Below, piece by piece: positions 1 through 64,000 of a DNA stretch of 64,000 nt. How positions within the stretch are numbered: the first letter of the stretch is position 1; every line of letters begins with the position of its first letter. The DNA is from Myrmaecium sp. VS I D KN 1 (taxonomy: Eukaryota > Ascomycota > Dothideomycetes > Valsariales > Valsariaceae), in NCBI GenBank assembly GCA_019775845.1, contig JADQAV010000008.1, positions 186,001 to 250,000 on the forward strand. Direction: 5' to 3'. Position numbers and translations under genes: made by a program. Below the pieces are notes generated by a model. That model made no database searches and was not told the origin of the DNA. It saw nothing but the letters and a program-made list of their open reading frames with translations.

Positions 1-1090
1 CTTCCACATTCTCATCCCGGAGGCCGGGGTGGAAGAGGCCAGGGAGCTTCCAGCTCCCAAAGTAGTAGAGGAGGGTAAGTAATTTCTTGTTAAATATATA
101 TAATTTACTAATTTTTACCTCTAGATCGAAAAGAAAGTATTCCTTACTAAAAATAAGAGTTTTCACGTCTTTTACGAGAAACTAACTTGCCGGACGTAAT
201 TTAAAAACTCACCTTATTTTCTAGAAAAGTTGGTATAAGCCCACCCAGGCTTATAGGAAGAGATAATCAGTAGGGCTACTAATTCTTTTTAGGGCGCTAT
301 AATAGAGCTTTAGTTAAGTAAGAAGGGGGCTCTGCCTACGGTAAGTTTTTATTATTTTCTTAGTTTTTATATTGATAGAGATAATAGAAATATTACTATC
401 AGATCTCTAAAATAGTGGTTAATACTAGACCAGTATTATACTGGATATTTGAGCAGCTATTTAGACCTTTTTCAATGGCTAAAGTAAGTACATTTCACGT
501 TTTTTACGAGAGATTTTACTAATTTCTCGTTTCTACGCCAGCGAGACACACGACGTAGCGTAGGACATCAACGCCATCCGACGAGCTCCACGATAGGATA
601 GCATCTTTCATAAACTCCGCGCTGGAGGGCTTGACCCGCGACTCCGGCAGGTTCGACCGGATCCATGACGCCCTGGCCGAAACGGATTATCAGGGACGTC
701 GGGCGAAGGTCGTCCTGACCAGTTAGTCCCCGATCGTATCGTTCGTAATGAGCATTATGCTGCTCGGATCTATTCCGCTGGCTGCGTGGCGCGCATCTGG
801 GCAGGCATGGGCCGCGCCCGCCGGGTAGGCTATACCTATTTATCACGCGCGAGGATCAGCCGCCCTTCCTCGTAGAAGCGTGGCGGAGGGCATTACCCTC
901 AATCTTGCTTCACATCCTCCTCGCGGAACCGCACCCAGACCCCGGCAAATAGGAGCAATACCTATACCGGGTCTATCGACTGGGCCAGCAAAACCCTCGC
1001 GTCTACCAGTACGCCCTCTACAATGGAGGCTCGAGCATCGATCAAGGGCGAAAGACACGCGTCAGCCACGGTTCGCCAGACCGTAAAACA
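1..1090 (+). pseudogene. SNF2-type helicase C-terminal relic, copy 1
   Basis: The window opens inside a plus-strand reading frame (bases 2-75, containing HILIPEAGVEEARELPAP) that stops at a GTAAGT donor. AT-rich DNA follows. Bases 481-540 look like an intron (GTAAGT, TTTACTAAT branch, CCAG end). From about 600 a frame reads GRFDRIHDALAETD, then KVVLTS..SPIVSFVMS (about 706-750), GITLNLA (about 888-910) and RVYRLGQQNP (968-997). These match, in the right order, helicase motifs IV, V and VI of SNF2 ATPases (KVVIFSQ.., GG.GLNL, R.HR.GQ). SNF2 proteins are ATP-driven DNA translocases in nuclear chromatin or repair complexes. An in-frame TAG sits in the first motif, where a glutamine is usual (a C-to-T change), and the last motifs need frame changes, so this is a decayed copy. 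The family call rests on motif order only. Confidence 0.5.
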
Positions 1091-1165
1091 AGGATGGAAG
1101 GAGCCTTTCCATGTGCGCGCTCGGCGTGATGCGAGGGGGCTTACTCCGCGGCTTTACTTTTCGCG

Positions 1166-1283
1166 GGAGGGCCTTTGGGTCCTCGCCTATCTTCATGTCT
1201 TCCTAGTCGGGAGATTTACCTGCTGGAGGGCCTTTGGGTCCTCGCGTATCTGCATGTCTTCCTGGTCGGAAGGTTCGCCTGCT
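1166..1283. repeat. 59-bp tandem duplication
   Basis: Two head-to-tail copies of a 59-bp unit, 1166-1224 and 1225-1283, differ at only a few bases; each begins GGAGGGCCTTTGGGTCCTCG. The period is not a multiple of three, so the duplication shifts any reading frame through it. It lies just downstream of the helicase relic and probably arose by local slippage. Confidence 0.9.
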
Positions 1284-1599
1284 GGGTTGGCATCCGACTA
1301 TGGAACCCACTGCGCGCCCAAGTACGTTGTATCGGTGTATTAGGTCTGCATAATTACGAGGACGGACTGCGTGTACCTTGAGAGGCGAGCAGGGTGCTGC
1401 CTCCCCAGGCCGACCATTTCTGCGACATCCTTTACGCACCTATATTCTTATACAACAAGAAGGCTTACCTGCTAGCTCCTGTTGAGGTCCGTTTCTGACT
1501 GAGGATCATGGATATACTGCGCGGGATGCAGAGCATATCGTGACTTCACGGAGATTTACTGAGAGAACCAGGGCAGAGAGGCCGTTAAATATACTGTTA

Positions 1600-2320
1600 C
1601 CTGTACGGTCTTTTTCTCTTACCCGGTGCACCGGGGCATGGCACTGGACGTCACCTATGAAATCCTCCTCAACTATAACCACAGTAGAATCCATACCTTG
1701 GGCTTTCGAGACGAGAACTATCGTCCTCTACAGCTCCCGTGCGCCATACTCTCTATATATAAGAATTGGCCAGCCTCGCTCCATCGCCGAAGTACCCGCA
1801 ACTAAGGGCAATTTTATGCTAGCTCGGGACGTCCACGGTCGTGTTGGACATTACTAACGGAGATGTGCCCTCCCGGCGACGTCGCACGTATCTGGACCGG
1901 CATATTGCGCACGCGGCTGCCCGGTAACGCAGCGTATTCGGAGTATCGTTCTAACGGATTTAAATGTTGGGCTTATTCGAAGACGGATATATCGTTAGTT
2001 TCGAAAGCTAGGTCGGCGTGTGCTCACTGCCGTACTCGTACGAAGGCCTATTCGAACTCCACGCGTAAGCGGTAGGTTCGTCGGTCGAATCGATCCCCGC
2101 CCCCGCATCATCTTTTCCGAGCAGGAGGACCAACCCCCACCTCGCTTCGTCATCGCAACCCCGATGAAATGCCGCCAAAGAGATTGCGCCAAACTGGAAG
2201 AGCAGTTTCTCTACCGGGTCAGGTACCCCCTTGCTCAGCAGAACCCGCACCTTTTTTAGTCCTTTCCCTATAACCGCCGGTTTTCCATTGTGGAGGGCAG
2301 GAGTAAATTCCATCCTCTCG
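1600..2320 (+). pseudogene. SNF2-type helicase relic, copy 2
   Basis: Near 2200-2250 a plus-strand frame reads LEEQFLYRVRYPLAQQNP. This is a diverged version of the EEQYLYRVYRLGQQNP segment of copy 1 (motif VI region). Upstream, around 1630, a short stretch GAWHWTS resembles a stretch AWHWILV near 3020, which could be another piece of the same family. Frames are broken and no continuous gene can be drawn. I see the motif similarity; calling it part of a tandem set of helicase relics is inference. Confidence 0.4.
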
Positions 2321-2439
2321 CGCCCGATTGGTCGCGAGGAAACTAAACGGTGTGGTCGGATCTCCTTACCCCAAGTATTCAGATACGGCTTTTCTAGCTT
2401 CCCCTCGGTATATATAGTCGCTGGCGACCCTGATCGAGC

Positions 2440-2684
2440 CGTATCCGGACCATGGTAAGCAGGAGTAATACCTGTAGCGCATTTATCGGCTCGGTCAGAT
2501 GAACCCGCGGGTTGATCAGACCGTCCTCTTCAACGGTTCCTCACGCATCGGACGGGGAATTGTCAGCGTTCACGGGACCAAGGCCGACGCTTCGGCGATC
2601 GTGCGGGAGACGGTGAGGGCCGACGACGGCGACGTCGAGGAGCCAGTCGTCGCGGTTGCCGACCTGATGGAGGACGTGGTATGA
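2440..2684 (+). pseudogene. SNF2-type helicase relic, copy 3 (C-terminal end)
   Basis: The frame reads RIYRLGQMNPRV at 2478-2513, matching RVYRLGQQNPRV of copy 1, and continues open to a stop at 2684 with an acidic end (ETVRADDGDVEEPVV). A TAG lies just before the motif (2475-2477). The nucleotide match with copy 1 starts at AGGAG(C/T)AATACCT, so these are paralogous DNA segments and not chance motifs. This copy keeps what looks like the natural C terminus of the protein. Confidence 0.45.
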
Positions 2685-2689
2685 GGGTT

Positions 2690-5100
2690 ATGCCTTCGGG
2701 TTTCTTTCGTCGTGGGTGTACCTGTTCTTTTCTGGCCGTGGTTTAGGGGTTAGCGCTTTCGTCGATCGTGGGCTGCTCCTATATTACTCACTTATAGGTG
2801 TTATTCCTTACTTATAATAACTATCATATAAAGTCCTCTGTCCGGCCCTAATAATAGTTATTCTTCTTAATACTCCTTTTTTCTTTTAGGCCCGGCCTAG
2901 TAGTTAAATTATTAGTAGTGATTTCTTATTATGCCGGTCATGCACCAGCCAAACGCAGTATATCTTAGCCGCTTTACATTCCCCGCCGTTCTTATTTCAA
3001 TGAAGTTACGCCCCGCATGGCACTGGATCCTAGTGATGAATAACCCCAGTATCTACATTATTAGGCTTCGGACACTCGCCGATTTTCCCTTCAGAAGAAC
3101 CTCAAACAGTGTTACCCGAACCGACGGGTTGGCCATCATCTGGCCGATGACCTGCGTCACTGTTGTCGATAACTTGGCCATCCGCGCCAGTAGAACCTGC
3201 GCTCGAGTCCGCGAACAGTCCAAAGGCTGGTATACGAGATCCCACCTTCTGTTAAGCGAGCTGTGTGTTGCAGACGGCTCAAATATCTTAGATAGCGTTC
3301 CTTCCTATCATAAAGCCACCTTAATATCCTCCGTTGATCGGGAGAAGAGAAAGCAACGGTTACACTTAGTGCAATCATCCCGCTCACCGGACGGTATGTG
3401 AGATCAGCGGTGGAGAGTTGTGCTCATTCGCGGGGTGATACTATGAGATTTTACGAGAGAACGTATCTGACAATCGGCCTTCTCATCGAACATGAATCGA
3501 CTCCACAGTCGGAATTCAACAAAATAAATCGACCGGTTGAAATGCTTTATCTACTACATGACGAACCTTTCGACTGCGAAGTTGATATACGGCATCGGTA
3601 AGCAACATCAACCCGTGATATGCCCGTTCGCAACAATTTGACCCACTAGGCTCGATGTAGGGCTCATGTGGGTGGATATGTTCTTTACTATTGGATTATA
3701 TAGCTATGTTGTGCGTACCAGGGGCAGATCGCCGCAGGATGACGGAGACAACAGCTTCCATCGCTTTGCTAGCCAAGATCTCGAATGAATCAACGCGGTC
3801 CTCCCGTCTTCTCATCGTACAGCTTCAGATAGTGTTTTCTAACTCCAGCCTACCTAATTCGAATATAAGGATATAATCGCGCCCAGACATGGAGTGGCCA
3901 GCGATAATCTGTCACGCCCGCACAATCAGGAGATTGGCTATGACCCAGAGCAACGCCAGCCCGGCGGATCTCCTTCAAGGTGCACAAGCGACAATATCTC
4001 ATGTTCTTCGCCCTTTCGCTTGACCTGTGCTGTAAAGCGGCACATTTACCCAATCCAAGGAAGAGATCGATAGCTCGTTCCATTGTCCCGCTTTTAGTTT
4101 GCAACACTGCGCTACGTGACCAAGCAAGTCAGATAGGTCTGGGGACCACTAATACAATGCTTCTCATGCGCCGTGCTGTTCCGTGGGTTTGCCTCACCGT
4201 TCCTTCTCGACACCGCTTCGACTAAACCCGATATTCATCTGATGTCGCCGCAACGAGGCCGTCGACTTCATAGTTATAAGAGCGGAGAGTATATGTAGCC
4301 CTCAAGCTTATGCAACGCGGCAAGGCTCATTCTGTAGGGAGTAGGTTGCTGTAAACCCCCTGAGGACTTGAATTAAGGGCAACTTCGAGCAGATCTCGCC
4401 TTGCTAATGGAGTACTGTCGCAGACAAGGAACATACCGAGATGCCGATTACTGCTCAAACCAGAGAGGATGCGACGGGTTGGTCGAAGACCCATCTGGCA
4501 GAAGCAATAACCTAGCCCATTCTCTCGTTCTACATAGTCGACGATCTCGCTCAACTTGGCGAATGGAGCTTAGTCAATAGCTAAACACAGATTTTTCCAG
4601 GGCTACTATGCGCTGAGATGGTTGCCTAGACAAGGGACATTCTCCGTTTTGTCTCAACTGTTCAGATCTCTATTTATGAATTCGAGATCGAAGTCCACCA
4701 TAAAGCTCCACTATGTCTAAGCTGTTACGTAGTTCGATATTCTCCTCTCTTGTCGCTTATTTCGCACAATTCATTCTTGACGTAGAAAGGCTCTTCTTCT
4801 AGGGTTTCGGTGGGGTTTGCAGGAACTGCTCGAGATGTCCGAACATGTATAGCAGGAGGGGGTCGCCGGCGTCTGATCAGATCGTGCGCAGAGGTGTTTT
4901 GAAGCAGTTCAAGCAATGCAAAGCCACTTTACATGAGGCAATCGGCTATGCAGGAGCCCAGCAGTAGCTAGATAACCCAATGAAGTCGAATTAAATCTAT
5001 CCCTGTATCCGTCACAGTAATCACGATAGTAATAAAGAAGAATAGCAGTGGATGTAGCTCAATCGCTTTCTTCGTCGCTTGACCAAGAGTCGAGAAGTCT
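2690..5100. other. Gene-poor stretch, possible relic frame near 2931-3401
   Basis: Bases about 2760-2925 are AT-rich and TA-rich, like a short RIP-mutated remnant. A plus-strand frame of 156 codons spans 2931-3401 and contains AWHWILV; it may be another decayed piece of the helicase family. From 3400 to 5100 I find no frame with splice sites, no RNA gene and no repeat worth naming. Confidence 0.4.
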
Positions 5101-5332
5101 AACTGAGACATCAGACGGGATGAATTGCGGCTAGTCACAGTGTCGTTCCTCCAAAAATCTTGTGCCTGTCATATCCCCCCATACAGGCAAACAAGAATAA
5201 GAAATCTGATAGATACTGCACCAAGCAAAAGAACTTCGGCACAGCCTCGAGAGGAGCCTTGGCATTCACTCTATAAAGCAGTCCTTCAGGCAGTCTTCTT
5301 CCTTTCCTCCTCTTCAGCATCGTCTCAAAGTC

Positions 5333-5760
5333 AAGATCGTGAGTACTATTTCCTTTCATTCTTGTTTCTGTTGCATGGAGCTGTATTAGTTCTTGAATTC
5401 TTCTTCATTGTCTGCCGCAATTTTCTTACCTATGCTAACCGTTCACTACCTTAGAGATCTCAGAGCAACAGGCAGCAGCAGCAGCAGCAGAAGCAACACC
5501 ACCACAACCACTACCACTCCTATCGCAACCGTTATACCTGCCACTACCACTACCACTACCACTGCCACTGCAACGACCACTACAACTATCACCACTTTCC
5601 CTCTCAGTAGCGCCGTTTCCCTGTGGAGATCGTAAGTACTATTTCCTCTACCCCTTGTTCACGTGGGATGAAGTCGAATTGCTTCCCCGATTCTTCCTTA
5701 ACTTCTACTGTAAGGCATCATATGCTAATCGTTCATCACTATAGAAGATCTCAGGACAAC
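5333..5760 (+). repeat. Duplicated intron-exon unit with CAG/CAC-rich exon
   Basis: Two intron-like segments, 5339-5454 (116 nt) and 5632-5744 (113 nt), share the same beginning (GTRAGTACTATTTCCT), the same branch region (TATGCTAAYCGTTCA) and the same flanks: AGATC before and AGATCTCAG followed by a CAACA run and AGC repeats after. The middle of each intron is diverged. Both have canonical GT/AG ends. Splicing both leaves one continuous frame from about 5125 to 6247 rich in Gln, Pro, Thr and His, but with no ATG at its beginning. The unit therefore looks like a tandem duplication of intron plus exon, perhaps in the leader of the gene at 5859. Confidence 0.6.
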
Positions 5761-5810
5761 AAGCGATAGCCGTAGCAGCAGCAGCACCACCACCACCATC
5801 ACCACCCACC

Positions 5811-5847
5811 CACACACACACACACACACGTATATATATATATATAC
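5811..5847. repeat. (CA)n(TA)n microsatellite
   Basis: A CA dinucleotide run passes directly into a TA run ending about a dozen bases before the ATG at 5859. The TA part could act as a TATA-like element, but it is too close to the ATG for a usual leader. Confidence 0.85.
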
Positions 5848-5858
5848 ATCCATTCAAA

Positions 5859-6230
5859 ATGCCCCACATCTCCCCCTCCGACCTCCGCACCCAAGCGCTC
5901 TACAAAGCCGAAGCCCAAGCCGCCGGCAAATGGGCCCGCGAGCTCGCCCCGGAGCTGCACGCCGAGCTCAATCGGCGCATGGCAGCCCGCAAAGCCCGGC
6001 GTGTGCGTCGCAAGGCGCTGAAACGCGCGCAGGCCGCAGCAGCGCGGATCGAGGCAAGGCTGGCGGCGGCCGCAAAGGCGGTCTGGACGACGGCCATGAA
6101 GGGGGTCATGGAGGAGTTGACGGCGGTTGTGTCGGGCGGCGATTGGAAGGGGAGGAAGATGTGGAGGAGGATGGTGCTTGTTGTTGGACAGAGAAAGAGG
6201 ATGGCGGGGAGTCGGTGGGATCAGAAGTGA
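5859..6230 (+). CDS. Small basic helical protein, unknown
   Basis: An intronless frame of 123 codons starts at an ATG in good context (CAAAATGCC). The product is Ala/Arg/Lys-rich: residues about 5-85 form a predicted long amphipathic helix (LNRRMAARKARRVRRKA, then ARIEARLAAAAKAVW). It has no signal peptide. Upstream lie two duplicated introns that could belong to its leader. The +2 frame of the same DNA is also open to 6247 and acidic (GEEDVEEDG), because the DNA is a GGAGGA-type purine tract; the true 3' half could use either frame. I recognise no family. The layout resembles the gene at 52650 (helical N-terminus, then an overlapping basic/acidic purine tract). Confidence 0.5.
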   Translation: MPHISPSDLRTQALYKAEAQAAGKWARELAPELHAELNRRMAARKARRVRRKALKRAQAAAARIEARLAAAAKAVWTTAMKGVMEELTAVVSGGDWKGRKMWRRMVLVVGQRKRMAGSRWDQK

Positions 6231-6247
6231 TGAGGATCAGAGCCTAA

Positions 6248-7460
6248 GTATGAGGATGAAGATGATGATGATGAAAACGATGACCACGACCATGACGATG
6301 ATGATGAAGAGCGCTACAACTGCTGCTTTGCAAGAGAAACCCTACCTTCTCAATGACGGCGCTAGCCTCGCGGTCGGCTGCCTCGGCGAGAGGGGAAAGA
6401 AAGTAAGTCCTTTTGGGGTGCTTTTTTTTGGTTCTTCTATTTAGCGACCTATGATGACTATCCAGAGCAGCAATCAGCTGCGGAGGCGCACTTACTGCCC
6501 TCCTGATGATGAATGAAAAATTTCGATTCCTTAATGGCTTCAGTGTGGATCTTGATCTGCTGTTACGTGTGAGATCTTGGTGTTCTCTCCTCCGTGACCT
6601 ACTTTTTATTCAAGCCAAGGTCGAGCATGCTTGCCAGCCTATAAGTTGCCCATGCCCTCAAGAATATAGTTGGTGAGATATAACCTCGGCTGACTTCCTT
6701 ACGATGTCAAACATGATTGCATGGTATAATCTGAGGTATCAAGCTCTTGTGTACAGCAACGGAGATCTCACCTCATAGGTAGAAGGCTTAACCTGGTCTA
6801 GAAGCACTACAAGCTGGACACATCTGGATATTCCAAACGGACGCATATAACCCGCAGCAAGAAGATCATACCAAAAGGGAACGAGACGCCGTGGGAGTCC
6901 TGTCACCGTGGAATTGCGTACCGTGGGTGCTTTGCTTGCTTGCCTAACACCGGCGGCGGATTATATGAAGGGAGCTTGGTGGGGAGCAGAGCATGGTCGG
7001 TTGGGTGTGGGAGCAAGGAAGGGGCTGGTTGGTGTTTGGAGACGCTGAAGCTGAATTTCTCATGCGCACAAATGGGTAGTTTGGTCAAAAATATAGTCGA
7101 TGAGGTCGGTCAATGGTTCAGAATTCCAATTTTGCTTTTTGTTTATCACGCTTCACGGACGAATTGCACGGGAACACTGAAAGTAGGAAAGAAGAGACTT
7201 CATAGCATTGATTTAGTCATTCCTAAACTGCTTTCGAGCAGTGATCAAAGTCATTTTTGACTGAATGAGAAGAAGATTCCGAGCACAAAGAAGGCATAAA
7301 GCCCGAATCCTTGTCGTGAACGACAAAGAAGCCTTGAAGTGATGAAAGTCACCATGAACGACGAACGCGACCACACCACACCAAAGAGACGTCTCCGCAA
7401 CTAACAAGCGACATAGTTGCATCTAGGTGAGCAGCAGCAGCCGACGACATCCATTCATCC
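6248..7460. other. No clear gene
   Basis: A GAT-rich low-complexity tract (about 6248-6310) is followed by a frame ending at a GTAAGT donor at 6400 (KSATTAALQEKPYLLNDGA upstream). It may be a 3' exon of the previous gene, with a possible intron end near 6465. From 6500 to 7460 I see no supported feature. Confidence 0.35.
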
Positions 7461-7466
7461 ATCCAT

Positions 7467-7868
7467 CTAACCGATCATGCTATGACGGGCACGATTAGGC
7501 GGGGTACGCGGACCGACAGTAGCGGCAGCAGCAGGAGCAGTCGGAACACCCTGCAAGCCCAAACCGACGCCGGTCTCGCCCTTGGTCTTGGTCGGGACAG
7601 CGACACTCTGAGGCCTCTTGCGAGTGAAAATGAAGCTGCTGCGAAGCGGGCGGGGGCCGCGAAGAAGCGGAGCCGGACGCGGGCCGCTGTGGGCCGGGGT
7701 CGGGGTGCGAGGTGCCATGTGGACGATGACGCGGGCGGGCACCTGGACGCCGGGGACGGGCTTTTTCTTTTTGAAGAGCTTCTTGATGACGGGGCCGAGA
7801 CCACACATCTGGGGGTGGGAAGGTGGTTAGTTTTGTCTGTGTATGACGGGGAAAGGTTTGTTTACCAT
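7467..7868 (-). CDS. Small basic proline-rich protein; the ATG is its own exon
   Basis: Exon 2 (7808 down to 7467) encodes 113 residues beginning MCGLGPVIKKLFKKKKPVPG. It is rich in Lys, Arg and Pro, with no signal peptide or membrane segment. The base before exon 2 is a perfect acceptor (CACCCCCAG), preceded by a CTAAC branch. Reading back, a GTAAAC donor follows directly after an ATG at 7868-7866, so exon 1 coding sequence can be the start codon alone (intron 7809-7865, 57 nt) and the protein would begin Met-Met-Cys. If unspliced, the second ATG can serve. The basic cluster near the N terminus suggests nucleic-acid or membrane-surface binding, but I know no family that fits. Confidence 0.55.
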
Positions 7869-8712
7869 TTCGGTGCTTGGTTCTTGAGATTTGACTTGAG
7901 TGAAGCGAGAGTTGACCGTGAAATGAGGTGTCTGTGGTATATCAGTCGATGGTGAAGTACGTCGAAGTAGGAAGTGCATCTGTACCTTGAGGGTGCTTGA
8001 CAGTGGACGGCGGTTCAGAAGTTCGGAGACGACGTGGTACGGTGAGAGAGACTGGTGAAGAAGAAGAAAGCAGACGGGAAGAGGTGGGAGGGACATGATT
8101 TAGGTAGGAGACGAAGGTGATGATTAGTCACCGAAGAAGCGAAGAAGCGACGCCAGAGATTACTGCGCTGACCAGCCGTGGGTCACATGTCAGCTGTAAT
8201 TACTCGGGAAGTCTGCCTTCCACCGCTTTTGCTTGGGGTCTCAAGGGGCGTTGCTGTAGAAGCCCGAGTATATGTTCTTACTCACCGCCCAATGATTCGG
8301 GGCGAATCGATTCTTTCTTCTTCATTGATGCTTTGCTGTGATGAAGAACGGGGATATCGCCTCTTGCTAATGCGTAGATGCTCTCTGTGTTACTACCTAT
8401 AGTGATGGATTTCCTTTCTTCCTTAGCTAGTGAAGCTCTATCACTACAGCATACACATCCAAAACGGATAGGCACTTTGGCACTGCCAACTGGACACTGT
8501 CTCGCAACCTCTCTGAGACATTACCGGCACTAGCCTAACCCGCGTTGCCAATGTTTCTGACCGCCAGTTTGCCCTCCAGTTCTCTGCCGTCCATCAGACA
8601 ATCCCTCTCCTCCCATCGGCGCTCCTCTGCTCAAGCAAAAGTCATATCATCTCCAATCCACAGACCTGATCAAGCACCTCTATATTCCTCCTATAGCAGC
8701 ATCCTCTCCACA

Positions 8713-9114
8713 ATGCTACCCTACGAATGGTTCGTCCTCGTCCTTCTAGCCATCTGGATCGGCTATCGTATCGGCCTCAGCGCGCAAGACAGAGATTACG
8801 GCGGGGTTTTGAGGGAAGAAGGTATTAGATCCACCACTGCGAGGTACCTACCTAGTACTTGTACTGACGAAGAGAAGGCGAACAGGGACGGTGGGCTCGC
8901 TGATGTCCTCTATCTACGCGACGCCTTTCGACTGTGCGGCTTCACCTGTTCACGAGAGCTCTATTCGACGTCGCTTTTACGCCCTCGATCCCTGATATCT
9001 TCATCCGGTCATATCATTCTATTCGACGACTTTTTTTCGGTGGCGACTTCCAGATCGAGACACCTCTCTCTGCCTCAGGCACTGCGGGCAGCCTTGTTCA
9101 TCCAACGACGATGA
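8713..9114 (+). CDS. Small membrane-anchored protein, unknown
   Basis: The ATG at 8713 opens a frame with one clear hydrophobic segment at residues 5-20 (EWFVLVLLAIWIGYRIGL), followed by a charged stretch (QDRDYGGVLREEG). The single-exon reading runs 133 codons to 9114. Downstream of residue 45 there is a possible donor (AG|GTACCT), and a second frame to 9149 (FTRALFDVAFTPSIPDIF) looks more protein-like, so the 3' end may be spliced into that frame instead. A weak TATA-like element (CTCTATATT) lies about 35 bp upstream. The membrane anchor is the only property I can support. Confidence 0.45.
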   Translation: MLPYEWFVLVLLAIWIGYRIGLSAQDRDYGGVLREEGIRSTTARYLPSTCTDEEKANRDGGLADVLYLRDAFRLCGFTCSRELYSTSLLRPRSLISSSGHIILFDDFFSVATSRSRHLSLPQALRAALFIQRR

Positions 9115-11260
9115 GGTGCGAGTTCTGCTTCGTCGTGCTGGGGATATAGAGGGGCAAAATGGTGCTAATGCGGTTTGGATGAGCGTGTATACTCGCCATG
9201 GATGAGAAGTGATTTAAAGGCCCTTGAGCAGCTTCAAAAGACGCTTGGTTCGCGCGGCGCGTGGATTCTGCATTCGGTTCGTGCATGGCGGAGGAGAGGA
9301 ATACCTCACACTTGATAAAACAAAATCCGAGAGAAAACTATACATATCCGCCCAGTCCTCGTCAGGAATAAGAGGTGATAGACGCAGAAACGAGAAATGC
9401 TGACGCCGACAGGTACATACTACCGCAGAGCCTATGAAACAGACCGTACCAGACAATATGCTTTTGGGAAGAAGCGGAGAAATTACATCATTTACAGCCT
9501 CACACCAGATCTCAAACACCAAGGCCGACGCTCCTCCCCGGAAGTTCGGTCATTGAACAGCCTCGACAAAGTACAGTCCCACGATCTGTACTTAGCGACC
9601 TGTCTTCAGCTTATCATGTTCACGATCGACGATCGCTCATACACCGAAACAGCCCCCCGTCGTGGCGTGGACGAACAAGCTTTATCCCCATGAAGAAGAC
9701 GGCCCCTCAGGAACGGGCCCGTAGGAGCCTCTGCTCACGTCGGGAGAATGTTCTATCCGAAACACGCCCACGAGCGTCTTGCTGGGACTCGTGCCTCGCA
9801 CCGCCTGACCCATATTGCCTAGGGAGGTACCTAAAAACCCTACCTCCCTTCCATACGTTGACAGCCTGCCATGCTGCTACTAGAGCCTCGGAGCAGGTCG
9901 CTCCCGTCAGACTAGGCTTTGTGCGAAAGATCCAGCGCTCGACAGCTTGGTTCTCCCACCCATTCGCGGATCGTTCCTCTGGACGACAGAGTTCAGGATG
10001 GTCTACATTTGGTCCTCTCACCTTCTCCTCAACTTCATGACGGCCCCACAGGACACGGCGACGCAAGGTTGGATCTTCATGCTCCCTTGCTTGATCTGCG
10101 GACTGTCCGTGTCATCACTGTCCTGAGGCGGAGCTCATATGCGCTCTGGTGGCAGTTGGTGGCTCAGAAGTGGGGCTACTTAATGCCTCTCCGTCGAAAC
10201 GTTCAAAGTAAAGAAACAAGCCACAGAACAAGCAGTGTATCAAACGAAAGAGAGAAGAAAGAGTTCCCAAGTCTCTCATCAGACCGCGTGGACTGCGAAA
10301 GGAGCAATAAAATGGTTATTTCCAAAAGTAAGAAAAGGGAATGAGGAGCGAAGTACTCACGCCGTGCTAGACCTCTCTCTGTATAGTTTCATCTGACCAA
10401 ATGCCCCCGTAGGAGACAGGAGAAGATCTTGCTGCAGGATGAGCGGAACGGGAAGAGATATCTCGTGATCATGGGAATGGAATTGGAAAAGGCTCAGGTG
10501 CTTGGGGGCTTGGCTGAGGTTTGCTGGTTTGCGTCAACCTGTGGCAGCGTCTTTCTTTCATGGCTTTCACCAAGCTGTCCTTACAGTATTTTCCAGCTGC
10601 TGCAAACATGCCAGCCCAGCTCGACACACCCAGCTCACGGTGACATAAAGAGCAACATACGAGCCTAGCTCGGGAAAGGGCTACAGCTTCTCTGAAACAC
10701 CGTCACCGTCATGGGTATCTACAAGGGCAACCGGAAGGACAGCCTCTACGCTATTCTGTCACTCGATCCAAACCTTTACTGACTCAGTTGCCCGTTTGAA
10801 AGGCGGGCAGCAAAGCAAACGAAAGAATCAACCGACCGTGTCCACAGCATTAAGCTACAATCGCTGTTTACAGATGCTGTCTGACCAGCAGGAGGACTAA
10901 GCCGGTCTCTCACACTGATATCGTCCACGTCCTCAGGGAACACCGTGTCTATGCACCCTGAAGAACCGGCCGAAATTCAATGGCCGCGCCCTTAGGACCG
11001 GTTCGCAAACTGTGACGCTACCTAACATCCCTTCGCATCATACTTTCAGTGCTGAAAGACATGGGAGCAGGGCGCTCCTCTGCAGCGGCTATACCAGTCA
11101 AGCAATACCTGCGAGACCACGAAGTCACGACGAACTCCTTTAACCCGCTTCGACAACGAGTTCGGCGTATATTTCCCCCTGTGTCCGGCAGGCAGGACGT
11201 CTGCAGGACCGTGGACGTTGTCCGCTGCTACGTACAGACTCAGTATCCTGCGGTTTGCTC
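9115..11260. other. Ambiguous open frames, no supported gene
   Basis: Frames of 98-141 codons overlap on both strands (for example 9397-9693 plus, 9707-10066 minus, 9919-10344 plus). Most lack an ATG start or splice support, and none shows a motif I recognise. In DNA of this GC content such frames arise by chance. The stretch 10670-11040 has nothing notable. Confidence 0.4.
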
Positions 11261-11262
11261 CT

Positions 11263-11532
11263 TCACATAAGTATCTGGAGCGGCCGCTCCCCGCCGTTAG
11301 TCTCATCGTCGGCAATGTCGTCTACGACACAGCACTGTTCCGAGCTCAGGTCGAACAAGGGAGCGACGTGGCCGTGGAGAGCAACAACGTCCATAATACA
11401 TGGATCAAAAGTCAACACAGTAGCAAAGCGAACTCCCCAGAACTCCTTCGACATCTCACCATACGCAGAGTACAGCTTGCATCCGATCGCAGACACATTC
11501 CAGCAATGCAATGGCGGGAAAGCATGGCACAT
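11263..11532 (-). CDS. Hypothetical 89-aa protein
   Basis: An ATG at 11532 opens an 89-codon frame with a natural-looking composition (MCHAFPPLHCWNVSAIGC at the start, CIMDVVALHGHVAPLFDL in the middle, acidic DDIADDE near the end). Six cysteines are spread through it, but there is no clear signal peptide. It has no introns and I recognise no domain. Overlapping plus-strand frames (11218-11568, 11255-11572) are equally long, so the strand is not certain. Confidence 0.35.
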   Translation of the reverse strand: MCHAFPPLHCWNVSAIGCKLYSAYGEMSKEFWGVRFATVLTFDPCIMDVVALHGHVAPLFDLSSEQCCVVDDIADDETNGGERPLQILM

Positions 11533-11768
11533 CCGACGAGCATCACCGTGGCACGAGCCACGTCGTAGGTAGCTCTGTCCGTCCGTTTGCGCCCCTACGT
11601 TGTCTCATATTCTATAGCCGTATCCCGCCTACGCCGAGCGGGAACGACTACCATCGGAGACGAGGATAGCAAACTGTTCCAGCATAATCCTACGAACACC
11701 CAGAGAAACATACTCTCGCCACGAGCTATGGCTAGAAACCTAGTTCGGTAAACAGCGGGCTTAGACAG

Positions 11769-12188
11769 CTAAGTTGTTTGGAGGACTCGCTTATTCTCCG
11801 TGATCGAGCCTGATACGCGGCAGAGACATGTGGGGAGAACTAGAGAAAGGTCGGAATTCAGGGCAGAGAAACTTTCAAAGGACGACGTGGAGCTCCTCAG
11901 ATGCTCTACTGACACCGCAGCGCTGTTCTCAAGGAGCAGGCATTGGTAGCATGTTGCAAGAAAAAGCGCGGTGTTCGATGTGGCTGGTGGGGTACCGCCG
12001 CCGCCAGTTTGGGGATATTGATGCTCTAGGGAAGGGAAGGGCTCGATATCGCATATAGTGTTTTGATGCTCGAAACCGGCGATCCAGAAGAGTAGTTCTA
12101 TTACAGCGACAGATACGCTTGGAGAGAATACAAGCAGATAGCGCAACACGTTCCCGCTATTAATAGAGGTAAACTCTTGACCTGACAT
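11769..12188 (-). CDS. Hypothetical 139-aa protein
   Basis: The ATG at 12188 opens a 139-codon frame with a hydrophobic stretch at residues 15-36 (VLRYLLVFSPSVSVAVIELL) that could be a membrane segment. The rest is Ser/Thr-rich. No longer frame competes on the plus strand. I know no family for it and there is no intron support, so it is a candidate only. Confidence 0.35.
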   Translation of the reverse strand: MSGQEFTSINSGNVLRYLLVFSPSVSVAVIELLFWIAGFEHQNTICDIEPFPSLEHQYPQTGGGGTPPATSNTALFLATCYQCLLLENSAAVSVEHLRSSTSSFESFSALNSDLSLVLPTCLCRVSGSITENKRVLQTT

Positions 12189-13614
12189 GGTATATTCAGA
12201 ATGAATCCATTATGAGCTTGTTTCATTCCTACACTGGTCATGTATGTCTTTGTTACTACCGAAGTATTACGCTTAGAAGTCGTAAAGGTCTATTTTTCAA
12301 TTGTACGGTAGTAATACCAGATTATTAAGAAACCTCTAATAACTATATTCTGGCAAATGACGTGGAAAATAATTCACATGTACTGCTAGCTATCATGCCT
12401 ATTATCGATCACATTGACGTGGTGGCATATGCCGGAGAACCGCCAAAAGTTGCGACTGTTGTAAGACGGGTGGGGTACGACAACCGCTGTTTGCTCCCGC
12501 TCTCCAGCCCACAGTGCGTCGGTAGAACGTACCACCCCAGCGTACACACTGACAGCCCAACCACGTCAGCACACCCCTGTGAACCCATCCACATCACTAG
12601 CCACCCCTGACCGGGCTGGCTTCAGCCTCTATAACTGCCGCTCCCGCTGCCATAGTTTCAGAGGATGGATATCTAGTCTATATTGCGATTCCCGAAGGAT
12701 TCAACCTGCTGCTCAATGCCATTATATAGCCTGCCTCAGGCAGCCTCATGTCGTTCATTTCAGCGATAGATCGAACGGAGGGTCATATAACGAACAAAGC
12801 GAAGCACCGACACTGATGACGGCAAGCCTCGTTCACCCCTCGGTACGGTCCTTCGGTACCATTGTGGTCTGCCAGCGGCCTGGGGCGTCTCTTCAAGCGC
12901 TGCATCACCGACATAGTTGCGTGGGGTCAGCATGCCCTTCTTATACGGCCGAAATATATAGACTGTGGCCAGGACGGAGCAGGCGCTGCCTCCTGCCGTC
13001 GCCGTCGTCACGCTTTGCCATAAATAAGAGCATGAGCTTTCTCGCTGCGCTCCGGCAAACACATCACACAACTTTGCCGCCGTGCGCTTCGAAGAAGACT
13101 GCATCATAGCAAGTGGGACCGCGTCATAGCCATGGAACTGTGCGAATCAAGAACAGCATCACTGGCGAACTCCCGATGCTTCGTCACACTCCATTCGTCA
13201 TATGGACATTACCAAGGGGCGGGTTGGCGTTATATAACCAGCATCTGCCTCTGCACTCACTCAGGGTGCAGGACGCTGGGCCGTTCCAACCGTCTCACGC
13301 CGGCCTTGGGGTGCGTATATATACGTCTCAGCATCAGTATCGTGCGTGGCACAACATGCGGCCGCACTAGAAGAGACGGATAACCGGCGAACACGGACCC
13401 CGTTTCGCAGTGGTGTCACTTCTTATCGACAGAAATGTGCGATTTACTCTACCGTAGCGGAGAGCATGGAGAGTCTATTCACGGTCGGCCTGGGCTGCAT
13501 CCGCGTCGTGCGTATCCGGAGCCTTAATCAGGCAAAAGTACCTTGACACATTCGTCGCTGCCTTGGGGCTCCCTGGCCAAAGCGATCAGGCTCAACCGAG
13601 ACCGTTCTCTCGTC

Positions 13615-13992
13615 CTAGCAGCCGACGTTGAATCGCCCAGTTGTATTAGCATTCGAGTGGATGTTTCTAGGCAGCAGTATCACGACGCCATCCATCTCCT
13701 GCCCTTTATCGTGGATTCTCCGTTCGAGTAGAGCGACATTGGTGTTCAGGCGACCGGGGCATTCGCGGTGAACGAGGTCCGCCAGGAGATTCGGGATAGC
13801 GACGAAGGTGAAGAAGAGGCTAGCCGCGTCCACCGCCTGATCAGCAGCGGCTTCAGGTACGAGGATCCCGGCAAGTCGTTGCCTGCTGTCGCCCCAAAGT
13901 GCAGGGCCTTGGTTTCGATGTTTGGACGGACTGTGAGCAGCAGGAGAAGAGGCTTGCATCTCTCTTCTCCGCGGGTCGCTCCAGGGGCACAT
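13615..13992 (-). CDS. Hypothetical 125-aa protein
   Basis: The frame from ATG 13992 to the stop at 13615 has a convincing composition: RQRLAGILVPEAAADQAVD, ASLFFTFVAIPNLLADLVHR and EMDGVVILLPRN. It starts basic and polar and then becomes amphipathic. The opposite strand is also open (13768-14337), so this is a likely but not proven coding strand. It has no signal peptide or recognised domain. Confidence 0.4.
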   Translation of the reverse strand: MCPWSDPRRREMQASSPAAHSPSKHRNQGPALWGDSRQRLAGILVPEAAADQAVDAASLFFTFVAIPNLLADLVHRECPGRLNTNVALLERRIHDKGQEMDGVVILLPRNIHSNANTTGRFNVGC

Positions 13993-14557
13993 GGACAAAC
14001 TATACGTCCAGCACTGTCATCAACCATATCAATCGGTTGGAAGGAACCGGTGGAGCTCTGCTTTTGGCTTCCCCAAGTGACGACGTGCGCCCTATGGGAG
14101 GCCCATGGGCCAGTGCCTCTTTTGAGTACCTGGGCCGCTGTATCTTCAGCCTATATATATCCATCCCTCATCTTTCGCGAAAGTCCCTCGAGCCTGTACG
14201 TTCGCACTCGCTACAGGATCAGGACTACCAGCAGGGCTACCAGCAGGGCTACCAGCACCTCCGGGCGAAGCAACCCCGTGCGAAACTACCGACGCGTCTC
14301 CTGTATTCCACCTACTCAAGTGGTCCATGTTGGTTGAAACCGAACCATATTATTTGATACCTATCAGGCACCGGCAAGCACGAAGTATTGAACAACTCCC
14401 CTACTACCCGACTTGCCCGCGCCCTCTCGGTCGCCATCTCCACGCTATCCACCTCTTATATATTCCGGGGATCCTTCTCCGTTCGCGTACTCATCGACTC
14501 TCCTCCATTCATACCAGGCCACCATCCGTCCCTCCCACGTTTCCGAGCCTCGAAGAG

Positions 14558-14740
14558 ATGCCCACAATACAGACAACGTCGCCACCGTCATCCTGGCCCG
14601 ACTCCGTCTGGCAGGAGCTGTGGAATGGCACCCAAGGGAACGCATTGACCCTGGCGCAGGTGCGTCTGATGCTGGCTGCGACGCGCGTCGCTCTGAGGCA
14701 CGCTGACTCCTCCTCGAGGAGCACAGTCCTCGCCATCTGA
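14558..14740 (+). CDS. Small ORF, 60 aa, helical C-terminus
   Basis: The ATG at 14558 opens 60 codons ending ...STVLAI. The N-terminal half is Thr/Ser/Pro-rich and the C-terminal half is a predicted amphipathic helix (LTLAQVRLMLAATRVALRHA). A TATA-like box (TTATATATT) lies about 100 bp upstream at 14457. Its organisation resembles the small helical genes at 57.0 and 60.0 kb, though I see no clear sequence identity. Confidence 0.4.
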   Translation: MPTIQTTSPPSSWPDSVWQELWNGTQGNALTLAQVRLMLAATRVALRHADSSSRSTVLAI

Positions 14741-14764
14741 TCTTCTTTGGCCGGCGATGGAATC

Positions 14765-14923
14765 ATGCCGAGGTCGGGTGCCGCGGTCGCAGCCCCGCTG
14801 CTGCCGTTGTACGCGGCGTTCGCGTGCGTCTATCGCCTGGTATTTAGTCTTCCTGCACCGATCAGCACCCTTGAAGCCTCGCCGGGCCGACCGATGCCTT
14901 CCTGCATCACTCTGCCGGCCTGA
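14765..14923 (+). CDS. Small ORF, 52 aa, one hydrophobic segment
   Basis: The ATG at 14765 lies 24 bp after the previous small frame stops. The first 30 residues are hydrophobic (VAAPLLPLYAAFACVYRLVF), compatible with a signal anchor or a single membrane span. The rest is a short polar tail with two cysteines. It could be a chance frame in GC-rich DNA. Confidence 0.25.
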   Translation: MPRSGAAVAAPLLPLYAAFACVYRLVFSLPAPISTLEASPGRPMPSCITLPA

Positions 14924-15416
14924 GCCAGGAACGCTATGCTCATGGGCTCGCTTTTTGCCTCGTCGTCCACGGCTCGCTAATTAGCTATTCACTACGCCGC
15001 CATCCTACTCGGTCAGTAGTATACCACCATTACAACTCTCGCCAAATCGGACCCCGGGCGACGACCTGGCCAGCGCTTGTGATGTTATATCACATATTAT
15101 ATGCTTGCAAACCCGCACGCTCTGAACACATTTCCCCGGATTCGGGTTCAAGGTCCTGCGCAACTCCGACGATACCGCGGGAAGGCCGTCCAGAGGAGCG
15201 GCTGTCACAGGTAGGTATCTGTGCCGTCGAGATCCAACCGCTGCACCAGGACGCGGCAACTCCAACCGTCGCTTTTCTGATGAACTGGTCGCAAAACCCG
15301 GTAGGGATAAAGGGGGACGGAGAGGCGCGGCTGATACCCGCCAGCAGTTGACCCGCCAGCAGTTAGACGAAATTAAGGAGCCTTAGCTGGGCGGACTCAC
15401 CGCGAATAAAGTCACG

Positions 15417-15851
15417 ATGGACGCAGAAATGCCTGCAATCCACCGGGTGCACCATCTGTTGTCCCTTTCGCGCGCGGTCAATGAAGTCGTTATCGGCCAC
15501 AACGAGGACGGCGTGGCTGTTGCTGCCTTCGAACGCGCTGACGGTGCCGTGCTTTGGGCCCACCTGCGTGGTCACACCCTCCAAGGCGACCCCGTCCCCC
15601 ACGCCGATGAGCTTGAGCTGATGCCAGTGGAAGATTGGGCCTCCATTCGCCGCCGCGTGGGCGTATATTTAAAACAACGTCTGCTAACGGCAGAGGCACA
15701 TGTGTTCCGCTCTGGCTCGTCTTGCCAATGCAGCAACTCCTACGGCGTCTGCAAGTTGCGCTGGTGCGGAGGAGGTCGGCGAGCTTTGCGCGTTCTGCGC
15801 CAGCCACATCTCGGTGTGAACAGCTCCCCTCTCTTTTCTTCCACAGTCTGA
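15417..15851 (+). CDS. Hypothetical protein, possibly the 3' part of a longer frame
   Basis: The ATG at 15417 opens 144 codons. The first 90 look like a real globular protein (IHRVHHLLSLSRAVNEVVIG, GVAVAAFERADGAVLWAH, ELELMPVEDWASIRRRVG). The same frame continues upstream without a break except for one TAG at 15384-15386, through FSDELVAKPGRDKGGRRGA and a duplicated 15-bp unit (two copies of TRQQL). A longer gene interrupted by one stop (a C-to-T change at CAG would give it) is therefore possible. After about residue 90 the composition becomes Cys/Ser-rich and less convincing. No family is recognised. Confidence 0.4.
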   Translation: MDAEMPAIHRVHHLLSLSRAVNEVVIGHNEDGVAVAAFERADGAVLWAHLRGHTLQGDPVPHADELELMPVEDWASIRRRVGVYLKQRLLTAEAHVFRSGSSCQCSNSYGVCKLRWCGGGRRALRVLRQPHLGVNSSPLFSSTV

Positions 15852-16457
15852 GCAATGCACTCGACGATCTCGCCCCCAGCTCACTGTTGAGCTATACGTA
15901 TATACCAAAGGTCGCGATCCTCACTCGATCCAGCCGTCTCTCTTTGAACGCCAGCCTTGTATCGGCCTTCCAGAGCGCGAGCTGGTCTGATAAGGAAAGA
16001 GTCCAGACTCACAAAGAAATCAGCAAACGTTTCTCCCTCATCGAACGGCTTGTTGTTCCCTAGCTGGAGCCGGCATCCAGCCTTTCAACCTACAGTCCGC
16101 CCTACGCGCTCCCCAAGTGCTTCTCCGCATTCCCCAGCTCCTTACTCACTCTCCACTGGGAAAGGGAGGATGTCGCAACCAGACGAGGCTGAACGGGGAC
16201 TGGTGGAAGGGTTTCTGCATATATATATATATTCAACCCTAGCCACCCTTTGGTCATGCGCGAACGCACCTCCCGACGTCCATTCCTAGGTTCCCACTAC
16301 CGTGAACTTATTTGCGAAGTTCCCCTTTCTGCTCACATCGACAGGGTCGCTCGACGTACAGCGCCGCAAGCGAGTCTGACCTTGATCATGGGGTTATATA
16401 AACACCTGCTCGCGCACACGCTGTCTCACCGCCAGCTAGTTGGTCGCCGCGACCGAG

Positions 16458-16691
16458 ATGCTGTTCCAAGAAACCTGCGCTCAGCACGGCAGCCAGTCCC
16501 GACACTGCCTGCTGTTCGTGGCCTCCTTCGACTTGCGCCGGATGACCGGCGGCCGGAGCTCATGTACCGCAACCCCCGTCTTGTCCTTCCCTACTCCTGC
16601 GCAGTACGAGGCCGTTCCTCCCTTCGCCCGTCGCAATCCCTACAGTCATGCCAGCGCGGTCGCAGAACTACGTCGGCGCCTGCTGGCATGA
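16458..16691 (+). CDS. Small ORF, 77 aa
   Basis: The ATG at 16458 lies 57 bp downstream of a strong TATA-like box (TTATATAA at 16394-16401). The product ends with a convincing stretch, FPTPAQYEAVPPFARRNPY followed by AVAELRRRLLA. The stop TGA (16689-16691) overlaps the ATG of the next small frame as ATGA. I know no family for it. Confidence 0.35.
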   Translation: MLFQETCAQHGSQSRHCLLFVASFDLRRMTGGRSSCTATPVLSFPTPAQYEAVPPFARRNPYSHASAVAELRRRLLA

Positions 16692-16819
16692 CTCAAAGCG
16701 ACTGCGGTCTTTATCTGACCGCCGGCATCACGTGGCATCCGCCCGTTCCAGCCAAGCAACGTGTTATGCGCCTCGAAGAAAGGCTGGCCCAATTGCAACG
16801 CCGGGTTGCACACGCCTAA
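16688..16819 (+). CDS. Small ORF, 43 aa, overlapping ATGA start
   Basis: The frame begins at the ATGA junction with the preceding one and ends in a leucine/arginine heptad-like segment (RLEERLAQLQRRVAHA) that could form a coiled coil. An ATGA overlap is common in bacteria but odd for a fungal nucleus, so it may be chance. Confidence 0.25.
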   Translation: MTQSDCGLYLTAGITWHPPVPAKQRVMRLEERLAQLQRRVAHA

Positions 16820-18215
16820 ACCCACTGTTCCATCTCTGCGCATCTATCGCCGCAGCTATGGCACAGGGATAGCAAGTCCCCCCTTCCCGTGTGCTCCAAA
16901 ACTTATATAAAAGCCTTATATCCGCTTCGGGTCTTTCTGTCTTAGTATGGTTAGATACCCAATCCAACCATCTCGTGAGATGGTCGGGAGAATCATTCCT
17001 CCCACCCGTACCCGCCTCGGGGAGGGCTAGGTGAAGAGGAGGGGAGCGCCTGGCTCCCGGCAAAGAAGCAGTCTCAACGCGCCACTTAAACGGTGCACTA
17101 GATCGTGCTGCGGAGGCTCATGATCAGCGAGCGTAGTGCGTGGTTTTGTTCTTCTCCTCCCGAAGCGAGATGCCCATTGGGATGTAGCCATTTTCACTGC
17201 GTCGTGCGTTGGAGCCAACAACGTTCTTTTAGTTGGCTCTTAGCTCGTGGGGTTTGGCAGCAGGTCCTCCCTCATCGAGCACGGCGAAAAATATATATGT
17301 GCGCACCGGCCTGCTTCATTCTGTGGGTGTAGCCTTAACATGGTGGGCAAGATCACGAGGGGGGAGGGGAGAGGCAACATAAGCTCAAGGGCTGAACGCT
17401 ACGTAGTGTTGCGCTCGCGACCCGAAGTTGTCCATGTTCTGGAATCTCAGCGTCTACGTGCTGCTCAGGGCTCTACTCTAATCTTCATGGCTGGAGCTGG
17501 ACCTTACCTAAGGACGGCTACGATATTCGAGCTCAGCATCGACCTCTGAATCGATCCGATCTACCGTACTTTGCCACCTCTGTCGTCAGGATACCGGTGC
17601 GAGGAATCCATGATTCCATCTGCTGGTAAAGGAGTCATAGTCGTGCAATGAACTCAGTATTTAAAAAGGCCTGTCACGGGCGTTGAAGGCGTGCGAATGT
17701 CAACAGGTCAAGGGATTCAACGGGGTCCTCCTCAACGACGCCGTAGGCTCACTCCAACTCCATATCTTCGACGAAAATATCGATGGAAATCCTGAAGTGC
17801 CGTGGTCGTGAGGCCAATAACAGCCGTGTCAGAGCTGCGGCGGTGGAACCCCGCTTCGCTCCATGAGTGTACCCTTCGCTGATGCAGATTGTGATCCCTT
17901 TTTACCATATGTCAGCGGCTCAAGATTGCTTGATAGGATGGAGAGAGGGCTGGGGTTTGCAGTCTGCCACCCACACGATGACCTTGCATGCTAGATTGGT
18001 AGCTGTGAGTCTGGAAGGGGAGAGTTGGAAGAACAGAGTGGTTGATGCAAATACGATGGATATGTTTGTTAAATAAGCAGTCATGGAGGGTAGATCTAGA
18101 TCCCTTGCGTGTATACGATTCCAGCCATCCGGTACGATATATACTCTTCATTATCACTTACGGTAAAGCGAGTTACATCTCAACACGAGATAGCCTGAAA
18201 GACGACCGTGTATGC
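16820..18215. other. No supported gene
   Basis: This is ordinary-composition DNA with short overlapping frames only. A TATA-like box (TATATAAAAG) lies near 16903. The right end at about 18215 is a sharp change into AT-rich DNA. Confidence 0.4.
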
Positions 18216-19529
18216 TGAATATTATTAATGGTTTTAATATAGGAATTGCTATTTATATACAGCTATTTTGCTATTAGTACATAATCTAATCTTATTAATC
18301 TACTAAATACTAAATATCCGTCCAGGCCTACTAATAGGGTTCTATATTATAGGTATTACTAATACAGGCCTTATATTTAGTATAATATATATATAAGTAA
18401 TAAGAAAGAAGGAAGTAAATTATTACTTACTAATTACTTATCTAGCTACGGTTTATATAGCTAACTCTATATAAAAGCCTCGTATAGTAATTATAAATAG
18501 GGAAAAGGCCTTAAAGAATACTCTTAGAAGTAGCGATATTTTTAATATAGTACTATAGATACTATACCTCTAGTATATTAATAAGAATATTAACGGGTAG
18601 AGTAGGAAGTATTAGAACTACTATAAAGGATAGCTTAATAAAGAGAAGAAGAAAGAACTATAAGAGAAGTATTAATAATTTAACGCTAGATAGAAGCTAC
18701 TTATCTTCTTATTTTTTAAAGATATATTTAATACTCGTCTACGTTAATTAAAAATTAATTATTAAATATAACTACTTCTCCTTAAGTATTTAGATAAAGA
18801 GTAGCTTAGTCCTTAAAAGTAAGAGTTTATTAATTTCTATTTTAATTAGCTACGGTACTTCGGTACTAGATAAGTCTTATAAGCTTAATATTATAATTAA
18901 AGTTAATTACTAGATAACTACTTATACTATAAAATAACTTTAACTAATAAAGATACGTATATATACCTTAAGCTCTACTTAGACGGTACTTAGAGCGATT
19001 TATTAACTATCCTTAAGGCTATATATACTAAAGTAACGACTTAAATATACTTAATTTATTATATAATAAGTACTTTAATAGAGAGGCGCCTTACTAATAT
19101 TAATCGACTCCTCTTTATTAATTACTTTAATTCTATTAGCTCTAAAGCTTTATATTAGGTTACTAATTACTTCTAACTTCTTAATAATAGGAAGATTCCT
19201 CCTAATTACTATATAAGTATATCTATAGCTATAATAAGTATTCCCTATAAGTATATAGTTATAGAGAAGCGTTAAACCGGTATAATATTTATAAAGAAAG
19301 ACTTTAATACTTACTAGTAGTTTACTAGGTCCGGGAATTTACTTATACCGCTTATATAAAAGTCGGATAGCGTAGTAGTACTACTAGCTATTTAGAACCC
19401 TACTATAATTTATAATCTTAAAGGTAAGTTTAAGAACTATTACTAGCTATTAATATTTAAGCTACCTCGCTCGCGTAGTATATTAAGTATAAGGAATAAG
19501 GTAATACTAGTTAACTAGGCCTCTTATTA
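18216..19529. mobile_element. AT-rich RIP-like block left of the gypsy element
   Basis: Base composition switches abruptly to an AT-rich sequence dominated by TA, with very few CA or TG. This is the footprint of RIP acting on repeats. Faint coding character survives on the plus strand, for example around 19200-19350, but I cannot assign it to an element family. It may be the remains of a different, older repeat into which the element on its right inserted, or an upstream part of that element. It is a fossil either way. Confidence 0.6.
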
Positions 19530-19660
19530 AGGGCCTAAGGCTAGGGAGGCTAAAGACTCGCCTTACTAGAGGTAAGGCTTTATAAGCTAATATATAACTA
19601 TTATATACTTATATATATAACCTCCTAAAAGTACTATATAAACTAATAAGCCTCCTTATA
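19530..19660 (+). repeat. Left LTR-like direct repeat
   Basis: This segment matches about 27068-27195: both carry AGGTAAGGCTTTATAAGCTA, then a TATATAAC..TATTATATACTTATA stretch and a CCTCCTA..GTAC..TATAAACTA stretch. It is placed upstream of the gag-like region, as expected for the 5' LTR or its surviving end. Confidence 0.7.
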
Positions 19661-22600
19661 CTCTTAACTTTCCTTCTTTAGATAATCCTTCTTATCTTAT
19701 AGTTAATCTATTAGGCTATTCCTAGCTGTAGTTTAGATTATAATATTAGGATTATCTCTTTCTAGTATACTAGGTTCCCCGGGTACTATATAACTAATAT
19801 AGAGATATTAAATATTAGTCTAAATACCCTTACTAAGGAGGTTATATAATTATATAATAAGCTTATAACTGCCTAATAGTAGAACTACGTAATTAAAACG
19901 CTTTATATAGAAATTAAGTTACTCCGGAATTAGAGAGTAGCTATAGTAATAGTATTTACCTCTTCTATTATTAAAGTCCTAACTATAGTAGCTAAAGCCT
20001 TACTATATTTCTCTAACTTAACCTAATATATTTATAACGACCTAAAGGAGTACTCCGTATTAAGGATAAACCTTTATATAAAACTAGTAATAGACGCCCG
20101 TTACTTTAATATAGAAAAGGAGAAGGCTTAGTATATCTTTAGCTATTTAAGTAGAAAGGCTACTTAAAGAATCTTACTTTAAATTTATATAAAGGAAGGG
20201 AATAATAAGATACTATAAGTAGATAAGTTATGTTAAGTTATAAATATTACCTTTAGGGATATTAATTACTAGTAAAAGGCCCTTATATAAGTTAATACTA
20301 TAAAGTAGGGGTCTCGGGATCTAAACGAGTTCCTAAGTAAATTTAATAAAGTTATAATTAAATCCGGAGGCCTATCTTAAACGGATAACTAGAAGAAGGC
20401 CCTTCTTTAAATAACTATTTATATAAAGCTCTTATAAGAGATAATTAGGGCTAGGAGGGCTAAGTTATACGAAGACTATTATAACTAGCTTATATAAATA
20501 AATAAAGACTAGAAAGTAATAACTTAGATTTAGAATTATACTAGTTATTATATAATACTAACGTTCTAACTTTAAGCCCCTATTTAACCGTCTTATAACT
20601 AAAATTAGATAGATTAAGAACTAACTAAGATAAATACTATAAAGATATAAGGATAATAGCCCTATACGCGCGCTAAATAAGTAACTTAAAATAAGTTATA
20701 AAAGAGATAGATAGAAGGGGTATATCTTAAATATAATAAAAAGAACTATTTTACTAGGTAGTACTAACTACTCCCGGCTTAGAGGCCTAAGTAGGTTATA
20801 GTTATATAAAATATAGAATAAACTAAGTATTTTAATAATAAAGAGTACTAGTTAGCTAATAAGGAATAGAGAAAAGTATAACCCTTATATAAAATCGCAA
20901 ACGAGGGGATAATAGTATAGAATTTATAAAGTTTCTTTTTAATTAGTAAGACTTTAATAGATTATATATAAACTTATCTTCTTTTATTATCTATATAATA
21001 GTTAATAAGGTACATATAATACGTATCCTATTAAATAATAGGTATTTAAGTTATAGAATTATTTATAAATAGTTTATATAAAAGTATTAGTTTCTAACCT
21101 TTAAAATCGAATTTAGGAGAGTAAAAGGGGTAGTTATAGGAGAAGCCTAGATTATATAGATTATAAAAATAAGGCTAGATATTAAAATATATAAAGAAGA
21201 AGGAGCTTATTTCTATATTCTTTTAGACTATCTAGGGTATAACCTAATTTTAGGGAAGTTATAACTAAACTACTATAATACCTAGATAAATTTAAAAAGA
21301 AAAAGTATATAATAGGGGTTAAGCTACGGGATAGAGGGAGGAAACTCCTATTAAGAATAGAAATTATTTAAGTATATACCTCTACTATAGGAGCCCTATT
21401 AAGAAGAAGAAGGAAAAGAGGAGAAGTCTAAGTATTTATAATAACTTTAGGAGATATCTAAAAGGCTTTTATATTTAAAAAGAAGATTAACCCTCGTATA
21501 AACCTACCTAAATAATACTAGGCTTATTTAGACTTATTTAAACTAGAAAATACTTCTTTACTTCTACTATATTAGGGCCCCGGGATAAACTATAATATTA
21601 AGCTTATATAAAAGGACGGAAAGGAGCTAGATATATTATAAGGCCTTTTATATAATATAACCTAGAATAAACTAATAGTATTAATAAAAATACTTACTAA
21701 ATTCTTAAATAAGAACTTTATCTAAGTTAGCTATTCTTCTATAGCGGCCCTAGTCCTTCTTATATTAACGCTAGAAGGAGGCCTACGCTTCTATATAAAC
21801 TATTAAGCTCTAAATATAATTATAAAAAGGATAAGTATTTTTTACCGTTAATCTATAAGACCCTTAAGTAGATTAGTTAAGCTAAGTAGTTTATAAAGTT
21901 AGACGTTAGCGTAACCTTCTATAAATTCTAAATTATTAAAGGAAAAGAGTAGATAATAGCCTTTTATATAAGATATAGCTTATATAAATAGCTAATTACC
22001 CCCTTTAGCCTTATAAATACCCTAAGTACTTTCTAAAAGTATATTAACTAGACCTTAAGGAAGTACTTAGATAAATTCTACTTAATCTATATAGATAATA
22101 TATTAATATATTTAGATAGGAGCTTAGAAGACTATTATATAAAAGTTAAGAAAATATTAGAAAAGTTAAAGAAAGCCGGGCTTTACCTAGATATTAATAA
22201 ATATAAATTTAAAATAAAGAAGACTAAGTACCTTAGATTTATTATATAAGCGGGAGGAGGAGTATAGATAGATCCCGCGAAAGTTAAAGTAATATAAGAA
22301 TAGGAAATTCTATCTTCTATTAAGAGAGTTAGAAGATTCTTAGGCTTCGCTAATTTCTACTAATACTTTATAAAGTACTTCTTAAAGGTTATATAACCCC
22401 TAGTAGAACTTACTTATAAGAATAAGGCCTTTAGATAGACGAAGGACTATTAAAACGCCTTTATAAAGCTAAAGAAGATATTCTTAGAAGGGCTAGTACT
22501 TATAGTATTTAACCCCCTTTATATAATAGTTATTAAGAGTAATTTCTTAAGTTATAATATTAGGGGAGTCTTCTCTTAGTATAATAAAGATAGTTTATTT

Positions 22601-23429
22601 AAGTTATATACCTTCTTCTTAAAGAAGAATCTACTAGCCGAGTATAATTATAAGATTTATAAAAAGGAACTACTAGCCGTCGTATAATACTTAGAGGAAT
22701 AGGACTTAGAACTAAGATTAATTAGAGAATTTAAGATTATTATAGATTACTAGAATTTAAAGTACTTCTTTAACCCTAAGAAACTAATAGATAGGTATAT
22801 ATAATAATAGCTATTCTTTAACTAGTTTAACTTCTATTTCTATTATAGGAAAGGTACTAAGAATAGGGTAGTAGATACCCTATTAAGGAGGATATAAAAT
22901 ATATTAAATAATATAAATAAATAAGTAACTAATTATATAATTTAATTACTCTACTAGCTAGTTCTAAAGGGATATATAATAGCCTTACTACTAGCCCCCG
23001 TTTTAGTAAGAGAGACTTCTTTAGAATAGGAACTAGCTAAAGTCTATAATAAAGTTTATTAGGAAGTAATTTAGATTATATAAAGTAAAGCCTAGTAGTT
23101 TATTTTATAGCTCTAGCTTAAGATCTTTATAGGAGAATATAAACTAGATAAGGAAGGATTTATTCCTTACTAGAGTATAAACTATTATATATAAATATTA
23201 TTTAAAAGGCTTATAATTTAATACTAGCTAGATATTAAAGATAAAAATAAATATATACTTATATCGCCTAAGCGTATTTCTAGCTAAATATAAGCAGGGA
23301 TATAAGATAATTCGTACGAAACTACGCTATATATAGAAGAACTAAGGCTTTCTAGTAGTAGAAATAAGGACTTTTAAAACCTCTACCTATTCCTAATAGA
23401 CTATAGTAGGAAATAATAAGGTAGCTCTT

Positions 23430-24705
23430 TTAGTTAGTAAACTTATACTAGCTAAAACTTATTAGGGTTTATAGTTAGTAAAGCTTCTATTTTTTTAGTT
23501 CGGGTCGGGTTTTAGTAGGGAGGACTTAGTACGGGTCGGGTTTTAGCTACTAAAAATTTAGCTAATATATTTCTAATAATCCCGGTTTTTTACCGATTTT
23601 TTAGGATTTCTCTAGATTCTTTTTAGGCCTTTTATTATTTTTTATTATTTTTTATTATTTTTTATTATTTTTTATTATTTTTTATTATTTTTTATTATTT
23701 TTTATTATTTTTTATTATTTTTTACTTTTTTTTATTATTCTTTATTATTTTTTAACCTAAATATTTATAGATGTACATCTATATTACTTTATACTTCTTA
23801 TTTTAATAATATTTCTAATTTTTAATAGCTATTTTTAGTACTAATATATAAGTAAGGGAGGGGTTTCTAAGGTAAAACTTAAATATTAAATCTAAATAAA
23901 TTAAATTATAAATTCCTTTCTTACGTAGTAGTAATATAGATCTAGTATAGTATAATAGGTAAGCTTTAGTATCTATATACTAATTTTTAAAGAATTTAAG
24001 CGCGGCTAAAAAAGTTATTAGAGATTTAGGATTTCTATTCTTAGATTTTAAGCGAGAAGGAGGAAAACCCCAGATTTTTAAACTAAATATATTAATTAAA
24101 AATCTATACTTATTATATAGACTTTATATCTTAGGATAAGGATCTAGATACCTAAATATATATATAATATTTTTTTTAATTCTTTCTATTAAAGGAATAA
24201 AAAGTTAGAATATTTTTAATTAATAATCTTATCTTTTATAAAATTTCTATAGTTAAGGTAGGATACTTTCTAAAGAACCTAAAAAAACCGACTAACTTTT
24301 TAAATAAAATAAATAAAAATATAAGAAAGATAGTATTATACTTATTAGTATTTCTATAATCTATAAAAGTTATAAGAGTTTAGTATTTATAGATATTTAA
24401 TATAAAAAAAAAGTTTCTAAGGAAAAAAAAAATTACTAAAAAAAATTTAAAAAATCTAGAAAGATCTAAATAAATACTAAGATAGCTAGGCTATACTAAT
24501 TTTACTTTTTTAAATCATAATTAATTAGATTTTTTAGGATTTTTAAAGTAGGAAACTAAGCTTCTATAAATAGATTTTTCGGGTTTTTTAGGGTTTCTTT
24601 TAGCTGGCAGGGACCCTAGTTAGCTAGTTTCTAGTTAGTAAGCCCCCCCTATTTTTAGCACGGGTTTTTTTTTTAGTTAGTAGGGACCCTATTTAGTTAG
24701 TATTT
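23430..24705. mobile_element. 1.3-kb insertion inside the integrase of the fossil element
   Basis: The integrase region of the host element is split here: sequence resembling the same short segment (around the RLW/RLP..EI position) occurs at both edges. Each end of the insert carries similar direct motifs (TAGTTAGTAA.., CGGGTCGGGTTTTAG on the left; GGGACCCTA..TAGTTAG on the right). The inside is extremely AT-rich, with a TTTATTATTT satellite. I cannot name its family; a small non-autonomous element is likely. It is itself RIP-mutated, so it predates at least one RIP episode. Confidence 0.6.
23631..23754. repeat. TTTATTATTT tandem repeat
   Basis: About a dozen near-perfect copies of a 10-bp unit lie inside the nested insertion. 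Confidence 0.95.
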
Positions 24706-27067
24706 AGTACTAGATAGGCTACCCTAGGAAATATTAATAGACTTTATAACTAACCTCCTAGAAAGTAGAGGTTATATAAATATCCTAGTTATTATAAACT
24801 AGTTAATAAGAGGTATAATCTTTAAAGGAGTAAGAGAAATAATAGTAGAATATTTAGCTAAGGTTATAGTTTAAAGCTTTATATAATACTATAGCTTTTC
24901 TAGAGTAATTACCTCGGATAGAGGTACTTAATTCGTAGGAACTTTAGTTATATATATATAGGTTAATAGGGATTAAGAGGCGCCTAAGTATAGCGTATTA
25001 TCTATAAATAAATAGCGTGATAGAAAGGATTAATAATACTATAAAGGCCTATCTTAGGGCCTATATCTATTTTAATTAAAGTAACTAGATAAGGCTACTC
25101 CCTTTAACTAAATTAGCTCTTAATACTTATATAAATACTATAATAGGAACTAGCCTCTTTTTTCTATCTTACGGATTTAAGTTATTCCCCTTTAAACTAA
25201 AGGAACTACTAGAAGAAGCCCTAGCTAGGACTAGAACCCCCTTATAAAAAAAAGAAATAAATTATACGAATTATTAGAGATAAATTTAAGTAAGTAAAAG
25301 TATTTATAGTTTATACCTAATAGGAAGCTAAATACTAGGCGAATAAAAAGAGAGACCTAACTCTAGAATACTATATAAGGAATAAAGTTTAGCTTTTCTT
25401 AAAAATATTTATATAATAGAACTATATAAGAAACTAGATTAGAAGAATACTAAGTATACTATATTAGAGACTATAGGCTTATATAATATATAAATAAATA
25501 CTTCTCCTAGAATTTATAATATCTTCTATATAGATTAAATCTTTTTAGTAGTAAATAACTCCTTACTATTCTAGTAAATAGATAACCTATAACCCCCGCT
25601 AATATAATAAGATAGTAAAGATAAATATATAATTAAGAAGATTATTAAGAAGTATCGTATAAAGAGGGGAAGAGGCTAATAGGTATAATACTTAATAAAA
25701 TAAATAAGTTATATTAGGAGTCTAAAACTATACTAGAAGATATAGTAGCCTTAGAAGACTAACTTATATAAAAGGAAGAAGCTTCTTAATAATAAGTACT
25801 AGTAGAAGATAGTAGTAGGGAGGTAAAAGCTTTTATTTATTATATAAACTACTAACTAAAATCTTAGGATAAAGAGAAATTAAAGTACTAGACTATATTA
25901 GATAAGAATAGACTTTTATATATATAGCTAATTCTCTATATTATAAATAATAAGAGGGAGGACGGTTAGGAATATAGGGGGTATAAAAGCCTCTTAGCCG
26001 TTCTAATAAGAATAACGCTACTAATAGGACTTTTATTTATAAAATATATAAGCGCTTTTATAAGATCTAGTAATTTATATAATATTCCTAAAGTTCCTAT
26101 ATAGATTATAAGTATAGTAGACGGAGAAAGAAGCGCTATAAAAGGTAATTAAAATAGTATTAATATAGGATTAGCAGGCTATAGTAAGCTAGGAAATTAA
26201 TATTAATAAGGACTATTATATAAGAGACCGGACCTTAGTACTTACCTACTAGTAACTAAAAGATAATTCTAGCTATTAACCTAAAAAAAGAAGGAATAGA
26301 TAAGTATTTACTAGACCTTATATTAAGTAATAAATATTAATATAGTTATATAAGAAGTAAAAGAAGGCTACTTACCTAACAAACCGTATAGTAGACTTAG
26401 AAAAGGTATAAATTAGTAATATTTATTAATTTAAACTATATATAGCGGTATCTACCCTCTTCTACTACGTAAGGTACTTATAGATATACGAGGAATAAAC
26501 GGGCTATATAAGTTAAAGTAGGTGCGGCGGGGGTAGGTAGGGCTATTAAAGTTTAATTAAAATTAAAATCTATCTTATAGGCCGGAATAGACGAAGATTC
26601 TATACTAATATTAGTAACTTTATTAAAGAAAAGGATAAATTATTATATAAAGGTAGTAGTAGGATAGTAAAAAAAAGAAAGAAAAAGAAAAATAGGGATA
26701 GAGCTAATAGTTAAGGATAATAAAGAAAAAAAAGAAGTAGAAATAAAGGAGGAAGAGTTTTTATTTATAAATAAGTAAATAAAGAAGCGGTTAAGTAATA
26801 TTATAAAAAATAAGAAAAAGCAGTAGTTATATAATATACTACTATCTTATATAAAGTATTTAGAAACTAGAGGGGAGCGGTAGCTATAAAAAAGAAGTAG
26901 TTAACTTCTTATAGTAGAAGAAAAGATATTAGGCTAATATAAAAATTAATATTATATCTTAATAAAAAAGACAGTTAACTATAGTTAACTATTATAATAT
27001 AAATAGTTAATTATTATTATATAAAGGTATACTATAGTCTAGAGGAGGGAAGGAAGGAGGTAATACT

Positions 27068-27195
27068 AAAGGCCTAAAGCTAAGGAAGCTAAAGACTTAC
27101 TTTATTAAAGGTAAGGCTTTATAAGCTAATATATAATTATTATATACTTATATACGTAACCTCCTAGGGGTACCGTATAAACTATTAAGCTCCTT
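27068..27195 (+). repeat. Right LTR-like direct repeat
   Basis: Partner of the repeat at about 19530-19660. It ends where GC-rich DNA resumes abruptly (TAAGCTCC then TTTCCCGCCGTGG), so this is the right edge of the fossil. Confidence 0.7.
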
Positions 27196-27660
27196 TCCCG
27201 CCGTGGCTATCGCAACGCCCTCTTTGTCCCTCCGTTGCGCCGCGTTTATGGCTGGCATGTGCTTCGACGCCTTTGCCGGGGGCGAGGCGGCTGCGGAGAC
27301 TGGGGGAGAGGGTGATGGCACGGGTTCGGTGGGTGGGGGGGATGGTGGTGGGTTGGTGGCGGATGGGTTGAGGGGATGGTGGGGAGGTAGGGGGTCTGCT
27401 GTGTGGTTTGAGTGATGGGCAGGATTACTGATTGGTATACGTGGCTATGTGGGGTTTGAAGCTTTGAAGCGAGCGGGATGTTTGAAACCTTGGAGCGGGG
27501 GAAAGCGGTAGGAGGGAGACTCGTGGGATACCGCTGTGATATGTGCTGATCCGGGGTGGGGAGGGAGGAGGTAATGCGAGAAGCTATCGTGATTTGGGGA
27601 TAATGGATCGATAGCACAAGAGGCCGTGGTGGTTCTGAGGTTCACGAAGCAGCATCACAG
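27196..27660 (-). pseudogene. Coding-like fragment cut off by the retroelement
   Basis: On the minus strand a frame runs up to the element's right edge: a proline/serine-rich stretch (PTEPVPSPSPPVSAAASPP) then AKASKHMPAINAAQRRDKEG, VAIATAGKE. Composition and codon use look coding. It enters the LTR within a few codons, so the gene's downstream part appears to be lost or displaced by the insertion. A second minus frame upstream (27445-27645) is Ser/Pro-rich and could be an earlier exon. The product is unknown. Confidence 0.4.
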
Positions 27661-27959
27661 GCTGCAGGTACCCAAGGCTGATATGAAGAAGAATAAATTA
27701 TTGCGTTGATAAAAGAAACCACCATGTATTACTGATACAGACAAGAGAACAAACAGAGAGTAAAGCTAGCTGAGATACAAACAAGGACAGGAAAAGGACA
27801 AGGAGTATAAAACTCAAAGAGGAGGAAACTCCACCCACTAGGCGTTTGGCTCTCCAATCGCCTGCACCACAAGTTCTTAGAACATGAAACCGTCGGCTTC
27901 CCAAACCATATAGGCGTAACTGGTTCCACCCCCTAGCTGACCGACCAGCACACACCGCA

Positions 27960-28140
27960 CACCCCACATATACTATAGGTACCGTCATGCGGTACCAGGC
28001 GGCACGTACATCGATCGCACCGCCTGGCCTACGTATGCCGCTCGATCCCAGCAGACACACACAGACAGTATACTATAGGTACCGTCATGCGGCGCCAGAC
28101 GGCACGGCACATACGCCGATCGTGCCGCCTGGCGCCTCCC
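27960..28140. repeat. Two-copy repeat with hairpins
   Basis: The motif ACTATAGGTACCGTCATGCGG occurs at about 27972 and 28073, each followed by an inverted repeat: 27995-28006 with 28016-28027 (imperfect), and 28091-28106 with 28121-28136 (GGCGCCAGACGGCACG, 15 of 16 paired). Loops are 9-14 nt. It leads into the larger array to the right. Confidence 0.75.
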
Positions 28141-28149
28141 CCCCACTGA

Positions 28150-28990
28150 GAAAAGAAGGTAAATATGCGTCCGCAACAAGTGGAAGAACCGCTGAAGTCA
28201 TAGTCCCACCAGGGACCTCCAGCAGCGCTGGATTCGGGACACATGACATTAGCGGAGAGCAGGAGCGGGAGTAATTCCCGCGAGGTCTCCCGCCCCTGCT
28301 CCCAGCAAGATAAATATAACCTGCGTCCGCAACAAGTGGAGCAGCTATAGTAGTCGTAGTCCCACCAGGGACCTCCAGCGGCGCTGGATTCGGGACACAT
28401 GACATTTGCGGAGGGAGCAGGGGCGGGCGGGAGTAATTCCGGCAAGGCCTCCCGCCTCTCCCCCGGCCGTGGATTGGGGACACACGACATGGTGGCCCCG
28501 GTGAAATAGGCGAGCAACACTTCCCGCCGGGCACCACCGCCGGTGGATTCGGGACACATGACATGTGCCCCCATGAGCTGAAGGGGAATGGGAGGCAGGG
28601 GCGGGAGCAAAAGCGGTAATGATACCCGCAAGGCCTCCCGCCCCGGCCTCTCAGCGGAGTGGATATGACATGCGTCCGCAACAAGCGGCACACAGCCGAC
28701 ACTTCTTTACGCACCCCAGCCCCCGGCACCGCTGAATTCGGGAGACATGGCATGTGCCTCGGTGTGACAGGAGGGGAGCGCGAGGGCGGAGGAATGCCCG
28801 CAAGGCCTCCTGCGGCTGCTCCCAGAAAGATGCACATCGTCTGTGTCCGCAAAAAGTGCCACGCTGCCCCAAATAGCTTTTTTTTTCCCCTCGCATGTCT
28901 CCCGGTGATATAGGAGGGAAGGGCGCAGGCGAAGGGATGTCCGCAAGGTCTCCCGCCTTGCTTCACCCACCGGTGGATTCGGGACACATG
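28150..28990. repeat. Degenerate GC-rich tandem array with hairpin units
   Basis: The motif ATTCGGGACACATGACAT or close variants recurs at about 28233, 28389, 28467, 28548, 28735 and 28978, spacings that fit a base period of about 80 bp. Between motifs lies an inverted repeat of the GGCGGGAG/CTCCCGCC type around a partly conserved loop (TAATTCCCGCAAGG). The clearest is 28257-28271 (GAGCAGGAGCGGGAG) with 28287-28301, 14 of 15 paired. Low stop density leaves a 407-codon minus frame (28085-29308) in which MSCVPNP recurs, but it has no ATG at its beginning and a second minus frame is open too. Confidence 0.8.
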
Positions 28991-28999
28991 ATAGCACTT

Positions 29000-30430
29000 T
29001 GTGTGGTTGGGCCGAGGAAAGCCTGGCACCAGCCCTCTCTCCATACTGACGGATCGTGTTATTTGCTCATCGTCCCCAGCGATGAGTTTGGTTGCACGGG
29101 TAGTCGGTCGAGGCGGGATGGAAGTCGGATGCGGATGTTGAGTATTCTGCGTGATGTGGGAGATTGTGAAGCGCATAGAGCTCGAGAGTTGAGGTGCGAC
29201 GGGATGCTTGTAGCGAAGGGAGAACGCAGCCTTAACCGCTCGGTTGGCACTGGAAGTGCTCTGGGCTTCGGACGCCCTAGACAGCGGATTAGATAAGTCA
29301 CCCTGCAAAGTGAGGAGTTATGAGATCGTTGGCAGCAATAGAACATGCCTTGTCATTTTGATGGGCGATGCTTAATGCTGTCCTGTTCAATCGAGACGGT
29401 TGAAAATGGTTCGAGTATACTATCTGCTGTATTTTTCCGCCCATCTAGCGTTGAATCTCGCGGACTTTGCGCCGATAATGAGTGCACTGGCCTGTCAGGA
29501 TTCCGAATGCAACGTTGTTCAGGTAAGGTTCGGAAGAAAGTCTCGTGAAGGCCATATGTTTGTTCCAGTGTCCAGCGACCCAGTATGAGAGGTTCGGGTA
29601 GTGAAGGGCGAATATTAAGAACGTTTGCGTCTTGCACATTGGGCGGACAGCGGTTGCTGCTTCTAGGCTTCCTCTGGAGGTTTGAGCGATGGGTTTGGAT
29701 TGAGATATTCGACGCTCTCTCGGCTGAACAGTACAGTATGATGTGACACTGAGCTAGTTAGAACGAAAGGCGGCGTGTAGTTTGCTTCGTCGCTGCCTTC
29801 TTCGCTTGATCGCGCTCATGAGACGAGTCGGTAGTTGATAGGTAGCGAGCAGTTCGAGTGCCCATTCATCGTTAACATGGACAAAGCTCGGATCGGAAGT
29901 GAAGTTTGATCCAATCGCAGAAATATCGAACTCTGGCCGAGCAAAAGATTTGCTGAGGCGGAAAAATTTTCGATATTCAAAGAAATAGTTTATAAGAAAG
30001 AGAACGTGGAAGAAGAACGTTCGGATACAAACGCGTGTCGATTGCTATATGGAACCCATCTGGTATCCAGCAAAGCTGCCCCAGCGCTCGGCGTTCCTTG
30101 CATCGGCGCAAGGATCCTGGACACAAGTTCACAACGCAGCAATACCGACTCCAGTATGCGCCTGCGGCGAACGACCGAAAGAGGTCTTAGACCTAGGTGG
30201 CAGATAGGTCAAATGAACAGCACAGAAAGGTGGACGATCTTGTAAATCGTCATCCGGTATGGTCTGGCCTTGCAGTCGGGTCTCAGCAGGAGGAGGATAA
30301 ACCAGGACAAGGAAGATTTCCGGCGAGGAACAGCACGATCGTTAGGTAGCATCGTTGGATAATCAGCACAAAGGTAGCTTGTTCCTGATCGACAAACTTG
30401 CGGCAGTTATGGCTGATCGATAGCGCTTGA
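29000..30430. other. No supported gene
   Basis: Short overlapping frames occur on both strands around 29059-29640 (62-95 codons) and 30006-30245 (79 codons), without splice support or recognisable motifs. Confidence 0.35.
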
Positions 30431-30676
30431 CTAATTGATTTCGGCCGGAGTATAGGTGGTGGCCGGTGCTGCTTCGCGGATGAGATCAACGATGAATGTA
30501 GCGAACGGCGGCGTAGTCAGAGTGATGATCTGAGGTTCTGGGGCGGTATCGACCTCGTTGTCGCCGTCGTTCGTGAGGTCGATGACTTGAGCGAGGCGTG
30601 ATGAACGGCCATCAACGGCGAGATCGACGGTGGTGCTAGGTAACCGGGGACAGACCAGAATGTTTGCTTCTTATCT
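30431..30676 (-). CDS. 3' exon of a small gene with a SUMO-interaction-like motif
   Basis: This frame has no ATG but strong coding character: it begins after a TAA and reads NILVCPRLPSTTVDLAV, then LAQVIDLTNDGDNEVDT, APEPQIITLTTPPFATFIVD and LIREAAPATTYTPAEIN, to a TAG at 30431. VIDLT followed by acidic residues is the textbook form of a SUMO-interacting motif (known from ubiquitin-ligase and DNA-repair proteins), and IITL could be a second one. Several AG acceptors lie just upstream (30670-30690). The first exon is probably within 30690-30830, where an ATG at 30789 opens another frame. A nuclear SUMO-binding role is inference from the motif alone. Confidence 0.5.
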
Positions 30677-30839
30677 AGATAGGTTGTGTGGCCATGGTGA
30701 TGTTTGCTTGAGCGGGATGGAAGCGGGCGGTATAACACCACTCTTTGTGGTGTCGAATTCAGGCCGGGAGAACGGCCACTCGCTAGCATAGTTGCGACGA
30801 ATCGTGATGGGCTGGAGCAGGGTCATCTACTGCGCGATC

Positions 30840-31262
30840 TCCGCCCCTTTAGTAGTATATTTCTTTATATAGTATTATAATATATCTACTATATACTAGA
30901 GGTATAATAATATCAGTATTATCCTTATCCCTATTAGTAGAGGATCGGTCCTCTATATTAGTTTATATAAAGGATATACGCCGCTGCCGGGCTTAATATT
31001 AAAGTTAGTATATAAGACTTTAATCTAAAATACTAAGCTGAAGTATTTAATCTCTTTAATAATGATTTAAGAGAAAGTATAATAGAGGAGGAAGTCAAGA
31101 ATAGTAAATAAAGTAAAGACTTTTATTTCTCTTATAAACTATCTATTAATTTTCTAGGGTAAAGTAATAATACTAGACTATATTAGATTATAATAGATTT
31201 TTATATACTAATTCAATCCTCTATATTATTGATGAAGGGAGGGTGGATAGCCAGGAATACCG
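30840..31262. mobile_element. Short AT-rich retroelement remnant
   Basis: A RIP-like AT-rich patch. Its right part (about 31105-31262) matches 25835-25985 of the large fossil: TTTTATTT..TATAAACTA, then ACTAGACTATATTAGAT and CTCTATATTAT..GGGAGG. It is therefore a second, truncated copy of the same or a related element family. Both edges are sharp. Broken and old. Confidence 0.65.
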
Positions 31263-31615
31263 GGGGGACGTGCTTCCACCGAACCGGGGACCATAAGGGA
31301 GTGTGAGGGAAAGATTCTTGTTGCTCGACCATGAAAATAAGAAGTATATAGATTTCCACCCAATTCCAGGCGGCTAGAGAGTACGGCAAAAAGATTCTTC
31401 TTGCTCAGTGGTTGGCAAGTTGAGGAATAAGCGCCCTTATAGAAACCGAAAATGCGCACGACGTTACTAAAGTTCCCATGCGGACTGTGGAGGCAGTGAA
31501 CCGGAAAGGAGGCGCCGCGAGAAGCGATCAGCATGGCGTTCACATAGGATTGACAGGCAGTGGCGAGCTGACGAATTCGACCATCGACCTGGAGAAGGAA
31601 CGGATGGGCCGGCAT
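31226..31615 (-). CDS. Hypothetical 129-aa frame
   Basis: The ATG at 31615 opens 129 codons with acceptable composition in the first two thirds (QVDGRIRQLATACQSYVNAM, GNFSNVVRIFGFYKG). The last residues are encoded in the edge of the AT-rich remnant, so the natural C terminus may have been replaced. A second minus frame (31467-31685) is also open. Weak candidate. Confidence 0.3.
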   Translation of the reverse strand: MPAHPFLLQVDGRIRQLATACQSYVNAMLIASRGASFPVHCLHSPHGNFSNVVRIFGFYKGAYSSTCQPLSKKNLFAVLSSRLELGGNLYTSYFHGRATRIFPSHSLMVPGSVEARPPGIPGYPPSLHQ

Positions 31616-32108
31616 CTGCCAAACCTCTCTCTATCCAGCGGATATCAGCACCCACTACTCGTACGAAGGGACAAAGGGCTACCACTTACCTGACGGGCAG
31701 TGTGGCAAACTTGATACAAGCATAACTCCGCAACGGCCGTTAGATGTATAGTAACTGGTTGGTTTTGCTGAGTCGCGAGCTAGACCTCGTGCCCCGTCAC
31801 CCCTTTCTATCGCGGGACGTGAGCGGATACGTTATCTGCTATCTGCAATGACTTGAGTGTGCAATGCCTCATACTCGTAAGAGGCTGTCGGATGCAGCCA
31901 TTGTTTAGTTTCTTCAGCTCGCTTCATAGTAAGGCCGTGTGGTTTTGCTGTCGTGCCCATCCCTCAAACCAACTAGAACAGCGCGAACGAAAACCTCATA
32001 AAATGAACGTCTCATCCAGCAATCCCCACGAATCCAGCCGACACTAAAAAGCCCCAGTACCAGGACCCCAACCGCCGCCAGGAAGAAGAAGAAGGCAAAG
32101 AAAAGGGC

Positions 32109-32572
32109 CTACAAAACCTGATCCCACGCCGTACGAAACTGCTCATACTCCTGGTCGCCATTCAAAATGAAACTGCGGAGAGCATCCTCCAGCGGGCTCG
32201 CAAGGCGAACGGCGCGGACGCCGTCATTGCGGATGACGACGGCATCGAGCTGGACGAGTATGTAGCCGGTGGTGCGCTCAACTCTCGCCGGGCCCAGGGT
32301 GATGTGCATGCCTTCCTCGGAGATGTCACGGAGGCGACCGCTGATGTAGAGTCCTGTTGCGAGGGTGTGGTGAGTGGGGGTCGTGAGGAAGGGAAGGAGG
32401 GGGGGAGGAAAGAAACCTTCTTCGAGTTCCACACGCAGGATGGCGCGGCCGATGTACCTGCGGCGGAGGATGCTGTAGAGGCGAGGTGAGGTGGGTTAGT
32501 GATGTGGTGGTTGTTGACTGCGGTGAGGAGGTTGGATGTACTGTACCTTAGCAGGATCTCGTGACGAGGCAT
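32109..32572 (-). CDS. Orphan two-exon protein, 129 aa
   Basis: Exon 1 is 32572-32547 (26 nt, starts MPRHEILL). The intron is 32546-32473 (74 nt; GTACAG donor, CACTAAC branch, CTACAG acceptor). Exon 2 is 32472-32109. The joined protein has a basic, hydrophobic start (SILRRRYIGRAILRVELEEG), a proline run (FFPPPLLPF), then a well-structured region (YISGRLRDISEEGMHITLGP, YILVQLDAVVIRND, LEDALRSFILNGDQEYEQF). The mix of strands and helices suggests a small globular domain. There is no signal peptide. Frame is preserved exactly across the intron and ends at a natural stop, so I am confident that it is a gene but cannot assign a family. Confidence 0.8.
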
Positions 32573-33167
32573 CTTGCTCTTGCTCTTGTCCTTGTGTTTG
32601 CTGTGCGTCGGTTGGCAGTGGTGTAGAGAGTACTTGGTTGGCAGTGGTAGGGAGAGTACGGCGTCTTTACTTGTGGACGTCGGTATGGTGGTTGTTGTGG
32701 GAAGAGAGACAGGCAGGGCGGGAGGGAAGAGAAGGGAAGTAGATGCTGCAGTCGAAGCGAGCTAGCGTTGCGGCAGGCTGGCATGTCAGGCAGGAAAACA
32801 GAATTTCCCCGGTGAGTCATTTCGTCTTGACCATCATGACCAACTTGGAATGATTAAGGAATGTTTCATTGCCAAATCGCTTTATACTGCCTCTGCCGAC
32901 AAGAACTATTACGTGCTTTCTTGTAACTACTCAATCAACCAGTAAGTGGAGGCATAGCCGGAGACCTGAGATGAAAATAAAGGCAGTCTCTATATTCGAG
33001 CAATCTTCGGCCTTGAGCTAGGCGACTAGTGGACTATAGATATTTCCACAGTCCCTGTAGAAAAGGATATGGAAAATGACGGGAGCACATCGCGAGAGAA
33101 TCTGAAATCGGAATGATTGTTTAGAAAGATATCTACTCGTTCACCTCCATGGCTTCCTCGCGATCGC

Positions 33168-33740
33168 TTACATATGGACAAAATATACCCTGTGGAAACC
33201 CAGGTGTGAGCAGCCAAACTCGCCTCTAAACCACTTCCCTACTCGGTCTGATCCCCGGTCGAATAACAGTTCAGCTGAAGCGGTACATGATATATAGCAG
33301 CAGTCAAGCGACCTAGGAAATTCTGGGCGACCGGGCTTCCTAGATCGTACTGACAGGCTCCTCGAATGAGCGTTCCAAGTCGCATAACATGTCTTCCCGG
33401 CTCGACAGCACCCTGACCAGCAGGCTTGAGTATAACCGCAAGGGGATGGTTCGCGGCTGCGAACAAAGCGGATGTAGCAAGTGATCAATCCGTCGTGCGC
33501 TCTTGCGAGGATGGCCAGCTTGATATCCTGCCCGGAAAACGCTGTTTTTTTACTCCCCTTGAACCCGGGAGCATGCGCCGCGATGAGACAGCTGTCGATA
33601 CGGCGAGGTAACTGGCCCGCTTTCCGTCCTTCAACGCCAGGAGAACCAGAGGGACAAAGTGAGTGATTGAACTCCATTTTCCTCCCGTGGCTCCTGTCGA
33701 TGACCTATCTAATCGGACTTGGAATGCTTCTTCACGCATT
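33168..33740 (-). pseudogene. Coding-like relic spread over three frames
   Basis: Reading the minus strand, coding character moves between frames: THFVPLVLLALKDGKRASYL, then SGQDIKLAILARAHDGLITC, then NHPLAVILKPAGQGAVEPG and VMRLGTLIRGACQYDLGSP. The order is consistent and each piece looks like part of one ordinary protein, but the frame changes lack splice sites, so it is probably a decayed gene. I do not recognise the family. Confidence 0.35.
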
Positions 33741-34502
33741 TAGCGTAGGAACACTAGACCGTTCGCATCGTGGAGCTGATGATGCGTTCGTGATCCTTCT
33801 CAGATTTGTTTTTGCTCTGCTCCTCTCTTGTAATGCCGATGATACCGCCCTGTTCTTCACCATCTTCGATGACACCTGTCATATATCTTCTTCCGCGGCT
33901 ATTAAGTATTTCAGCCTCCGCGAGTCGCCGCCGCTGGTACCTCCATCTTTTTTCCCTTGTTCATGGCGTGTTGTGCACCGCAGGATCTTCCTCTTGACAG
34001 CAGCGACCTGCTTACCCGATTTATATCGACCAGACCGTCTACGCAGGCTGTTATTCCCCGCAGCCGCTATCCGTCTCCAGCCTTCGGACAGGATTTATTG
34101 CCGGGGAAGGACGGTGATATCAACGCTACCCGGGCTAGTCCATTTCCAAGGGGGGATGGAGTTTCATCTGGGAAGCGGTTCAACGGCGGGACGATTTTAT
34201 CCGGCTGTTCATTCGATACCCCCTGGGCACCGCGCCCCCAGCCGCATCAAGAGAGTTCCTAGCGTCGTAATGGAGTATACCCGGCGTATTCCCCATAAAG
34301 CAGCGTCTTTTTAGAGTAGCCGATCTAGAGCTAAAACAGCTCGCCGCTCATGGAAGCCACGGATCTCAAGTACGTGTTCCTGGGTGGGGTGTCCCTGCGC
34401 TCTGTGCCAGTTCTCCTTTTATATACCGTCTGTATGCCTGGGAACTTCGCTCGCCCCACAGATCCAGGGGCAGAAGCAGTAGCCTGGACAAGCCGCTCGT
34501 CC

Positions 34503-34928
34503 TTATAAGCATGATGCCATGCGACCCTCCGTATCCGTGCTCGTTCCGCGGCCGAGGGCCGATCTGGAAGGTCGAGGCGGGCGCAGAGCGCTCCGGCATT
34601 CTTTCTTAACGCGGGTTCTCTGCGTATGACGTGTCCGATTCTGGATGAAGATCTGATGGCGCAAGGTATCCCGCGTGTATTCGATCGCTCGAAGCGATTT
34701 GGTGGAGCGGGAAGACTGAGCGCCGCGAGAGAGCAGAGAGCGCTCCGCTGCCAACGGAACGGTACGTAACGTGTAGAAGTCGGCATAGTCCACGGGCAGA
34801 TGCGTAGCCAATCGCGCGTCGTCGAGCTTCAGCGGGTGAAGCAAGAGCGAGCGGATAGCCTCTGAACGAAGGCTAGGTAGTGACGAAGTCGTTCCGCTGA
34901 GGAGTTCGAAGGGCTGCGCGTCCCCCAC
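34503..34928 (-). pseudogene. Coding-like frame, 141 codons, unknown
   Basis: A minus-strand frame with natural composition (PFELLSGTTSSLPSLRSEA, HLPVDYADFYTLRTVPLAAE, LRAIEYTRDTLRHQIFIQN). It begins with GTG and not ATG, and upstream DNA in other frames also looks coding, so it is likely a fragment of a broken gene or an internal exon. Confidence 0.3.
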
Positions 34929-35435
34929 GTCGTTCTTCTAGGCTCGATGACAGTTATATCACGGCTAGTGCTGGGAGCCGTTCGTCCGGATCGCATATCC
35001 TCCGCGGCTGGCCGGAGGGTTAGAGGGTTTGTCAAAGTGCCGTCGGGTGTAGACGCGCGACATACCCGTCGTTGGCACACGAAGGGATTTTGCCGTTGGA
35101 TAACCTCCGTGGAACAAAACCGTCGGTTGGGTGGGATGGATGCTATTAGTTCAGGCAGAGCGCTGCAGGTGGATTGTTTGCTCTTGAATGAACCGGGTAA
35201 ATCCCATCTAGTCGAGCCTTCATCACCGAACGGGTGGATAAAGCAGTATAGGAGGCCAAACACCATGCTCGTTGCGTGTGTAGTGCTGTGTGATTCTCAT
35301 TCGCATATATCCCGCTAGAATCATCTACCAACAATCACAACACCTCGACCTCTACCCCCATCAAGTCTCTTCCCCCTCCCCTCATTCCCTTCAACCCAAT
35401 CCGTCTCGCCAAATCCCCCCTCCATCCCCCGCAAT

Positions 35436-35735
35436 CTACATCTCATCCCCCTCCCTCAGCACCTCCTCATCAAAGTCAAAAACCAGCAAATCCCCATCCC
35501 CCTCCTCCAACCTCAGCAACCCATGCAGATCATGGTCCTCGGCCGGATCGGAGCCGCGGATGAAGAAGAACGCGACGACGCGGCTGGCGACGTGCTCGAC
35601 GATGTCGTGGTAGGTGTCGGCGAGGGAGGTGAGGAGAGCGCATGGTACTGTGGGGGGGGAGGGCGTAGGTTAGTGGGTGCTGTGGGATGGGAGGGGGAAG
35701 GGGGGCCGCTTACGGGTTAGGAGGGTGAGGAACAT
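35436..35735 (-). CDS. Orphan two-exon protein, 77 aa, acidic tail
   Basis: Exon 1 is 35735-35714 (22 nt). The intron is 35713-35648 (66 nt; GTAAGC donor, CACTAAC branch, CCCCACAG acceptor). Exon 2 is 35647-35436. The product starts hydrophobic (MFLTLLTLPCALLTSLADTY, possibly a signal peptide or anchor), continues as an amphipathic helix (HDIVEHVASRVVAFFFIRG) and ends strongly acidic (EEGDGDLLVFDFDEEVLREG). A TTTC microsatellite lies 54 bp upstream of the start. The next gene, at 36602, is on the same strand and has a similar acidic C terminus (FELEVLRGEE), so the two may be distant relatives. Confidence 0.8.
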
Positions 35736-35788
35736 TGTGGTTTCTTCTGGTTTTGGCCTTGGTGCGTGGTGGAGGGTGGTTTGCTTGG

Positions 35789-35790
35789 TT

Positions 35791-35838
<48 letters not shown>
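35789..35838. repeat. (TTTC)n microsatellite
   Basis: About twelve copies of a tetranucleotide, in the promoter side of the gene at 35436-35735. Confidence 0.95.
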
Positions 35839-35839
<1 letters not shown>

Positions 35840-36601
35840 TTTGGTGGTTTGGTGTGTGGAGGGACGGCTTGCTTCGTCTATCTAATGGACGACGAGTTAG
35901 AACGAGACTTGCTTGTAATGCGTGATGGGTTATACATACCCGTGCGGCTTGAGTGTGAGTGGCGGTGGGGAGGAAAGGAGGAAGCGAAGCTCTGCAGTAA
36001 AAACAGCTAGAGAAATACAGCCGAGGGCCCTGGTCGCCTGCCCCGGGTAACCACCAGCCGCACGGCAGATTCAGATGGCAATCATAATTCATATCTCTTC
36101 AGCCACTGCCACCGTCAATTTTTCCTTTTCAGAGCGATCAATATATTACGGCTCTATAAAACACCATCATTATCCCAAATAAGAAGCTTTGGCGCCTTTA
36201 CACCGATCGACAAAAGCGCTCTACACTCTTTACCAGCCCTATATCTCCATCGTGCTATAGCAGCGATTCGGTTAGAACCATTCTAAACCAGTGTATTCGT
36301 GTATAAAGTGATCAAGGACGCCCTCCTACCGAATTATATCGGCAGCAGCCAGTCTTTATCCTTCTGTCGACGCAGCTATAACGCTGCTTTTTAAGTTATA
36401 GCGCGTGGAAAGGCATATGATATAAACGCCAGGATACCCACGACAGCAAGCAGTAGAAGTGGCGAATATCAACCACTACGAAGATACCATTATCTATCAA
36501 AATCCACAACCCAGCCGATCCCATCCATCCACCCTCCCCTTCCAAAAAGGCATCACATACCCATCCCCACGCCCTCCAAGCGCCATGCCAACACAAAAGC
36601 A

Positions 36602-36781
36602 TCACTCCTCCCCCCTCAACACCTCCAGCTCAAACCCCTCCTCCTCATCCCTTCCCCTCCCATCCGGGCTCTGACAGCAGCAGCAGCAGTGATACAGCAC
36701 GACCATGACCAGGCCCCAGAAGCTCAGGATGTCGAAGAGGATGAGGATGAAGGTCACCATCGTGAGGGCTTTGGGGTCCAT
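36602..36781 (-). CDS. 59-aa single-pass membrane protein with a Cys5 cluster
   Basis: The ATG at 36781 opens 59 codons. A hydrophobic segment spans residues about 6-31 (MVTFILILFDILSFWGLVMV, then VLYH) and is followed at once by five consecutive cysteines and a charged acidic tail ending FELEVLRGEE. A cysteine cluster directly after a membrane span is the usual context for S-palmitoylation. The leader contains a good intron (36890-36830, 61 nt; GTAAGC donor, ATCTAAC branch, CGCAG acceptor), which supports transcription of this strand. It is too short for a domain match; membrane location is well supported, function unknown. Confidence 0.75.
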   Translation of the reverse strand: MDPKALTMVTFILILFDILSFWGLVMVVLYHCCCCCQSPDGRGRDEEEGFELEVLRGEE

Positions 36782-36799
36782 TTGGTGTGGTGTGTTGTG

Positions 36800-37850
36800 G
36801 TGTGGTGGGTTTGGTTTGGATTATGTCTGCTGCGTCGGTGGGGTGTTAGATATGGTTTATTTACAGGCAGGAAGGGGAGTGAGGGCTTACGGTTCTTGAA
36901 GTGTTTTGCGCGGAGGTGGATGTGGGGGTTCTAATTGCGTTTTCTGGAGGGAAGAGAGACTGGGCGAGAGAGTGAGACGCCAGCCGAGGAAGAGCCTGAG
37001 GTACCTACGTGCGAACGTGGATACCCTTGACATCGCCAACCTACCTACAAACTCCCCGCCAAACTACAAACCCCAACTTCTATCAACGCGCTGACGGCAA
37101 ACACAGTCTGGAAGTGAAATTCGCATCCGCAAACGTCACGCGTTGACTGGCAAGTTCGATTGCAGTCTAAGCACACCCGTCGGCGCGACTTGCCCGCTGG
37201 AATCGGACAGAACGACCGTTATGAAAAGCCACCTGACCTAGGGCATGACCTGCCGCGAAGCGACCCATTGGTTGGTTCCATGGAGACAACGCGATGCAGA
37301 CGACCGTCTACTCAATACATCGAATCCGTCGGTGATGGTGAATACGCTAAGACGGACGCTGTTGGCTGAATCCGGTTGTCCGTTGCCTTTCACCCTCAGA
37401 AGCACACGAGGTTGCTCCGGTTTTCTCTCTATCCGAGTGGTCCGATGACGGAGCTCGAACAAACGAAGCAGATAACCGAACGGGAGCACAACTGAGCAAG
37501 CGTATCCGAAGAAGCAAGACAGGCCGGACATAACGAGGCTCTCATTCTATCCCTGCGTTCACTACCCCCGCCGGGAGGCCACGGATATGAGCCGTTGCCC
37601 ACGGGAAACAGGCAAGGTCATTACGGGAGCGAAAAGCTAGCGATGCCCGACCCGTCCTCTGTTTGCAATAACGGCGTTCGTTTTGCAAACTCGATCGGAC
37701 GCGCTGGAAGAGAATAGGGGGAGGTGTCTCCGGAACGATTGCCTCTGAGAACCAATCAGCGGCAGTATGATGTTACCGGTACAACAGCGAATACGAAACT
37801 GATCCTCTCTCTCTAAAAGACACTCCGCGACTCTCAGTTCGTAAAGAAAG
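36800..37850. other. No supported gene beyond the leader intron at 36830-36890
   Basis: Short frames only (up to 97 codons, 37238-37531 minus), with no motif and no splice support. Confidence 0.35.
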
Positions 37851-37856
37851 ACGTCA

Positions 37857-38453
37857 TGGTGCCCAAGGCAAACAAAGCAGTTTTCCACCACGAGGGCAAG
37901 CCTGAGGAAACAGCGAGCAGAATACGAGAGCAAGCCTGGATGAACAGCGAGGAGAAAACAGCCGGAAAACGAGATGAATCCGAGTCGCCTTACAATCCCG
38001 GCCTCCTCTATCGAGGCTAATCGCGAATGGAAGGGTTCGACAACGGCATTCTCTGTGATTGGCGGAGCACTGGGGCAGAAGTCACAGCGTGTAAACATGG
38101 TGACATTTCCAATGTGGATACAGATTGACCTACTCGAACGGAACAAACCACAACGCTTTGCTCCAGTAGCACGCCAGGAACCAAAAAAAAATTTCGGGAA
38201 CAAGAGGGGAGAAAGGAGGGAGATCCTTGCCCAAAGACTAGGAAAGTGTCTTCGAAGGAACAACACTGGACAAAGCCCAAGACGCCGCAAAGGCAATTAC
38301 TTACAGAACTATGGATCGAGTTGTACCAACGACGCAGTATATTGGGAAGAAACAACAGAATGTCTACAAATGGATGGACCCAGTCGATGTCTATTCAGCG
38401 GCGAATTACCGTTACTTCCAGATCCGTTGTAGTACAATCTATCGATTGCCGTC
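37857..38453 (+). pseudogene. Coding relic on the plus strand
   Basis: From ATG 37857 a frame reads MVPKANKAVFHHEGKPEETA and REQAWMNSEEKTAGKRDESE. After a TAA it continues MEGFDNGILCDWRSTGAEV. Further on, another frame reads VFEGTTLDKAQDAAKAITYR, VVPTTQYIGKKQQNVYKWMD and VDVYSAANYRYFQIRC before a TAG near 38453. All pieces have coding composition and the same orientation. The breaks lack convincing introns, so this looks like a decayed gene. The long minus frame opposite (37637-38296, no ATG) is probably its shadow. Family unknown. Confidence 0.4.
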
Positions 38454-39841
38454 TCACCAATAGCGACATGACCTATCTGATCGAGAGGTGTTACACAGGC
38501 ATGAATCACTGAAGGATCTATAAGCCTGGTATAGTCCAGAACATCGCTCGGCCTGGGTTCGAGTATCTCAGGAACACACGGCGTCGCCAGGACGGAATGT
38601 CCTCATCCGCTCTCCCGCGATGGACGATCGCAGACGAGAATACACCGCTGGACGGCTTCGCCTCAGAAACCCCGGGAACGGATGCGGTAGGTATACCTGG
38701 TTCAGGCGCGCGGCCAGGTCCGGGCAGGGTGAAACGAGGCGAACCACTTGTTCCGATACCTCATCGAGGGTTGGCTGGTGGAATTCTATAGTTGCTGTCA
38801 AAGGCTTCCTCGCGCTGTCCCAGAAACCGCATTTCTTCTTCTGGGAAGTCGGTCGCGTTGCGGATACACTCTGTTATATAACCAGGTCGCTGAAGGACGT
38901 GGAACGAGGCTTCTAAGGCGTTTGATATACGAGACTTCAGTTTTAAGATTGTAGCATTTGAGGGGCGGGTGATATACTGCGTGCGACCTCTATACTCTGT
39001 CAACCCTAATGGAAGGCCCTCTGCTCCTCTATGGAAAGACGTAGCGGACATGCTAGGTGCTTGGCGATGCTGTTCTCTAGGGACAAACGGCGGCCGGACA
39101 TAAGTCATATATATAACCCGGATAGTCGGGAGAGGTGAAGAAAAATAGGCTTCCGGGCGCCCAGAGCAGAGCACCATCAACATCAACACCGCGCTCCGGG
39201 GTCGGGACCCGTGTGGGAGTAGCATAGCCACAGCATCCCGCCGCCAAGATAACAGGATCGGCATACCCTGACTGGAAGGAAGGAGGCGAAGTGAATACTG
39301 TCGGAGTCACGGACGAAGCGGCACCCAAGGCCGTCCGCCAGAGCGGCCAGCCTAACCGCACCCCCTTCTTCCGCCTTTCTTCGGAGGTTTTGGCTGGGGC
39401 TTGCGCCTTGGGCCTCGGCCAGCTGCTGCGTGCGCCGCGCCCGTCGTTCCCTTGCTGTCTCTCCGGGAACCTCGGAAGGCACCGGCAGTATTGGCAGGTC
39501 CCCAGCCGGTCGTGCGCGTGCTGCGCACCGTCGAAATCCGGCGGGTCAGTCTCGGTCTGCTCGCCTGTTGTTCCCTCTCCTCCATGGGACACGCACGCTG
39601 CGTGGTCTCGTCGAAACGGAGGATGGGATGGCAGTGCGTGTCTTGCTGACATCGACATAGACCGGCGGTTGCCGGATGGATGGCCGATGCGAACGCGGCG
39701 AGACCTCGCCATACTGGATGACCGCCGACACACAGCCGGAGCAGCGATGGAGGCGGTGGAACGAGGAGCTGTCAGCAGGTGTTTTGGAAGTCGGTCAGCC
39801 CACAGAAACCAACCGCCGCGTGCCGCCGAAGAGCATCACCC

Positions 39842-40342
39842 TCACATGCCGGACCGTTGTGCGCCAGAGTCCCTAGTACTGCCCTCGACCCTCGTCGATG
39901 CCCGAGCACGTACGCAATCTTCGCAGAGGCGATGCAGTGCCAGGTCGGTCAGTTGCGTAGTCCCGCTTCCGCCAGCTGCCGTGGTCATTCTTTCGGATAT
40001 ATAGGTATCTAACAGCAAGAATCGACGTCCATCGCGTCCACCGCCCCCATTCTTCACTGCTTTCCTCCGCAGCTGAGGTGTGAGGATCGAAAAGATTGTG
40101 CTGCTCCATGCGGTGCGCTTGATGAGGAGGTTCGTCGAGAGTGGCGGGCCAGGAACCGCGGGGCGTCTTGCGATGGGAATTGGGAATCCGTTCGTGATAA
40201 CCGGCCGGTCAACCCTTCCCGCATCCCGGAACAAGCCGAGGAAAACGTTATCTCTTCCACCCCTTACGCTATAGCAAGCGCACGAAGCCTCAAGCCTGAA
40301 GCGTTCCCTGCCGAGATCCTCCCAAATCTCGGCTTCGGGCAT
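39842..40342 (-). CDS. Ambiguous coding frame, 166 aa
   Basis: The ATG at 40342 opens 166 codons (starts MPEAEIWEDLGRERFRLEA). An overlapping minus frame from ATG 40109 (MEQHNLFDPHTSAAEESSEE, TRWTSILAVRYLYIRKNDHG) to 39873 looks at least as natural, so the true gene may splice from one into the other. I see no canonical intron that does so cleanly. No domain recognised. Confidence 0.3.
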   Translation of the reverse strand: MPEAEIWEDLGRERFRLEASCACYSVRGGRDNVFLGLFRDAGRVDRPVITNGFPIPIARRPAVPGPPLSTNLLIKRTAWSSTIFSILTPQLRRKAVKNGGGGRDGRRFLLLDTYISERMTTAAGGSGTTQLTDLALHRLCEDCVRARASTRVEGSTRDSGAQRSGM

Positions 40343-40453
40343 GGTTGATCAGATGCGTGATGGTATACATCCGCTGAGCGGAGTCCTCATCGAGGAAGAA
40401 AGGCGCCGACGCCGCGATTATACCTCGACCTCTCCTCCCCCCACGGTACGAGG

Positions 40454-40720
40454 TCATATATATACATACTCCCTGCTGCCCTGCCTCAGGACGCAGTGAT
40501 GAATAGGTATGCAGTTATAGTAGAAGGAAGACGGAGGAGGAGACACTGCGGCGTCGAGCCCTCCGCAAACTTCAATACGAGAAAAGCTCCGCACGGCTTT
40601 GTCGCCGAGCCGGAACAGAGCGTTGTTGTTGAGGTCTTCCAGGGATGGGTGGAGCGGTGAGATAGCGTTGGTAGCCCGACGGGCTGTATGGTGTGTTTCA
40701 TATCCTCCGCTTTCCTCCAG
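40454..40720 (-). CDS. Exon or relic without ATG, 88 codons
   Basis: The minus frame reads LEESGGYETHHTARRATNA, ISPLHPSLEDLNNNALFRLG, DKAVRSFSRIEVCGGLDAAV and FYYNCIPIHHCVLRQGSREY, to a TGA at 40454. Composition is clearly protein-like, more so than the ATG-initiated minus frame in the same DNA (40486-40755). A TAA precedes it, so it must be either a 3' exon or a broken gene. Unknown family. Confidence 0.4.
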   Translation of the reverse strand: MEESGGYETHHTARRATNAISPLHPSLEDLNNNALFRLGDKAVRSFSRIEVCGGLDAAVSPPPSSFYYNCIPIHHCVLRQGSREYVYI

Positions 40721-40759
40721 TTAAGTCCGGCCATAGGGGGGTAGGCTGGATGCAAGAGT

Positions 40760-43100
40760 ACATTGTGCGCGACGCGGACCAGTCAGCCATTTGCCGGCGT
40801 GCTCAAGCCATACCCACAATGTGGCGATCGCGCCAAAGTGGCCAGTGTGAGGGTGTTAAGCAGGGCCAATAGAGCAGCACAGCACATCAGCCGTGACGGC
40901 GTGCGGGAGAAATGTGTAAGTGTGTCCGGTAAGTCGAGCCAGAGGATGGTGCCCGCGGACGCAAGAGAGACGAACGGCCGTGATGCCCCCCTGTCGCGCG
41001 AACTGCTCGCAGTGGCGTAGATAGCTGCGCGGCGGTGAGCGGCGGGAGTCGAGGAAGGGAGTAGGGGTTTTCGGACTCGCGACTGCGGTCGCGCTGTAGG
41101 AGGACGAAGACCCGGCTTGACGCCGGTGCACGAACGATGATAGACAGCTGACGGTCCAGGTCGCTCTCGAGCTAGACAAACGATCCTACCGCAGCAGAAC
41201 GTATGACGCTCTTGCGGTGATGGTCGCAGAGGCACGCGATGATCCAAACTATACAAGTGGAGTCTGGAGCAGAGCAAAGAGCGAGGAGCGAGCGGCGTTG
41301 ATTGGTGTAGGAGACGCGGTTTATATGAGGAGGAAGCGATGATCCGACAAGTACCAGTTGTTTGAGGTACGATGAGCGCGCCGCCTTTCTCCGCAGCTGT
41401 TGGCTCTGACGGATCAAATATATATATAAAGATATGTGGAACTGCTTTTGCGAGACACGAAGAACGATGTCGTTATGGTTGATACAGAGCGATGGAGGCT
41501 GCTTATAAGCCTCCCCTATTCCGTCGGCACTACCGGAAAGGAAGGAAGTTTGTCTTGCGCTTGCTGCATGATGCTAGGTAGTATGGACATGCTACTCCGG
41601 CAGTATGCGGATATGGATGAGGCTGTCGGTCCTCTGGTTTCCTGTCCCGTCGCGTCCCGTGTTTGGCTTGCTCAGCGATCCGAGATTGAGCAAATGAAAG
41701 CCTTCTCCTCCGGAAATTGAGGGAATGGCCGGACTAACTATTCGCCAGGGCATGTATTTGGTCCATTACCCCTCATTGGTCATTGCAGGCCCTCTTCTCG
41801 TCCCATGGTCGATTTGCTCAAATACGTCGATTTGCTCAAATATTCATATACTATGCAAATTAACACTGGTAAAACGGTGGAAATGCAGATCGCGGCGTCT
41901 AGCCTCCGCTACACAAATGACGGCATATGCATATTCGATCACGCTCTCCGTCGAAAGGCTCCTGCGAGCCACGTGACAATCATCTAGTAGCAAATACAGC
42001 CCATCCAACCGCATAACGTGACGGACAGCGGCAGCGACAGGCCCTTTACGGTAACGATCATGACAAACAATAGAAAAACCCAATGCATATCAAGCAAACA
42101 GAAGATAACAGCCATGCATGTCAGGTCACTGAATCCCCGTGGTTTGCCGGTGTTCGGACGAGGTGCCGTTGGAATACGGTGCAGGAGCGGATTATCTATG
42201 TTGCGGGCCGTGCACCTCAAGGCTGAGATTCTACGCACAGACCGTCTATGCACGCTCGCTTGTATTGATGGGCAGCAGAAGTTTGCTGGTCTGGCTGTGA
42301 GATACGTGCAGCTTATGCAAACTAAGTTCTTTTCATCGATGCAGTGCATACATTTCGTCTCCTCACGGCACGAAGAGTAGAAACATGCCAATCAACACCC
42401 AACGAGCAAACAAGAACATGCCAAAGCCGATTGGACTCAGATATATCCTCATCCAGCGCACCTCTTGTAGCCAGTATCGAAAAGACAGAGCATATACTAC
42501 CGCTCGAACTTCAAAGTAGTATGAATCACCAATTATCATCCAGACAATTGGCTATCCTGTTCCTCATATCGCCCAGCCAGCTCTCTCTGTTCCCCGGCGC
42601 TCTGCCAAGCTCGTCCTCCCGGTGCCCCGGCGCGTGGACGGACGAGCCTGAGAAACAAACACCACGCTTGCCTATGATTAGGTCGACCTTTCCCTGCCAG
42701 AGGCCGTGTGTTGGCCTGAAAGCACCCTTGCAGGCCAGGCCTCATCACAGGCTCCGGCCTTCGCAGGCTTTCCCGCAGGCCATTACATAGGCTCTGACTT
42801 TTCAAGCGCCGCCTTTTAATAGGCCATTCCTGACATAAGTCTGATAGCCCACGTAAAAGCCCGGTACACTGGTTTTGTGGTGCCTGTGCGGAAATGACTG
42901 TTCGATCGAGGGGAAGGGTGGGTTGGTGTAGTGATTCCCTAGCTGCAGGTGTGGTATCCGACTAGGTGACTGGGTGCCTGCATACCTGCATACCTGCCTG
43001 ATCCCCAGAAAGCTTGGGGTTCTGAGTGCATCGGCGTCTGCGTGCCTGAGTAGGTGCCTGCTGGACTCTCTGCTAATCCCGCCTGAGAGCGTGTCCGAGT
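40760..43100. other. Ambiguous frames; short direct repeats
   Basis: Both strands have open frames (40783-41277 minus; 42018-42380 plus against 41984-42391 minus) without a deciding feature. GTCGATTTGCTCAAATA is duplicated in tandem at about 41806-41841. The stretches 42690-42790 and 42970-43110 are rich in CCTG/GCCTG repeats of irregular spacing. Confidence 0.35.
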
Positions 43101-43123
43101 GTCTGCTTGACCTGTCGTTCTCT

Positions 43124-43603
43124 CTACAGGATAGTGCCTGCGAAAATAGAACAGATCAAAGATCTAAATGAGATATGTGCGAAAGCAGTGTTGTTTTTGC
43201 CCGGTTTCACCCCGGGTACGTGCGGCACGGGATGGGCGTGGGAAGGGCTCCATGCTGGGCCAACCGACCCGCCAGGCACACGAGTGACATGTACAGAAAG
43301 AGAATGGATCGGAAAGGTTACTGTAACATACGCAGCGTTACTTACATTGCGTTTTCTCAGGTATCGATACACCTCGAAACTTACGGGGCCAAGAATGCAG
43401 GGTAATGAACAGGTATTAGATACCCAGGAACCTGTAAGACGGATGGCCACCGGCAGGGGAGCACATGCTTGGCGCCAGTCCTTCTCTCTTTCCCTTCCCC
43501 AGTGGCTGTGGGTGATGCAGACAAACGGACTCACGAACAATCCACCGCGGTCGTGAGTGAGTTTGGATCCATCATCAGCATGCCAACAAACCTCTGCCAC
43601 CAT
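43124..43603 (-). CDS. Hypothetical 159-aa frame
   Basis: The ATG at 43603 opens 159 codons on the minus strand: MVAEVCWHADDGSKLTHDRG, HSHWGREREKDWRQACAPLP, FEVYRYLRKRNVSNAAYVTV. The frame is open upstream for another 29 codons. The plus strand is open as well (43107-43556). Two GTAAG-type donors lie inside, so it may be partly intronic. Weak candidate; no domain recognised. Confidence 0.3.
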   Translation of the reverse strand: MVAEVCWHADDGSKLTHDRGGLFVSPFVCITHSHWGREREKDWRQACAPLPVAIRLTGSWVSNTCSLPCILGPVSFEVYRYLRKRNVSNAAYVTVTFPIHSLSVHVTRVPGGSVGPAWSPSHAHPVPHVPGVKPGKNNTAFAHISFRSLICSIFAGTIL

Positions 43604-43784
43604 GCATCGCGCAGCTAGCTGCCTTGCTATATCCACAACTGCGGCTCGAGCCGCATGGGTGCATTCACAGATACCACCACGCTGTCTCACGGTTCTGGCT
43701 ATTCACCATCTATCGACCTCGACTATTGATCCCTGTCGGTCTGCCTGGAGGTACTTGTCCACCTAGCAACGAGATACTGTTCTC

Positions 43785-43865
43785 AATAAGTCAAGTATAC
43801 TATATTATAAGGTGACCTGCCTTCTCTTCTCTAATAAGTATATTTATAGTATAAATATATAGGCC
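43785..43865. other. Small AT-rich patch
   Basis: About 80 bp of TA-rich DNA (TATACTATATTATAAGG, then TATTTATAGTATAAATATA) inside normal-composition DNA; possibly the last remnant of a RIP-mutated insertion. Confidence 0.35.
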
Positions 43866-44626
43866 GCGACCGTCCGAGTCTTCTGGTTTAAGCAGAGGGA
43901 GTTCTTCTACTCTCTATCCAGCCTGAAAGAGGATCGGCGTCCATGGGATCATACGGTGACCGGCACGTCCGTGTCCTCGGCCATCATCAAGGCATTCTGT
44001 CCTCCTGCCCCTGACGGCCTTCATCTTTCTAACTTTTTCTCCACGACGATAGCGAAGAGCGATTCGGTTGCGGCAAAGAAACCGCATCTAATCCCATCGC
44101 GGATATACCACGGGCAACAAATCCACCATGGTCCGCCTAACATGCGCATACCCCGCTCCTGTGGAGGGAGGATTACGGACTGAACGTAACGACCTGGTAT
44201 TTGTTCACAACCAGGGTGCATCTTACCATCAAGCCGCTCACGTCCCCATGGGACGAGGAGGGGCCAGATCGTGATACGACGCTCAGGGGACCATCTGGCT
44301 GAGGAAGATCCATAATTGAGGTACCGATCCGTGATATGCTTCGGCTGGGCAGCTTCTATCCATCCCTTGGAATAGCGTAGATGTGCTGCAACCGACATCA
44401 ACGAGCCCACGCCCGAAGAAGAGCGCTGTCCTCAATGGCTGGGCCCAGCATATCTGGTGTTTCATAGCCTTCGCGAAACCAGGCACCCAACACAACCCCA
44501 AAGTCCAGCCGAGAGTCCTGCAATATCTACCGGCGCCGCCTTCGCGATTCGCAACTCCACAACCGCCACTTCATCCCATTCCCATCGCAAGAAGACCCTA
44601 CCAACACCACGCCTCCATCTACCGAG

Positions 44627-45239
44627 ATGTCCTCTCCTCACAAGAACAACAGTGAGCATTCAGCGGGCTTCCATCTTCACCCTGCTCTAACGCAAACCCA
44701 GCCGTAGAACCCGTTGCGGACGTCGCTGCTTCCAGCACTCCCATCGAACATCGCGACCTGCACAACGCAGCTCCTACCAAGCAAGCCCCCGACGGCGTTG
44801 ACGTCGCTGCCGCGGCCAACGGCGCGGTCTGCTGTCCGTCACTCATGGCGCTCTTACGCCCGTCGATGTGTAAGCCTCTCTCTCTTAATAGACGGCCTTG
44901 AAAGCAACGTGTTCCAGGCAGGCGCTGGTATCGCAATACGCTCCTCTTTGCATTGGCCATAAGCTTGATTGAACTCTAGCTGAAAGAGATCGTGAACACA
45001 GCGTCAAGATCAGGAACCAGCTTGACCCCGCCAAGTACAACACCGGCTCGATCGGTGGCTTCAGGAAGGCCATCGCTGAGGAGGATGCCGGTGCTGTCGC
45101 TGTTGACGCCGCTGTCTCTTCCACCACCACCATTCCAACCCTAGCCTCGGCCAACGATGAGGACAGCAACGACAACGCCGACGGCAACGGCAACGGCAGC
45201 GGCAACGAGGAAGACGAAGTCACCGCCGAGCAAGCCTAG
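44627..45239 (+). CDS. Orphan three-exon protein, 148 aa, probably truncated by a stop
   Basis: Exons are 44627-44651, 44708-44869 and 44980-45239. Intron 1 is 56 nt (GTGAGC donor, CTCTAAC branch, CGTAG acceptor) and intron 2 is 110 nt (GTAAGC donor, CTCTAG acceptor). The frame is preserved throughout. The protein starts MSSPHKNNKPVADVAASSTP, contains ERDREHSVKIRNQLDPAKYN and GSIGGFRKAIAEEDAGAV, and ends in an acidic Asp/Asn/Gly/Glu tract (DEDSNDNADGNGNGSGNEED). The TAG at 45237 is followed in the same frame by 50 more coding-like codons (ATMRAVLGFTEFFMKDAVV, then a basic coil RRRRERKEWKREW) to a TGA at 45390-45392, so the gene probably once ended there. Function unknown. Confidence 0.8.
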
Positions 45240-45392
45240 CTCGAAGCGACGATGCGCGCGGTTCTTGGATTCACCGAGTTCTTCATGAAAGACGCCGTGG
45301 TCGAAAGGCGTAGACGTGAAAGGAAGGAGTGGAAGAGGGAGTGGGCGATGCTGAAGAAGACGGGAGGAGGAGGGAGGAGAGGAAGTGTCTGA
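45240..45392 (+). pseudogene. In-frame 3' extension after the TAG at 45237
   Basis: Fifty codons between the TAG and a TGA at 45390 read as an amphipathic, then strongly basic helix (VVERRRRERKEWKREWAML). Codon use matches the upstream exons. A CAG-to-TAG change would explain the stop; stop-codon readthrough is the alternative but is not supported by a known readthrough context (the following bases are CTCGAA). Confidence 0.55.
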
Positions 45393-45573
45393 GGGGGGAG
45401 AGGAAGTGGAGGGGGTGGCGGAGGAGGTTGGGGGGAGGTATTAAGTGATGGAGGGTTTCGGGGGATGGGTTTGAGGGGAGGATGACGTAGAATGGTGGTA
45501 AGGGGTGGGTTGGGGGTGGGTTAGGCAGTCAGTAGTTTGCCGGATAGAATAAAGGCTCCTGCTCAGCGTTGAC

Positions 45574-46045
45574 TTATGAAAACGTACAGATTTCTGTTCC
45601 CCGTGAAGTAATGAAAATGCACAGTTGATGAACAGTAATAAGGAACGTCAAGAACGTACCTAGTCTCAAGAAGTAATACGTGGTGAACGCAAAAGCAAAA
45701 ACACTACCAGCTAGCAAACGGATCCCAAGCGTAAGATCTCCGCCGTATCTCTCCCAAAGCAAACTGCACCACCAGAAACGCTCCTCCAACCCGAAGAGTT
45801 GACCATATACACGGACTAACAAGGTAGGGCAAAAAGCATAAAAAAAAACCATTTTCGAGTACGAATACTCTCATATATATAGTGCCGCCCTTGCTAGTCA
45901 CCATCTTCCCCCTCCACTCCTCCTGTTGGGCGGAGAGAGGCACACCATCTTGAAACCTAACCACACGAGTTATTAAACTGCTTCCTGCAGCGGGGTTTGA
46001 ACTCACAGAGCGAGGCAACGGGAACGACGACGACGACTGCGCCAT
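45574..46045 (-). CDS. Membrane protein gene with a frame change at a T9 run
   Basis: ATG 46045 opens a frame (MAQSSSSFPLPRSVSSNPAA, ITRVVRFQDGVPLSAQQEEW, GGTIYMRVFVLENG) that reaches a run of nine T residues (minus strand, about 45836-45844). Beyond it, coding character is strongest in a different minus frame, to 45574: YGQLFGLEERFWWCSLLWER, YGGDLTLGIRLLAGSVFAFA, FTTYYFLRLGTFLTFLITV, with two hydrophobic spans. The original frame continues only to a stop at 45704. A one-base length change in the homopolymer, a sequencing error there, or slippage would all give this picture. The product would be a small membrane protein. It is convergent with the gene at 44627. Confidence 0.5.
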
Positions 46046-46059
46046 CGAACCCGTGGATG

Positions 46060-47165
46060 GAAAACAGCAGGGTTGGTTGGGTATATGTGGCGTGTGACTG
46101 CTGCTGCGGCCTGCAGGCTGGCTGGCGTTTGCTTGGGACGGGAAGGGAGGGGGGGAGGGGGAGGTGAGATCTTGGGGTCACGCTCTGCTTCTAAATACCG
46201 GCACTGCCCTTCTCTTGATCGGGCTGGGGCTTGCTGGGTATCCTTCTGCTGCGGGGGTTTGCTCAGTTAGATATGAGGGGATACCTATTGCACTGTACAC
46301 AAGGCTTGACTTTACGGTCTATACTGCTTCTTGTTTCACGAAGCATACGCTATAACAAGAAGCCGGTATAAAGTACCTTGATATTGGAATACGGTCGCTC
46401 TTTATATGGTATGAAAAGCTCCATGTTCGGCTCTCTGTCTTCAGATTCTGATCAGGGCCAGAAGGCTGACCAGTTTAGCTTCAGAGCATTAAGCTCCGCC
46501 CGTGAAGCATGGCCTTCGTCCAACTACTACTCTCTCAAGTGCTGACTTGCCTACAAGGCGTTGGTATAGCGCTGTACCTCCTCTTGATCTCCCATTTCTT
46601 CTAGTGCAGACGTTTCTCCCAATAGAGATATCCTGAACAGTCTACGCACCATGCCTTCGCATTGAGCCCGGAACAAGCCCCATATTCGGCCTACAACGTG
46701 CTTTGATTTACATTACGTTCGCCTCGATCACCGTGCTTTTAGATGCCCATGACGATCAGCTACGTATCATTGGAGCATATAAACCTCAAGTTTCTATTCA
46801 CATGCTTCTCAGCAGTTACGAGTAACGAACAGCACAAAGTGCATTTCCCTGAAGAGCGGTGTACTCTAGCCTGATGAGGCCGCAGGGGAATATGTAGTTC
46901 TAGGAAAAGCCTCTCTCGCTACTATACATGACTTCTCCTGCCGGATGTTGCGCGGCCTTCTTTTCGTGATGTCGTTTCGTTCGCTTCACTCATCCCAACT
47001 TAGGGAATATACGGGGATGCTTTTTGATCAAATATTCTCAAACTGTCTACGGCCTCATCCAGCGTCCGCTGAATAAAAAACGAAGACGCCGGACACAAGC
47101 CAAACCATCCCAGACTCAATCAAGCAGTCAACAGACCAAGCAATCCGATCAAAAGCGCGTCATCG
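46060..47165. other. No supported gene
   Basis: Only short frames without motifs; the region separates two minus-strand genes. Confidence 0.4.
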
Positions 47166-47170
47166 CACCA

Positions 47171-47753
47171 TCAGATCGACCAAGCTCTAGACCTGGGGCG
47201 GAACTCCTCCAAGTCATCCTCAAGCTCCTCGAACCAAACGTAAGTAAGGTACTCCCTCTTCTGGCAGATCAAGCGACGAAGCAGCATGTCAAGCGCCTTC
47301 AGCTCGTTCCAGGCAAGGACGATGCACAGGCGGAGGAGGTGGGCGTCTTGCTGGTGCTCGGGGAGGTCGAGGTCGAGGTACATGTCGCAGATCATGTTCC
47401 ACTGCTCCATGAGCTTGTCGCGGGTGACGCGCAAGCAGTCGTTGTAGCACAGCAGACGGTCGAGCCAGCGGGCGGCGTTGGGGCCGGGGAGGCCTTCGAG
47501 GTAGCGGCAGAGCCATTCGACGGGTTCGTCGGGGATGCCGCTGAGGGAGTCGTCGGCGAAGTCTTGAGGGCGGGTGTAACGGTAGTGGGTATAGAGGGTG
47601 TCGTCCTTGAGAAGCGTCTCCATCGGCACGTCGCACATCCTTTTGATAATCTATAAGTGGAGTGTTAGTCAGCGTCCGTATCGTAACTGTGGTTGGAGAA
47701 TTACTTACAGGCACGCTTCCAGCCAAATCTTGAGCCTGAATCTGTTCTTCCAT
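47171..47753 (-). CDS. Orphan two-exon protein, 174 aa
   Basis: Exon 1 is 47753-47709 (45 nt). The intron is 47708-47651 (58 nt; GTAAGT donor, TGACTAAC branch, CTTATAG acceptor). Exon 2 is 47650-47171. The product reads MEEQIQAQDLAGSVPIIKRM, then a helical body with many Leu, Trp and Cys residues (PVEWLCRYLEGLPGPNAAR, WLDRLLCYNDCLRVTRDKLM, QWNMICDMYLDLDLPEHQQD, LLRLCIVLAWNELKALDMLL) and ends FEELEDDLEEFRPRSRAWSI. It has no signal peptide; this looks like a soluble all-helical domain. Splice signals are excellent and the frame is intact. I do not recognise the family. Confidence 0.85.
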
Positions 47754-49497
47754 GATGTGACGTTGTCTTGAACGGCTTGTTGTTGGTCTGAACGCGACGA
47801 AGTAGAAGACTGGTACGGTGTCCTTGAGATGATGACTGAGAGACAAAGATTGCCTGTTGCTGTGTCAAAGAGTTGCCAACGTAAACAGCGAGGGAGGTGG
47901 CGAGCACGGCGTTGACGAAGATGAGAGAGCGAAGGAGGATGTTGACAGTGCGGTGCAGACGACAGTGAAGGAGAGTCAGAAGAGTCACTCTCGGTTAGTA
48001 CTAGCGCGACTAGCTCAGTAGCCGGCATGGGTCAGCGACATTCGACTCACTACACCGCCTCCACGACATCAAGCTAATGGCCTGCCGCCTTTCCATACCA
48101 CGTGAACATCCTGTCAATATGGAGGATGACCGGATTACTTTCAGCCATTCTCTTTTACGGCGAATTACCTTAGGAGATCCCTCTGGATTGAACATCAGCG
48201 TCTGGCTCGCGGCCGTCCCAAATGTCTCTTTCTGTCCAAACCTAACCCTTGTGTTTGGAGCTACCCTGATGACTTACCGTTTACGAAAAGGAGCCGCTCT
48301 CCCGTTTCAGCGCCTAGCATAATCATTTGCTTATACGCTGAGATGTATTGGGCCTCGTTGATATCCTGTCCAGAGAGTGACAATGTCCCTTTTTCCTCCC
48401 TACATCGACGGATATTGCCATTGCAAAGCAGTACTGTATCAACTTTAGCCTCCATGGTGTAGGAATACGCGAGGATGATCATTTCCCGCAACGACAGCCT
48501 CTACATCCCATACAGAAGCGGAACCGCCCGTGGATCCAGTCTTCAAGAGTCCGAATGTCCGGCCTGGCCTACATACACGCCATCCCAATTTTAAGCAACC
48601 GCATTCTCATAGAGCTGCTTTCCCTGGGCTAGGGAAGCTTTCCTACCCTAGAGCATGCGATCGAATACACCTCTTTCCGAACCAGGATTCCATGTTTCAC
48701 ATTCCAATAAAGGCGAACGGAGAACGGAAATACAACTGTTTGCCGTAGACAAGGACCGGTCTCCCATGAACCTGCGTCTGAAACAGACCCTGCAAGTGAG
48801 GGCAGCCTCTCTTGACAACAACGAGCCGGTGACCAGAAGCCTCCTACGAATCACGCCGGCGGGCTTCGGATAGCAGCGTGCATAGATTCCGGAGGATTTG
48901 TTATCGCCGGAAGCAGCAAGATATTGAACTCTGGTTAGAGGAGCTATCGGGAAGCGTGCAACACATAGCAAACGAGAGAGCGGGGAAGGGGTACCTAGGA
49001 CGGCCAGCTTGCAGTTCTAGACGTAGGGGTATATGCAGACACAGCTGCTGGAGCTCCCTCGGTGGGATTCTAGTAGCAGGGCCTCCATGTAAAGCAGGAT
49101 GTTATACCGAAAGAGAAACGTGAGCTTGTTTGACAATGTAGTCACTATATGAACCCTTAATCCCTTGTTGAGATGCTGCGTTACTGCCCGACTTCCAGAA
49201 GTTCCTATAATATCTGGAATTTATAGGCTGATCCAGTTCCTCTCCAAGCCGCAGAAGCTGCCGGCATAAATGCCAAGCATGCAATAGTCTCTTATTCCGG
49301 AACTCCTACGAGTCTTCGTGATATACTCGCTCCCTGCCACCGACTTCCAGTTCAAAAAGTCCCCTAAATCACCCCTTTATCAGCTGGAGGAGTCGTACGT
49401 TCAAGTGTCATTCCGCGTTCCCCGTGAATCCAATGCTTTGTTCGTTCCCATAGAAGTTAAGGCTGAAGCCTGAACCGGATCCAGAATTCAGAAACGG
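47754..49497. other. No confident gene; two weak coding-like frames
   Basis: A minus frame at 48261-48491 (VDTVLLCNGNIRRCREEKGT, GQDINEAQYISAYKQMIMLG) and a plus frame from ATG 48655 to 48873 (TEIQLFAVDKDRSPMNLRLK) look like fragments of proteins, but lack splice support or neighbours in register. They may be relics. Confidence 0.3.
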
Positions 49498-50402
49498 TCA
49501 ATCGGCGTCTTCATACGGCTTTGGAAGTCCAAAAATCCTGCCAACCGGCCAGTGGAAGGGGATGAACCATATGGAATCATGGTGCTGCGGAATCTCCTCA
49601 TTGAATCTGTTTCAAGTCAGTACTTCCTCTCGCTTAGAGTTTGGATAGGTAGGACTTACGGGAACTGCTTCAATCCCCTCTCCTGCACCGTCTCCACGTC
49701 GTCCAGCCATGCCTCTACGTCGCTTTCCATCCGTCGTTTGCTTATTCTCTTACGCCACGAGAGATTGCTGTCCACCAACGCGTTGTCGCGAGGCCGCTTA
49801 TGCTCCAGCGTGTCGTAGTCGATCTGCTTGATCAACGTCCACTCCTTCTCCCACTCTCCATCGCTCGCCCTGCTGCTATTATCCTCATAGGCGCCGTCGC
49901 TCCCGGCAGAATCAGTGAGAGCAAGGCGCTCGTACGCCGCGAGAACTTCTCCCACTGGTTCTTCCCTCCTCCTCCTCCTCATCCTAAACCTCAGCCCTTC
50001 TTCCTCCCTCTCCTTGCTCCCATCCTCCCTCCTCCTCTTGAGCTCCGCCCTCTTCTTCCTCGCCCACTCCTCATTCCTCGCCTTCTGCTCCTTCTCCTCC
50101 CTCCTCTTCCGCCTCGCCTCGGACTCCGGCTTCGGAGGCCTCGCAGGAAACGTGATCCTGCTCAACCGCTCAAACACCCCCGGCGACACGGTCTGGCGGA
50201 ACCGCTCCTTGTCCTCCTCCGCCTGTCTCTCCTTGGCCGTCTTCCTGTCAGCCGGGATCTTGGAGCCAGGCTTTGCCTGGCGAGGAGAAGGGCGAGGATC
50301 CAGACGTGCTGGGGCTGTGATTTTGGAGAGGTTGCGCAGCGTCTCCGGGTCGGCGATGGGCTCGTTGAGCTCTGGCAAATGACGGGGGCGATGGGCAGGC
50401 AT
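49498..50402 (-). CDS. Orphan two-exon protein, 283 aa, charged coiled coil
   Basis: Exon 1 is 50402-49660, starting at an ATG in ideal context (CCACCATGCC). The intron is 49659-49607 (53 nt; GTAAGT donor, TACTGAC branch, AAACAG acceptor). Exon 2 is 49606-49498. The protein begins MPAHRPRHLPELNEPIADPE. From about residue 60 to 150 it is a long Lys/Arg/Glu helix (KERQAEEDKERFRQ, RRKRREEKEQKARNEEWARK, KRAELKRRREDGSKEREEEG), a coiled-coil and nuclear-localisation type composition. A more ordered C terminus follows (EVLAAYERLALTDSAGSDGA, SWRKRISKRRMESDVEAWLD) ending in aromatic-rich DSIWFIPFHWPVGRIFGLPK. It faces the gene at 50689 head to head, 286 bp apart, so they may share a promoter. It is the largest well-supported gene here; function unknown. 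Confidence 0.85.
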
Positions 50403-50688
50403 GGTGGTGGCGAGTATGTTGATGGTAACGAGGTACGTGAGGTTGAGTAGAGGTGATAGGGTAAGTGGTAGCCTAGCAGACAATGGGAGATCAATCGCGC
50501 AGCAATTGTGAGTGTTGATGCCTGAATCGTCAGGCTCGAAAATTCTCCTGCCTCAGCATGGCCTTCCTCCACCGAACGCAGTGTATTGCGTCAAATCAAC
50601 CACAACAGCTACGATCGTCACTCCTGCTCCAGCTGTTCGCCGCTCCCTCTCGCTCTCTACAACCGCTTTCGACAACCACTACACGAAA

Positions 50689-51063
50689 ATGCCAGCTTTC
50701 TCCCGTCTCGCGCTGGTGGCCTGCGGCGCTGTTTGCTTGGTTGTGCTCGCTGTCGTTGTTCACAACCAGCGTGGCCGTGAGTCCGGTCATAATCCCCAGG
50801 AGCCCCAGCCCGCTACTCCTCCTGCCGATGACGACGACAACGATGCCGATGTCCCGTTTTTCTACAAGGCTCTTCCGTCGCTTTCGCCCTCGCCCCCTCG
50901 ATCCCCTCCTCCCATCCACGCACCTCCTCCTCTTCTGGAGGAAGAGGACGACGAAGAAGAAGAATCCGGCGCCGGTGGTGACTTCCAAGAGATTTACCAC
51001 CTGGATGTGGAGGATGATGATGACGAGGATACTGAAAGAGAGGATGGTTGGGTTGATTTCTGA
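50689..51063 (+). CDS. Type II-like membrane protein with acidic tail, 124 aa
   Basis: The ATG at 50689 gives MPAFSRLALVACGAVCLVVL, a signal-anchor-like hydrophobic segment (residues about 6-23), followed by a basic HNQRGRES junction. A proline-rich region (LPSLSPSPPRSPPPIHAPPP) separates several acidic runs (ADDDDNDADV, EEEDDEEEESG, VEDDDDEDTEREDGW). No intron. A membrane location with the acidic tail on the far side of the basic junction is the plain reading. The TM plus acidic-tail layout recurs in the 59-aa protein at 36602. It is divergent from the gene at 49498. Confidence 0.75.
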   Translation: MPAFSRLALVACGAVCLVVLAVVVHNQRGRESGHNPQEPQPATPPADDDDNDADVPFFYKALPSLSPSPPRSPPPIHAPPPLLEEEDDEEEESGAGGDFQEIYHLDVEDDDDEDTEREDGWVDF

Positions 51064-51364
51064 GGTATGCTGTACTGCTCCCCGTGAACAGGTTAAGATC
51101 ATTCTCTGGGAAAACGATACTAACAATCCTCCTAGCGTACAGGAAGTACAGAAGGCAACATCCAGATTCTCGAACGCAAGAGCTATAATATACATTATGG
51201 AGTGAAGGCCCTGCCTTCAAGTGGAGAATGGCACATGGAGGCCTTCTAAATAACGACCACTGGATATATATACTGCCCAATATATCTTAGAAGCCTTGTC
51301 GCCTCCGGCGACCGATCCACCATCAGAACCGTTTTTACCTGCTCTATTTCCTCTTTGATGGCCG

Positions 51365-51510
51365 TCTACTCCCGTCAACATGGCTCACTGTGTTCGATAC
51401 CCCCTCTTTGAAATCCGTTTACTCCTCCTAACACGGCTCACTGTGTTTGATACCGTCCTCTTTCAATTCCCGTTTACTTCTCTTTACATGGCTCAATATG
51501 TTTCATACCC
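51365..51510. repeat. Tandem repeat, about 54-bp period, nearly three copies
   Basis: GGCTCACTGTGTTYGATACC recurs at about 51382 and 51435 and, degenerate, at 51490 (GGCTCAATATGTTTCATACC), with similar flanks (CGTTTACTCCTC, CCTCTTTGAAATC). The units lie 3' of the gene at 50689. Confidence 0.8.
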
Positions 51511-51877
51511 CGCCAGAAGCCAGAAAGGCTACAGAGCTACACCGTGCTACTGGGTTTATTCAGATTCTCCTTGTGATATATTGGAAGAGGGCCAGGCGAC
51601 AACTCATTCGTAGCGATCTCCGAGCGACGACAAGACGTAAGACACGGCTAGTTCTTCCTCATATCTCAAGATGAGGAGCTATTCCTTCTGATAGCATCAA
51701 GAGAGCGTATGCGTTCATCTGAACGCTCTAATTATAACTGTATCTCACAGGCTCAACGATCGCCCGGGGCCAACAACAGGAAACCTCGCGCATAAAGCAC
51801 TATACAAAGAATCAGTACAGCCCCTCGTAAAACATACAGACCTCACCTACCGAGCGCCGCCCTCCCCTCCCACAGAC

Positions 51878-52333
51878 TCAAACCGGAAACTCCATAACAT
51901 CCCTCCGCCCCCCGTTCCTCTCCTGCTCCCGCACCTCCTTCTCAAACCTACGCTCCGCCGCACGCACCTCCCTCTCCCTCCTCATCCTCTCCCTCATCTC
52001 CTCCACCACCGTCATCGACTTCGAGTCGATCTCCACAGCCGCCGCAGCGGCGTCGGTCCTGCGCTTCTCGAGCTTCTTGAGCAGGCTGCGGAACGGGCTG
52101 CGAGAGGCGGCGGCGACGACGGCGTCCTCGTCCCCGCCCGGGTTGCGCGCGCGCGCCTTGTGGATGCGGTAGCTGTCGGCGACGCTCCGCTTGATGGTGC
52201 TGCGTAGGGAGATGAGGGGCTCGTGTCGCCCGATGCCGGTGTAGATGGTGGGCTCGGGGGTGGATGCTGGGGCTTGTTAGCGATGGGCTTGTATGAATGG
52301 GTGATGCTGGGCTTTCGTACATTCTTCGGACAT
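51878..52333 (-). CDS. Orphan two-exon protein, 133 aa, 13-nt first exon
   Basis: Exon 1 is 52333-52321 (13 nt, MSEE and one base). The intron is 52320-52267 (54 nt; GTACGA donor, CGCTAAC branch, CCCCAG acceptor). Exon 2 is 52266-51878. The product reads MSEESSTPEPTIYTGIGRHE, LISLRSTIKRSVADSYRIHK, a central SPFRSLLKKLEKR segment, then a long charged helix (VVEEMRERMRREREVRAAER, RFEKEVREQERNGGRR) ending MEFPV. It has no signal peptide or membrane segment. It is divergent from the gene at 52650 across 316 bp. Longer ATG frames on this strand (51948-52424, 52012-52488) are shadows in other frames. Confidence 0.8.
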
Positions 52334-52595
52334 GGTTGCGTTGGTTGCTTGTGTGAAATTGTCGAGGACCTGTGTACGCTGCTTGGGGAAGTGTCTCGGC
52401 TGCTGGACTCGTCGAAATAATCACATTCGAGCCGCGTGGGCCACGTGATTTGGCAGTCGCTGCTCTGCCTGACCATCACAACACTCATCAGTCGACGCTC
52501 TCACATCAAGTCTTCTCCCAGCCAACCCATCCCTCACCGCAAGCACCATAAGTAAGCCTCCCACCCAGCCTATCCTTCCTCCCACTAACCCCCCC

Positions 52596-52602
52596 TATAA
52601 AA
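52596..52602 (+). promoter_or_regulatory. TATA box of the gene at 52650
   Basis: TATAAAA, 48 bp upstream of the ATG, preceded by a C-rich stretch and followed by a CA/AC-rich leader typical of fungal promoters. Confidence 0.7.
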
Positions 52603-52649
52603 GCCTCTCCCTCACAACCACAACCACAACACCAACACCAACCACCACC

Positions 52650-53054
52650 ATGCCACCCAATGGCCCCCGTCGCTCGGTCGCCTTCAAGCTAACCGACACC
52701 GAGCTGGCCCGCTCCGCCCTCGCCCTCGAGCAGCACATGCGGCGGCGGGGCCTAGACGCCTACAGCAGCACCAGCGACGCGCGCATCCTCGCGCAGCTGC
52801 ACGCCATCACGGGCGTCGAGCGAGCGGCGCAAGCGCGGCGGCGGAGCAGGCGGAAGGGCAGCCAGAGGAGAGTGCCGCGGACGATGAGGCGGGTGAGGAG
52901 GCGGTGGAGGGCGAGGAGGAGGGCGCGGAAGGCGAGGGCGTGGAGGAGGACGAGGAGGAGGGAGGGGAGGATGAGCGTGGGGGCAATAGTCAAGCGTGGG
53001 TTGAAGGCGTTTGGCCGGAGGATGGTGGTGAGGATGCTGCCGGCGTGGTTTTGA
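52650..53054 (+). CDS. Small basic protein, 134 aa, unknown
   Basis: The ATG at 52650 (ACCACCATGCC context) lies downstream of a good TATA box. The first 60 residues look globular (RSVAFKLTDTELARSALALE, DAYSSTSDARILAQLHAITG). From residue 65 the protein is almost pure Arg/Lys/Ala (RRSRRKGSQRRVPRTMRRVR), then ends with SVGAIVKRGLKAFGRRMVVR, an amphipathic helix. The purine-rich DNA also leaves an acidic overlapping frame open to 53194 (EEEGAEGEGVEEDEEEGGED), so an unseen intron could switch the tail from basic to acidic. Similar architecture to 5859-6230. Nucleic-acid binding is plausible but unproven. Confidence 0.65.
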   Translation: MPPNGPRRSVAFKLTDTELARSALALEQHMRRRGLDAYSSTSDARILAQLHAITGVERAAQARRRSRRKGSQRRVPRTMRRVRRRWRARRRARKARAWRRTRRREGRMSVGAIVKRGLKAFGRRMVVRMLPAWF

Positions 53055-53099
53055 GGGGGAAGGGGGAAGACTGGAGTCTTCCTGAGCAGACGGTGGGCT

Positions 53100-54350
53100 G
53101 CTGCTCTCGCCGATATTTGCGGCGACGTCGTCCTCGTTGCTTCTTTCTCACCATTCGCAATGGGCGATGGCGTTGGCGTTTCTTCAAGTTGTGAGTTTAT
53201 CAACATCGCGTCTTCCTCTTCCGCTAGCTAACAATCAAGGCAGTTCTTTTCTTCTTTACCAGAGTGCCGCAAGGGCACGGAATTCGATCGGCGCGCCGAG
53301 CAACATCCTGTACAATAGCTTAGATAACACCAACACGACGACATGATTGCTCTTTCTGCACCAGATCACTGCTTCTCTAATCGTCTGATGTTGCTTTAGC
53401 CTCCTCTGTGACACTTCAGACGAAAGGACAAGGAACCGAGGATCAGCTGCGTTTGATAAAGGGAGGTGAGGTCTTCTTCCATAGAGCCGCTGAGATGTAG
53501 AGTTAACTCTCTCTTTATCACGGCCGTCAAACAGCCTTGCAGCTAAGTAAAAAGCATACATCTCAAAGACCAGGGGCTAACAAGCATCAGCAGCTGTCAA
53601 CTCGTCATATCCAGGTAAAGTAGAGCTACTTTAAGTAATGCCATGACTACGGACAAGTTCTAAAACATTGCAGCAGGAGCCACCTGAATGTAGCTCAAAT
53701 AATGGAATTCTCAAGTTACGGAAACCTCAGATGATGGAATTCGAATCCGATCAAACGCCCAGAATCCGATGCTATGAGCAAGTCTACCCGTTCGATATCA
53801 ATAAAGCAACTAGTGGAACAGGGAGGACTCACACAAACGAGACTACTCCTACATGCCATGATATGCAAGCCAAATTAGGCCCTTATTCAGTCTCTGCCAG
53901 AGAGAGCAAGGGGACCTTTGGACTTTCCAGGGTTGCCATAATGCAAATCTCACGACGGGCTTCATCTTAAGCAGTTCAGTTTCTTCTCTGTCCGGCTTTC
54001 ACTCCAATAAAAAATGAATTATTCTCAGTGGAGGCCTGTCGAAATACAGCATAACAGTTAGAAACTCCCTTCGTATCAACAGGCATCGTTCAAGGAACCC
54101 TACCACTAGTCGCGCGCCTCATCCCCACAAACAAAACCGCAAGCGAGCGATGTCGTCCAAATCTCAGCCTTCCCCCAAAACCTGAGGCACCAACTTTCTT
54201 AGCGAAGGGCGCCCCCTGAACGCTCGGGCGGGCGGTCCCGCCCACCCCCTTTTTTCCCTCGCACCAGAAAAGCAACCACCACAATCCACCAATGCTGCAA
54301 AAGAGAACCCCGCGCTATGCAAGATAGACAACCATCCATCCAAAAAGAAA
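53100..54350. other. No confident gene
   Basis: A minus frame at 53256-53561 starts with ATG (MYAFYLAARLFDGRDKERVN) and runs 101 codons; it is the only candidate and lacks splice or promoter support. The rest shows nothing. Confidence 0.3.
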
Positions 54351-54353
54351 TAT

Positions 54354-54470
54354 GCGCGGTCGGGGAATCGAACTCCGGCCTCAAGTACACTCCTCCACTT
54401 TCAAAGAACTTCACGTTCTTCGGATGCAAAGGGATGGGAAACTTGAATTCTACCACTAAACTAACCGCGC
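54354..54470 (-). tRNA. tRNA-Gly(CCC) with a 47-nt intron
   Basis: On the minus strand a complete tRNA folds: acceptor GCGCGGT (54470-54464) pairs 7 of 7 with ACCGCGC (54360-54354). The anticodon stem CAAGT/ACTTG is perfect and the loop TTCCCA|T gives anticodon CCC for glycine. The T arm carries GTTCGATTCC. Internal pol III promoters are present: A box TAGTTTAGTGG and B box GAGTTCGATTCC. The intron (54434-54388) starts one base 3' of the anticodon, the canonical site cut by the tRNA splicing endonuclease. A T5 terminator follows within about 13 bp (AAAAA on the plus strand near 54342-54346). Confidence 0.95.
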
Positions 54471-54479
54471 TTTGGGGTT

Positions 54480-56990
54480 GTGTAACGGCCGTAACGTTGA
54501 AGCGGTTTATGAAGAGGAGAGCGACGAGGTGGTTCGTCGGTGGGGGCGGGTGTGGGGACAGGGGGGGGCCATGTCCACTCCCCCTCTTTTGCGTGTGGGG
54601 CGCGAGGCTGAGGATCAGATGGAATGCGATTGGGGAAAGTTTGCCGATGGCGGGGGAGTGGAGACGGTGGGGTTATGTCAGCGCGTGTTTGGGCTCCTAC
54701 GCGTGAAGAGCTTCTCCCCTGGAATGAACTGGCAGAAAGGAATTACGCATGGAAAAAGGAGGCAGGAACTTGGGCGGAGATACCGCGACGATATTTTCGT
54801 CGCATCGTATAGATCGGACCGGGTCGGTACGTACGTACCGTAACACTATGGGCTATTTTACGAATTATATATTGCTCTGTCTTCCTTTCAAGAGCGGAAT
54901 AACGCAAATTATGCGGGACTGGAAGGTAAGGGCTTCGCTGCCATGAAGCTGAAAAGTGCAGATATCTTCATCCGCACAGGAGCGCCGGGTTCACTGATAT
55001 GAGGGGCACTTTCCCCGCTAATCCCAAATACCGCAGCCAGCGGCGACGTGGTCCGGCCACCTGCTGTTCCTCCCCTAGCAGTCCTGCATGGAGAAAACCC
55101 TTGAGAAAGAAGGGAAGATAAAAAACACCCTGAAGAAAAAGATGAACCAAAAAATAAAAGTAAAAATAAAAATTATCCAGGCCTCTTCACCACTCCTTGA
55201 TCCTCCTCCACCTTCTGGCCCCTTAGTAGTAAATATTGGCCCTCCCTGAGATCGATTCGAATTCAAGAGCGAGCAAGTCAAAGAAGACGCAGGCGAGTTT
55301 ATACAACGTATCGCTTGATCATAGGTCCTCCATTCCAGAAGTATCTACGTGTTCCGCACTGCAAACCGATGACCGCGCGTCATCCGTCTGGCCACTATAT
55401 CAACGATCTCCTTACTCGTCCCGAGAACCCATATTTAATCACGTCCTCACATACCTCACCACGAACCGCTCCAAAGGAGCCTTGAACTTATATACCAACA
55501 AGCCGCGGGCCTTCTTAGCTTAGGATCCCGATACAATTGCAAGTGGAGGGGCTCCCCTGCTCCCTCGCCCGCGCAACAAACCCCAGGGGCACCACCAGCC
55601 GAACGAAACGACCATTATGAAGAGCCGAGAGCTATTTGTCAGACTCACCGACAACGGGATGTGGCTGCAGCAGCTAGCTGTCCGAAGGGTTCTCCCGCCA
55701 CATGAGCGGATCTGGGGGTTCGTTCGCGCCCCAAATCCCGGGGCTCAGTAGGTATATCGAACAGACAGGGCTCGATCTATATATCCGTGTCTTGGCCTTT
55801 GACCTGCTCACCCTAGCAAGAATTTGACTTTCCCTAAGATTTTAATTTGCTTGGATAAAATCTGGCCTATCGCCTTGAATAGAGTCAGCTCGCAACGGTC
55901 TTGAGAATGCAAAGCCCCCGCTCATGGTTATATGCAAGGAGTTCCCGTGCTAGCGAGAGCTTTCTGGTAATATATCCTCCCCCTCTTCGGCCATCGCCCT
56001 TCGCCCTCTCCGACGATGTCACTTCTTCCTTTCCGGTAGCTATATTCACCCTCCACACGCAAAAAAGCCCTTCAACCTGGCCTCCTTCCGGCCAGGCAAG
56101 CCCGATAAAATCACCGTTATAAAAACTTGATGACCTTCTTGCTCCCCCTCCAAAGATCACACAACCGCTACTCCCTCGCTTAAAACGCAGTTGCTTCTTC
56201 GTATCAGCTAGGCCAGCACATTTCCACCTTCCTGCACGATCCTTAGATCTGTTAAGTCCGGGAGAGGAACACCCGCGCCAGTACCTGCGGTACACGGCAT
56301 ACGCCTTCCAGCACCGTGTCAGGACCAACACCGACAGAGGCGCGCAGATATAGATGGTGAATTGTCATCGAAACAGGAGGTATAGATATCGTATTGAGCA
56401 GCTTGAAATCGAGGAGCTGCACCGGTCGAAGCATCATCTAGAGGTTTATATCCTGCGCGACAGTGATTAGCGATCAGATTCAAGAGGGCGATACCTACTC
56501 CTTAGCCTCCGGCTTCGATGACACTGTATTTACTGCTTCAACTGCGTATTTCTGCTCTCCAATTTCAATGCCCGTCGAGAAGCCTGATCACAACGGCGAT
56601 AGCAAGGAGCTACTTCAATTCCTCTACGCCGATTCAAAGAAAGAGCAGCCGTATATATCACCACGCGTAGAGTCTTTCGATAGAGGGGAGAGACGAAGTC
56701 TTGATTCGCTTTTTGGGTATCGAGTAACTAATATACAAAAACCGTGCTGAACGTGTGATGAAGCCGGCAGCAAAGAGGGCACGGAGCCAAGGAGGAAATG
56801 CTCGTTGTTCAAAGGACTACTTCTTCAGTATACACTCCAGCCAAATTGGAAGGACAAACTTACCGATTCAAGGGATTTCACCCGACAAAAACGAAAGAGG
56901 CGAGCCAGAACCCCAGCAACCACCGCAAGACAGACCGAAACCTATATAATAAGCAACCAAAATCACAAAGACAGCAAAAGCGTCATGCTT
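54480..56990. other. Ambiguous frames, no confident gene
   Basis: A plus frame at 54472-54843 (123 codons, no ATG) and a minus frame at 55885-56331 (148 codons, no ATG) are open without support. From about 56236 a plus frame reads EEHPRQYLRYTAYAFQHRVR, meets TAG at about 56349, then continues MVNCHRNRRYRYRIEQLEIE to a stop near 56470; this may be one small gene broken by a stop. Confidence 0.3.
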
Positions 56991-56999
56991 ACCACCAAG

Positions 57000-57215
57000 C
57001 TAGCCATGGACAAGCTCCTCCACATCACCGAGCAAATCGAGCGCCTCCATCATGACGAAGCGGAGGCGCCTCCTCAGCACAGCGATGGCCTCGGGGACAT
57101 TGTCGTCGTCCTCCCACCACCGGGGCAGCGCACGCAACATGGCGTCCGCCTCGTAGTAGAGGGCGGAGGCACGCGCGTGGATGGTTCGAGCGGTGCTGAT
57201 GGCGGTGCCGGCCAT
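57000..57215 (-). CDS. Small helical protein, 71 aa
   Basis: The ATG at 57215 lies 58 bp downstream of a TATAAAA box (57279-57273, minus strand). The product (MAGTAISTARTIHARASALY, EADAMLRALPRWWEDDDNV, VLRRRLRFVMMEALDLLGDV) is predicted to be almost entirely helical. It resembles in plan the 69-aa protein at 60033: ARTIHARASAL against ASALHERADAV near the start, and both end in a Leu-rich amphipathic helix, so they may be distant paralogues. It is divergent from the multi-exon gene at 57609. Confidence 0.65.
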   Translation of the reverse strand: MAGTAISTARTIHARASALYYEADAMLRALPRWWEDDDNVPEAIAVLRRRLRFVMMEALDLLGDVEELVHG

Positions 57216-57272
57216 CGTTTGCTGTTGGCTTGGTTTGGAGTGGAGAGGAGAGGGTTGAAGACGGCGGGGGGG

Positions 57273-57279
57273 TTTTATA
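57273..57279 (-). promoter_or_regulatory. TATA box of the gene at 57000-57215
   Basis: TATAAAA on the minus strand, flanked by C-rich DNA, 58 bp from the ATG. Confidence 0.65.
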
Positions 57280-57608
57280 GGGAGGTAGGTGGATGGGAAG
57301 GATTCGGCAGTGTGGTTTTGTAAGGAGGTGGATTTGAGGATCCGGCAGTAGACGCAGGCAATGTGAGAGGCCTCGATACCTCAGGCCTTGCCCGTTGCCG
57401 GGAACTTTAAGTACGCACACACGCTGTAAGCGAGGGGAGGGTTATTTCAATTCCCACAGGCGACTTGGCTTCCGTCCTTTCGACTTTCAGTCGGTCACAA
57501 CATCATCAACCTTTACACTGCGTAAGTGTCCATCAACCACAACCACAACCGTGCAAGCCAGTTGACTGATATGCCTTGCTCGAAGGACTTCATCCCATCC
57601 TCATCGAG

Positions 57609-58305
57609 ATGGAAAATCCGACGGATCCGTCCAGGTCCTCCCGCCCGCAAGGTAAGTCCTTCACCGTCGTCCCAAAGTCAACCTTCAACTAACTTCAAAG
57701 CAGAAGTGGTGGGCGGGAGGCCTTCTTCGCCATCCGTCGGCATCCTCCCTGTCGTTCGCATTGCGAACAAGGGCGCAGGCCCGTCCAATGTCAGTCCACT
57801 GTCCCAAACCCCCATCCCACACACACTGCAGACACTGACGATGTCCTGTACGTAGTGCCGGCGGGCATCTGCGCCCTGCTACACTGCGGAGAGGGTGTAT
57901 GGGTGGAGAAGGGAGTCCTTCGCAGGCCAGTGGTCTGGGTTTTGTTACCCAGAAGGGCTCCCTTCTTCACCTACACCCCTCTTCGCAGCTTTCCATTGCT
58001 GCGTCTGTCTCCGGTAAGACTTCTTCCAATGCTGACAGTTCTACGGACGAATGATCACTGACATGCCCTCAGCTCTCCTGCAACCGCCGTCACGAGCAGA
58101 GGCAGACCCACCGTGCCTAGCGGTGGGTCTGCCTCTGACACCATGCAATTCCGCTTTCAGTAAGTAGTCTGACCCAAGCGATGCGTATCGAAAGCGGCTG
58201 CTAACTGTCGCCAGACATCATTATTCAAGAAAACATCCGGGATGCGGCCTGGTACGAGGCGGTTGTGTGGGATTGAATGGGCATGTCATGTTTAAAAATC
58301 AATAA
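57609..58305 (+). CDS. Five-exon orphan gene with exonic hairpins
   Basis: Exons are 57609-57651, 57704-57789, 57856-58013, 58073-58159 and 58215-58305. All four introns (52, 66, 59 and 55 nt) have GT/AG ends and CTAAC or CTGAC branch sites 10-20 nt from the acceptor. The product begins MENPTDPSRSSRPQEVVGG, then PSVGILPVVRIANKGAGPSN, YTAERVYGWRRESFAGQWSG, and a Ser/Thr/Arg segment (SPATAVTSRGRPTVPSGGSA, SDTMQFRF). The last exon is less certain: my frame reads HHYSRKHPGCGLVRGGCVG, but a better-looking frame there reads NIIIQENIRDAAWYEAVVWD, which needs another phase. An AATAAA poly(A) signal overlaps the stop (58301-58306). Exons 3 and 4 contain strong inverted repeats. No domain is recognised. 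Confidence 0.6.
57907..57966. repeat. Inverted repeat in exon 3 of the 57609 gene
   Basis: AGAAGGGAG (57907-57915) pairs with CTCCCTTCT (57958-57966). Inside it CTGGGT (57935-57940) pairs with ACCCAG (57947-57952). Confidence 0.8.
58097..58137. repeat. Perfect 17-bp hairpin in exon 4
   Basis: CAGAGGCAGACCCACCG (58097-58113) and its exact reverse complement (58121-58137) flank a 7-nt loop (TGCCTAG). Part of a coding exon by the gene model above. Confidence 0.95.
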
Positions 58306-58570
58306 AACATTTGATATCATTATTCTTCAGCTTCAGTTTGACAAGATCGGAATTCATTTTGGCTTCCTTCGGGGGACACTGACTACTAACAGGCAAAGGG
58401 CAATTGAGTGATTAAATGGCAGCTCCTTCCAACCGGAAGGGAAGCGTAAGACCATCATCAGCGAGCGAGTACAGGTTTAGATGAAAGCAAGCAGGTTCCC
58501 CCTCACCCATTGGGTTCCTGGTCCTGAGCAAATCCTTCGGAAGGGCAAAAACAATTGTCCCAAGAAGTCC

Positions 58571-58617
58571 GGCCTCAACCAGAGGCCGCGGCGGCGGGGG
58601 GAATATTCATTCCCCCC
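58571..58617. repeat. Two short hairpins side by side
   Basis: GGCCTC (58571-58576) pairs with GAGGCC (58582-58587). GGGGGGAAT (58596-58604) pairs with ATTCCCCCC (58609-58617) around a 4-nt loop. Confidence 0.85.
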
Positions 58618-58641
58618 TAACACGAAAAGTGCGACCTCATC

Positions 58642-58692
58642 TTGGAACAGCTTGCCCGCATCGATGAAGAATATCCGGGCAAGCTGTTCCAA
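58642..58692. repeat. Perfect 17-bp hairpin
   Basis: TTGGAACAGCTTGCCCG (58642-58658) and its exact reverse complement (58676-58692) around a 17-nt loop. Both strands read nearly the same peptide: plus LEQLARIDEEYPGKLFQ, minus LEQLARIFFIDAGKLFQ. Confidence 0.95.
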
Positions 58693-58839
58693 CCCGTCCA
58701 GCTGAAGAAGAGTGAGAGAGACCGCGTCAATCAACATTACCGTACGGTAAGTACTTCTCCATAAGCGTCGACGAAATTCAGTGCTGATGAGAGTCCCCGA
58801 GCAGGTCGACGCTGTCTGTACTTCCCACAAGACAAGCCC

Positions 58840-59013
58840 GGTATGGGGTGTGCTGGTATCATCAAAGGTTTCAAAGACTTCTTGCAGGCGGGTACCATCA
58901 CCATGGTCCCGGAGATCGAATTCCTTCCAGAGTTCGGTCTCCGGGACCATAGCGATGGTACTCGCCCTGAAGAACTCCTTTAGACCTTTGGTGATGCCGG
59001 CACACTCCATACC
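58840..59013. repeat. Imperfect 174-bp palindrome inside a coding exon
   Basis: Arms of about 82 bp (58840-58921 and 58932-59013) are roughly 80 percent complementary. The innermost 29 bp (GGCGGGTACCATCACCATGG onward) has only three mismatches. Many mismatches fall at third codon positions, and both strands encode the same peptide: plus GMGCAGIIKGFKDFLQAGTI, minus GMECAGITKGLKEFFRASTI, both followed by MVPE and, past the centre, LRDH.DGTR. Confidence 0.85.
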
Positions 59014-60032
59014 CCAGAGTCGAGAAGGGCTGGCGAATCCCCTCGCCAAGTGGGCGGTGTTCTTCCGCGGTCCTATCCAGTTCGTCATGGAGGGAGGCCG
59101 TTTCGTCGGGTCTTCTTTTCCGTGCGCTCGCTCTATCTTTTCATCATGCCATATCGATGGCATTACTTCTTTGGGCGCCGGCGCGGCGCCTGTGTCGGTT
59201 TCATCCACGAATTCCAGGACGTTTGTTCGCGTCTCTGGATGCGACAAGAACCGTGTGCTCGCTTTTCCTTTTCATCCTGCCTTCACAGCAGGGCGGGAGG
59301 ACGTCGTCCTCCTTATGACAAGGTAAAGTGCTTTCTTTTCTTCTCCTTCTCCACCAGTTAACTCCCTTCGAATATCAGACTGACAAGCGTCTGCAGTTCG
59401 ATCCGCTGCCGGCGCGGCACGCCGCCTGGCCGACCAACTCGCGCCAGGCCAAGCGGCTCGCCATTCACAACGAGTCTGCGAGTAATACCGGGCTGGCCAG
59501 CATATTTGAAACTGGCGCTAAGTGCTTGTGTGTCCCCAATCCAGGGTATTATCTCTGGGTTGGGGGCCCGGTGAGGATGAGCACTCCTACTGGTTTGCCG
59601 GCCCCTCTCGATCGTCTGATGGCCTGCTGTTTTTGCTGGCTTTCGTGGTAAGCTCTTGAAGCTCTAACTTGGTGATTGAAACTTTTTGCTAATTCATATC
59701 CAGATGAAGAAGCGTTTTGCCTGGGAGGAAAGGGGACGGTGAAGACGAGCAGCCTCTTGCCTGGGAAAGAGGAGGATGAGGAAGACGAACAGAATCAGGT
59801 TGATGCGAAGGGATCCAATCCAAATGGCAGCAGAAGCAAATGTCTTGATCAATTCTTGTAAATCGCTGAGTGTAATTTTATCTATTTCTACCATCATCTT
59901 GCATGTTCCGCTTTCGGCAGTACCTTGATTTGCCCTGCCTAACGCACCATACCTTTTCTCTCGCCCACCGATCACCAAAACCTCTTCCTCTACAACCTCA
60001 CCAATCTCCACAAGACGAACCTCCTCATCAAG

Positions 60033-60242
60033 ATGGAGGTTCCTCACCCCGCCCATGCGGCCTCCGCCCTCCACGAGCGCGCCGACGCCGTATGCCGTCG
60101 CCTGCGCTTCCTCAAGCTCCGATCCCCATCCTCGTTCCCCGAGCACGATGAATATATCGAACGCTCTGTCAAGCTCGTCGCACTCCTCATGGAGCTGAAG
60201 GAGCCTTTGGAGAGGAAACTCACCAAAGCGAACTCCCAGTAA
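60033..60242 (+). CDS. Small helical protein, 69 aa
   Basis: The ATG at 60033 follows a pyrimidine/CA-rich leader. The product (MEVPHPAHAASALHERADAV, CRRLRFLKLRSPSSFPEHDE, IERSVKLVALLMELKEPLER) is helix-rich and similar in size and plan to the protein at 57000-57215 on the other strand. It has no introns. A long minus frame (59694-60278) overlaps it; its 3' part (MMVEIDKITLSDLQELIKTF) has some coding character of its own but no supported start. Confidence 0.6.
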   Translation: MEVPHPAHAASALHERADAVCRRLRFLKLRSPSSFPEHDEYIERSVKLVALLMELKEPLERKLTKANSQ

Positions 60243-60299
60243 GATGATATTCGACAAGGCTTGTCGTTCAACACTCATTACCTAGACCTCCTATCCTGG

Positions 60300-62750
60300 A
60301 ATACAAGTATATTTAACCTCCGCCCGGCGCCGGCAAGCACGAAGCGATACGGTAACACACCAATCTCATGACGATAGACGCATCAGCTTACAGAGCATGA
60401 TACACGATTGGAACGTGGAACGACGAGTATGGAAGGATCGCGCAACGACGCAAACGACAGAAGGGGCGCTCAATAGAGCTTTGCTTCGCGGCGGGAACAA
60501 GGAGACCGTCCTCATTATCTTGTATATTGAATCGTAATATAACCGCTTTCCTCTCTTCGCCAATACAGCTTTCCTTCTGTGACCATCAGGCCGACGCCTC
60601 GTCATCTATCTGCTGCTCAAGATGTCGTTGCCTGAATCGTCAGGCCAGCGTGATCGTGCCTTCGCTCTGAAGCCGTTGGCGGGTTCGATAGCCAACGCCT
60701 GATGTGACTCCAAGACAGTGGAGAGACCTGGTCTGTACTTACTACGCCTCTGACCCATCGCTCAGACACTTCACTGGCTACAGTAAGTAACATCTGCGAC
60801 ATCAACTGCAAACAACGTCTTCAAAAACCCCCCTCAGGCTCTCTCGGTTCCTCTCATCCTACATACAAGATATAAGCAACGTTATATATCATCGAACTAG
60901 GCCTTTTCAAAAACCTCAGTCTTCCGGGATCGACGAAGCACGACATTCTCTCCGAAGTACGAGACCGCTTATCTGGACTGCGAAAGGCCTTTTTTCAACG
61001 AACATCACATAATGTACACCAAAACCTGAATTTTATCTCGCACGCTCGGCGTGAGCGGAAATCAGCTCTACAAGCACCTTTTAGTTTCCTCAATACACCT
61101 ATATAAATTACCATCACGACTATAATGGTTACTTGCTTTTCTCTCTTCCTGGCACCAGCGGCTTTGAGTAAGGGGAGCTCCGAGAAGTCGAAAACTCGAA
61201 GGCAACACTCCCTACCGTCATAATGACAAGAACGGTTACTGCGTATCCGCCAGGAAGCTTAGATTATTCGTGTGGGAACCTTGTGTGCATAATACTGGGA
61301 TCTCCGTTACGAATTGAAGAACTTTGGGGACAGGAGATACCCGAAGTCCATCATCACTACCTGGGATACCATACCTGGTCGTTGGAAACCAGGGCGATCA
61401 CAGGCGACCTCCTCTTCCTTTGTTCTACTTCCACCTCCCTCTCCCTCCGCTCTGCGCGTTCCGACCAATCATCCTCGCGCCCCGCTCCATCAACCTATTT
61501 TCGCTTCGCGGGCACATCTCAAAGGATGGCCGGCGCCCCACGTCGACGCCAGCACAATCGAACTCAGCTTTCTCGGTTCACATCAGACGGGAAATGGCGG
61601 TGCTCGTGTTGGGTGTCTTGATGAAGGTGGCTTCGCCTGGCGACCGCGGATTAGGATGACTACTGACATCTGCAGCGGGCCCGAGAGGCAGTCGAACCAC
61701 TGTTCCAGACAGCCAGGATGACCCGGACGGTATTGACCTCCGCCGGACTCTATCGATCTCCACAGACCTCTATAGATATAGATGTGACGCCAACCCCGGC
61801 ATCCACACAACCAGATGCTCAGTCCAGCGGTAGGTTACCATCGAAGCGCTCCCAGTATCACGACCTGGCGGCGGTTAGTAGACCCTCGCTAATAGATCGC
61901 AATATAAGTGCCCTACACCGACTCCTATACTAATAATACGCAAACCACGGATATTACTAACACCGAGCCCTCCCTGCACCTTTCCCTTTTATGGCTTCTT
62001 TTTTTTCGCGTTAATAGCCTGATTGAAGTGGACCGAACAAGCTGGCCGCGTGCGGTGGACGAGAAGACCAGGTGGGAGAGCGCTGCAAAGAGGAGGCACA
62101 GAGGGATGTTACTGCGCGACTGGAGGGATTGAGCGTAGAGGGAGCGGGTGAGTGATAGCGGGAGATTGGTCCCTCGGAATATATAAGTGCATGGCCTGGA
62201 GTCTGGATATATGGTCAATCCTAGCTCGTTGGTTTCCCTGTGGCTGATGGCAGGATTTCGATGTCCATTTAAAGAACTATTATATGGTCTAATAGCCAAA
62301 GTATCGGCAGCTAATAATACAGTTCACGGTTCTCATGTGTTTCAAACATGATCCAAGTGATTTTTAAGGGCTTGAAGCCATGCCAAATCCAGTCTCATCG
62401 GCACTTAAGCTAGAACCCAGGCCGATCCAGCCTTTAAATCGAGGCGCAGAACTGTCCACGGATGCTATCACCGCTATCACGCCTCTCTGTCCAGATGTTC
62501 CATACTTTCAGATCTTTCTGCCCAAGATTGCTCGATGAACTGGGCTAGCAGCGTACCAACACCCGTTCCACCATCCCATCCCTCTTTTGAAAGGCCCCGG
62601 TTTGCCATCCCCCCATCTAGCAAAGATTTCCAGCCGTAGAGGATCTCGTGCCGCCTATATAACCGATGATATTAGCGTAGACAGACCACCCTTTGTTGAG
62701 CCTGTGATTTAGTACCACCGGAGCACATAGTTACCTTAAGGCGCCGGGGG
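60300..62750. other. Weak candidates only
   Basis: At 61223-61621 a plus frame from an ATG runs 132 codons (LGSPLRIEELWGQEIPEVHH), but all three plus frames are open there, so the exon structure is unresolved. The stretch 62018-62132 has a short coding-like frame (VDRTSWPRAVDEKTRWESA). A TATA-like box TATATAACC lies at about 62656. Nothing else is supported. Confidence 0.35.
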
Positions 62751-63009
62751 GGTTTTAGGGCAGAGTACTATAAGTAAATTAGAAAGAATACTATAAATAC
62801 TATTATTTTATATAAGGAACATATAATATTATGGATTTATATATAAAATTATAATAGTAACTGCTTATAGATAGAAAGAATATCTATTAAAGATAGAAAA
62901 AGATAATAGTATTATATTTATTAAAACATTATATAATTATAATAGAGTAGTATAGGGAATTTAATTCTATAAGTTAATATTACTTTTTAAACTTAAAATA
63001 GTATTAAAA

Positions 63010-63230
63010 TACTACTACGAGAGTACTAGAATAATAATAGAAGAGTATTAGAATACTACTATAAGGATATTAATATAATATAATAAGGAATTTAGAATAC
63101 TACTAGAAGAGTTTTAATATAGTATAATAAGAGACTTAATATACGATTAGAAGAGTATTAATATACTATTAAGAAAGAAGTATAATACTACTAAAAGAGT
63201 AATATACTACTACTAAGAGTATTAGTAAGA
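63010..63230. repeat. Degenerate tandem repeat, AGAGTATTAGAATACTACTA type
   Basis: Variants of AGAGTATTARWATACTACTA recur about eight times with spacings of roughly 20-40 bp. The core TAGTATT/AATACTA is self-complementary. Confidence 0.7.
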
Positions 63231-63555
63231 TTAGTATATATTTTAAGTAGTTTATAAAGACGAGTAAATATAGATAGAGTAAAGCTTTAAAAGTAAGTAC
63301 TTAAGGTAGTCCGAAGCTAGAAAGAATGAATTTACCTTAGTATACTTATATAAGATATTAAGTAATATAGATTCTAGTAAATACCCGGCCTAGTATATAC
63401 TAAATAAAAAGTTATACTCTATCTATATATATTAAAGTAAGATAATAACCTATCTAATATATACTCTGCCTAATTAGAAATATTATAGTACTATACTTTA
63501 TATAAGATTAAGAAAAAAAAAGCTACTAATATATAAAACGCTAAAGATATTAGAT

Positions 63556-63698
63556 AGAAATAAAAATAGAAATAAAAATAGAAATAGAAATAGAAATAGA
63601 AAATAGAAATAGAAATAGAAATAGAAATAGAAATAGAAATAGAAATAGAAATAGAAATAGAAATAGAAATAGAAATAGAAATAGAAATAGAAATAGAT
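63556..63698. repeat. (GAAATA)n microsatellite
   Basis: More than twenty near-perfect copies of a 6-bp unit; the left end has AAAAATA variants. Confidence 0.95.
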
Positions 63699-64000
63699 AA
63701 CTTATATATAGTACTTTACTACTTACTCTCCTTAAGATAATTAAGATAAATTAAGGAGCGTTTACTCTTATTAAGACTATTATTAATCTTATCTTCCTCG
63801 TTAACTAAGCTCTAACCTCTAAAGGACGGTAGTTTACTATTTATATATAACTTATTATCCGACTAGGTATATAGGAACTTAAATTCTTTAGTATTTAAGT
63901 CCGAGCTAGTTAACTTATTAGACGGAATAGTAATAAAAGAACAGCGGCGTAAAGATTAGGAGCGAGATAGTATAGTATATAATAGTAGAGTAATACTACT

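Follow-up and report, generated by a model that had tools for sequence, protein, structure and literature searches.

Repeated template switching probably made a cluster of hairpins in an apparent patchwork of housekeeping-gene fragments

Introduction

What brings many hairpins together in a short piece of a chromosome? Hairpins are usually seen only once they have formed, and at the locus described here the birth of several is legible. The locus lies in a fungal genome of 25.66 Mb. The window, which is the whole 64-kb stretch of DNA that was analysed, covers contig C64, positions 186001-250000, and the locus is located a few kb ahead of an AT-rich stretch starting at about 62-63 kb of the window. 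The original prediction had placed at least six hairpins within about 1.1 kb, all of them in inferred exons of two adjacent genes. We asked what could have made them.

Results

All six predicted hairpins are present, close to where they had been placed. They are given below with the further hairpins and the palindrome of the locus in window positions; a donor is the intact gene that a piece of the locus matches.

57902-57971, extendable to 57894-57979, no strand: hairpin with 20-nt arms at its core; when extended, 28-nt arms (23/28 paired) and a loop of 30; no donor
58097-58137, no strand: hairpin with 17/17 perfect arms and a loop of 7; no donor
58570-58588, no strand: hairpin F, 7/7 arms, at the edge of an H+-ATPase island
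58596-58617, no strand: hairpin with 9-nt perfect arms and a loop of 4, between the H+-ATPase- and C34-derived pieces; no donor
58642-58692, no strand: hairpin A, 17/17 perfect arms, loop of 17, within the C34 copy
58737-58750, no strand: perfect palindrome of 14 nt, overlapping a supposed 5' splice site at 58744
58840-59013, no strand: hairpin C, 84-nt arms (68/84 Watson-Crick), 6-nt loop, right arm at 58930-59013
59174-59190, no strand: hairpin G, 7-nt perfect arms (7/7)
59421-59457, no strand: hairpin E, 11-nt arms (10/11 paired), loop of 15, at the edge of the U2AF65 island
59534-59565, no strand: hairpin D, 11-nt arms (10/11 paired), loop of 10, in the carrier piece

An inverted-repeat scan of the whole 64-kb window, as the original prediction had proposed, was performed with match +1, mismatch -2 and loops of at most 100 nt. 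The four top hairpins (scores 36, 17, 17 and 14) were all found at 57902-59013, and the best score elsewhere in the window was 13. Chance had been considered an improbable source, and a hairpin scoring 14 appeared in just one of 500 dinucleotide shuffles of 57800-59100. As a genome control, 24 sampled 10-kb stretches (240 kb) were scanned, and arms of less than 30% GC were dropped. After this filter the sample contained 79 hairpins with a score of at least 8 and a loop of at most 20 nt, and the top score was 12, except for one homopolymer G-run at 17. AT-rich hairpins were listed unfiltered, with longer loops, for 5 of the 24 stretches, and one scored 13. By the same criteria (score at least 8, loop at most 20 nt, arms at least 30% GC), 58097-59565 holds seven hairpins, three of them scoring at least 17. 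At scores of at least 7, 13 hairpins are found at 57500-59900. The hairpins at 57902-59013 are far above chance. Since the four top-scoring hairpins lie at this locus and weaker ones reach as far as 59565, the cluster is genuine and extends further than first described, and its density marks the locus as a hot spot.

Two other places in the window also carry hairpins. A second, weaker GC-rich hairpin cluster (27995-28650, scores 8-13) borders an AT-rich stretch at 18-27 kb. The start (59998-60166) of a small ORF at 60033-60239 is matched about 54 kb away (L037 1239-1552, C64:300138-300451) by an 86% copy and by two shorter partial ones; where the window has a hairpin of 8 bp (60017-60042), the distant DNA has a perfect one of 13 bp.

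The DNA around the hairpins was compared with the rest of the genome, and pieces resembling four intact genes were found, all in sense orientation on the plus strand.

58557-58583, plus strand: plasma-membrane H+-ATPase island, 24/27 nt as in C33
58622-58936, plus strand: partial, frame-shifted copy of the C34 gene, 74% nucleotide identity
59058-59093, plus strand: H+-ATPase island, 32/36 nt as in C33
59187-59224, plus strand: H+-ATPase island, 35/38 nt as in C33, in a different frame from the island at 59058-59093
59430-59471, plus strand: U2AF65 island, 40/42 nt as in C24
59500-59550, plus strand: mitochondrial carrier island, 45/51 nt as in C4

The short islands span 27-51 nt and are 88-95% identical to the plasma-membrane H+-ATPase, U2AF65 and mitochondrial carrier genes, with genome-wide E values of 9e-11 to 8e-5 for the matches of 40/42 (C24), 45/51 (C4), 35/38 (C33) and 32/36 (C33). 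Extended alignments scored above 300 of 300 shuffles for the second H+-ATPase part, U2AF65 and the carrier, and above 299 of 300 for the first H+-ATPase part. The C34 piece is flanked by two H+-ATPase islands that lie about 40 nt apart within the H+-ATPase gene. The DNA flanking the islands mostly has no similarity of its own to the donors, with the exception of the 3' side of the carrier island (2/300 shuffles), so that it is the islands by themselves that point to a nested insertion. Templated insertion by microhomology-mediated break-induced replication would join segments of distant loci at microhomologies; segments from all four donors are present, and the sequence between islands no longer aligns reliably, which leaves the junctions unreadable. 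Next to the H+-ATPase islands, 59120-59150 and 59251-59281 form a 31-nt direct repeat (84% identical). Judged by these matches, the locus appears to be a patchwork of broken housekeeping-gene pieces.

Other parts of the window were searched likewise as controls. No match was found in 2.4 kb; one 281-nt match (84%) and no island below 60 nt in 3.0 kb; matches of 179 and 161 nt plus pieces of 47 and 64 nt in 2.3 kb; and, at the other AT-rich stretch, many transposon-like repeats with one 38-nt island (97%) within 4.4 kb. A weak control over 32000-44000 (12 kb), in whose listing the query itself was absent, gave one 73% match. Short islands also occur elsewhere in the window, a point against the template-switch reading given below. 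The 38-nt island (30017-30054) is 97% identical to C27:210901-210938, and 62009-62169 (161 nt) is 80% identical to C5:1021456-1021616. The stretches 27100-27196 and 31100-31266 are repeated at many places in the genome and are probably parts of a transposable element.

A mobile element of the Helitron or Pack type could have gathered the fragments, the hairpins being by-products or element ends. Four donors, the found pieces all in sense on the plus strand and an AT-rich stretch of the region with repeated elements would be in line with such capture. We regard it as distinctly unlikely, since a search with 57400-58640 returned no other copy in the genome and capture does not account for new arms that lie within the pieces from C34 and the carrier gene (hairpins A and D, see below).

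The gene model of the locus was then considered.

57609-58305, plus strand: possible five-exon orphan gene (gene 1), open frame over five GT-AG-joined exons
57652-57703, 57790-57855, 58014-58072 and 58160-58214, plus strand: modelled introns of gene 1, giving a product of 154 aa plus stop

The open frame of gene 1 runs through both of its hairpins. Its protein had no relative at E up to 10 among 72 protein-search candidates, no relative elsewhere in the genome and no Pfam family, and a comparison with solved structures returned nothing meaningful (best E 1.4). None of the five open frames of the locus had a Pfam match. The similarity of gene 1 to each of the four donors was not beyond that of shuffles, and the donor DNA search over 57400-58640 matched nothing besides itself. 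Two carrier-like bits in gene 1, 57633-57651 (18/19, pairwise E 0.007) and 57712-57724 (13/13, E 0.29), were discounted. Of the two adjacent genes in the original prediction, at best the first stands. The H+-ATPase islands do not share one frame, and a 5-nt insertion shifts that of the C34 copy, so the second gene and its exons are doubtful, and what had been read as that gene is, to the extent covered by donors, a mosaic of frame-shifted fragments.

The claim that the hairpins are confined to exons fared similarly. The intron model was rebuilt from GT, branch and AG signals, and six hairpins were placed at random in 20,000 trials. The six real hairpins miss every modelled intron, as did 3.9% of the random placements in this post hoc test, to which we attach little weight. 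The palindrome and the presumed 5' splice site (58744) overlap, and the exons of the second gene are those in doubt. Confinement to exons is thus weakly supported. These data also bear on the idea that selection keeps the hairpins for the structure that they give to the mRNA of a functional gene. The frame of gene 1 that stays open through both hairpins, together with the stable folds described below, would suit this idea, against which stand the different frames of the H+-ATPase islands, the frame shift in the C34 copy and the finding that neither genome nor protein searches returned a homologue of gene 1 for covariation. We consider it very unlikely.

Because the donor genes survive intact in the same genome, the birth of a hairpin can be read directly, as an old arm, a new arm and in one case a seed. 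The C34 gene is intact and occurs once in the genome (C34:264635-265774 including the stop, L006 3636-4775). It encodes 379 aa without a Pfam family above the cut-off or a relative among solved structures, and belongs to a fungal family without a name that has a conserved Cys/His-containing core. Its homologues, 33-44% identical, occur in Didymella, Bipolaris, Alternaria and similar fungi, while for U2AF65 an Aplosporella relative is 70% identical and the best match 71%; these four genera are Dothideomycetes, and the relatives suggest a host of that class.

For each arm, the bases agreeing with the aligned donor were counted and compared with 300 shuffles. Six of the 13 hairpins scoring at least 7 at 57500-59900 (A, C, D, E, F and G) could be tested against a donor. 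In hairpin A, the left arm agreed with the donor at 17/17 bases (reached by 0/300 shuffles) and the right at 9/17 (66/300); in hairpin C, the left at 71/84 (0/300) and the right at 42/84 (236/300); in hairpin D, the left at 10/11 (0/300) and the right at 5/11 (296/300). Hairpin E showed the opposite order, with 11/11 on the right (0/300) and 6/11 on the left (249/300). The weak cases, whose polarity rests on few bases, were hairpin F (left 6/7, 11/300; right 4/7, 131/300) and hairpin G (right 5/7, 8/300; left 3/7, 214/300). The distinction between a donor-like and a non-donor arm is clear in four of the six testable hairpins (A, C, D and E), and F and G lean likewise. Since one arm follows the donor and the other agrees with it at the level of chance, the second arm would be an inverted copy of its neighbour. 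Both marks of a template switch are found in these hairpins: a reverse complement within about 100 nt (A 17/17, C 68/84, D and E 10/11, F and G 7/7) and a donor without the reverse-complement copy (clear for A, C, D and E, weak for F and G). Inverted duplication by template switching, one of the explanations put forward in the original prediction, is borne out to this extent. Polarity cannot be assigned to the two strong hairpins of gene 1 or to the one at 58596-58617, since these have no donor.

The direction of hairpin A has independent support. Its right arm coincides with a conserved segment of the C34 protein family, where PG-x-x-Y precedes a K-K/R-x-E motif in 116 of the 120 listed homologues (Y in all 116, motif absent in 4); 12 of the 120 were aligned. 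At exactly this place the sequence is PGITYTVQLKKSE in the C34 gene and PGKLFQPVQLKKSE in the window. The C34 gene also carries CCCG...CGGG at the inner end of hairpin A and GAATTC-CTTCCG-GAATTC at the position of the centre of hairpin C. The latter is a plausible seed of hairpin C, and we infer that fold-back on such a seed in C34 sequence, followed by extension, would yield the observed hairpin.

In A, C, D and F the right arm is the new one, in E and G the left, so the hairpins have no strand polarity in common. Hairpins F, C and E sit at the margins of donor pieces, which is where template switching would be expected to place them. Divergence between arms ranges from 0 to 19% across the hairpins, which makes one single event insufficient and probably indicates several events spread over time. 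In hairpin C, parsimony assigns changes at 8 of 84 sites to the time before inversion (both arms differ from C34), and after inversion 12 changes to the right arm versus 3 to the left (p=0.035); one site differs in all three sequences. The excess in the right arm fits error-prone synthesis or chance and carries no weight. The palindrome at 58737-58750 was dropped as a template-switch candidate; a 13-nt deletion and one substitution explain it equally well.

Chimeras formed in whole-genome amplification are frequently inverted, and an artefact of amplification or assembly might therefore be suspected. Divergences of up to 19% between arms and of 5-26% in the donor pieces are unlike in-vitro copies, an argument without bearing on the perfect 17-bp hairpins, and we hold such an artefact to be extremely improbable.

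Taken together, these results suggest that the hairpins were made by recurrent template switching (snap-back synthesis) in DNA that is rearranged and lies near the AT-rich stretch, a reading to which we assign a probability of roughly 0.77. During replication or break repair, a growing strand would pair with a short nearby inverted repeat, switch to its own or the sister strand as template, copy backwards over about 7 to 84 nt and return, leaving an inverted copy beside its source. The same or a related microhomology-mediated process may have joined the pieces of at least four genes. We infer the polymerase mechanism, the order and timing of events, the arrival of the fragments by the same process and the absence of selection on the DNA.

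Young plant MIR genes originate by inverted duplication of the target gene, and the hairpins could likewise have arisen as an inverted gene-fragment duplication giving a long hairpin transcript, from which small RNAs targeting the parent C34 gene would be diced. The fold energy of 58835-59018 is -131.2 kcal/mol (z -18.8), that of a stable stem-loop as at fungal milRNA loci, and four other hairpin stretches have fold z values of -5.4 to -8.3. Two components of the RNAi machinery were sought and found in the genome, with four Piwi (Argonaute) matches and RdRP matches on four contigs. The left arm of hairpin C has an exact run of 38 nt in common with C34, the right arm one of 11 nt. Mismatches over the six hairpins comprise 12 G-T versus 6 A-C on the plus strand (p=0.24), so upkeep of RNA pairing is without significant support. 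Seven Rfam matches, all to precursor families, were far below gathering scores and place the locus in no known family. Coding-derived loci are frequent among fungal milRNAs in the excerpted account of PMC9757828. A template-switch origin is compatible with later use as hairpin RNA, and this reading, as an account of the hairpins, seems to us unlikely; a small-RNA role of the locus is possible on the folds and gene content described.

Discussion

Our data point to template switching as the source of the hairpins, with one arm inherited from a donor gene and the other copied back from that arm. They make testable why DNA of this kind undergoes template switching so readily, and whether the small-RNA genes of fungi start out as chance copies folded back from the genes that they target. 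It is a long shot that the AT-rich edge acts as a template-switch factory, joining housekeeping-gene snippets again and again and folding them back, with hairpin RNAs aimed at their parents (here C34) and orphan genes like gene 1 as products. Among the titles and abstract openings listed in a literature search, none described a comparable fungal locus.

Microhomology-mediated break-induced replication with templated insertions has mostly been described in disease rearrangements, in which the copies are unchanged. The locus shares with it short pieces from distant loci and inverted local copies at junctions, and differs in that its pieces are diverged. As for fungal milRNA and hairpin RNA loci, the excerpted account (PMC9757828) matches the present locus in the stem-loop, the overlap with coding-derived sequence and the presence of Argonaute and RdRP genes; unlike those loci, this one is known from DNA alone, and upkeep of its arms is without support.

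Inverted-repeat template switching has been described in yeast coding genes in the excerpts of PMC8604942. As in yeast, short pre-existing inverted repeats would have served as seeds, and hairpin A alters several adjacent codons together; unlike in yeast, the changes here go beyond homogenisation to the making of long new arms, in a copy that is broken and fragmentary. Template switches in great apes have a median of 12 nt and a maximum of 128 nt in the excerpted report of PMC7954356, and that of PMC8794818 describes how template switching gave rise to hairpins in genes for microRNA and rRNA. The hairpins studied here resemble these short-range switches of the four-point model (PMC7954356, PMC8794818) in the local inverted copy that replaces or follows its source, in the short loops, in the pairing of one ancestral with one new arm and in lengths that lie within the reported range (median 12, maximum 128 nt). 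They differ from the switches in those accounts, which were called singly between related sequences, in that several lie within 1.5 kb amid pieces of distant genes. The locus thus fits the short-range template-switch kind, and it is set apart by how many events fall within 1.5 kb and by their mixture with pieces from four genes.
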